Below are positions 1 through 35,476 of a stretch of 35,476 bases of DNA, piece by piece. How positions within the stretch are numbered: the stretch's first letter is position 1; every line of letters starts with the position of its first letter. Location: positions 1-35,476 of the IMG/VR virus record IMGVR_UViG_3300042475_005421; one strand, 5' to 3'. This DNA is from a virus. A program made the translations under genes and the position numbers. The notes below the pieces were generated by a model. The model was not told where the DNA came from, did no database searches, and worked only from the letters and a program-made list of their open reading frames with translations.

Positions 1-87
1 AGCTGCGAAGACTGCCGAACCGTTGCCGTTGACGGGCCGGTTCTTACTGAAGTTGAAATCACTACACCAGGCATAGGACCTTCCTAA
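1..87 (+). CDS. C-terminal end of an unidentified protein (partial)
   Basis: Frame 1 is open from the window edge to a TAA at 85-87 and encodes the last 28 residues of a protein, beginning SCEDC and ending TTPGIGPS. The gene starts outside the window, so its function cannot be told. It runs toward the minus-strand neck genes, so the two converge in the gap at 88-204. The closely spaced cysteines (CxxC) are the only feature of note. Codon use looks like the neighbouring genes, which supports real coding, but 28 residues are not enough to be certain. Confidence 0.5.
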   Translation, partial: SCEDCRTVAVDGPVLTEVEITTPGIGPS

Positions 88-118
88 TTCGGTATTGGGG
101 TTGAATCCCGTATGTTGA

Positions 119-181
119 TTTCAATTGTACAGATAGGGAGTGTTTATTTTATGCAACTATCTATTTAACTTAAAATTGAAA
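119..181. terminator. Nested inverted repeat between convergent genes, possible bidirectional terminator
   Basis: TTTCAATT at 119-126 pairs with AATTGAAA at 174-181. Inside it AGATAG at 131-136 pairs with CTATCT at 157-162. The element sits between the stop of the + strand gene (87) and the stop of the minus-strand gene (205), where a shared terminator is expected. It is AT-rich and lacks a GC-rich core, so it would be a weak hairpin. The role is inferred from position. Confidence 0.35.
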
Positions 182-204
182 AATCCAAACATACTGGAGC
201 GATA

Positions 205-846
205 CTAACCAAGCGAAACGCTTGCCGATTGATTCTCATCGTCCAGCATTGATGGAAGTGCGCCATCAGAAGAGACAGATTTAACGACCAAACGAAGTTC
301 GTCCATGGTTCCGATGTCAAGTCTCGTCACAACTTCATCAATTTCTAATGTATAACCAATATATGCACCAGCCATAAACCGGTCACCCTTGAGTAGGGTA
401 ATGTCCGAAAACTCTTCACGAAAGGTTGATTCGTCAATTAGTGCCCTGAAAGAAGTCCTTGAATCATATGCTTTTAAGCATGGGTAGTCCAAAAGTGCAG
501 AACGAACAACAGTTGTTAATCTATCTCGCATTAATGTCGTCTCTGCAGTTCCTTCGGTTCTAACCCAAACGTAAGTCCTCATGTTGTACGAGACTCGATA
601 CAGGGGGTCTGGCCCGGCAAAACCAATTCTTTCCATTTGTCCAGTAGATAGAGCGACGGTAATTATCGAAGGCCAATGGTCTATGGCCAATGGCTCATGG
701 GCCAGGTAGTCCTCTGGGTCAGGGAGTTGTCCGGAGTGAAGGTTCCAGCCGTTTCTGTACCTAACCAGTCTTATCGGTATGTCTTGCTGGAGATATGAAT
801 TTACATATTCTTTTGCAAAGTGAACGCCATTCATTAAATCGCTCAT
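205..846 (-). CDS. Probable tail terminator / neck protein
   Basis: 213 residues. No family signature is decisive. The protein is third in a minus-strand series connector, gpG/gp10-like protein, this gene, and in HK97-like phages the third position is normally the tail terminator that caps the tail tube at the head. The sequence fits a small mixed alpha/beta neck protein: a strand-rich centre (MRTYVWVRTEG), a helix (TTLMRDRLTTVVRSALLD) and a late strand pair (FMAGAYIGYTLEIDEV). Its start overlaps the stop of the upstream gene by 4 bases, which suggests translational coupling. The C-terminal tail is serine-rich and probably disordered. The functional name rests on synteny; it could be another neck or tail completion protein. 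Confidence 0.5.
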   Translation of the reverse strand: MSDLMNGVHFAKEYVNSYLQQDIPIRLVRYRNGWNLHSGQLPDPEDYLAHEPLAIDHWPSIITVALSTGQMERIGFAGPDPLYRVSYNMRTYVWVRTEGTAETTLMRDRLTTVVRSALLDYPCLKAYDSRTSFRALIDESTFREEFSDITLLKGDRFMAGAYIGYTLEIDEVVTRLDIGTMDELRLVVKSVSSDGALPSMLDDENQSASVSLG

Positions 847-1340
847 ATAATTTTGCTTCCCTCGGTGACATAGCGAGCGACAGCTTTACCCATATCTCTG
901 TCAAAATCTTTGGGAACAAAAATTATTTTTCTAGCTGGCATGTTTTCAGTTCCGTATTGATGGAACTTTGGAATTTTTCCAACAACACCAAATACTGCTT
1001 CGTGGTCACTTATTGAATTTACTGGACCTTTGGTTAAGTTGGATACGCTGCGAAACAATTCTCCGGTCTGCACCAATGGTGGGGCGCCTGGATATCTCAT
1101 TGCTTTCCATGCTGCGTACTGTGGGTCAAGCGGTGGCCAGGCACCGCGAAGCATTGCTTTTGCGGACATTGCTCCCATGGTCGTAAAGTTTTCAGAGTAA
1201 ACGCGCTCGAGCTTTTCTCCAGCGTGTCTTAGAATTGGACTGAAATCGTTCATGCGGTCAAGCATGTTGTCGAGCCTGTCTTTTGCCTCATCAATATCTA
1301 TTCTGATGATTACTTTGTATTGGACAGCTCCGCCCACCAT
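843..1340 (-). CDS. Phage virion morphogenesis protein (gpG / HK97 gp10-like neck protein)
   Basis: 165 residues. The C-terminal part has the typical pattern of the Mu gpG/HK97 gp10 tail-completion group: a segment LVQTGELFRSV, then FHQYGTENMPARKIIFVP, where a QYGT turn precedes a PAR motif and a hydrophobic strand. Proteins of this group act at the head-tail junction and are needed to join tails to filled heads. The N-terminal third (about residues 10-60) is predicted helical. The gene abuts the connector gene upstream (stop and start overlap at 1340) and overlaps the next gene by 4 bases. Length is usual for the family. I am fairly confident of the family and less sure of the exact structural position. 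Confidence 0.75.
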   Translation of the reverse strand: MVGGAVQYKVIIRIDIDEAKDRLDNMLDRMNDFSPILRHAGEKLERVYSENFTTMGAMSAKAMLRGAWPPLDPQYAAWKAMRYPGAPPLVQTGELFRSVSNLTKGPVNSISDHEAVFGVVGKIPKFHQYGTENMPARKIIFVPKDFDRDMGKAVARYVTEGSKII

Positions 1341-1984
1341 TAAACCCTTACTCTGCGGTATTTTCTTACTGCCATAAGTTCAGAATCAAGGAATCCAGTA
1401 ACCAGTGGCCCGGTGTTCCTTGTGTTCAGGTCTTTAACGGATACTACGTCATCGTGCATATTTTGCATCTCTCTGCTGGCGGCACGCAAAATCATCAACT
1501 TAAACACCGGAATTGTTGAGCCGTCCAATCCCGCTTCATACGTCACTGTAACCAAATCGTCTGCGTATCCGTAATAATAGTCAACCCCATATGGGCGAGT
1601 TACATAGTCTGTCTCTTCTTCAAGAACTCGCTCTTCACCAAATAGCGGTTTTACTTTTATTTCCGTAATTGACGATATTGGTGTATTTTTAAAATAAATT
1701 GCTGGGGGTGGAGAAGCCCATGTGGTCATGTCGTATTTTGGACTGCTTTCGAAACCGTAGTTATACGTATTATCGTTTGCTGTAAGGAATGTGCTCATCG
1801 GAATTCCGGTGTGAGACGAAGTGAGACGATGTTCTTCCGTGTATTCGGAAACTTCAATCGGTCTTTTTAGATAGCCCTCAAGCTCGCTCTGCAGTCCGGC
1901 AAGAATCATTGTCGCGGCGTCTTCTTGCCTCGCAGTAAGCGAGATGTCCATATATGTTTTGATGTCAAAAATAGATGCGAGCAT
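1340..1984 (-). CDS. Head-tail connector protein (gp6/adaptor-like)
   Basis: 214 residues. The N-terminal segment DIKTYMDISLTARQEDAATM followed by a helix and GYLKRPIEVSEYTEE is the standard opening of phage gp6-like connectors, which form a ring under the portal and open the head to the tail. A strand-rich insertion (residues about 55-150, several Tyr-rich strands) is followed by a helix KLMILRAASREMQNM. A Shine-Dalgarno-like GAGAGG lies upstream of the ATG at 1984. It is the first gene of a three-gene neck operon. In most phages this gene follows the portal and capsid genes; here it is about 11 kb away from the portal and on the opposite strand. Confidence 0.7.
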   Translation of the reverse strand: MLASIFDIKTYMDISLTARQEDAATMILAGLQSELEGYLKRPIEVSEYTEEHRLTSSHTGIPMSTFLTANDNTYNYGFESSPKYDMTTWASPPPAIYFKNTPISSITEIKVKPLFGEERVLEEETDYVTRPYGVDYYYGYADDLVTVTYEAGLDGSTIPVFKLMILRAASREMQNMHDDVVSVKDLNTRNTGPLVTGFLDSELMAVRKYRRVRV

Positions 1985-2081
1985 TTCGGCCTCTCGTCAA
2001 ATGATGCAATAAATTGCTGATATTAAATTTTAACATTAAACACGTATCCCCCTTGCCAACACTATGTGCTAGCTTCTGGGT
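1985..2081. promoter_or_regulatory. Divergent control region between neck operon and acidic-protein gene
   Basis: These 97 bases separate two divergently transcribed units, so both promoters should lie here. The middle is AT-rich (2011-2040). On the + strand TAGCTT at 2070-2075 has the TANNNT form of a -10 box and ends 6 bases before the ATG at 2082. That spacing would give a leaderless transcript, which would also explain the missing Shine-Dalgarno sequence there. No convincing -35 box is visible. This is positional inference. Confidence 0.35.
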
Positions 2082-2471
2082 ATGGCCGAGGAAGCAAAAA
2101 TTGTTCGAATTCCTAAGGAAAAACAAAAAGAACATGTTGTTGACATAATTAACCATGTATCTGAAATTCTTTACTATTTTTTCGAGGAAAATGAAGAACT
2201 AGAGAATGAAGAGCAACTCGAAGAGTTCGTGCTCTTCGTTTGGGATATTGCCGTTCTGTGCATGGGTTCTCTCAATATGAGAATCGTCGGCGAAACAAAA
2301 GATGGAAAAATTCTGGCTGAAATTTCTCCAGTTGAAAGCGTTAAACAAATGCTGATGGAAAAAAGTATCGGTGAAGAGGGTGAAGCCTATTATGAAGATG
2401 ACATTGACGAAACAACTAGCGAAGGTGCAGAAGTCGACCTTGGCGATTGGGAATCAATCTTTACTAGCTAG
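2082..2471 (+). CDS. Small acidic protein of unknown function
   Basis: 129 residues, strongly acidic, not recognised. An N-terminal helical part (residues 1-75, with a Leu/Phe-rich face YYFFEENEELENEEQLEEFVLFVW) is followed by a short strand region (MRIVGETKDGKILAEIS) and an Asp/Glu-rich tail (about residues 100-125). It is the only + strand gene in the first 7 kb and stands alone between two minus-strand operons, with its stop 5 bases from the stop of the basic-protein gene at 2477. Its own promoter and leaderless start seem likely. The charge and isolated control suit a small regulator, inhibitor or DNA mimic, but nothing in the sequence proves any of these. Confidence 0.75.
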   Translation: MAEEAKIVRIPKEKQKEHVVDIINHVSEILYYFFEENEELENEEQLEEFVLFVWDIAVLCMGSLNMRIVGETKDGKILAEISPVESVKQMLMEKSIGEEGEAYYEDDIDETTSEGAEVDLGDWESIFTS

Positions 2472-2476
2472 GTAAA

Positions 2477-3313
2477 TTATCTAGCCCGTTTACGCGGCGT
2501 TGTCGACTTTGATGCTTTTCGTGGTTTGGTTGGCTTCTTTGCCCCACGCGTTTTCTTGGCCGTGCTCATTTTGTTGTCGCGCCTTCCGGCTGTCGCAATT
2601 GTTCTGTCACGCTTTTTTTGAAGTGGAGTTTTTGGTGTAGCTTTTCTTCTTCCGCCAGGACGTGAGGTTGTCATTCTTGGACGAATAGTTTTTCCATACC
2701 GTTTAGCTATATTGACTTTGTCAAGGTCATCTTGTCCACGTATTTTTCTTGCTGGCTGGCCACCGTAAGATACTGCACCCTTCTTCGACATTCGGTCATA
2801 GAAACGTTTTTGTGCATCCATGAATTTTCTTGGGCTTGTCCGTCCAATATATGTTGCGCCACCAACTGGGTTAAGTTTCTTTTGCATTTCTTTCGTGTCT
2901 TTGGCGCTGATAAATGTGCGACCTGGATTTGCTCCTCGGTACTTTACGTGCTCGTCAGCAACTGTACGTTTCTCGAGTCCGTCTTTTCCTCTTGCGAGTT
3001 TTGCACGCTTAGTTTTTTCGTAAACCCATTTTCCATTGGCCCCCCTCTTCCGGCGCGAAAGATTAATTCCGTCCCCGGAATACTGAGCCAGTGTTCCCAT
3101 GTCACCGAATTTTCGTTTCTTTATGTCTGCAGCACTTACACCAAAAAATGTTTGAGCTGCTTTTACGTTTCGTGCCAACGTCTTCGAGTCACGGTCGTTA
3201 AGTTTTCGCCCACGACGCTTGAGGTCAGCCTCGAGGTCCTGAAAGCTGACAATTTGATTCATTATGTATGCGGCGTCATCAGAAATGTCAGGGCCGTACC
3301 GTACACCAGGCAT
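2477..3313 (-). CDS. Very basic protein with Lys/Arg/Pro-rich tail, unknown function
   Basis: 278 residues, not recognised. The N-terminal part (residues 1-70) is a moderately charged helical region; the rest is increasingly basic. From about residue 210 to the end it becomes a repetitive tail of Lys, Arg, Pro, Thr and Ala (KKTRGAKKPTKPRKASKS and similar), like histone H1 or other nucleic-acid compacting tails. AGGAG lies just upstream of the ATG at 3313. It is the last gene of the minus-strand resolvase/ParB operon. A DNA- or RNA-binding role, such as a virion-packaged or nucleoid-binding protein, is the natural guess but is inferred only from charge. An aspartate-rich N-terminus is unusual for a purely structural DNA-compaction protein. 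Confidence 0.7.
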   Translation of the reverse strand: MPGVRYGPDISDDAAYIMNQIVSFQDLEADLKRRGRKLNDRDSKTLARNVKAAQTFFGVSAADIKKRKFGDMGTLAQYSGDGINLSRRKRGANGKWVYEKTKRAKLARGKDGLEKRTVADEHVKYRGANPGRTFISAKDTKEMQKKLNPVGGATYIGRTSPRKFMDAQKRFYDRMSKKGAVSYGGQPARKIRGQDDLDKVNIAKRYGKTIRPRMTTSRPGGRRKATPKTPLQKKRDRTIATAGRRDNKMSTAKKTRGAKKPTKPRKASKSTTPRKRAR

Positions 3314-3358
3314 GTTGCTCCTTAAGCTCTATAAAAATATAGCAGAAAAAAATGTTCT

Positions 3359-3916
3359 TTATCTGTCAGGATTTGGCGGAGATTCAATAACCATCTTGTC
3401 CGATACCGGAAGAGACGATGGAGCCTCTATTGGAACCCATGCTTTGGCGTAATTATGTTCTTTTATTTTCCTTGCTTTTAGGACACTTCCGTCAAGCATT
3501 AATGAAAGCTCTTCGTTTCTCATTGAAAGTAACTCATTAAAGTCGCTATTTCTGTAGTCTCCGGAGCGTTTTGCTTTTCTAATTATTTCCGATGTTTTTG
3601 CAGCCACAACAGTTGAACGCCCACGATTAAGGCGCAAATGCATAATCATTGCATCTATCTGGCTAACGTCATGAAAAACAACTGGAATCTTTCCATCAAG
3701 TTGTTCATATATATCGTCAATATTGCTTGCAAGAAGAAATCTTTCAGAACCATCAATTATTTCATTAGACGAGCGCCTTACATGAATTGGTTGAATGAAA
3801 CCAAACTCCATAAGTGAGCCAGAAATGATAAGAAGTTCTGGTCTGAGGACATATGTTGCGCGCCAACTTGGAACCACGAGCAAGTCCATATCTACATATT
3901 CAATATTAATAGCCAT
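3359..3916 (-). CDS. ParB/sulfiredoxin-superfamily protein (IbrB-like), partner of the PP-loop gene
   Basis: 185 residues. The N-terminal 100 residues follow the ParB-like nuclease/CTPase fold: LRPELLIISGSLMEFGFIQPIHVRR, then the signature turn IIDGSERFLLAS (D55, G56, R59), then PVVFHDV and a helix ending LRLNRGRSTVV. The C-terminal part is helical and then proline-rich. Its start overlaps the end of the PP-loop gene by 11 bases, so the two are translated together. A ParB-like protein paired with a PAPS-reductase-like protein is the arrangement known as IbrA/IbrB in E. coli prophage elements, where the pair influences host gene expression; the biochemical reaction is not settled. No partition system is visible, so plasmid-type segregation is unlikely. 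Confidence 0.75.
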   Translation of the reverse strand: MAINIEYVDMDLLVVPSWRATYVLRPELLIISGSLMEFGFIQPIHVRRSSNEIIDGSERFLLASNIDDIYEQLDGKIPVVFHDVSQIDAMIMHLRLNRGRSTVVAAKTSEIIRKAKRSGDYRNSDFNELLSMRNEELSLMLDGSVLKARKIKEHNYAKAWVPIEAPSSLPVSDKMVIESPPNPDR

Positions 3917-5048
3917 CGCCGTAAAGTTCCTGTTCTAGGTCCGCTGTTCGTATGGTGTGGGCTTTTGTTCTTGGCCCGACTGGTGTTGGTGAGTTTACGT
4001 CAATTTCGTTAAGCATCAAGTTCCTTATAAGCCAAGCAACCGGGTAACCATGCGGGTCGGTTAGGTGTTTTTTGCGAAACTTAGAAACGAAGACTCGCGC
4101 CTCCATCTGCCTGCGTGAGCCAACTAGGTATTTATCAATAAAGGCCGAGGCACCAGCAAATCCGTCTTTGGCATAAGAGGCGATAACTTTTTCTACGTCG
4201 TACTCTGGCCACACTCTACGCTGAGCATCAATGTATGGGAAGCATTCATAAAGACGGTCGTAGAATTCTGGCTCTGTTGCAATCACATCACCTATCCGTC
4301 TGATTGCCGTGGCGTGTAGCGGTATTCCTATTCTTGTGTTGCTACCCGTAGCAACAGCTAGGTCATAGTATTCACAGTAATCTGCGCCGTGTTCCTCAAT
4401 TATAAATTTAAATACATCGTTTGTGTTCCAGTCATAAATTATTTTTGCAAACTTTAGTGGTATGCCGCGCTTCAGTTTGTATGGCGTAACGATGTAATTT
4501 TCATGAAGTTTTTGGACAATTGAGCGGTAACGAACCATTGATTCGCTGGCGCGAACCCCAGTTAGAAAAGCAACGTTTCCCTTCTTTCCCTGCATTGTGT
4601 AGTAATCGGTCTGCTCTGGCAGCGATACATCGTGATTCAACCCAAAGTGTTTTCCAGTAATTGCCCATGGTGGAATCTCCCTGACAAGACGGTCCTGTTT
4701 TCGTCTCTGGTCACTCCATAGCAGCGTCGTTATTCTGTGCCCAAGAACCCAAACTTCTGCTGGATATGGTAAGCAATACCACTCCATATCGACCCAGTCA
4801 TAATTTCGAACTTGTTCTACATATTTGACTACTGCAGGACTAACCATTTCTTCGTCACGAAAAATCACCTTCACTGGACCAAGACCGCGCTCTTCGTGGA
4901 TTTCTTTTGCAAGATACAGAACCGCTGTTGAGTCTTTTCCTCCGGAGAACTGCACACAAACGGTGTCGAACGTGTCGTATACGTGACGAATGCGTTCACG
5001 TGCTGCATCAACACAGCTCATATCCAAAAAGAGTCGCTGTCTAGTCAT
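3906..5048 (-). CDS. PP-loop ATPase of the PAPS reductase family (IbrA/DUF3440-like)
   Basis: 380 residues. The PP-loop SGGKDS at residues 35-40 binds ATP; enzymes with it adenylate a substrate (PAPS reductases, ATP sulfurylase, DndC, tRNA thiolases). The segment VKVIFRDEEMVSP after it matches the usual second strand of the fold, and GVRASESMVRYRS (about residues 165-177) matches the arginine-rich substrate loop of PAPS reductase-like proteins. There is no C-terminal ECGLH-type cysteine motif of true PAPS reductases, so sulfate reduction is unlikely. The gene lies between two ParB-like genes, 9 bases after one and overlapping the other. Phage nucleic-acid modification or host regulation (as for IbrA) are both possible. 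Confidence 0.85.
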   Translation of the reverse strand: MTRQRLFLDMSCVDAARERIRHVYDTFDTVCVQFSGGKDSTAVLYLAKEIHEERGLGPVKVIFRDEEMVSPAVVKYVEQVRNYDWVDMEWYCLPYPAEVWVLGHRITTLLWSDQRRKQDRLVREIPPWAITGKHFGLNHDVSLPEQTDYYTMQGKKGNVAFLTGVRASESMVRYRSIVQKLHENYIVTPYKLKRGIPLKFAKIIYDWNTNDVFKFIIEEHGADYCEYYDLAVATGSNTRIGIPLHATAIRRIGDVIATEPEFYDRLYECFPYIDAQRRVWPEYDVEKVIASYAKDGFAGASAFIDKYLVGSRRQMEARVFVSKFRKKHLTDPHGYPVAWLIRNLMLNEIDVNSPTPVGPRTKAHTIRTADLEQELYGDGY

Positions 5049-5057
5049 TATTAACTA

Positions 5058-5906
5058 TCAAATCTCGCAGTGTTCATCAATGAAGTTCATCAGTCTTTCT
5101 GCCGTTGTTGAGCCATCTATACCTGGGTTAGAGCGCAACCACCTGATGAAGTCATACCAACGAGATTGCTGTTGTGGTGAATCAAAAACAAGTGTGTACT
5201 GAACAACTGCCTGCGGAGCAGACGAGGGTGAAACAGTGGTTGAACCGCGAATAGCAGCATCGCGCTGGTCTACCCCGCCCTTTGCTGAAAGATGCTGACC
5301 ATCTCGTGTTTTGGTTACCTCTACTGTATTCATGTCTACAGATTGTCTTGGCTGGATTGATGCTGGAGAATCTTCTTCATCATCAACCAAATCATCTGGA
5401 TTATCAAACGACGCATTTGGATTGACGATTACAGGTGGCCTATATTCTCCGCTGTCAACCACCTGGTGGTTTTCACGTATCGATTTTTGTTCTATTTCAG
5501 CAATATCAAATTCATCCCAGCCAAGTCCATCCATTAACTCTGGGTAGTAATCACTAATTTCTAAGACAAAATCATTAAGCAATTCTGGCTCGGTATATCC
5601 GAGCTCCATGGTTCTGTTGTCTGCTAATGCGAATGCAATTGCTCGCTTGTCGTCCACATCATATTCAACTGCTGCAATCTTGTCCCACCCGAGACGCTTT
5701 GCGGCTTCAAATTGATGATTTCCCGCAATAACGGTTGATGTTCCATCTCCGTTTGGGCGCACAACGATAGGTTTGATTTGGCCAAATTCTGCATACGACG
5801 ACATGATTGCTTCAACGTTGCCTCGCCGCGGATTGTTGTCAAGCGGGAAAAGCGTGTCGATATCTACCGCAAGCGAAAGAAGCGATTCATGTATTCCATT
5901 AGCCAT
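5058..5906 (-). CDS. ParB-like N-terminal domain protein with conserved phage C-terminal module
   Basis: 282 residues. Residues 12-130 form a ParB N-terminal domain: IDTLFPLDNNPRRGN (box I), then IVVRPNGDGTSTVIAGNHQFEAAKRLGW (box II-like, where GNHQ replaces the usual GxxR), then a helix with ADNRTMELG. Residues about 140-225 are low-complexity and probably a linker. The last 50 residues (VQYTLVFDSPQQQSRWYDFIRWLRS) form a second small domain that looks like an interaction module. The arginine-to-glutamine change in the nucleotide-binding turn may weaken CTP/ATP use. It is 3 bases downstream of the small helical gene and 9 bases upstream of the PP-loop gene, so all belong to one operon. Confidence 0.8.
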   Translation of the reverse strand: MANGIHESLLSLAVDIDTLFPLDNNPRRGNVEAIMSSYAEFGQIKPIVVRPNGDGTSTVIAGNHQFEAAKRLGWDKIAAVEYDVDDKRAIAFALADNRTMELGYTEPELLNDFVLEISDYYPELMDGLGWDEFDIAEIEQKSIRENHQVVDSGEYRPPVIVNPNASFDNPDDLVDDEEDSPASIQPRQSVDMNTVEVTKTRDGQHLSAKGGVDQRDAAIRGSTTVSPSSAPQAVVQYTLVFDSPQQQSRWYDFIRWLRSNPGIDGSTTAERLMNFIDEHCEI

Positions 5907-5909
5907 AAG

Positions 5910-6245
5910 TTAAACCTGTGTCCTGACATTTGCATTGAGTGTTCGGATTGCATCCATTGAAGCACGAATAGACAGAAGCGACTCACGCTTTGACTTCACC
6001 AGCGCCTCGGCACACTTGTACTCGAAATTCTGCTGGTCCATTTTGTAATCAGCCCATGCTTCACGCTCTTTGATTGAGCCTTTAGCAGAAAGATATTCCT
6101 TGGCCCAATTTGACTTATAAAGCGCTTCTTTTTTTGCACAATCCATTGCGAGCGTTTCGAACTGCTCAGTTTCGGTCTCGAGCTTGTCCATCAAGCGAAG
6201 CAGCTCTTGTTCAATCTCGACTTGGCTTATTGGGTTATTTCTCAT
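5910..6245 (-). CDS. Small helical protein, unknown function
   Basis: 111 residues, almost entirely predicted alpha-helical and rich in Glu, Lys and Ala. Two long helices (about residues 8-50 and 55-105) could form an antiparallel coiled coil. No catalytic motif is visible and I do not recognise a family with confidence. Its ATG overlaps the stop of the resolvase gene by 4 bases (ATGA), so the two are translationally coupled, and the ParB-like gene follows 3 bases later. Position beside the resolvase suggests a DNA-metabolism accessory protein, but that is context only. Confidence 0.7.
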   Translation of the reverse strand: MRNNPISQVEIEQELLRLMDKLETETEQFETLAMDCAKKEALYKSNWAKEYLSAKGSIKEREAWADYKMDQQNFEYKCAEALVKSKRESLLSIRASMDAIRTLNANVRTQV

Positions 6246-6778
6246 TTCTCTCCAAGCTGTTCAATGTAGGCATTTAGTAGCGTCCAATCTACTTTCTCTA
6301 GACCAGAGACGTGCGTGGCTGGCCAGTCAAATCTAGGACTCCCAAGGCGAGCCAGAACCATCTCTTCCATAATCCAAGCGTCGCATTTATCATCTGCACC
6401 AGGGTTTGACCACACTAGTCCTGTTTTTGCAGATATGGAAGAAATTACTTCATTTTTAGAAGCATTGCCTTTTCCTGTTGCAAATTTTGCTCTACATGTT
6501 GGGGGAATCACGACTACTGGCCTGCCCAATTCCCAAAGCAAGAGACGAATCACACCACCAAGTTCACCAATTGAATGTGCCTGAGAATTCCTGGAAGCAA
6601 ACGAATACCCCTCCATGGCAACAACGTCAATCGAGAATTCAATGATTAGGTCTTCAACTTTGCGTTTTATCAACCACAAACGATGCGGTCCAGTTTTGTC
6701 GACAGATATAACTCCGGTTTCGCCATTGTGGCAATAACCAGTGGACGTTAGGGATAAGTCGAGCGAAAGAATATTCAC
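6242..6778 (-). CDS. RuvC-like Holliday junction resolvase
   Basis: 178 residues, the usual RuvC length. The RNase H-fold acidic residues are in place: D7 in ILSLDLSLTSTGY, E56 in VVAMEGYSFASR, and D130/D133 in GADDKCDAW near the C-terminus. The middle GELGGVIRLLL and VIPPTCRAKFATGKGNASKNEV match the phage and bacterial RuvC helix and basic DNA-binding segment. Phage enzymes of this group cut four-way junctions or branched DNA before packaging. It is the first gene of the minus-strand operon ending at 2477, and its 130-base leader contains a structured RNA and a terminator-like hairpin, so its expression may be conditional. Confidence in the fold is high; junction specificity is inferred. Confidence 0.88.
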   Translation of the reverse strand: MNILSLDLSLTSTGYCHNGETGVISVDKTGPHRLWLIKRKVEDLIIEFSIDVVAMEGYSFASRNSQAHSIGELGGVIRLLLWELGRPVVVIPPTCRAKFATGKGNASKNEVISSISAKTGLVWSNPGADDKCDAWIMEEMVLARLGSPRFDWPATHVSGLEKVDWTLLNAYIEQLGEK

Positions 6779-6795
6779 TTAGTAGACATTAACCT

Positions 6796-6837
6796 AAAAA
6801 GCAAAGACCCGCCGAACTTCTAGCCTGTCCGGCGGGT
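6796..6837 (-). terminator. Intrinsic terminator-like hairpin in the resolvase leader
   Basis: On the minus strand ACCCGCCG and CGGCGGGT form an 8-bp GC-rich stem (+ strand arms 6807-6814 and 6830-6837), extended by two more pairs across one mismatch. It is followed by CTTTGCTTTTT. The U-rich stretch ends 17 bases before the ATG of the resolvase gene. A terminator in this place, downstream of a folded RNA, is the layout of a riboswitch or attenuator. On the + strand there is no U-run, which favours minus-strand function. Confidence 0.6.
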
Positions 6838-6846
6838 GCTACTGGC

Positions 6847-6911
6847 GCTGGTGGTTTTACGTCTGGCGTAGTTTTGCCGTAGCTCGCGCTACTAGACCTT
6901 TGACCACCTGC
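6847..6911 (-). ncRNA. Structured leader RNA (aptamer-like three-way junction) upstream of the resolvase operon
   Basis: Read on the minus strand, an outer stem GCaGGUGGU/ACCACCaGC (6903-6911 with 6847-6855) encloses a junction stem GUCU/AGAC (6894-6897 with 6861-6864). This holds two hairpins placed almost back to back. One is GUAGC-GCGA-GCUAC (6879-6892), closed by a GNRA tetraloop. The other is a 3-bp GGC/GCC hairpin with an 8-base loop (6865-6878). Only one base is unpaired inside the junction. The GNRA loop exists only on the minus strand, which sets the orientation. I do not recognise it as a known riboswitch class and it is not a tRNA. The terminator-like hairpin follows about 10 bases later. 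Confidence 0.55.
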
Positions 6912-7025
6912 CTTTCTCTCGCTAAGAGTAGATGTTGGCTAGATGAAAAAATCGTAACACTAAAAATAAATACTGATTAGTAAACCAATTAAAAATTAAT
7001 TTGTTTAATTTTGAACATGCAAGAA

Positions 7026-7082
7026 CCGGGTGCCGCACGTTGCCCTGTGCACCCGGCCCTCGCACCTATAACGGTCCTAAGG
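7026..7082 (+). other. GC-rich hairpin followed by a 23S rRNA helix 69-like sequence
   Basis: CCGGGTGC (7026-7033) and GCACCCGG (7049-7056) form a perfect 8-bp stem with a 15-base loop, in the leader of the + strand gene at 7183. Ten bases later CTATAACGGTCCTAAGG (7066-7082) is identical to the 3' half of 23S rRNA helix 69 and the following bases, the core of the I-CeuI homing site as I remember it. GGCC just upstream could pair with GGTC to give a helix-69-like hairpin. The TATAAC inside it (7067-7072) could also act as a -10 box. The function is unknown; the rest of the gap (6912-7025 and 7083-7170) is AT-rich with no gene I can support. Confidence 0.4.
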
Positions 7083-7170
7083 ATTACTACATTACACCCG
7101 TAATAAATACTGAAAGTGTTAATAATAAACTTTTAAAAAAGAATATCTGTAGTAAGCTGTTTAACTACTC

Positions 7171-7177
7171 GAAGGAG
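7171..7177 (+). promoter_or_regulatory. Strong ribosome binding site for the 7183 gene
   Basis: GAAGGAG lies 5 bases before the ATG at 7183. It is one of the best Shine-Dalgarno sequences in the window and fixes the start of this gene. It suggests strong translation. Confidence 0.8.
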
Positions 7178-7182
7178 AAAAC

Positions 7183-7875
7183 ATGTCCGGAATTATCGCA
7201 CCATCCATAGTTAACTACGATTGGACCGTAAAAATCAGCGACCCATCTTTTTTGAATGTGTCATTCCCATTCAGAGTCAAGATTGTATCAATCTGGTTCA
7301 CCACACAAGCGATTTACGGCAACACGGCTGGTTTCTGGCAGGGTGATGAGACAACTTTGGACATTGAGACAACTGACAGAGTTTTGGCTCTTGCGGCTTA
7401 TAAAGCAAAGAATTCCAAGACTCAACACAGCATTTACGACAACCCAAACGACATATTGTACGCATTTGAAGACCTTGGCTACAGCCAGAGCATAAACGAA
7501 GAACTTAAGCCAACAATGTGGCTTGGCAATCCAGACGATGCCGCTGGAAGAATTGGTGCATTCTGCACAGAGGGTGGCGGTTTCGGAGGAAATGCAATGA
7601 GCCTTAGAAGTACTGCTGCATCACCTATTGAAAAATCACGCGCTACAAACTCCAATTGGAGCGAAGAAGAGTGGAATGAACGGACGTACCTCGCAGATGC
7701 TGCGGTTATGAATACCGACGAATTCCTCCAGATGTTCGTCTACAACGTCGATGGCAACTGGGACGACTACGAGAATGACGCAAAGGTCATCATCTCGATT
7801 GCATACACTGGTATGTCTGGTGAAGATGCTGTTTCTGCTACACAAAAGCCATGGGTTGATTGGTGGAACGACTAA
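7183..7875 (+). CDS. Unknown, probably abundant protein (candidate structural/decoration protein)
   Basis: 230 residues, not recognised. It begins with strand-like segments (YDWTVKISDPSFLNVSFPFRVKIVSIWFTTQAIYG), has an acidic and aromatic middle, a glycine-rich loop (CTEGGGFGGNAMS, about residues 127-139) and ends with strands and WVDWWND. There is no signal peptide, membrane segment or catalytic motif. An excellent ribosome binding site and a long structured leader suggest high or regulated expression, as for virion proteins. It is too short and unlike the HK97 fold for me to call a major capsid protein. The next gene follows after 9 bases, so the two form one transcription unit facing the HNH gene. 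Confidence 0.7.
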   Translation: MSGIIAPSIVNYDWTVKISDPSFLNVSFPFRVKIVSIWFTTQAIYGNTAGFWQGDETTLDIETTDRVLALAAYKAKNSKTQHSIYDNPNDILYAFEDLGYSQSINEELKPTMWLGNPDDAAGRIGAFCTEGGGFGGNAMSLRSTAASPIEKSRATNSNWSEEEWNERTYLADAAVMNTDEFLQMFVYNVDGNWDDYENDAKVIISIAYTGMSGEDAVSATQKPWVDWWND

Positions 7876-7884
7876 CCTAGCCTA

Positions 7885-8505
7885 ATGCCTTTTAAGCAAC
7901 TTTGGTTTTGGGAATCAGGCAAATTAAACAACAGATGGGCGGAAGTTCATGCTTTCTCGACGGAGGAGTTTGAGCGTCCTTCCACTGTTGTTTCTAAAGA
8001 TAAACCTACTAGCGCTGAATCGGTTTGGTATGGGTCTCTAGACTCAGAAAATAATCTTTTCATAAACTGGAAAGACGAAGACATTATCGGGATTACCCCT
8101 CCTCTTTGGTATGTAGTGAAAGATGCGCCGCGTCCACATCCGAACGGTCCAGCAATACCAATGATGTTTATCTATGCATTATTCGGAGATGATTTCCCAT
8201 CCGGAACAATAGTTATGGAAAGTGACTTAATAAACAAAAAATTTCTCGGACGCTCTCAGCGTGTTGGGTTTTTGCAATGGTTTAAGCAAGATTCAAAAAT
8301 ACAACAAATATTCGTAGAAGAAAAATGGCGTCGCAAGAGAATAACGCTGGCCCTATTCGGTGTTGCTGATTTGGTTATTGTTTCTGGAGGTTACGGACAA
8401 TTTCTTAATGGCGGAGATGTGACTACGAATGATGGGGAATCCCTCAGAGATGCCTGGGCAGGAAGCAAAAGGGTTGCCCCAAGAATTGGTTCTGTAGAAA
8501 ACTAG
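7885..8505 (+). CDS. GNAT-like acyltransferase fold protein (degenerate motif)
   Basis: 206 residues. The region about residues 105-170 has the strand-strand-helix order of GNAT acetyltransferases: VGFLQWFKQDSKIQQIFVEEKWRRKRITLALFGVADLVI. The motif normally reads R/Q-x-x-G-x-G/A before the acetyl-CoA-binding helix. Here it reads RRKRIT, with arginine and threonine in place of the small residues, so acetyl-CoA binding may be lost or changed. The C-terminal tail (GDVTTNDGESLRDAW) looks like a separate short module. The gene is cotranscribed with the gene at 7183, and its stop overlaps the stop of the minus-strand HNH gene by 4 bases. The GNAT assignment is tentative. Confidence 0.5.
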   Translation: MPFKQLWFWESGKLNNRWAEVHAFSTEEFERPSTVVSKDKPTSAESVWYGSLDSENNLFINWKDEDIIGITPPLWYVVKDAPRPHPNGPAIPMMFIYALFGDDFPSGTIVMESDLINKKFLGRSQRVGFLQWFKQDSKIQQIFVEEKWRRKRITLALFGVADLVIVSGGYGQFLNGGDVTTNDGESLRDAWAGSKRVAPRIGSVEN

Positions 8506-8879
8506 CGTTCCCATCCATGCTTGGCTAAACCAAGGTCGAATGCAAGCTGCGGGTTGGCGTTAATTCTTGCGTGACAAGGCCTGCATACAGCCAGGATATT
8601 TTCTTCGTCCAGAATCGAACCGCCCTGTGAGCGACGAATAACTTCATGCAGGTCTCTGCTTAGATGGTGATTGAAAGTTATTTTTCCGTCGTGTGTAGCA
8701 AATATTTTGCATGCTTCACACAGCGGTCTTTCTTGAAGAACCTTCTCAACAAGCTTTCGGCGCTCCACATATGTATCAGACATTTTTTTGCTTCGTTTGC
8801 GAATTGCTTTTCGCGGCTTTGCTTTTGTTGCTGAACGCTTTATCGGCGTGCGCTTCAATGGCTTTTTACGACGAAGCAT
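8502..8879 (-). CDS. HNH endonuclease
   Basis: 125 residues. A very basic N-terminal tail (residues 1-32) precedes a compact HNH domain. It has a zinc-binding CEAC pair (C54, C57), the HH pair at residues 71-72, LHEVIRRSQGG with H78, N94 in EENILAVC, and the second zinc pair CRPCH (C99, C102, with H103). HNH proteins near phage terminases often assist genome cutting during packaging in cos-type phages; homing or defence roles are the alternatives. AGGAG lies 6 bases upstream of the ATG at 8879. It is the last gene of the terminase/recombination operon. Confidence 0.88.
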   Translation of the reverse strand: MLRRKKPLKRTPIKRSATKAKPRKAIRKRSKKMSDTYVERRKLVEKVLQERPLCEACKIFATHDGKITFNHHLSRDLHEVIRRSQGGSILDEENILAVCRPCHARINANPQLAFDLGLAKHGWER

Positions 8880-8943
8880 ACGAATCTCCTATTACATGTT
8901 TAGAGCGTGAATCTCCCTGCTGGGCACATTAAGTGTGGCTTTA

Positions 8944-9456
8944 TTACAAATTATCGCTAGTGACGGAATCGAATAGCCACTTATTGTCAAGTGTAGACCA
9001 CAGAGCCCTATCGATGGCGGTATCTTCAAGGTCAAATGAACGCATAAGGGTGCGATGAGTGACGATTGCCCTCCGAAGAAATTCAACCTGGTCCCATCCA
9101 TCGGTCTGTATTTCTGCGCCGGTTTCAATCATGTTCATGACTTCGTCAAGACGCTTGTCTACATGAAACTTAAACCGCTTAACGCGAGTTGCTTTCGTGT
9201 CGTAATAAGATATTGCTTCTCGACTTAACTTGGAGCCAGCTGGCCCAAGCGAGGAATAACGAAGATTGTCTGATTCGGCATCTGATTCGATATTGTCGAT
9301 TTGATTCTGGAGGTTGTCAGACAATGCTAAAAGGGCATCTTTCCATCTTCCCCAGTTTTCTTTTTCTAGAAGAACCTGCTTATGCGTTGGGGAGAGCTTA
9401 TTCTTCACCTCTTCCGCGACCATTCTTGCAAATGAATCATCGTTTAAAACTTGCAT
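8944..9456 (-). CDS. Phage protein of unknown function in the recombination operon
   Basis: 170 residues, mostly helical and charged, not recognised. Residues 10-75 form a long helical region with alternating charges (LLEKENWGRWKDALLALSDNLQNQIDNIE) that may be a coiled coil. The middle (GSKLSREAISYYDTKATRVKRFKFHVDKRLDEVMNMIE) is basic and could contact nucleic acid. It lies between the Cas4/RecB-type nuclease gene (17 bases upstream) and the HNH gene, which suggests a role in DNA processing or packaging, but no catalytic motif can be seen. There is no gene I can support in the 64-base gap before the HNH gene. Confidence 0.7.
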   Translation of the reverse strand: MQVLNDDSFARMVAEEVKNKLSPTHKQVLLEKENWGRWKDALLALSDNLQNQIDNIESDAESDNLRYSSLGPAGSKLSREAISYYDTKATRVKRFKFHVDKRLDEVMNMIETGAEIQTDGWDQVEFLRRAIVTHRTLMRSFDLEDTAIDRALWSTLDNKWLFDSVTSDNL

Positions 9457-9473
9457 TATCTTCTCCTTGATTT

Positions 9474-10256
9474 TTAATTATTCCACGCAGGGCAGATTCC
9501 CTTGAAGCCACACCAATTGCAAAGAATCGATTTATTGGCAACAAATTCACCGGTCTTACAACATTTGTCAATTTCCTGTTTTGTCGATTGAATTGACTCA
9601 ACGGTTGATTTAATGTCATCCAGTGAAACATCTTTTTCAAACTTCACTCCGTCTTTTAAATAGAGGAGTTCAACGGACTTTTGGTCAACATCTATGTCTA
9701 GGCTAGACAAAAGTTGAGTGTAGACAATCAACTGAAAAAATTTGTCGGATAGATAATTTTTCTTTGGAGTCTTCCCTGTTTTGTAGTCGCTAACTTTTGC
9801 GCTATTTCCATTAACGCTTAGCCTGTCGATGAATCCATGAATTTTTACTCCGCCTATATCTCCGCGAACGTAAGACTCCATACTAAAAGGAGCAACGGTA
9901 GTCGGGTCCTCAATTAGCCAAAGATTCTCAATACACCACCAAGCAGCCCAACGAAATCTGTTGAGTTCTTTCTCTGAGTGAATTACCGATGAAGCTTCTG
10001 CCGACCACTTATTCGCCCATTGGTTGCGAGCAAGGTCTTTTGCCTGCTCAAGAGTTCTAAGTTCTGGCGGAAGTTTGTACAAATCTTCAAGTACGTCGTG
10101 AACGAAATTTCCAAGAATTGCTTCTTGGCCACTTGGGTCATGGAGACCATCTATTTTGCTGTACTTAAATTTTTGCGGACACTGCCTAAACGTTCCCAGT
10201 GATGATGGGGATAGAAACTCTGGAGCGACAAATCCACCATCAGGAATTAGTGACAT
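9474..10256 (-). CDS. Cas4/RecB-like PD-(D/E)XK nuclease with iron-sulfur cysteines
   Basis: 260 residues from the chosen start. A reading frame extends to 10349, but an ATG at 10256 with GGTGGG upstream is preferred, because the longer form overlaps the annealing-protein gene by 110 bases and adds non-conserved residues. Motifs from the preferred start: LGTFRQCPQKFKY (C26), GNFVHD (H53), GFIDRL (D144), KVSDYKTGK (D157, K159), QLIVYTQLL, and a C-terminal cluster C246, C249, C255. The four cysteines should hold a [4Fe-4S] cluster, as in Cas4, AddB and phage exonucleases. It likely resects DNA ends and hands 3' strands to the annealing protein encoded just upstream; the two genes overlap by 17 bases. 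Confidence 0.85.
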   Translation of the reverse strand: MSLIPDGGFVAPEFLSPSSLGTFRQCPQKFKYSKIDGLHDPSGQEAILGNFVHDVLEDLYKLPPELRTLEQAKDLARNQWANKWSAEASSVIHSEKELNRFRWAAWWCIENLWLIEDPTTVAPFSMESYVRGDIGGVKIHGFIDRLSVNGNSAKVSDYKTGKTPKKNYLSDKFFQLIVYTQLLSSLDIDVDQKSVELLYLKDGVKFEKDVSLDDIKSTVESIQSTKQEIDKCCKTGEFVANKSILCNWCGFKGICPAWNN

Positions 10257-10956
10257 ACTGCCCACCAAACTGAATTCGCAATGCCTCTGTGATGAGTGCT
10301 TGCAAGTCATCGATTGTGGCACTTGACTTCGTCGGCTTTGGTCGGCCACCAGAGTGGGTTGACCAGAACGAGTTCAACTCTTCCTTCTGTTCTTTCTTCA
10401 GCCCCTTGGTGATGTCGATGAAAGTATTCCATTTTTCCTCAAGCTCAGAAAGCGCAGGTGTTGGAACCTGTTCTGGAATACGCGCAAAACCATCATCTGA
10501 TGCATCAAGAAGAATTGCGTCTTCGGCGTCCATAGCGTCAACCGAGCGAGCAAGATAGAGACCGACTCCCAATTGTTGGGCAGCCTTCTTTAACGCATCA
10601 GAAACCGCGCCCTTAAAGTCATTTCCAAGGTCAACTGGCTTTTGATTGCTCTTAGCGCGCTTTACGTTTGAGCCACCAAATCCATGTTTGACCACTCGCT
10701 TGTCGCCAATCTCTGCAGTAAGCGCAACGTGCGCTACCAATTCGTCTTGGTCAATTTCGTCGCGACGAACTGAAATAATTTCAAATGACCAGCCCTCCAC
10801 GCCGAGAACCTTGTTTAGTCGATTGATTACTTCGCTGATTGGCAAGTAAACAAGTGATACGCCGCTCTTGACGATTGTGCGTTCTGATTCTTGTGGGAAC
10901 TGCGCATACAGTTCCTTCATGATTGATGAAGCGTCTTTTACTTGATTTTGTTCCAT
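10240..10956 (-). CDS. Rad52/Rad22-family single-strand annealing protein
   Basis: 238 residues. The N-terminal 150 residues match phage members of the Rad52 family: LPISEVINRLNKVLGVEGWSFEII, a strand segment LVAHVALTAEIGDKRV, then HGFGGSNV and DLGNDFKGAVSDALKKAAQQLGVGLYLA, the helical signature that follows the DNA-binding groove. Such proteins bind single-stranded DNA as rings or filaments and anneal complementary strands. The C-terminal 80 residues are a linker and a short helix, a usual site for contacts with SSB or the nuclease. The pairing with the Cas4/RecB-like nuclease next door makes a two-component phage recombination system, comparable in role to Red or RecET. Confidence 0.85.
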   Translation of the reverse strand: MEQNQVKDASSIMKELYAQFPQESERTIVKSGVSLVYLPISEVINRLNKVLGVEGWSFEIISVRRDEIDQDELVAHVALTAEIGDKRVVKHGFGGSNVKRAKSNQKPVDLGNDFKGAVSDALKKAAQQLGVGLYLARSVDAMDAEDAILLDASDDGFARIPEQVPTPALSELEEKWNTFIDITKGLKKEQKEELNSFWSTHSGGRPKPTKSSATIDDLQALITEALRIQFGGQYVTNS

Positions 10957-10986
10957 GATGTTTTGTATCCCTTGTTGGTGGTGTAT

Positions 10987-11490
10987 TTATTCGGAATCTT
11001 TTGGCTTACGGACAATAATGCTAGTCTTCAGTTCGCCAACTTCGCAATAATTGTCTGGATTGATTCCAATCTTGTTCAACTCCTTCACTCGCCAATATGA
11101 CGGAGCACAATACGTAACCATATCCATGGCTATTTCTCGTGGTGACTTCAGTACTTCGCCGGTATCCATGTCAATGGACATCTTCACCAACTTGTCCGAA
11201 ACCGCAGAAGCAAGCGCCTTGTGGTCCCACGACTTTCTGTCGTATGAAGATTTCTTCTCGATTTCTGCGCCGTTGTCCAATTTGATTGATTCAGTTGACC
11301 CCATGATTTTGCCAACAAGGTGTGCGTACCCGTCATAAACAAAAGTTAGGTCTCGCTTAAGGAAATTGATGTCTGCCAAAATTCCACAAGCAATTGGAAT
11401 CTCAACATCAGAGTCAGCAATGGACTGAAGTTCTGAATCCAGTTCGGTAATCAGTGCGCGAATCTGCTCTATCTTTTCTACAGCATTCAT
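10987..11490 (-). CDS. Unknown protein of the recombination operon
   Basis: 167 residues, not recognised as a named family. The first 50 residues form a charged helix (VEKIEQIRALITELDSELQSIAD). The second half has a conserved-looking acidic/aromatic part, SSYDRKSWDHKALASAVSDKLVKM, followed by CAPSYWRVKELNKIGINPDNYCEVGELKTSIIVRK, which has the look of a small substrate- or nucleic-acid-binding module. AAGGGG lies upstream of the ATG at 11490. It stands between terminase and the annealing-protein gene, and genes of this type often accompany phage annealing proteins, so a recombination accessory role is plausible but unproven. Confidence 0.7.
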   Translation of the reverse strand: MNAVEKIEQIRALITELDSELQSIADSDVEIPIACGILADINFLKRDLTFVYDGYAHLVGKIMGSTESIKLDNGAEIEKKSSYDRKSWDHKALASAVSDKLVKMSIDMDTGEVLKSPREIAMDMVTYCAPSYWRVKELNKIGINPDNYCEVGELKTSIIVRKPKDSE

Positions 11491-11529
11491 TTTATTGCCC
11501 CTTTAATTCAGTAGTAGTTTAAGTAATTA

Positions 11530-12843
11530 CTAAATCAGTATAGAGACACGCTTTCTCTGTGGCAACCCCAGGCCAGTTAAAAACGTAAATGCTCCGACAG
11601 CCGAGTCGACCTGGTCGTCGTGGTCGCAGGCTTCGGGGAAAGATGAAAATTCATCCATCCATGCAGTCAGCCAAGGTGCACGAATAATACGTACATTTCC
11701 GTTGGCTGCAGCGGCGGCGAATGGCCGTGCGCGAGTTTCTTTGTCTCCAGTAGAACGTATTGCCCCAAAATCGTACCCAGGAACCACATACCTGGCATAT
11801 TGGTCGGCAAGTGCTTTACCCGACGAACCTGGTTCTTGTTCCATTCGTATTGATACTCCCAGACCATCTTCCTGAGCTGTCTGGGCAATCAGCTGCTCTA
11901 CTTTTTCACCTTTTACTCGTGCTCGTTTTACATCCAGAATGTAGGCAACACCGCCGTCAAACATCATCAACGTTCCGACCGTATAGTCTGGATTCGGGTT
12001 GCTCTGGGATGGTTCGGTGGCAGCAAGGTCCCAAAATCTAACAACACGGGCAGAACTTTTGATTTCAGGGATTTCTTCTGGGTCGATAATAATAAATGAA
12101 GTTCTTTCAAAAAGAGTTCCGAGCGTTGTCGACCACCAGTCGCCCATTTCTAGGCGACGTCTTTCCACGGGGTCAAGTGCAGCAAGGGCCTGTCGGTACG
12201 ATTCAGCGTCAATTCCTGGGTTGTCGGTCAACTTGGATGGAACGAAAATGCGGTTTTCCTGACGACCCTCAACAATGAATCTCTGTCTAACCCAGTTGGG
12301 AGCAGGGTTTGATGCTGAACGCATTCTTAATGGCACTTGAGAAATTGGTCCGCTCGCAGGGCGACGCAAACGGGAGAATAGGTAGCGATAATCAGATTCA
12401 CGGATTTCGGTTACTTCGTCCATTCCAATGAACTGAAATTCCGAGCCTTTATAGCGTAAATAGTCATTGGCATTATTTAGATACCCGAATGAAATGCGGG
12501 CGCCAGATGGGAAAGTGGCGATGAAGCTATTTGCATTCCAATGCACATCATCGTAGTTGGACATCCAGGACTTAAAGCGGTCCATCAGGGCTCCGGGAAG
12601 CGAAAGGTCAGCGAAAGTTCTACGGAAAAGAATGGCCGAATACCCAGGCACATCTACATACTGGAGCGCAGCCATTAGCAAAGCGCTTGACTTTCCACCA
12701 CCTGCTGCACCACCAAATAGGGCTTCTATTGAATTAGTTCTTAAAAAAACTTTTTGGTTTATTGATGGCTCTTCTGGGCAGAAGGGAGGCATCTTGGGTT
12801 GCAGATATTCGAGAACTTCAGCCCAATTCGGTTTTTGTGTCAT
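11530..12843 (-). CDS. terL: Terminase large subunit
   Basis: 437 residues, normal for the family. The ATPase half has Walker A GGAAGGGKS (residues 44-52, K51), Walker B FIGMDE (D142, E143) and a coupling motif around SASNPAP (176-182). The nuclease half has the RNase H-type acidic residues D272 in FWDLAATE, D304 in YILDVKRA and D409/D413 in CDHDDQVDSAVGA. The enzyme pumps DNA into proheads through the portal and cuts the concatemer. No small subunit is recognisable in the window; the HNH nuclease at the end of the same operon may help with cutting. The ATG at 12843 has no Shine-Dalgarno sequence. Unusually, it points away from the portal gene across a 62-base divergent control region. Confidence 0.95.
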   Translation of the reverse strand: MTQKPNWAEVLEYLQPKMPPFCPEEPSINQKVFLRTNSIEALFGGAAGGGKSSALLMAALQYVDVPGYSAILFRRTFADLSLPGALMDRFKSWMSNYDDVHWNANSFIATFPSGARISFGYLNNANDYLRYKGSEFQFIGMDEVTEIRESDYRYLFSRLRRPASGPISQVPLRMRSASNPAPNWVRQRFIVEGRQENRIFVPSKLTDNPGIDAESYRQALAALDPVERRRLEMGDWWSTTLGTLFERTSFIIIDPEEIPEIKSSARVVRFWDLAATEPSQSNPNPDYTVGTLMMFDGGVAYILDVKRARVKGEKVEQLIAQTAQEDGLGVSIRMEQEPGSSGKALADQYARYVVPGYDFGAIRSTGDKETRARPFAAAAANGNVRIIRAPWLTAWMDEFSSFPEACDHDDQVDSAVGAFTFLTGLGLPQRKRVSILI

Positions 12844-12863
12844 GTAAATATCTCGGCGTCTTC

Positions 12864-12877
12864 TTGTCCACGGACAA
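12864..12877. promoter_or_regulatory. Palindromic operator candidate between terminase and virion operon
   Basis: TTGTCC-AC-GGACAA is a perfect 6-bp inverted repeat with a 2-base spacer, central in the 62-base gap between two divergent operons. Its right half overlaps the place expected for the -35 box of the rightward promoter. A dimeric repressor or activator could control both units from here. The binding protein is unknown. Confidence 0.45.
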
Positions 12878-12892
12878 TCGTAAATTATGCGC

Positions 12893-12898
12893 TACTGT
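12893..12898 (+). promoter_or_regulatory. Candidate -10 box of a leaderless promoter for the virion operon
   Basis: TACTGT has the TANNNT form and ends 7 bases before the ATG at 12906. A transcript starting at that ATG would need no ribosome binding site, and none is visible. CGGACA (12871-12876), 16 bases upstream, is a possible weak -35 box. Leaderless genes are common in Actinobacteria. Confidence 0.35.
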
Positions 12899-12905
12899 AT
12901 CTTAT

Positions 12906-13106
12906 ATGCCCAAATTAAAAGAAGTAGTTAATAAAGTCAGTTCCAGGGCAAAGACAGTGTACAACAGGCGTACTTTCGCTAATTTATTCATGGTTTCGTT
13001 TATACTATTAACAAGTATTGGTGCTGGTCTCATTGCCATGCCCGTCGGTTTGATTGTTGCTGGTATCGGTTGTGGAATATTCGGATTTCTATTAGGGCTT
13101 GAGTAA
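12906..13106 (+). CDS. Small membrane protein with two transmembrane helices
   Basis: 66 residues. A longer frame starts at 12762 but would run back through the terminase start; the ATG at 12906 is chosen because it follows the divergent control region. A basic N-terminus (about residues 1-23, several Lys/Arg) is followed by two hydrophobic segments, roughly residues 26-44 and 46-64, separated by a short turn around Met-Pro. This is the form of a small hairpin membrane protein. Possible roles are a holin-like protein or a membrane anchor for head assembly. It is first in the portal/protease operon and ends 7 bases before the portal gene. No lysis genes are seen nearby, so I do not call it a holin. 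Confidence 0.65.
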   Translation: MPKLKEVVNKVSSRAKTVYNRRTFANLFMVSFILLTSIGAGLIAMPVGLIVAGIGCGIFGFLLGLE

Positions 13107-13113
13107 ATAAAAT

Positions 13114-15180
13114 ATGGGCTGGAACTCTCCAAAAGATAAATCACTCAAGTCGTCTGACTCAAAGCAGATTGCCTTTGGTGCACCAATTTCGGCAAACCCA
13201 GGTCTTGTACATAAACCATATCGAGATTCATGGGACATTGAACGCGCATATCGCGAGGGCATGTCCAAAATCACCTGGGTAAACAGGTGTATTGATGCAA
13301 TTGCCGGTAATCAGGCACGACTGCCAGTGATTCTTCGAAAAGATAATTCCAACAAGGGCGAGATAATAGTTGGTAAAGAAGCAAATCGCTCCACGTTGCT
13401 CGAGCTACTAAACACAAGAGCCAACGTTGGAGAAAATAGTTTTATCTTTAGATATAGGCTTTCTGCACAGCTTCTTCTTGGTACGCGCGGAGCATTTATT
13501 GAGAAAATACGCGGAAGAGACGGCGGAATAATCGCCCTTAATCTTCTACCACCACAGGCAACGGCGCCAATCCCTCATCCGAAAACATTTGTTTCCGGCT
13601 ATGAAGTTGCCATGCCCTACGGAGAAAAGGTAATACTTAAGCCAGAAGATGTTTGCTGGATTCGCCGTCCACACCCACTTGACCCATATCTGTCACTTAC
13701 TCCGCTCGAGGCTGCTGGTGTAGCTATTGAAATTGAAAATCTTGCGAAGCTCTACAACAGAAACTATCTCCTTAATGACGGCCGTCCTGGCGGCTTGCTT
13801 GTAGTCCGTGGAGAAATAGATGAAGACGATAAAGAAGAATTAAAGAGCAGGTTCCGTGGTAACCTATCCAAGACTGGACATACAACAGTAATCGCAGCAG
13901 ACGATGGCGTTGATTTTGTTGACACATCAGCGAGCCCGCGCGATGCCGCGTATATCCAGATGCGCCAAGTTACGAAAGAAGAAATTCTTGCTGCATTCGG
14001 TGTGCCGGAATCAGTAATAGGAAACGCAGCTGGAAGAACATTCAGCAATGCTGCGGAAGAAATACGTGTCTTCTGGATGGAAACAATGTTGCCGCACCTA
14101 GAACCGATTGCGCGAGCACTTGATGAGTTGGACGATAAAAACTATGTCGACTTCGATACGAGCGAAGTTCCAATTCTTCAGTTGTACAAGCAAGAGCGCG
14201 ATAGATATTTGCTTACAGAGTTTCAGGCTGGATTGATAAGCGGAAACGAATACCGAATTGGTTCCTCAAGAAAAGAAGTTGAGTCCGACCTTGCTGACTC
14301 ACTCCTCGCTAATCCAAACTTAATTCCGATTGCGAATACAAAGAAGAAGATGGACGAGAACGCTGCAATGGTCCCTGGTGCAGCCCCAGGTATGCCTGGA
14401 GCCCCCGGTATGCCACCAATTCCTGGAATGCCGCCAATGCCAGGTCAGGCCCCACCGATGGAAAACATCCCCCTTGACCCGAACACGATGCAGGGTGCAA
14501 TGGCCGAGGTTACACAAACAGGCGAGCTTGCTCAAAGTACACTCCCGCCAGAAGCAGCCGCATTACAAACTGGAGCTGCACCAACTCCACCTGGAGCGCT
14601 CACCGCAGAAAGCGGCGAGATGCAGTACAAATCAGCTGAGCCAGCTGTCGAAGACAGAACAGAAACTTCAATTGAGCGTTGGTCGGAAATACTTTCACGA
14701 GGAATTGAGAGAATTCTGGAAAGACAGCAACGAGTTGTACTGGAAAAGTCTGGTGGAAGCAAGGCAAGAAAAGGGCTCATGGCTGGAACGCTTGACATCG
14801 ATTCAATACTCTCGATTGACTCATGGAATAAGCAATTTGAAGATGACCTAAAGCCAGTTGTTTCCGCGATTATCAATGACTCGCATGAATCAAAACGCGA
14901 AAGAATGCATGTAAAGGGTTTGTCGCCAAGAGCTATACCGCCTCTAGATTTCTTGAGAGCTGTTGATTCACACGTTGCAAATATCAAAAAAATAAATGAG
15001 CAGACAGCCTTTAACATCAATGAAATAATGCTTAAATCGTTTGTTTATTCTGACGAAGAGCGAAGATTTTCATCCTTCAGACAAGAGCTAATTGAAATGT
15101 ATGCAAATCTTCTTGCAAAAGAACATGTCGAAATTGCTGAAGAAGAGACACGCCGAGCCTGGAACTTCGCTCAGTTCTAA
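13114..15180 (+). CDS. Portal protein (HK97-type) with long C-terminal extension
   Basis: 688 residues, longer than the usual 400-550. Residues about 45-400 show the phage portal pattern: an N-terminal helix with WVNRCIDAIAGNQARLPVIL, LLLGTRGAFIEKIR, a segment PEDVCWIRRPHPLDPYLSLTPLEAA, YNRNYLLNDGRPGGLLVV, and the helix region EEILAAFGVPESVIGNAAGRTFSNAAEE. The portal forms the 12-mer ring through which terminase packs DNA. Residues about 419-455 are a Pro/Gly/Met/Ala-rich low-complexity linker resembling collagen repeats. They are followed by a helical domain (about 520-688, IERWSEILSRGIERILERQQ) of unknown role. It lies directly before the maturation protease, the normal HK97 order. Confidence 0.9.
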   Translation: MGWNSPKDKSLKSSDSKQIAFGAPISANPGLVHKPYRDSWDIERAYREGMSKITWVNRCIDAIAGNQARLPVILRKDNSNKGEIIVGKEANRSTLLELLNTRANVGENSFIFRYRLSAQLLLGTRGAFIEKIRGRDGGIIALNLLPPQATAPIPHPKTFVSGYEVAMPYGEKVILKPEDVCWIRRPHPLDPYLSLTPLEAAGVAIEIENLAKLYNRNYLLNDGRPGGLLVVRGEIDEDDKEELKSRFRGNLSKTGHTTVIAADDGVDFVDTSASPRDAAYIQMRQVTKEEILAAFGVPESVIGNAAGRTFSNAAEEIRVFWMETMLPHLEPIARALDELDDKNYVDFDTSEVPILQLYKQERDRYLLTEFQAGLISGNEYRIGSSRKEVESDLADSLLANPNLIPIANTKKKMDENAAMVPGAAPGMPGAPGMPPIPGMPPMPGQAPPMENIPLDPNTMQGAMAEVTQTGELAQSTLPPEAAALQTGAAPTPPGALTAESGEMQYKSAEPAVEDRTETSIERWSEILSRGIERILERQQRVVLEKSGGSKARKGLMAGTLDIDSILSIDSWNKQFEDDLKPVVSAIINDSHESKRERMHVKGLSPRAIPPLDFLRAVDSHVANIKKINEQTAFNINEIMLKSFVYSDEERRFSSFRQELIEMYANLLAKEHVEIAEEETRRAWNFAQF

Positions 15181-15198
15181 CTATTTCACTAAATAGTT
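15179..15198 (+). terminator. Hairpin after the portal gene
   Basis: AACTATTT and AAATAGTT form a perfect 8-bp stem with a CACT loop, overlapping the portal stop codon. It is AT-rich and has only a weak T-rich tail, so it may be a processing or partial termination site that lowers readthrough into the giant protease gene. A TATTAT sequence at 15253-15258 is a possible -10 box for that gene, but no well-spaced -35 box is seen. Confidence 0.3.
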
Positions 15199-15286
15199 TC
15201 TGTAAAAGAAAAGCAATTCTCAATACTTGCACTGCAGATTTATCTGGTCGTTTATTATCTATTGAGTCTTAGTGAAAGCGAATTAA

Positions 15287-18200
15287 ATGACCACTGACCA
15301 CTTTGAATACAAGTCGACATCCCTTGGCTCCGCTTCACAGAAAGCCGGCTCCGTCAATCTCGATGAGATGCAAGGAATTGTTGAGTGCTTTGTAGCTGGA
15401 ATCGGCAATAAAGACTCTGTTGGTGATATTTGCGCAAGTGGTGCTTTTACGAAGAGTCTTCAGCGCCGCAAGCCGCGTGTTGTGTGGGGCCATAACTGGA
15501 ATGACCCAATCGGCAAAGTACTCGAAATTTACGAGGTGCCACCGTCTGACCCACGCCTACCACTAAAAATGAAGATTGCCGGAATCGGCGGATTATTTGC
15601 AAAAGTTCAATTCAATCTTCAGTCAGAAAAGGGCCGCGAAGCTTTCACGATGGTTGCTTTCTTTGGAGAAGAACAAGAATGGTCGATTGGATATAAAACC
15701 CTGCGCGCACAGTATGACCAGAAGTCTCAGGCAAACGTAATCTACGAGTTGGAGCTTTATGAAGTGTCTCCAGTTCTTCATGGAGCCAATCAACTGACTG
15801 GCACAATTTCCGTGAAGACAGATGACCCATACGGCGAAGATAGCTCCGTAATGATGATGGATGATGAAAAGCCGAACAAGTTGGAAATTGAAAAGCAACT
15901 CTCAGGAATGCTTGGCGCAAAAATATCGCTCATGGAAATGGACGACGAAAATCTGACATTTGCTCGTCGTGTGGCTGACGGTTCAGTTAAGAGATTCAAG
16001 TGTGGCTGGAGTCGAACGGGTGGTCGAATGATGTTCGGCCCGCCAGAAGAAATAGTGATGCAGAGACCGTCCGCACCACAAACAGCACCAATGATGGTTC
16101 CGCCAAATGAGCCAAGAAGAATGGTCCGCCCACAGCAGATGCCATCAATGCCAATAGCTGTCAAGCCAGGCATGGAGGGTGTTGTTGTTGTTCCGCTCCC
16201 TGCAGTTCAGTACGAAGAGGGCAATAACAAGCCAATAGATAAGAACAACCTCGATAAAGAGGAAGCGGACCTGCGTGACGCTTTGCTAAAAATTGTAAAA
16301 CGCCACGGCAAGTTCAACGAAGACAAAGATGGTGTGTGGGCTGGATATAAACCGGCTTCAGAAAATCCCATCGCATCAATCGGGGTCAAGTGTGCAAATT
16401 GCGTGTTCTTCCAAAATGATGGGTCATGCAAGATTGTTGATATGGACATCGAACCAGAAGGCAAATGTCGTTTTGCAGTAATTCCAAAAGGCGTTGTCAA
16501 TGTCGATGGAATTGCTAAAAAGGAATACGAAATTGAAGAAGACGCAAATTTCGATGAAGCTATTGAAGACCTAGAAGTTAAGTACCCTGGCGAGTTTGTC
16601 ATGGCCATGCTTCGCGGAGCGGTAGGTAAGAGAAAAAAGAAGCGTAGCAAATTTAAATCACTTTCTGAATTTGGCAAAGATGACAACTCATTCGATGAGC
16701 AATACTGCATTCCGCTTCACCCAAATGACGCGTTCCGTGTCAAGCAAGAAATTGACCCAATTCTCGATTACTACATGGTTGATGCAGAAGTGGATATTGA
16801 TGGAATCGTTCTCAAATCCGGGGTTAGTTTAGATTTTATTGAAGCAGTCGATAACGCTCTGGAAAACATAAAAAAAAAATTTCTAGATAGCTCTGAGTTT
16901 GAGTCAAAAGCGATTGGCCGAAGACTAGGAAGCTACGTTGGCAGCAGACTCATTGATAGACCATCAATCGGTGGCCGTCGAGACAGAAGAAATCGCCGTG
17001 GCGACATTGACATGCCAACCGGCGGAACACCAGGAAATCGACGACCAACGGGGAGCGACTTCGACCCCGACAACGATGGCTGGGTAGATGAAGGAACAAC
17101 ACGACCCCGCTTCGTCGGCGTGCAAGATGCAAAACCGGCAACACCGTCAAAACCCTTCTCTTCTGGAGCTGAGAAACGCTCACGATTTAATACTTCACGT
17201 CACGGTCTTGGAAAAGAAACCGAGAGTAAGTTTGGTGTCGCACCAGATGAACAGGCAAGACGAGAAGCATTTGACAAGACTGCACAGGAATGGGTTGATA
17301 AGGGCTTCGGCTGGGAGGAAGTGCCTCGCTACCAAACAGACAATACACGTTCCGCAGAGTTCTTAAGAGGGCGCGAGCTTGGGTACAACCAAGCAAGAAG
17401 AGCATGGCAAGGCGACGACAAGAAGCGCCCAGCAAAATTCAACGAAAAAGCAAAGAGCGGACAGGCGTATCAAGAGTGGTATTACGATTTTGTTCGCACA
17501 CTAGGCACATACCTCGATGCAACAAATAAGTATTTTGCCGGAAAAGACAAAAAGGACAAGAATAAAAATTATGTTGGCGAAGACGGCGAGAGCCAGTTTC
17601 TTAAAGGACTTGATAGTGCGCTACGCAGCGAAGTCTATGAGCGTCGCCCGTCAACTGGAACATGGGACCCAAACGATAAAGAGACTCTTGCTCGCTGGAT
17701 GAACTCATATGGGTTCGACGGTGCAAGCCCAAACAAGCCAGATAGAAAACTCTCATCCGGAAGACTTCCTGCGCTCGATGACGATTTCGACCCAGATAAT
17801 CCCTACGGCGACGACAACCTTCCATTCGATGAGAGCGGAACTGATACATACGACAGAATTATTAGAGATTTCCTCGGCGAAGAAATGCCACGTCCAAAAC
17901 GAGGGAAAATCGCTCCACCAGAAAAGAACCCAGAAGACTATACAGACCAGGATATTTACGAAGAGCGCATGAATGGCGTATCCATTGAGGATATGGCCAA
18001 AAAACTTGGTGTAACAAGAACGGAGGTGCGCCAGGCAGAACAAAGATACATGTCCGAGATTCGAAGAGGCAGTGCATCGCGTGCTGCCGAGAGCGCGCCA
18101 AGACTTTCTAGTGGATTTGAGAATTTCCTAAAAAAGCCAGAAAACAAGCGCACTCGTCGTGAAAAGCAAGACTACTTAGGACCACTCTGGGAATACAGGG

Positions 18201-21200
18201 ATGGCCAGACACTGTCATCTGGAAAAGATGAAAATCAAGAAGCAGATGCAGCTCGTATTAAAGACATGTACCAGCAAATGGGTGAAGCAATTATTGCTGC
18301 GCTTGATGAGATATTAAAGGACCCAAGCAAAGCTGGCCAGTGGCAAGTGCCTTGGCGCTCGCCAGAGTTGTACGGTCGAAATCCAACAAGAAGAAATCGT
18401 ATTTATCAAGGCATGAATCAATTGATTCTTTCCCAGGTCGCATCAAAGCGCAAATACAAAACAAATCGTTGGGCTGGACGTTCGCAGTGGCGTGAGTTGA
18501 ATAAGAAAGCAAAACCAAAACCAGGAGAAATTGGTGTCAATATCCTCGTTCCGTTTGACATAAAAAATGATGACGGAATTCGTACTGGTGAAAAGGGTTT
18601 CAAAATTGAAACAGTATTCAACGCCGACCAAATGGACGGACTGCCAGCATGGGTCTACGAAGTCAAAGAAACAGAAAAACTTGATGCGGCACAACGACTT
18701 GAAGACATTGAAAATGTAATCAAAGAAATTGGTCCTAGATACAGGGAACAGGGAGTCAGTGCATTCTACGACCCAAACGATGACACGATAAATGTTCCTC
18801 CATTTGAGAACTTTATTGAACCAATTGCTTTCTATGGAACAGTTCTGCATGAAATTATTCACTGGACAGCCCATCCATCGCGACTAAAGAGAGACCTAAG
18901 CGGCAGAATGAAGGGCACCCCAGAACAGAGAAAGAAATACGCATTTGAAGAACTCATCGCAGAAATCGGTGCTTCATTTGCGATGGGATTCCTCGGTGTA
19001 GAGCCTCAAATACGCGAGGACCATATTCAGTACCTAGCGTTCTGGCGCAAAGCACTGCAGGACGACCCAAGCTCAATCCGTCGTGCAATTGAAGGCGGAC
19101 AGCAGGCTGTTGACTACATTATGAATAAGTCAGCAACGCTGCGCAAGCGCGCTGGTGTTCCAGACAGCGAACGCAAGGGTAAAGAAGACTACACAATTGA
19201 AGCGCCAATCGTTGGTCGAATCACTATCCCAATTCCAAAGAAAAAGCCAGTTGTCGGCACACCAACACCAGAAAACAAAGTACGTCAACGCGTGCGTGTT
19301 CGTGGACAAGGTCCATCTGCAGTAAAAACTATCCTTGAGGACTACGAGAATAATCGTCTTTCAAGCGGCATAACCGGATTCGTTATCAAGGACGAAGAAG
19401 GCAACACGTATAACCAAATTAACAAGCGTCTTTCTTCTGGCCGCGGACCAATTGTTGGCGCCAAGGACCCTAAGCGCAAGATTGAGCGAACTGAGGGTTC
19501 GTTCATGGAAATGTTTGGAATGAAGTTTGAGCCGACTGATGAACAAAAAGACGTTATGGACACAGTTGCACACTTCACAAAAACTGGTGAAGGTGGATTG
19601 GTTGCTGTTCGCGCAGGAGCCGGAGCAGGTAAAACCACCACACTTGAACAATCTGTTATTCGTATGGCCAAGGAATCTCCGGAGTCACAGTTTTATTACA
19701 TAACATTCAATAAGAAAAATGCTTCAGAAGCAGCACGTAGAATGCCTGACAACACAGGAAGCTCTTCGATTAACCAATTGGCATACTGGTCCCTATTGCT
19801 CGAAGACAGGCCAGGAATTTCTCCAGAGTTCAAAGAGAAACTAAAAAAGATAGGCATTGGCGCCGGCAACGAGTACTACTCATCAGCAAACCCTAAATCA
19901 ACAAGACAAACGTCTGCAGAGGGATATGGTGGAAAAACTGTCGATACAACAGGATTGAAAAAAGCTGGATTCAGAACTTTGGGATACGTTTCGTTTGAAA
20001 CAACAAGCGGTGGTCGCGACGTAGCGAGACACTACGATTTCGGCACGAAATACCCAGACGGACTCACCCACGAAGGGGTGGAGCTGACTGCTGACGATTA
20101 TGGTCTTGTTCTCATCAACGCCCTTACTCGTTATTCACAGAGTGATGATGATGTGCTTAGTGAAAAACATTTCAAGCTTCGTCCACACGAAATTGAAAGA
20201 AATAAGCAACTTGCCGAGTCTGGCGACCCAATCGACCCTGCCGAAACAGCATTCGACCAGATACCACAAGAGTGGGTTGACCTAGCACTCAAAATGTGGT
20301 CTGACACGCTCGACCCGAAGAGCAATGTACTGCCCAATTACGACCAGCAAGTAAAGATTTGGGCTATGCAAAAACCAAATCTGCGTACAGACGCTGGAAT
20401 GGTTGGTCACGGCACAAGAAAAGTGAAAGATGCAAGAGCACAGGACAAAAAACTTGACCCAGGCTCAATAGTCCAAGTTGATGGTGTGGATTATGTCTAC
20501 ACAGGTGGTGGAGCACGCGCCGGATTGCGTCGCCGATATGCAACGGAAGATAAGCCCATTTCGACTTTCTTCTTTGACGAAGCTCAGGACGTAAACCCAG
20601 TTCTCCAAAAGGTGATTGAAGACAATATTGCGAATAATAATCTTGCAATAGTCATGGTCGGTGACCCACGGCAATCAATTTATGGATTCCGTGGTTCATC
20701 TGACTCATTCGCTCGACTCAATCCAGATTTCAACTTAACGTTGACTGACTCATTCAGATACGGAAAGACAGTTGCGTTCCTTGGAAACTTGATGCTTGGT
20801 CGTGGAAACATGACCGACAGGCAGGGTGGGATTGATGAGGTTTCTGCGGACTACAAGTTGTTTGGCCGACTTCAGGATGTGGTTTCTCATGACTTCAATC
20901 TTGGAACACTCACCGGAAATGATTTGCGTAAGAAACTTGATTCAATACAAAAGAAATACGGAATTTCTGGTCCAGACGGACAGTCACTGGCAGATATGCC
21001 AGAAAAAGAGAGAAATGAGCTACTGGACAAGGCTCGTGGTTACATCGTTCCAGAATCGGAAGGAATCCTCTACCGTCAGATACCAACAAGCGCAGATGGT
21101 ACGTGGGCATATATTTCTTATTCAAACAAAAACACCCTTACAGCTGCCTTGGAATTCATCGGAGCGCATCCAGACAAAATCGTTGGATTGCCTGCCGAAA

Positions 21201-24151
21201 AATACAGAGACATGGTTGAATTCCTACGCCACTATCAGTTTGTCCTCCGTCCTGTTGGGACACGACCACGCGAATCAAAGATTATTGGCAATGCGTGGAC
21301 AATGGAGGAAATCAGAAAACGCGCAGGTCAAAAATCATCCTATGGTCAACTGGGTTCAATGCTCAAGCTTTTGCAGGTTCGAGACGCAGAAGGAAATCAA
21401 CTTTCCCCACTTGACTGGCTAAACAGATTGCTAGGTCGAAGGGACCCACAAACTGGCGAGGTCTTAACTAGAGCAAGAATACGAGAAATAGAAGAACCAC
21501 TCGATGTTGACCCATTCAAGAATATAGATGGAAGTTCTTCGACGGTTTCTGGTGAGGAACTAATTGCTCTCGGAAAACAAAAAGCAGGTAAAGGCGGCGG
21601 TGGAGCTAAGGGTGCGTACAAGATGAATCGTGATAAGCGATTTAACATCATCCCGAACCCAACCGGCCAGACACCAAGCAGAGAAGTTTTCTGGAAACTG
21701 GATACCGAAAGTCTTGGTGCAGATGGGAAATGGGAGAATGGAGTAATTATTTCCGGTGAAGGAATAATTGATGTCTACCAGTTCAGGGACGCAGCAGGAA
21801 AAATTCAGTACACAGGTGACAAGAACGGCGAAAAGCCTATGATGCGACGCCGGATTGAGAAAATGATTAAAGACCTCAATCTGGAAGGAAAAGTCACAAT
21901 AGAAAAGCAGTACGTACCACGTAAGGCTGGCTCATCGAATGCACCAGCATATGACGCTGTAAGAATAAAGGGAGATAATCCAGAAGAGACTGGATTGCTC
22001 CTCAGCCTTGTTGGAAGAATGATAACTGACTCAGCAAACGAGCCAGAAGTTGATGCATCGTTCTTAACAACACACGCAGCCAAAGGTTTGGAATTCGACA
22101 ACGTGGTTGCCGGAGACGATTTCTTCCAGCCAAAGTTTGAAGACGATGGTTCGATACTTCCAGGGAATGACATAAGTCGTGAAATGGAAAACCTTATTTA
22201 CGTCATGATGACTCGCGCAAAAAAGCGCATTCAGTTGTCTGAGGCAACGTCATGGATTATCGACCCAAAGAAAAATCCAAAGGGTTTTGAATATATTGAA
22301 AAGTTCCTAACCGAGGAGCAGCAGGCTCCTTCTGGATTTTGGAACCCATTTGGAGATGGTGAGCAAGTATTCCCTGATGGCGCAAGAGAGATACTTTCAA
22401 GCGGTCGCGTAAATAGCGTACCTGAAACAGCAGTTCCAGGAACTGGGACCAACAGGTCGGCAAGACGAGCAAGACTTCGTGGCGGAGATGTTGAGCGACA
22501 GGCCACTACAGAAACATCAGCACCAGAAACGCCAGTAGTCCAAGCGCCAGAACGGACAGCAGCAGTTGGTGGGCCACGTTCAGTAAACAGTTCAAATCGC
22601 GCTGACAGAAAAGCACGAAGAATGAGTAGCGGGTCCACTTATGCGGACAATATCAATGCTACAAATCTTGCTGCAATTAGAGGCTCAAAGACTGGAGAGT
22701 CATTCGCGTTTGCCAGAAGATTCTGGGATGGTTTTAGAAAACGCGGAATAACGCTAGATACGTCAAGTAAGTCCGGAACAGTAAAAGAGCGCAGACGACA
22801 GATAAATGAGGGCCTGGATAAGGCTGCCGCCGCAATGAAGCGTCGACCACAAGTAACTATCGGTCGCGTATCTGGGAATGAAAATCTTTCGAATCCAGAT
22901 GCAGATACATGGATGCTTCCAGTAAAGAGCCTGAAGGAATCAATCAGAATTCCAACAGAGTTTGATGTTGTCAGAAATCCAGACAACACAATTGCTGATG
23001 TAAAGTGGACCAAGTCGGAACCAATTTCCAACACCGACCTTTCAAGATTGCTAAATTTATCGCCAGAGGATGCAAAGAGGATTTCTGATGATGATTCTGG
23101 AATATCCCACAATGCCGTCAGATTCCTCGTTGCAGAACTCGGCAATAGACCTGAATTTGGTGGATGGAGATTGTTCTCGCCAGTAACTTCAGACGAGCCG
23201 GGCGTGGAGAAGATGTCGTCAGCTCAACGTTTTGCCGAAAATCTCGGTAGAGCCAATATGCGCGACAGATTCATCATTGAAACATTTGGGAAAGACGCAT
23301 ATCCGTTCTGGGCCGACAGGGAAGAAAATCAAATCATTTCTTCAGATGAATACTCCACTCTTGGAGAAGTCGACCCAGTGGCAAAATTTAGGGCAACTGG
23401 AAGATTTACGCCAAACCCAGAAGACGCTGATGGCGAAGCTTCTGCCGAGGCTGACCTTATTTACGAGGGAATGCCAGACTTTGTTCCAGAAGCACCAGCA
23501 CCGACGGTCAATGAAACAAACCCAGCTGGCGCAAAGACATCAAGAAGAGATTTCAAGTTGGATAATCTCATCGAAAATCTTGGTCTTGACAGAGACGAAT
23601 GGATGGCTCAGCTAAGAGAAAGAATGAAGCGGTCATTCGGGATGGATGATGTCGGTTTGACCAATCCGAAAGACAGGAAGTCATGGGAAAGTGACGGAGT
23701 GCCAGTTGCAGCAATCCAGGAGATGATTCGGACAGGGATGATTGAGAATGCGGAAAGCGTTTGGCCAGAAAATGGTCAAAAGCTTGACGGTGAACTTCGC
23801 GCAAGCAAGGCAAATGTTGCCGAGGCGATGGTTGAGTTCATATCAAACACCCAGAAGGGTTCTGGTGGAAACACCAAGAGAAATAAGGAATACATCCTTG
23901 GTACGAGCAATCTTTCCGTTCTTCTAAACAATGCAGCAAAAACACGCGGCAAGACTTTCAGCAAGATTAAGGGTGATGAGCCAAGATACTCATCCAACGA
24001 GCTTCAAGATGTGGTCAATCGTTTCAATGAAATATTTGGCACAAGCCACACAATTGAGGACATTTTCAGTAAAGAGCAATTAGAAAACGCACGTAAGAGA
24101 CTTCAAGAAGAAGGTCGAACCATGTTCGGCAAATCAGGAACAAAAGAATAG
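15287..24151 (+). CDS. Giant prohead protease polyprotein with ArdC/zincin and SF1 helicase modules
   Basis: 2954 residues. Residues 1-175 are an HK97-type prohead protease (H69 in VVWGHNW, S133 in EWSIGYK). C369, C372, C381 and C394 form a small metal or Fe-S knuckle. D593-E602 resembles an EF-hand loop. Residues about 990-1150 resemble the ArdC single-strand DNA-binding domain, followed by a zincin (HEIIH 1188-1192, E1222 or E1226 as third ligand). Residues about 1390-2350 are a UvrD-type SF1 helicase: Walker A G1444-T1450, DEAQ 1764-1767, GDPRQSIYGFRG from 1792, HAAKGLEF from 2263, TRAKKR from 2309. [LMF]SSG motifs at residues 624, 822, 940, 976, 1358, 1382, 2370 and 2446 fall between these modules. 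I infer self-processing into several virion proteins. Residues 2450-2954 are unrecognised. Confidence 0.85.
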   Translation: MTTDHFEYKSTSLGSASQKAGSVNLDEMQGIVECFVAGIGNKDSVGDICASGAFTKSLQRRKPRVVWGHNWNDPIGKVLEIYEVPPSDPRLPLKMKIAGIGGLFAKVQFNLQSEKGREAFTMVAFFGEEQEWSIGYKTLRAQYDQKSQANVIYELELYEVSPVLHGANQLTGTISVKTDDPYGEDSSVMMMDDEKPNKLEIEKQLSGMLGAKISLMEMDDENLTFARRVADGSVKRFKCGWSRTGGRMMFGPPEEIVMQRPSAPQTAPMMVPPNEPRRMVRPQQMPSMPIAVKPGMEGVVVVPLPAVQYEEGNNKPIDKNNLDKEEADLRDALLKIVKRHGKFNEDKDGVWAGYKPASENPIASIGVKCANCVFFQNDGSCKIVDMDIEPEGKCRFAVIPKGVVNVDGIAKKEYEIEEDANFDEAIEDLEVKYPGEFVMAMLRGAVGKRKKKRSKFKSLSEFGKDDNSFDEQYCIPLHPNDAFRVKQEIDPILDYYMVDAEVDIDGIVLKSGVSLDFIEAVDNALENIKKKFLDSSEFESKAIGRRLGSYVGSRLIDRPSIGGRRDRRNRRGDIDMPTGGTPGNRRPTGSDFDPDNDGWVDEGTTRPRFVGVQDAKPATPSKPFSSGAEKRSRFNTSRHGLGKETESKFGVAPDEQARREAFDKTAQEWVDKGFGWEEVPRYQTDNTRSAEFLRGRELGYNQARRAWQGDDKKRPAKFNEKAKSGQAYQEWYYDFVRTLGTYLDATNKYFAGKDKKDKNKNYVGEDGESQFLKGLDSALRSEVYERRPSTGTWDPNDKETLARWMNSYGFDGASPNKPDRKLSSGRLPALDDDFDPDNPYGDDNLPFDESGTDTYDRIIRDFLGEEMPRPKRGKIAPPEKNPEDYTDQDIYEERMNGVSIEDMAKKLGVTRTEVRQAEQRYMSEIRRGSASRAAESAPRLSSGFENFLKKPENKRTRREKQDYLGPLWEYRDGQTLSSGKDENQEADAARIKDMYQQMGEAIIAALDEILKDPSKAGQWQVPWRSPELYGRNPTRRNRIYQGMNQLILSQVASKRKYKTNRWAGRSQWRELNKKAKPKPGEIGVNILVPFDIKNDDGIRTGEKGFKIETVFNADQMDGLPAWVYEVKETEKLDAAQRLEDIENVIKEIGPRYREQGVSAFYDPNDDTINVPPFENFIEPIAFYGTVLHEIIHWTAHPSRLKRDLSGRMKGTPEQRKKYAFEELIAEIGASFAMGFLGVEPQIREDHIQYLAFWRKALQDDPSSIRRAIEGGQQAVDYIMNKSATLRKRAGVPDSERKGKEDYTIEAPIVGRITIPIPKKKPVVGTPTPENKVRQRVRVRGQGPSAVKTILEDYENNRLSSGITGFVIKDEEGNTYNQINKRLSSGRGPIVGAKDPKRKIERTEGSFMEMFGMKFEPTDEQKDVMDTVAHFTKTGEGGLVAVRAGAGAGKTTTLEQSVIRMAKESPESQFYYITFNKKNASEAARRMPDNTGSSSINQLAYWSLLLEDRPGISPEFKEKLKKIGIGAGNEYYSSANPKSTRQTSAEGYGGKTVDTTGLKKAGFRTLGYVSFETTSGGRDVARHYDFGTKYPDGLTHEGVELTADDYGLVLINALTRYSQSDDDVLSEKHFKLRPHEIERNKQLAESGDPIDPAETAFDQIPQEWVDLALKMWSDTLDPKSNVLPNYDQQVKIWAMQKPNLRTDAGMVGHGTRKVKDARAQDKKLDPGSIVQVDGVDYVYTGGGARAGLRRRYATEDKPISTFFFDEAQDVNPVLQKVIEDNIANNNLAIVMVGDPRQSIYGFRGSSDSFARLNPDFNLTLTDSFRYGKTVAFLGNLMLGRGNMTDRQGGIDEVSADYKLFGRLQDVVSHDFNLGTLTGNDLRKKLDSIQKKYGISGPDGQSLADMPEKERNELLDKARGYIVPESEGILYRQIPTSADGTWAYISYSNKNTLTAALEFIGAHPDKIVGLPAEKYRDMVEFLRHYQFVLRPVGTRPRESKIIGNAWTMEEIRKRAGQKSSYGQLGSMLKLLQVRDAEGNQLSPLDWLNRLLGRRDPQTGEVLTRARIREIEEPLDVDPFKNIDGSSSTVSGEELIALGKQKAGKGGGGAKGAYKMNRDKRFNIIPNPTGQTPSREVFWKLDTESLGADGKWENGVIISGEGIIDVYQFRDAAGKIQYTGDKNGEKPMMRRRIEKMIKDLNLEGKVTIEKQYVPRKAGSSNAPAYDAVRIKGDNPEETGLLLSLVGRMITDSANEPEVDASFLTTHAAKGLEFDNVVAGDDFFQPKFEDDGSILPGNDISREMENLIYVMMTRAKKRIQLSEATSWIIDPKKNPKGFEYIEKFLTEEQQAPSGFWNPFGDGEQVFPDGAREILSSGRVNSVPETAVPGTGTNRSARRARLRGGDVERQATTETSAPETPVVQAPERTAAVGGPRSVNSSNRADRKARRMSSGSTYADNINATNLAAIRGSKTGESFAFARRFWDGFRKRGITLDTSSKSGTVKERRRQINEGLDKAAAAMKRRPQVTIGRVSGNENLSNPDADTWMLPVKSLKESIRIPTEFDVVRNPDNTIADVKWTKSEPISNTDLSRLLNLSPEDAKRISDDDSGISHNAVRFLVAELGNRPEFGGWRLFSPVTSDEPGVEKMSSAQRFAENLGRANMRDRFIIETFGKDAYPFWADREENQIISSDEYSTLGEVDPVAKFRATGRFTPNPEDADGEASAEADLIYEGMPDFVPEAPAPTVNETNPAGAKTSRRDFKLDNLIENLGLDRDEWMAQLRERMKRSFGMDDVGLTNPKDRKSWESDGVPVAAIQEMIRTGMIENAESVWPENGQKLDGELRASKANVAEAMVEFISNTQKGSGGNTKRNKEYILGTSNLSVLLNNAAKTRGKTFSKIKGDEPRYSSNELQDVVNRFNEIFGTSHTIEDIFSKEQLENARKRLQEEGRTMFGKSGTKE
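16870..16879 (+). other. A10 homopolymer, possible slippage site inside the giant protease gene
   Basis: Ten consecutive A bases followed by TTT encode I528-K-K-K-F532. Gain of one A (or -1 ribosomal shift) leads to TAG within four codons. Loss of one A leads to TAG within about two codons after the run. Either event ends the protein near residue 533, releasing the protease and metal-knuckle part alone. Confidence 0.4.
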
Positions 24152-24225
24152 GAATATTGCAGTAGTAAATAAATTTGCAGAAATTAGTTAATGTTGCTAA
24201 TTCACGCTGCTGCGACATGATACGT

Positions 24226-24231
24226 TATAAT
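24226..24231 (+). promoter_or_regulatory. Consensus -10 box upstream of the acidic virion protein gene
   Basis: TATAAT is a perfect -10 sequence in the 142-base gap between the giant protease gene and the next gene. The -35 region is poor (TTCACG at 24201-24206 with 19-base spacing). A GACCGGTC palindrome follows at 24261-24268 in the expected leader. AGGAG at 24285-24289 is the ribosome binding site of the gene at 24294. The gene between the two giants may therefore be transcribed independently. Confidence 0.45.
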
Positions 24232-24293
24232 TTAGAGCACAATTTAATGGTTAATGTCCAGACCGGTCATTTTCCTGCACAAACAGGAGTTCT

Positions 24294-25907
24294 ATGAGCT
24301 ACGACGAGAAGGTGAATGTCAGTATCGACAGCGACGGAGACGTGCTGAAGTGCGCGAAAGGACTTGCTTCTGGCGAGTGCGGATTTGTCAAGGGCGCAAA
24401 AATTTGCGCCAAATGCGGCGCGGTACCAGTTGAAATGAAGATGGTTCCAGTTTCGGGATTGGATGGGAAAAGCGTCATGTCGGAAGATATGACAGAAGAC
24501 ATGATGCCAGAAATGTCAGAGGACATGGTTTCTCGCAACAAGAAGAAAAAGAAGAAACCATCCATGAAAGAAATGTACGCAGAAATGGATGACGAGGAAA
24601 TGGCCGAAGACGAAGAAGAGTCAATGGCCAAAAAGCGCATGGTTCCAGAGATGCAAGAAGATGTCGAACCAGAAATGGACGACATGGACGAAGAAGATGA
24701 CGAAAACCTCGACACTGACGCAGACGAGGAAGAGATGGATTCTGAATCCGAAAAAATGTACGGAATGGGTCCAAAGGGACGCCGTAAGTTCAAGGCTGAA
24801 GACATGGATATGTCAGAAGACGAAATGGACGAAGACGAAGAAGACGAAGAAGACATGGACATGGAAGAAGAAGACATGGACATGGAAGAAGAAGCCGAAG
24901 AGGGCGCAGAAGACGAAGAAGAAATGGACGAAGACGAAGAAGAAGATACTGAGGAAAAGTCTTTTGATGCCGGTAATGAATACTGGGATGCCCTCCGTGA
25001 AACACGTATTAAGTCGATGGGCATAAAGCCATCGGACATTGGTGCGTCAGGTTACGTCTGCTCCCTAGAGCGCAAGGCTTATGCTGGCTCTGCCCCAGTA
25101 TGCGATGACTGCCCAGGTGGATGCATTGCGGAAAAAGGAATGCCAGGAATCCTTCATGTTGAAGGACTTGCTGAACAGATGTTCAATGGTCGCGTTATCG
25201 ACTCTGGCTATTCTGCAGATGCGGACATGTTTGTGGTTGATGTGCAAACAAAGAGTGGAGATGTCAAGGAAATATTCATTGACGGAACAACTGCTGAAGT
25301 TATGGGTTTCCACAAACTTGACGTAAATGAATTTGAGCAAAAATCAGAGGCGTCTGAGTACAAGTTGATTGACTTCACTGAAGCTGCAGAAATCGCAGTA
25401 AAATCATTCGATGGACATGTCGTGGCTGTTGAGCCAGACGTATTCGAAGGATTTGATTCGTACGCAGTTGAAATCGAAGGATTCGACGGAAAGTCATACG
25501 ATGTTTTCGTTGCCCTCGATGGAGAGGTTCTCGGATACGACAGATACGAGCAAGATGAAGCTGAAGCAATTGAAGCAGAAGCAGCAGAGCTTGCCTTGAA
25601 GCGTGCTTTCAACGAAGAACGACGAATGGACCTTGCAAAAGAAGGCATGGCTCTTCCGGACGGTTCATACCCAATTGTTACCGAAGCTGATTTGCGCAAT
25701 GCAATTCAGGCATTTGGTCGCGCCAAGGATAAAGAAGCAGCGAAGAAGCACATCATGAAGCGGGCGCGGGCTCTGAAGCTCGAAAGCTTGATTCCAGCAA
25801 ACTGGATTGCTGGTGCTTCAGAAAAGAATGAGGTGCCAAATGATGCAAACTTCCTCGCCTCACTGGTTGAGTTTCAGCTGCTCGAAGAGCAAATCGACAA
25901 TCTCTAA
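24294..25907 (+). CDS. Acidic metal-ribbon / PepSY-like protein of the head operon (possible assembly or scaffold protein)
   Basis: 537 residues. C20, C29, C38 and C41 form a zinc-ribbon-like knuckle. Residues about 55-225 are extremely Asp/Glu/Met-rich and likely disordered. A second cysteine cluster follows (C256, C270, C273, C277). Two strand-helix-strand units follow (about residues 285-345 and 350-420), each like a PepSY domain (AEIAVKSFDGHVVAVEP...YAVEIEGFDGKSYDVFVALDGEVLGYD). The C-terminus LPDGSYPIVTEADLRNAIQA...KKHIMKRARALKLESLIPANW resembles a tail module that recurs on phage head proteins. It has its own strong ribosome binding site. Position after portal and protease is where a scaffold or capsid protein is expected, and the acidic region fits a scaffold, but I see no HK97 capsid fold. 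Confidence 0.7.
   Translation: MSYDEKVNVSIDSDGDVLKCAKGLASGECGFVKGAKICAKCGAVPVEMKMVPVSGLDGKSVMSEDMTEDMMPEMSEDMVSRNKKKKKKPSMKEMYAEMDDEEMAEDEEESMAKKRMVPEMQEDVEPEMDDMDEEDDENLDTDADEEEMDSESEKMYGMGPKGRRKFKAEDMDMSEDEMDEDEEDEEDMDMEEEDMDMEEEAEEGAEDEEEMDEDEEEDTEEKSFDAGNEYWDALRETRIKSMGIKPSDIGASGYVCSLERKAYAGSAPVCDDCPGGCIAEKGMPGILHVEGLAEQMFNGRVIDSGYSADADMFVVDVQTKSGDVKEIFIDGTTAEVMGFHKLDVNEFEQKSEASEYKLIDFTEAAEIAVKSFDGHVVAVEPDVFEGFDSYAVEIEGFDGKSYDVFVALDGEVLGYDRYEQDEAEAIEAEAAELALKRAFNEERRMDLAKEGMALPDGSYPIVTEADLRNAIQAFGRAKDKEAAKKHIMKRARALKLESLIPANWIAGASEKNEVPNDANFLASLVEFQLLEEQIDNL
24851..24892 (+). repeat. Two tandem 21-base repeats in the acidic region
   Basis: The unit GACATGGACATGGAAGAAGAA occurs as two adjacent copies (24851-24871 and 24872-24892), encoding DMDMEEE twice. 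It lies in a longer GAA/GAC-rich stretch that has probably expanded by replication slippage and may vary between related phages. Confidence 0.75.
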
Positions 25908-25924
25908 CAAAAAGGCAACCCGCA

Positions 25925-28900
25925 ATGACGGGTGATTTCACCGACAAGGAACGAGTAGTTGTATCGCGTCGCATGCTGGCGCCTGCGCGCACTATTGGTG
26001 ACGTTGATAAAAAGGCTCTTACTTTCAAGGCTTCAGTTATTGAATCAGCCAAACAGGAAAGACTTATTGCCGATATCGCAGTAAAAGCTCTTGGCGAAAA
26101 TCGCCAAACATACGAAGATACCGACAATAAGAAACGTGAATTCACTGGAGACACTAGACCTGGCGTTCAGTCCGACGAATTTGGTCACAGATGGGAAACT
26201 GCAGCGAAGTGGGAGCCAGGAAAAAGGTTTGTACTTAGTCCATCATACGAAAGCAAAAATGGCATGGACACCATGCCAAACATTGGGTGGATTGAGCCGA
26301 CAACTGGGAATTTCAAAAATCTCGACGAAATGCTTTTTGAGCTTAATCGCAAACCGCAAATAAAACTTACAAAATTTAAAGTAAATGCAAAAACAGATGA
26401 TGTAATCCAGGAATCGGCAGAAGAAATAGATGGATTCTCTATTACTGCAGGCATGTCATTCGATGAGCGACGAGCCAAACTACGTGAACTAACAGAAAAA
26501 GAAAACGGACTAGAAAAAAAACGCCTCCCTGGCAGACCTCTCTCTTCTCGTATTCCTGGTGGAAATCTCATTGCGCGAGCTGCTGCTCGATTCGGCGTAG
26601 TCCGTGACGAGCTAAACAAATTCAGATGCCCTCCGGGAACCCCTGCTGCAAACCAATTTACGGACATGTTCGGAACCAACTGTTTTGGTTTTAGCGCGTC
26701 CAGATTCTCTCGCTTTGCTGCGCGTAAGGCAAAAGAGATGCAGGAATCAGGGGAGCTTGGTGGTTTTACAAACGGAGTAAGAACACTACTTAACTTTATA
26801 AAAAACAATGAGTGGGATTCAAATGTTCCGTGGGCTCCAGTCAGAATGGCAAGAAGCCCGTATTACGACGAGATAACTGGAGAAAGACTAGATTCCCCAG
26901 ATTGGCGTACGGTTGACGTTGAGCCAGGTCAGCGACTTTTTAGAAACGGACTGATAAATGCCCAGGATGCGGCTATCAAGTTCGATGAAAGCGTTTCGGA
27001 ACTATATAGCGAATTGGGTGTTGACAGAAGCGATGCTGCACGAGCAGTAAATGCTGACGTATTCGAGGCAGTAGAAAAGCTAAATGAGCTGTTCGTCGCA
27101 ACGGGCGGCAGAGATGGTTGGGACCTAAACGTATCGAATGTTTCTGGAATGGGCGATATGTCCAGAATGAGACCAGACGAGGTTCGCAGGTACATAACAG
27201 CCCGCCTGCAGAAGGTGGCTAACTGGAAAGCGCTGACCAAGCCAGAACAAGAGCGCTTAATTGAAGCTGACATTAAGAGATATTACGAAACAGAGCGAGC
27301 ATATTTTGAAACAGCTTTGCATCTGTACAAAACAAAACCAGGAACCGCTAAATTTTTCGACCGAATTGAATACAATTTCTTCACTAATGACGAAGCAGGA
27401 ACTGCGGTTCACGGAAGCATGAGGCCAGGTGCTGGTGGAATACGTGGAGTAATGCACGTAAACCTAGAGCGCATCATGACAAACCAGGAATCGATGCTGC
27501 CAGACATGCGTGCAGATGAACGACTTGCCGTATCTGCTGTTGGGGTTGTCAGTGACTCAGAGGCGAAGAGCGCAGTAGCAGACTTCTTGATAAATTCCGA
27601 ATATGCAGCACGCCATATGGCAGGGCTCATAGACGGGCCGAGGTCATTTACTAAACATATTGCTTTTCATGAGTTTTCACACGGAATTCAAAGCCAGGCA
27701 TTCATTCAAAAAATTCTTCGCAAAGCTATCGATAACGGCGGAAAAATTGAAATCCCTCAGTACAAACAAGACAAGAGAACTGGTGCGATGACGTTTGTCG
27801 GCAACCGTATTGTCACTGTTGATTTCGATGAAGAGCGTGGAGGCTTGTTGACAAATCTAACAAGCGGTGATGTTATGGATTTGATGATGGATTCCAATGA
27901 TGGCTTGGACCTGAAAAATATGTCAGATGCATTAAAGCGCAGTGAAGTGGCTGCATTTCTTGCTGGCAAGTACCCAACCGAATATACAGAAGGCAGCGAA
28001 ATATGGGGTCTTGAGGTTGGTGCAGAACTACATGCACTACGCGAACAGGGACTTATTTTCGGAGATGACGTAGACGCAGCATTGGAGTGGATGGATGACG
28101 TTGAGCGAAGCAGGCTTTCTGCCGAGCGCGCAGATATTGATGCAGAAGAACGCGCAATACTGGAAAGTACTACATTCAGGCCGACTTCCAGCTCTTCTGC
28201 AGACCGCCTTTCCGATGAAGAAATCGATGAAATGTCCGGAGACATTGAGAAACGAACAATAGAGGAAAGACGGGAAAAACTTAAAGAATTTAAAAAATTC
28301 TATTCGGAACTCGATGAAGAAGAGATGTTCCAACAAGCTGCACTGGTTGATGCCCAAAGAAGAGACATACGCGCACAACTTGATAATTTTACGAATGAGC
28401 TCAATGGGCTTTCTGAACTACCAGAAGATGCAACAGAGGAATCAATAACAGAGCGAATAGAGAAAGTGGCTGACCTCAGCAAGAAAATTGAAGAAGGTCA
28501 AAAAATACTTGACTACTACGAGAAAATGTACTCTGATTCGCGTTCTGAGTGGAGGAAGAAATTCGGAGTTGGAGCAAAGGGTGAGGCATCGAGATTCGAC
28601 AGGGTAGTCGAAAAAACAAGACGTGATGCAGGAATGGTGGATGACGAAGAAATAAAAGCATTTGCTAAAGCAAAAAGAATTGATGACATAACATCTTCAG
28701 CAAAAACAAAATCAGAAAATCAACTGATTCGCCGTGCCGCTGATATTGACGTCTTGGTTAAAGACAGGCTAGAAGACGACCCGGAAGTTCAAGAATTAAT
28801 GGAGGAGCGCTCAATTCTCCGTTCTGAATATATTTCACGAATTGCAGAGAGTGGTGATTCGCGTGCAACAGCAAGGGCCGGTAGGGAGTTTAATGGCAAG

Positions 28901-31900
28901 GTAGATGAATTACTCAAACCAAAACCTAAGAAAATAAAGAAATTTAAATCGCAAAAAGAAGCTATAGACAATGCGAAACGAGAGAAAGCGCGCCTGCGTC
29001 GAAAGATAACCAAAGAACAAGCTGCTGCAATCCGAGAGATGGATGATTTCGTAGCCCCAGAAATAGCGCAGATGTTAACTCCGGAAAAGCAAACTGTTGT
29101 AGGTAGGGCGATGAATGCAAGAAATGCTCGTCTCAACCGTCTTGGCCTTGCCGTAGACCCGAGGCGCAAGGACGAGGGTTCGCTGTCTGAACAGGTGCGC
29201 AACATACTCATCCCAACAATGGAAGCAATTGATTCGTCGTCGATAGATTCGCCATTTGAATTTGAGGTTGTATCCGACTTCCCAGCAGTAGAAGTAAAGG
29301 GGAAAAAGGTTGGGGATGAAATAAATGTAGATAATTTCATTTCTGGACGTGTACTCACATCTCGCTCTAAACCGACATCATCACCTCGAGGGACAGATAA
29401 GGAAACGGGCCGCGTAAAGAGGAAAATAATCATTAGTGTTGCAGAAGGAAATCGCGGAGTCTTTCCAAATGCCGAAAAAGATGATGAGCAAAAGTTCGTC
29501 GCACCTCCAGGGAAACTGAGAATCATTAGTCGCGACAAAGATGGAACGATAAGAGCTGAAATTGTAAGACAGAAAGACACCGTTGATGTACTTGATGCCC
29601 TTGTTGACGGAATCAGCTCTGGAACCGATGACGCCATATGGCGACAGGGAAACTCTAAGAAAATTAGAGAAGTTGCCGATAAAGAAATAATAAGAAGAAG
29701 CAAACTCGGCATATCGAGGCCAGACTCAACAGAAAGAGAATCTGCAGATATAGACGAGACAAGCGCTGAGATAATTGATTCAGTTGCAGATTTTGGGTCA
29801 ACCTTCGGCGAAGCCCCATCAAGACGACTTTCTTCTGGGTCTACACATTTTGGACCAACTCTCTCCAGAGAGGAAAGACGGTCTTCGCGGAGAAAGCAGC
29901 TTTCGTCTGATATGCGTGAGCTGCGCTCAATTCTCAATGGTAATGGTTCAAAAGAGTATGACGACATTGCATCAGACATGCTCGACTCAAATGTTGCAGA
30001 AGCTCTTCGAAGGTACTCAGATGAACAGATAGCACAGTTGATTGAAAATGCTGCATTTAAAATGCACAGTTCTTTCGACAGACGAGTTCGAGTGAGAATG
30101 CGTGACGAAGATATTAGTTCGTTGTCGGAAAATGGGGTTGTTCGTTCTGGCGGAGTTCGTCCTGGTGTTCCATCCACCTCAAGAAGAACAGAACGACTTT
30201 CAAGAATGGCACCAAACGACAGGCGCGGACGTCTGTCTAGTGGACGTATCAGCTCGGTAGAGGAATTAGAAAGTAGGGCGAAACTGGAAGATGAGGTAGC
30301 CGCAAAAGCGGCAGACATTTTCGACAAAGTTGTTGCTGGTGGAAAAAACGTCGACGACATGAATACTGACGAGATATCAAAGGTTTTTGGTAAATCACTG
30401 GTCCGCTCAACAAGGAAGGCAATTAGCGCAAAGCACAAAAATACATACATTGCCGAAGACGTACCGACAGCGTTGGCGCTTATGTCACTCGGCCATCACG
30501 TGATTGTAAAAGATGCAGACCTAACACTTACCGCTAGCGCTCAGGCAAAGCTAGAGAAGGCAGTGCAGAAAAGCGCCTTGACCCATATTGAGCAGAATAA
30601 CGAAAGATGGTTGAACTTCAAGAAAGCATACGAAGCTGATGTGCTTTCAAATAATCCAAGCATCGATATCTCATCAAAAGATTTTGTAAACAAAATGAAA
30701 AAAGACTATGTCGACAGCTACCAGGCTGACCTATGTGGGCTTTATGATGCAATGCAAAATCTGCTGTGTTCTGGCCATATCGGCATAGATAGAGAAAAGA
30801 TGCCCCAGACAAACGGAAGAACAAAAGGCGCAAACACAATTGCCATACGGATGTTAAAAAATGGTAAAGCCGATGGGAAATGGGAACCTGCATCTGGACT
30901 GTCTACTGAGGATAGTGAAAGATACGCATCCCTAAAAAAACGTCATCCAATGAAAAATAAACCATCATCGAACCCAATGTCAGAGGATGAACTTAATTGG
31001 TTCTACTCGAACACGGATTGGAATAACACCGAGGTGAATCTTGAGGGTGAATTTATTCAATTCCTAAATGAAACACTTACACCAGAAGACCCGTCTACTG
31101 GTCCATCCGTACGTAAAAAAACAGTCCCCGCAAACGAGTATGCTCCGTCGCAGCAGCAGCTTGTCGCATCAAAGGTGTCTGGCATGGCAGATGGAATAAC
31201 CAAAAAAGCACTTGAAATCGCAGACCAACTAGAGCAAGAAGGTCTTGATAGAAAGTCCGATGAATTCAGACGGCGCTTCCTTGAAGAAATCAATAAGCAG
31301 TGGTTCAGTTCGCCGATACTCGCAACAATGGATAAATACATTTTGGATGGACATCACAGATGGGCAGGAATAAACGTAGCGAATCTTGGCTTAGGTGATG
31401 AATTGCAGGTTCCACTAAATGTTAACGAAGTGCAAACCGACATCGTTGAGGGCCTTACACTTGGCAGAGCTTTTCAGGAAGTATATGGAATCAAGGAAGC
31501 AAGACTTGGTGCAGAAAATGCTTGGCAAAAGGGAGATATTGCTGAAATCAGCGACTCGGAAATTGCGAAAGTTGCAGAAGACCTAAAGACGAATATTTCA
31601 GACATGGCCGACGAGCTCTATGAGCGAGGTGACTTCATCAAGGTTGGTGCCGTCGGATACACAGCACGTCCGGACTACAAAAAAGCAGTTACCACAAGAC
31701 AGTCGTTGCGTTCCAATCGCAGAATAGTCCTACCAGACGATTCTGATGAAATCACAGGTAGGGCAGCTGCGCGAAGGACATGGTTCAGCTCTGGAAGAGA
31801 CATGACAAGTGCCGCGAGCCGAGCTAGAAATGATAGAAATGCAAATGCAAGAGCAGTTAGCGCGCTAACAAAAGCCGGAGTAGAAAAATCCGAGCGCGGA

Positions 31901-33301
31901 GACATGGTCCAGGCGATTGCGGCAATGAGCGTCTTTGGAAACGGTGGGACATCAGAAGATATAGCAAAGGTGGCAAACCAAATTGCTGCTGCTGGAAATC
32001 AAGACCTGGCTCTTGTCGCTGTCAGGGAGCTCCAAAGAAGTGGAGCGATAGACAAAAACACAGCCATGCGCGCGATGGAAAAACTTGGCGATTACTCAGG
32101 GCCAAGAAAACCAGTGAGTAACAGAAAAAAACTACAAAACTCATTTGCCGATGGGTTTGGGGCATTTATGAAGAATGTTTCAGAAAAACGCAATAACAAT
32201 CGTACGCGTGGGGTTCTGTCAAGGACGCGCAGGCAGGTCCTAACAGGGAAAATGTCAGACGGAGATACTGACGCCACTTCCTCGCAGAGAATCGGAATGT
32301 CCGCAATTAATTTTGCCAAAGACTATCAATCATCAATCGGTCTATCTTCTGATATTCCAAATGAATTGAGGCCAGTGAGTGGATATCTTGTTCACAATTC
32401 ATATAAAAAGGCAAAACAAAATCAAGTATTGCAAAACAATTCAGGCAATATTGACATGGATGCAAATTTTGAAATCATGGACGAAGATATTGTCGGTGAT
32501 GGACTTACCGCATTCGGCGACATAGAAGTTGTACTTAAGCCAAATGTATCGAACAGAGTTGCATATGGTAAGGGTGATTCGTTAAGCACCGGCCACAGAC
32601 CGGTTGCATTAAACTCAATGAACCGTGATGACATCGTTGATGCTTATATCGGTGGTAGCAGCCCAGGTTCGAGAAGCAGAAATCTAGTATCAACGCTAAA
32701 TCTTCTCGGTGCTGGCATGTCAGATGATTTCTCTTCCGTAAATAGTGGAAGAGATAGAGATGGCAAATTCCCAACTCCTGGCAGCTTGGGTCAAGGGGTG
32801 GACAGGGATATATTCGAAGCACAAATTCTTGGCGGTTTTGATAAGGATGAAGTTGAGAAAATCAACTACCCATTCTCCCGACTATCTGAAAATTCTGGTA
32901 AAGAAGATATTTCTGACGTAGTCAATAATCGCTCGATTGCTGAGCGGCTTCGTTCGGCAGGATTCTCACAAGAAGAGATTGAGTATTTTTACTCAATTAA
33001 CTCTGGAAGCAAAATGAATACGCAAAGCATGCAAAAATTAAGAAACTATAGAGCTGCAAAAAAAATACAAGATGAATATAAAAAACTTGGTTTTGATAAT
33101 GTAGGGATAGCTCACCCAGAAGGAATTAATCTTTTTGATGCCAGGAGCTATAGTGCAGCAGCAAAGCGCTCCGACGACATAGAGACAGTCCTTAGGGAAA
33201 AAATAATGCGCGAGATTGCAGAAAACGCCAAAAAGCTTCTTGAAGAGATGAGAAAAGAGAAAAGTCCTAGCCTTGTGACTAGAAGCGGAGCAATGCTATG
33301 A
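25925..33301 (+). CDS. Second giant virion polyprotein: zincin, ART-like and ParB-like modules
   Basis: 2458 residues. A Cys-capped cassette lies at 235-253 (CPPG...FTD...C). A zincin has HEFSH at 582-586, with E701 a possible third ligand. Residues about 770-1090 are charged helices, probably coiled coil. Residues about 1085-1215 resemble an ADP-ribosyltransferase: GDEI...ISGRVLTSRS (T1145-S1148) and EQKFVAPPG (E1188-K1190), where lysine stands in the usual catalytic glutamate position. [L/F]SSG motifs occur at 1302, 1437 and 1954, with LSSR at 206 and LSSD at 1326 and 2140. Between two of them a ParB-like region carries the DGHHR signature (1808-1812). The C-terminal module (about 1960-2458, with RPVSGYLVH and EAQILGG) is unclassified. 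The likely role is an injected multi-effector polyprotein. Confidence 0.8.
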   Translation: MTGDFTDKERVVVSRRMLAPARTIGDVDKKALTFKASVIESAKQERLIADIAVKALGENRQTYEDTDNKKREFTGDTRPGVQSDEFGHRWETAAKWEPGKRFVLSPSYESKNGMDTMPNIGWIEPTTGNFKNLDEMLFELNRKPQIKLTKFKVNAKTDDVIQESAEEIDGFSITAGMSFDERRAKLRELTEKENGLEKKRLPGRPLSSRIPGGNLIARAAARFGVVRDELNKFRCPPGTPAANQFTDMFGTNCFGFSASRFSRFAARKAKEMQESGELGGFTNGVRTLLNFIKNNEWDSNVPWAPVRMARSPYYDEITGERLDSPDWRTVDVEPGQRLFRNGLINAQDAAIKFDESVSELYSELGVDRSDAARAVNADVFEAVEKLNELFVATGGRDGWDLNVSNVSGMGDMSRMRPDEVRRYITARLQKVANWKALTKPEQERLIEADIKRYYETERAYFETALHLYKTKPGTAKFFDRIEYNFFTNDEAGTAVHGSMRPGAGGIRGVMHVNLERIMTNQESMLPDMRADERLAVSAVGVVSDSEAKSAVADFLINSEYAARHMAGLIDGPRSFTKHIAFHEFSHGIQSQAFIQKILRKAIDNGGKIEIPQYKQDKRTGAMTFVGNRIVTVDFDEERGGLLTNLTSGDVMDLMMDSNDGLDLKNMSDALKRSEVAAFLAGKYPTEYTEGSEIWGLEVGAELHALREQGLIFGDDVDAALEWMDDVERSRLSAERADIDAEERAILESTTFRPTSSSSADRLSDEEIDEMSGDIEKRTIEERREKLKEFKKFYSELDEEEMFQQAALVDAQRRDIRAQLDNFTNELNGLSELPEDATEESITERIEKVADLSKKIEEGQKILDYYEKMYSDSRSEWRKKFGVGAKGEASRFDRVVEKTRRDAGMVDDEEIKAFAKAKRIDDITSSAKTKSENQLIRRAADIDVLVKDRLEDDPEVQELMEERSILRSEYISRIAESGDSRATARAGREFNGKVDELLKPKPKKIKKFKSQKEAIDNAKREKARLRRKITKEQAAAIREMDDFVAPEIAQMLTPEKQTVVGRAMNARNARLNRLGLAVDPRRKDEGSLSEQVRNILIPTMEAIDSSSIDSPFEFEVVSDFPAVEVKGKKVGDEINVDNFISGRVLTSRSKPTSSPRGTDKETGRVKRKIIISVAEGNRGVFPNAEKDDEQKFVAPPGKLRIISRDKDGTIRAEIVRQKDTVDVLDALVDGISSGTDDAIWRQGNSKKIREVADKEIIRRSKLGISRPDSTERESADIDETSAEIIDSVADFGSTFGEAPSRRLSSGSTHFGPTLSREERRSSRRKQLSSDMRELRSILNGNGSKEYDDIASDMLDSNVAEALRRYSDEQIAQLIENAAFKMHSSFDRRVRVRMRDEDISSLSENGVVRSGGVRPGVPSTSRRTERLSRMAPNDRRGRLSSGRISSVEELESRAKLEDEVAAKAADIFDKVVAGGKNVDDMNTDEISKVFGKSLVRSTRKAISAKHKNTYIAEDVPTALALMSLGHHVIVKDADLTLTASAQAKLEKAVQKSALTHIEQNNERWLNFKKAYEADVLSNNPSIDISSKDFVNKMKKDYVDSYQADLCGLYDAMQNLLCSGHIGIDREKMPQTNGRTKGANTIAIRMLKNGKADGKWEPASGLSTEDSERYASLKKRHPMKNKPSSNPMSEDELNWFYSNTDWNNTEVNLEGEFIQFLNETLTPEDPSTGPSVRKKTVPANEYAPSQQQLVASKVSGMADGITKKALEIADQLEQEGLDRKSDEFRRRFLEEINKQWFSSPILATMDKYILDGHHRWAGINVANLGLGDELQVPLNVNEVQTDIVEGLTLGRAFQEVYGIKEARLGAENAWQKGDIAEISDSEIAKVAEDLKTNISDMADELYERGDFIKVGAVGYTARPDYKKAVTTRQSLRSNRRIVLPDDSDEITGRAAARRTWFSSGRDMTSAASRARNDRNANARAVSALTKAGVEKSERGDMVQAIAAMSVFGNGGTSEDIAKVANQIAAAGNQDLALVAVRELQRSGAIDKNTAMRAMEKLGDYSGPRKPVSNRKKLQNSFADGFGAFMKNVSEKRNNNRTRGVLSRTRRQVLTGKMSDGDTDATSSQRIGMSAINFAKDYQSSIGLSSDIPNELRPVSGYLVHNSYKKAKQNQVLQNNSGNIDMDANFEIMDEDIVGDGLTAFGDIEVVLKPNVSNRVAYGKGDSLSTGHRPVALNSMNRDDIVDAYIGGSSPGSRSRNLVSTLNLLGAGMSDDFSSVNSGRDRDGKFPTPGSLGQGVDRDIFEAQILGGFDKDEVEKINYPFSRLSENSGKEDISDVVNNRSIAERLRSAGFSQEEIEYFYSINSGSKMNTQSMQKLRNYRAAKKIQDEYKKLGFDNVGIAHPEGINLFDARSYSAAAKRSDDIETVLREKIMREIAENAKKLLEEMRKEKSPSLVTRSGAML

Positions 33302-33810
33302 AAGCTGTATTGGCTGGTTCAATAGGCCAAGACCGTATTTATTACATAATCGACGCGAATAAAAATTCCAAAGATGGTGCAGTTGTTCGTCCGGACGGAA
33401 GTGCCGTATTCGTGTACTTTTTCTCTTTTGCAGCAAAAGCAATCGGCGTCAGAAAGAACCGCTCGTCAAGATTTTTACGATTTCTTTGGGATTCACCACA
33501 AAATCCAACCAAGGGTTCATGGTACGACACATTTATTTTAAAAACTAAGCCAATAGATAAAAAAATGCTTGACGGTCTAAATGTTGTTTCAAAATTGGGT
33601 AAAAAACAAAAATCGCTTAAACAAAAATCTGACCGCATTCAGGAGTTTTTAAACACAAAGACTGATGTTGTTCAAGTTCAAACTAGTTGCTGCGGAGGAA
33701 TGGTAAAGTCTGAGAGGGATATTTATTCATTTAAATCGCTGCAACAGCGCGACGACGCCTGGAACGCAATGAATATTTTGCGCCAATTGGAGGATAACAA
33801 CGATGTCTAA
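33298..33810 (+). CDS. Unknown protein of the virion operon
   Basis: 170 residues, not recognised. Residues 1-60 alternate short strands with basic segments (KAVLAGSIGQDRIYYIID, GSAVFVYFFSFAAKAIG). A basic middle (KKQKSLKQKSDRIQEFLNTK, about residues 102-123) is helical. A Cys pair (SCCGGM) sits near residue 132. The end SLQQRDDAWNAMNILRQLED is an amphipathic helix. Its ATG overlaps the stop of the giant gene (ATGA) and its stop overlaps the next ATG by 8 bases, so it is translationally coupled to both. A virion or head-assembly role is inferred from position only. Confidence 0.65.
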   Translation: MKAVLAGSIGQDRIYYIIDANKNSKDGAVVRPDGSAVFVYFFSFAAKAIGVRKNRSSRFLRFLWDSPQNPTKGSWYDTFILKTKPIDKKMLDGLNVVSKLGKKQKSLKQKSDRIQEFLNTKTDVVQVQTSCCGGMVKSERDIYSFKSLQQRDDAWNAMNILRQLEDNNDV

Positions 33811-34447
33811 CGAAGACGAAATAAAAGCCGACCCACTAGGAGGGCTACTCCCTCAGGAGATTGTCACCGGCGATATTCTTCGTGGATATGGGCCGCGTCG
33901 AGGAAACCTGGAGCGCCTACTTCGCTACTGGCGTCCAATCATGAAAAAACCAGGCGGGTTCAGGAGATGCAGAGTGATTTTAGCGAATCACCCAGAACTG
34001 TATCCGCTGAACAATATTTGCGCATGGCTTCATCATGAAACAACTGGTTTATGGCCAAATGAAGGATGCCACCATCCAGGAATGAAGAACTGCAAAAAGA
34101 AGATTCGCAAGCTGACCAACTGGACTGATGCACAATTTGCCAGAAGGCTGGCAAGCAATGCAAAGCCAGCAAATCTTGTTAGAGGGGCAAAAAAAGACGC
34201 AATTTTTGACGACGTGTTTTTTCACGACTTTGTTCAACAGGAATCAAAAGGAATTGAAGTTGTAACTGAAGATGACTACAAGCATGCGTTTCTTGTTTTG
34301 CGCGACTTCTGTGAAATGGAGCCAAAGTTTATGGACTTTTTGAGAGAAGATAAAAACTGGGAGATTGAAGGCGAGGACGAAACAGGCAGCACAGTGTCGA
34401 AGAGTGTTGTAAAAAAGAAATCACTCGATGAGGAGTGCTGTGGTTAA
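33803..34447 (+). CDS. Unknown Cys/His-containing protein of the virion operon
   Basis: 214 residues, not assigned to a named family. The start MSNEDEIKADPLGGLLPQEIV is acidic. Residues about 28-95 are aromatic and basic: RGYGPRRGNLERLLRYWRPIMKKPGGFRRC, then ICAWLHHETTGLWPNEGCHHPGMKNCKKK. The cysteines and histidines there (C55, C73, HH, C88, HH, C97) could bind a metal. The C-terminal half is helical and ends in a Lys-then-acidic tail with CC. It overlaps both neighbours by 8 bases, which means tight coupling within the head operon. A small structural or assembly protein is likely, but that is inference from position. Confidence 0.65.
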   Translation: MSNEDEIKADPLGGLLPQEIVTGDILRGYGPRRGNLERLLRYWRPIMKKPGGFRRCRVILANHPELYPLNNICAWLHHETTGLWPNEGCHHPGMKNCKKKIRKLTNWTDAQFARRLASNAKPANLVRGAKKDAIFDDVFFHDFVQQESKGIEVVTEDDYKHAFLVLRDFCEMEPKFMDFLREDKNWEIEGEDETGSTVSKSVVKKKSLDEECCG

Positions 34448-35476
34448 TAGCGATACAGAATACTGCTGTCCGGAGTCAACTTCTCGTATCGTAACGAGAG
34501 TTATTCTTTCTGATTTGGACACTAAGTCAAAGTTTGACTTTATTCGCGGGCGTGGAGCAATCAGTCAAAAGATTGTTGAGTATAAGGCCCTGTCGCGTCT
34601 TAATGGCAATACCAGGAGAAAGCATAAAATTGATTCAAATGGAATCATGAGCACTAAGGCAAACTTTGGCCGCCAACTCGGAAGCACATTGCTCAGCACC
34701 TTTCTGCCAGGAGATACAGGACCAATTCGTTCCCCTATTCGTTCTGCAACATACAGAACAATAACTCCTGGATTTGGTGGGAGCAGGGGTGGCTCAAGGC
34801 CGGGTCAGAATCGTGGTTACAGGTGTCCGGAAGGGTACCAGTACGGCGGGCGATTCACTGACAACAGACTTTCTACGTGCGGTGCAAAACTTTTTGATAT
34901 TCCTTCCGCTCTTGGAGCAACAATTAGAGCAATACGAGGAGCTGGCACATCAGGACTTCCATCCACTGTTCAGGGTCGCACTGTTACTGGCGGACCAATC
35001 GACAGCTCTCTTATTGCAAGCAGGAAACCACAAATTACCCGCGTTGGAAACGAAAACAGAAGAGCGTCATCAGACAAGGTGAAAGCGCTCATAAAAGAAA
35101 TCGGTCAATTCAACCTGTCGTCTAACACTAAAGCCAGGAGAATGGTTAGGCGTGATGGATTCGTTCTGGAACCAGTAGTTCCAACGAAGGTGCTGAGAGC
35201 TATCCCGGATAACAGGGACATGGAAGGCGCCTACTACCTTATGTCGACTCTTTCTTCATCCGACCTCGGCGGAGAAGAGCTTGGACTTCTTTCCAATACT
35301 GGAATTAAAAGTTTGATTTATGTTCTACCTGGTGGTTCAACAATAAGCCTGTCTAAGGCCAGAAATCTCTCTGTTGGCGAGAGAAGAAAACTTGGAAGAG
35401 TAGTCAATTCAGCACAAAAAATAAATAACAGCAAAGACCCAGGAGCAAGGCTAAGAAATGTTGCCGACGAAATAGG
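34440..35476 (+). CDS. Partial protein with Cys-capped cassette, virion operon
   Basis: The frame is open to the window end (345 codons seen), so the C-terminus is missing. I chose GTG at 34440 because GAGGAG lies 4 bases upstream and it repeats the 8-base overlap seen between the two previous genes. An in-frame ATG at 34428 is the alternative. The protein has an N-terminal helical part, a Gly/Arg/Pro-rich middle (about residues 95-128), then a cassette at 129-147 reading CPEG-x6-FTD-x5-C. Fragments with the same residues and spacing occur in the second giant protein, so the two share a module. The rest is a mix of basic helices and Ser-rich parts. The function is unknown; virion association is inferred from the operon. 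Confidence 0.65.
   Translation, partial: MVNSDTEYCCPESTSRIVTRVILSDLDTKSKFDFIRGRGAISQKIVEYKALSRLNGNTRRKHKIDSNGIMSTKANFGRQLGSTLLSTFLPGDTGPIRSPIRSATYRTITPGFGGSRGGSRPGQNRGYRCPEGYQYGGRFTDNRLSTCGAKLFDIPSALGATIRAIRGAGTSGLPSTVQGRTVTGGPIDSSLIASRKPQITRVGNENRRASSDKVKALIKEIGQFNLSSNTKARRMVRRDGFVLEPVVPTKVLRAIPDNRDMEGAYYLMSTLSSSDLGGEELGLLSNTGIKSLIYVLPGGSTISLSKARNLSVGERRKLGRVVNSAQKINNSKDPGARLRNVADEI

Follow-up and report, generated by a model that had tools for sequence, protein, structure and literature searches.

The window, by which we mean the whole stretch of viral DNA analysed (35,476 nucleotides, IMG/VR record IMGVR_UViG_3300042475_005421), encodes two giant proteins in which a short motif, [LMF]SSG, recurs. 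The eight sites in giant 1 are exactly those listed in the original prediction, which read them as maturation protease cleavage sites. Giant 1 and its neighbours comprise the following features (pLDDT values are from structure models of pieces of the giants; "motif column" refers to alignments of 12 genomes):

13114..15180, + strand: portal protein, immediately 5' of giant 1 (PHROG 2662, E 7.3e-67)
15287..24151, + strand: giant 1, polyprotein candidate, 2954 aa (ORF call; domain matches; eight [LMF]SSG sites)
15377..15808, + strand: S78 prohead (head maturation) protease domain, giant 1 residues 31-174 (PF04586, E 2.2e-9; PHROG 80, E 1.1e-25)
16895..17140, + strand: leader-like element, residues 537-618 (basic, with an RRxRR tract and a DxDxDG loop)
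17156..17167, + strand: site FSSG 624 (outside any motif column common to at least four genomes)
17750..17761, + strand: site LSSG 822 (in a segment of pLDDT<50, but near the cut end of the modelled piece)
18104..18115, + strand: site LSSG 940 (motif column in 8/12 genomes; 2 residues past a segment of pLDDT<50)
18212..18223, + strand: site LSSG 976, N-border of the ArdC cassette (motif column in 11/12; immediately precedes a segment of pLDDT<50)
18260..19141, + strand: ArdC-N and zincin MPTase-PolyVal domain, residues 992-1285 (PF08401, PF18818; PHROG 7245)
19358..19369, + strand: site LSSG 1358 (inside a segment of pLDDT<50, model residues 486-551)
19430..19441, + strand: site LSSG 1382, N-border of the helicase cassette (motif column in 12/12 genomes)
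19499..22243, + strand: UvrD-type helicase domain, residues ~1405-2319 (PF00580, PF13361; PHROG 1967)
22394..22405, + strand: site LSSG 2370, C-side of the helicase (motif match in sequence)
22622..22633, + strand: site MSSG 2446, preceding the C-terminal cassette (motif match in sequence)
24294..25907, + strand: 537-aa ORF between giant 1 and giant 2, without the motif (ORF call)

Pfam and PHROGs profiles bear out the predicted N-terminal prohead protease of giant 1, as well as the helicase module and the ArdC/zincin module, the latter over residues 992-1267. The match to the S78 head maturation protease, which we take to be assemblin-like, spans the catalytic domain, and the gene sits in a head module: the portal lies directly upstream, and the major capsid protein (MCP) lies downstream of giant 2 in G002, whose giants 1 and 2 are near-identical copies of those in the window. 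A sequence search at E<=1 matched the protease to no solved structure. Conservation of its putative His/Ser motifs is not an independent test, since these motifs served to select the loci. Relatives of the 537-aa ORF adjoin the proteases of three other loci (L221-L223).

The system is not confined to the two giants noted originally. It includes a tail protein and, in relatives, a third giant that lies outside the window, plus a candidate leader in giants 1 and 3. The leader-like element of giant 1 has a counterpart in giant 3 of G002 (residues 22-101); compared with the element in the G002 copy of giant 1, identity is 73% over 82 aa (E 3.5e-31). No match to the element was found in giant 2. 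This shared element is perhaps a targeting sequence. In giant 1 of G007 it is positioned after the first motif, not before.

Giant 2 has no Pfam or PHROG match. Its features are as follows:

25925..33301, + strand: giant 2, polyprotein candidate, 2458 aa (ORF call; three [LMF]SSG sites)
26540..26551, + strand: variant site LSSR 206, possible N-terminal site (L-x-S-R in 8/12 orthologs)
27668..27682, + strand: HEFSH zincin signature, residues 582-586 (HExxH in 12/12 giant-2 orthologs)
29828..29839, + strand: site LSSG 1302 (motif column in 9/12; pLDDT<50, near the cut end of the modelled piece)
30233..30244, + strand: site LSSG 1437 (motif column in 9/12; at the end of a segment of pLDDT<50)
30242..31723, + strand: folded cassette, residues ~1440-1933, with invariant D-G-H-H-R (pLDDT block means mostly 70-95)
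31784..31795, + strand: site FSSG 1954 (in a segment of pLDDT<50; outside columns common to at least four genomes)

The three predicted giant-2 sites are thus present, and the close variants proposed with them fared unequally. Position 206 is loosely kept, as LSSR, LESR or LASR in 8/12 orthologs and LGSM in one further ortholog of the 12-ortholog alignment. LSSD 1326 and LSSD 2140 were dropped because the motif is not conserved there across the 12 orthologs, as was ISSG 1230, which had not been listed originally. The folded cassette corresponds to the region described as ParB-like. Its D-G-H-H-R residues, which we take to be a ParB signature, are invariant, but no Pfam or PHROG profile and no PDB fold by Foldseek at E<=0.001 matched it.

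Random expectation had been put at well under one site per protein, and shuffling agrees. In 5000 composition-preserving shuffles run on the G002 copy, giant 1 gave a mean of 0.125 and a maximum of 3 sites versus 8 observed, and giant 2 a mean of 0.151 and a maximum of 3 versus 3 observed. The count of giant 2 only equals its most extreme shuffle, and its case is carried by family data. LSSG is the commonest 4-mer across 12 giants, at 62x expected, and [LMF]SSG occurs 75 times in the 35,298 aa of these giants versus 20 times in 158,627 aa of other ORFs; the giants in the comparison that lists the window sites were chosen after the repeats had already been noticed. All 28 distinct giant-1 ORFs of at least 2000 aa, some of them closely similar, contain three or more copies; they were drawn from the 122 loci nearest the query (the best 80 loci from each of two scans). 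The shuffles and the comparison with other ORFs rule out chance or composition as the source of the motif. A DNA-level repeat was rejected as well, because 205 [LF]SSG sites are encoded by 143 different DNA 12-mers. The codons CTT and TCT are somewhat over-represented within the motif.

An alignment of homologs had been proposed as a check on whether the motif is kept at domain borders while linkers diverge. At the three main borders of giant 1 this is what we found: the motif is present before ArdC in 11/12 genomes, before the helicase in 12/12 and after the helicase in 11/12, with flank conservation of 0.23, 0.38 and 0.11, respectively, versus 0.39 for the whole alignment. Conservation does not hold site by site. 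Only sites 940, 976 and 1382 of giant 1 fall in columns common to at least four genomes (8, 11 and 12 of 12), the other five of eight do not, and in giant 2 only 1302 and 1437 do so (9/12 each). The post-helicase border is a single motif column in the other 11 of the 12 genomes, with which sites 2370 and 2446 of G002 do not align. Around site 1382 the 10-residue pLDDT means are 58 and 72, so this site is not predicted to be disordered, and two of the five motifs of low pLDDT adjoin cut ends of the structure models.

Giant 3 is a mosaic whose homology breaks close to the motif. Among 248 of 252 alignments retained (<80% identity, at least 60 columns), 58% of alignment ends have a motif no more than 20 aa away (for right-hand ends the C-terminus counts too); motifs placed at random gave 13%, and at most 21% in 1000 trials. 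A motif is crossed by 111 of the 248 alignments. Cassette order is inverted in 40 of 66 genome pairs. In relatives, giant 3 also holds a DnaQ-like nuclease, a GNAT domain and others. One cassette of G008 giant 3 (residues 113-301) matches, over residues 113-294, a standalone protein from Vibrio phage 1.081.O (217 aa) along nearly its whole length (32.5% identity). A 304-aa Manatee Spring phage protein (47.9%) was set aside as a second standalone match: only its C-terminal part aligned, and it is therefore silent on the cassette's left border. HExxH occurs in giants 1, 2 and 3 of 12/12 genomes each; in giant 3 it takes the form HE[WYF]GHW in 11/12, and G025 has others.

The giants of one genome use a common dialect of the motif: R/K-LSSG, S-LSSG or F[SA]SG. 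Over 12 genomes, usage is correlated between giants for R/K at -1 (r=0.83) and R/K at +4 (r=0.93). Phenylalanine replaces leucine in G025 (giant 1 4/4, giant 2 3/3, giant 3 9/14, partial tape measure 3/3) and separately in G032 (giant 1 10/16, giant 2 8/9); in G042, a relative of G032, it is found in 6 of 16 sites shown and 1 of 8. On a protease tree (28 of 157 sequences with cut-off ORFs left out, identical cores merged to give 102), the F label needs three changes, gains or losses. The motif was defined too narrowly at first: [LMF]SSG is real, but the code is wider. Three giants of G040 carry GMRS, in 3, 2 and 3 copies, and some farther relatives repeat GLRS, GFAS, GMRS or [LF]xSR, which together with the LSSG forms suggests a core of [LFM]-x-S. 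At least three [LMF][SA]SG copies occur in 45 of 59 long related ORFs, from scans of which the best 80 matches each were taken; in two of these 45 (L236 and L241, labelled GxxS on the protease tree) LxSR is more frequent, with 9 copies each.

Some relatives lack a clear repeat. G036, whose protease is related, has four giants (2763-3372 aa) in which GLxS-type motifs number 0, 1, 1 and 4, and further related long ORFs (L302, L306, L353 and L377) have a weak repeat. GANL/GADL repeats in L282 and L299 were put aside as a different repeat type. The protease is unfused to a giant in 56 closed, distinct ORFs of 306-989 aa.

Beyond the giants, the tape measure, a tail protein that is ejected too, carries the motif, with a copy at residue 36 in 7/8 genomes; the survey behind this figure considered protein clusters represented in five or more of the 12 contigs, with ORFs called mechanically and with partial sequences or fragments for G009, G010, G016 and G020. 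The MCP has L[ST]S[RHS]E in 15/15 LSSG-code genomes versus 0/7 others (a set of 18 plus four added later), a difference that is one clade-level change. F-dialect genomes retain L in the MCP, and in GLxS-code MCPs their own code is not clearly visible. We could not equate the MCP site (residue 97) with the HK97 cut, since the best alignments to HK97 chains begin only at MCP residue 158-163. Across 97 protein clusters, 4 conserved columns fitted the test pattern, versus 2, 0, 1, 2 and 0 for five control patterns.

We consider it likely that the motif is a maturation cleavage code that frees virion-borne effectors, with S78 as the cutter. Motif-bounded cassette shuffling and dialects common to the giants of one genome lead us to favour the cleavage reading originally proposed, together with the conserved borders; the G036 giants and the uneven site-by-site conservation temper our confidence. 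Also against it stand the motif in a tail protein, the proteases unfused to a giant, the giant-3 alignments that pass through a motif, and the preference of known head proteases for Glu. The motif might instead be a short docking peptide for a partner in the scaffold, portal or capsid, by which the giants would line the prohead wall and be packaged whole and uncut. Dialects would then track changes in the partner, any trans-acting partner would fit dialects common to one genome's giants, many copies per chain would give avidity, and most modelled sites do lie within or beside low-confidence linkers. However, the copies between cassettes mark exchange points, which docking does not need, a maturation protease is present in cis, and the tape measure carries its copy at residue 36. 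We regard docking as improbable, and give about the same low weight to cutting by another enzyme, a zincin metallopeptidase within the giants, at work either in the prohead or, following ejection, inside the host. The HExxH found in all three giants could mark such an enzyme, which would also suit the motif-bearing tape measure, and release of polyvalent domains by a zincin is proposed in the passages we cite from Iyer et al. 2017 (PMC5512222). Yet the HExxH stretches are unlike among the three giants, whereas a single dialect serves them all, and the MCP N-arm difference between LSSG-code and other genomes points, weakly and at clade level, to the head protease.

It is very improbable that the motif is a by-product of cassette recombination, whether as a DNA-level recombination site or as linker composition, with no function in the protein. 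The reordering of cassettes at the motif and the over-use of CTT and TCT would fit this, but the diversity of 12-mers, the retention of the motif at fixed giant-1 borders, and the concerted L-to-F shifts in several proteins, at three changes on the protease tree, argue against it.

Under the cleavage reading, several virion-delivered proteins would be translated as a few giant chains, those of the window supplying an ArdC-type antirestriction/zincin protein, a helicase and unknown cassettes. The prohead would take up these chains, with a common basic leader perhaps guiding giants 1 and 3. The S78 protease at the N-terminus of giant 1 would then cleave at [L/F/M]-x-S, in the window clade at L-[S/A]-S|G and probably after the second Ser, and the freed cassettes would be packaged and later ejected with the DNA. 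From the sequences we infer the cutting, the bond, the enzyme and the fate of the pieces alike. We lean slightly towards a broader view, that of a cartridge system in tailed phages: cassettes shuffle in giants because the same code flanks each, and the code drifts into dialects (R-LSSG, S-LSSG, F[SA]SG, GLRS, GFAS and GMRS) with the prohead protease, as a lineage-specific protease-substrate language.

Known head proteases offer a partial parallel. The rule is given as L/I-X-E for T4 (PMC9026906) and A-X-E for SPN3US (PMC5694885), and the enzymes of T4, phiKZ, 201phi2-1 and SPN3US are described as cutting after Glu (PMC9026906, PMC5694885). Like the putative code of the window, the motifs cut in T4, phiKZ and SPN3US are short and of residue-x-residue form (L/I-X-E, S/A/G-X-E and A-X-E, respectively); one protease cuts several head proteins, and T4 has targeting propeptides (PMC9026906, PMC5694885, PMC10052503). 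In the passages cited, these enzymes cut mainly propeptides and scaffold, in separate proteins, whereas the giants here have up to 17 sites per chain (giant 1 of G042) between domain-sized cassettes, in clade-specific dialects. The hydrophobic-x-P1 form of the T4-type code resembles the putative [LFM]-x-S, with Ser in the giants at the place of the P1 Glu.

Polyvalent proteins, large phage proteins that combine several domains, among them ArdC, zincin and other effectors, are predicted to enter with DNA and to be released by peptidases, and the authors liken them to RNA-virus polyproteins (PMC5512222). Giant 1 holds ArdC-N, MPTase-PolyVal and UvrD helicase, and the polyvalent criterion is at least two effector domains. 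In contrast, no repeated cleavage motif is described in the cited passages, where the assemblin-like peptidase is always C-terminal, a reported tendency rather than a family definition (PMC5512222), and S78 is N-terminal here. Phage P1 likewise carries virion antirestriction proteins, the Dar system, in which the prohead protease Pro cuts the DarA N-terminus; the Dar proteins are described as separate, with one N-terminal fragment removed from DarA (PMC12810830). A repeated site between functional units and a protease in cis, as the polyprotein class requires, are both found in the window. Gordonia phages Gray, DalanDe and GMA6, Brevibacterium phage Cantare and Streptomyces phage Gilgamesh are among the best isolate matches to the S78 domain (38-45% identity); repeated LSSG was absent from 33 of their proteins checked, with single copies only, and we set the five phages aside as models. 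Gilgamesh gp48 (4624 aa) is among these 33. Our search of the PMC literature, which includes few subscription papers or bioRxiv preprints, found no paper on an LSSG-type motif.

Several host-takeover proteins of these uncultured phages appear to be produced together, in a few giant chains with a repeated cut motif that is probably the target of the phages' own head protease. If this is true, tailed phages possess genuine multi-product polyproteins and a cleavage code that can be read. With such a code, unannotated giants of uncultured phages could be resolved into the individual proteins that are injected, and unknown effectors could be delimited for cloning. It would also provide (i) a protease family whose differing specificity is readable from the genome, and (ii) a way to test directly how antirestriction proteins carried in the virion get loaded.

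We analyzed the [LMF]-S-S-G motif of giants 1 and 2, two very long ORFs (2954 and 2458 aa) of the 35,476-base virus record, as a candidate maturation cleavage code of polyproteins. The relevant features of the window, with domains assigned by Pfam/PHROG, are as follows.

Minus strand: large terminase
13114-15180: portal
15287-24151: giant 1
Giant 1 residues 31-174: S78 head maturation protease
Giant 1 residues 992-1267: ArdC-N and MPTase-PolyVal zincin
Giant 1 residues about 1405-2319: UvrD-type helicase
24294-25907: ORF of 537 aa between the giants, without the motif
25925-33301: giant 2

Giant 2 had no match in Pfam and PHROG at E 0.01. Relatives of the 537-aa ORF, at 39-41%, adjoin the proteases of two related loci, L222 and L223; by eye, its N-terminus is rich in cysteine. 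The window also contains a phosphoadenosine phosphosulfate reductase-like gene (3906-5048; PHROG 2302), likely an auxiliary metabolic gene, and a standalone ParB-like partition/nuclease gene (5058-5906).

Giant 1 has all eight motif positions given in the original prediction, and giant 2 has all three. When the near-identical orthologs of contig G002 were shuffled 5000 times, giants 1 and 2 had on average 0.125 and 0.151 motifs, versus 8 and 3 observed; the highest shuffle had 3 for both. When every 4-mer was counted across 12 giants of four genomes, LSSG ranked first (68 copies, 62 times expectation), and L preceded 68 of 86 SSG triplets. [LMF]SSG occurred 75 times in 35,298 aa of giants versus 20 times in 158,627 aa of other ORFs.

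A protease-domain scan returned 540 encoded relatives; we kept the 80 best. Giant-1 ORFs reaching 2000 aa in 122 loci (L002-L081 and L120-L161) numbered 28 distinct sequences, some of them nearly alike, and every one carried at least three copies of [LMF][SA]SG. Giant 1 of L075 has near-tandem copies (ERISSGRD, three times). A third giant is present on long contigs, about 20 kb beyond giant 2 in G002. The logo of 235 sites across the three giants of 12 genomes has S at -3 (4.5-fold); R, S or K at -1; L, less often F or M, at 0; S or A at +1; and then S, G, and A, K or R. We called ORFs of these 12 contigs mechanically; among 101 ortholog clusters present in at least five of them, only giants 1, 2 and 3 and the tape measure protein carried the motif consistently. 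In the latter it lies at residue 36 in 7/8. Tape measure proteins (L220 of G003, L218 of G008, and orthologs) often have a second motif near 570-650 and, by eye, an M15-peptidase-like stretch at the end. The portals of L069, L071, L074, L075 and L078 have KKALSSGTL or RKALSSGTL at position 550-559 of the longer reading frames.

The motif tends to mark domain borders. In giant 1 it precedes ArdC in 11/12 genomes and the helicase in 12/12, and follows the helicase in 11/12; the flanking alignment columns contain many gaps, with conservation of 0.23, 0.38 and 0.11, respectively, versus 0.39 over the entire alignment. The prediction that sites lie at conserved borders was borne out for giant 1 sites 940, 976 and 1382, which occupy shared motif columns, and not for 624, 822, 1358, 2370 and 2446, although 2370 and 2446 are positioned at the border following the helicase. 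In giant 2, sites 1302 and 1437 fall in columns with the motif in 9/12 genomes, and 1954 does not. AlphaFold models cover residues 815-1425 of giant 1 and 1290-1990 of giant 2. Five of the eight modelled motifs lie inside or at the edge of segments with pLDDT <50, including 822 and 1302 near the models' cut N-terminal ends, where low confidence is expected anyway; two more are at most 2 residues away. Site 1382 has block-mean pLDDT of 58 and 72. In giant 2, low-pLDDT segments lie on both sides of a well-modelled domain.

Judged by sequence, giant 3 is a mosaic. Pieces cut at the motif form families whose order differs between genomes, with at least one inversion in 40 of 66 pairs among 12 genomes. 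Of the alignment ends, 58% were no more than 20 aa from a motif (or from the C-terminus, in the case of right-hand ends); randomly placed motifs gave 13%, with a maximum of 21% in 1000 draws. However, 111 of 248 alignments crossed a motif. The cassettes include a DnaQ-like exonuclease, a zincin signature, a ParB-C-terminal-like domain and, in G025, GNAT. The ParB-C-terminal-like cassette aligns at 32.5% to nearly an entire standalone 217-aa protein of Vibrio phage 1.081.O; another standalone match is a longer, 304-aa protein of a Manatee Spring phage.

Motif flanks are common to the giants of one genome. Between giant 1 and giants 2 and 3 of 12 genomes, r was 0.83 for R/K at -1, 0.78 for S at -1 and 0.93 for R/K at +4; for F at 0, r was 0.93, mainly one genome's doing, with a permutation share of 0.05, which is not a strict probability because the genomes are kin. 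In G025, F occupies 4/4 sites of giant 1, 3/3 of giant 2, 9/14 of giant 3 and 3/3 of a partial tape measure. G032, elsewhere on the protease tree, has F at 10/16 sites of giant 1, 8/9 of giant 2 and 1/2 of a 1703-aa minus-strand ORF; in its relative G042, F fills 6 of the 16 giant-1 sites listed (17 in all) and 1/8 of those in giant 2. When 102 protease cores were placed on a tree, the LSSG/FSSG genomes grouped together (39 rows, one being a short ORF; support 84/81), and the F label requires three changes, gains or losses.

A genome-contig scan added three proteases (L221-L223); using two of these as queries against viral sequences brought in more relatives (best 80 each). A protease ORF was found in 277 of 281 loci (157 distinct); 56 that are closed and shorter than 1000 aa lack any fusion to a giant. 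Three or more [LMF][SA]SG copies are present in 45 of the 59 distinct ORFs that reach 1500 aa, including L236 and L241, where LxSR is more frequent. Several of the remaining 14 have similarly built repeats (11 copies of GLAS in L252; GLRS, GFAS, GMRS), including nine [LF]xSR in L221 versus 1.5 expected. In comparison sets chosen after the repeats were seen, GLxS occurs in giants versus elsewhere 14 times in 5,979 aa versus 2 in 9,040 (G040), 14 in 6,731 versus 3 in 15,389 (G030) and 9 in 3,543 versus 7 in 17,536 (G029), with no LSSG enrichment in these giants. No repeat string is in excess in L222 and L223, and the four giants of G036 (2763-3372 aa) show no clear repeat (GLxS-type strings 0, 1, 1 and 4). 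A candidate code of this kind is not universal among related giants. The G036 giants (L416-L419) lie near a 474-aa protease. Giant 1 of L282 and L299 has GANL/GADL repeats, which we take to be pentapeptide-repeat-like.

The common core [LFM]-x-S is similar in form to the L/I-X-E rule of T4 gp21 (PMC9026906) and to the A-X-E and S/A/G-X-E rules of giant phage proteases (A-X-E of SPN3US, PMC5694885); because of this likeness, we place the candidate cut after Ser (L-S-S|G). A possible sequence link to the head protease is the major capsid protein (MCP), which carries L[ST]S[RHS]E near residues 94-98 in 15/15 LSSG-code genomes (two identical there) versus 0/7 others. F-dialect genomes still have L there, and in the MCPs of GLxS genomes their own code is not clearly visible. 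We infer S78 as the enzyme mainly from its location in cis and family knowledge, because the MCP pattern is one clade difference and comparable conserved columns arise by chance with control patterns. Sites in the tape measure are unexpected for a head protease.

A docking tag, which we consider as a rival only, would account for the dialects but not for the cassette borders. A zincin could also be the cutter: giants 1, 2 and 3 each have at least one HExxH in 12/12 genomes, and Iyer et al. (PMC5512222) proposed such release. Both polyvalent proteins and phage head proteases that recognize short codes are already known. In searches of the PMC literature, which lacks most subscription papers and bioRxiv preprints, we found no description of a code with many sites that separates exchangeable cassettes and varies in dialect between clades.

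Giants 1 and 3 also share a basic leader. In G002, residues 537-618 of giant 1 and 22-101 of giant 3 are 73% identical, and the leader directly precedes the first motif in both; in giant 1 of G007, the matching stretch comes after it. The first motif of giant 3 lies at 103-138 in 12/12 genomes, and a DxDxDG-like loop was found in giant 3 of 10/12 by the pattern used. This loop, which we take to resemble a calcium-binding loop, lies within the common leader, at roughly residues 60-85 of giant 3 and residues 585-600 of the window's giant 1. T4 has capsid targeting sequences (PMC9026906), and by analogy the leader may carry the giant chains into the prohead.
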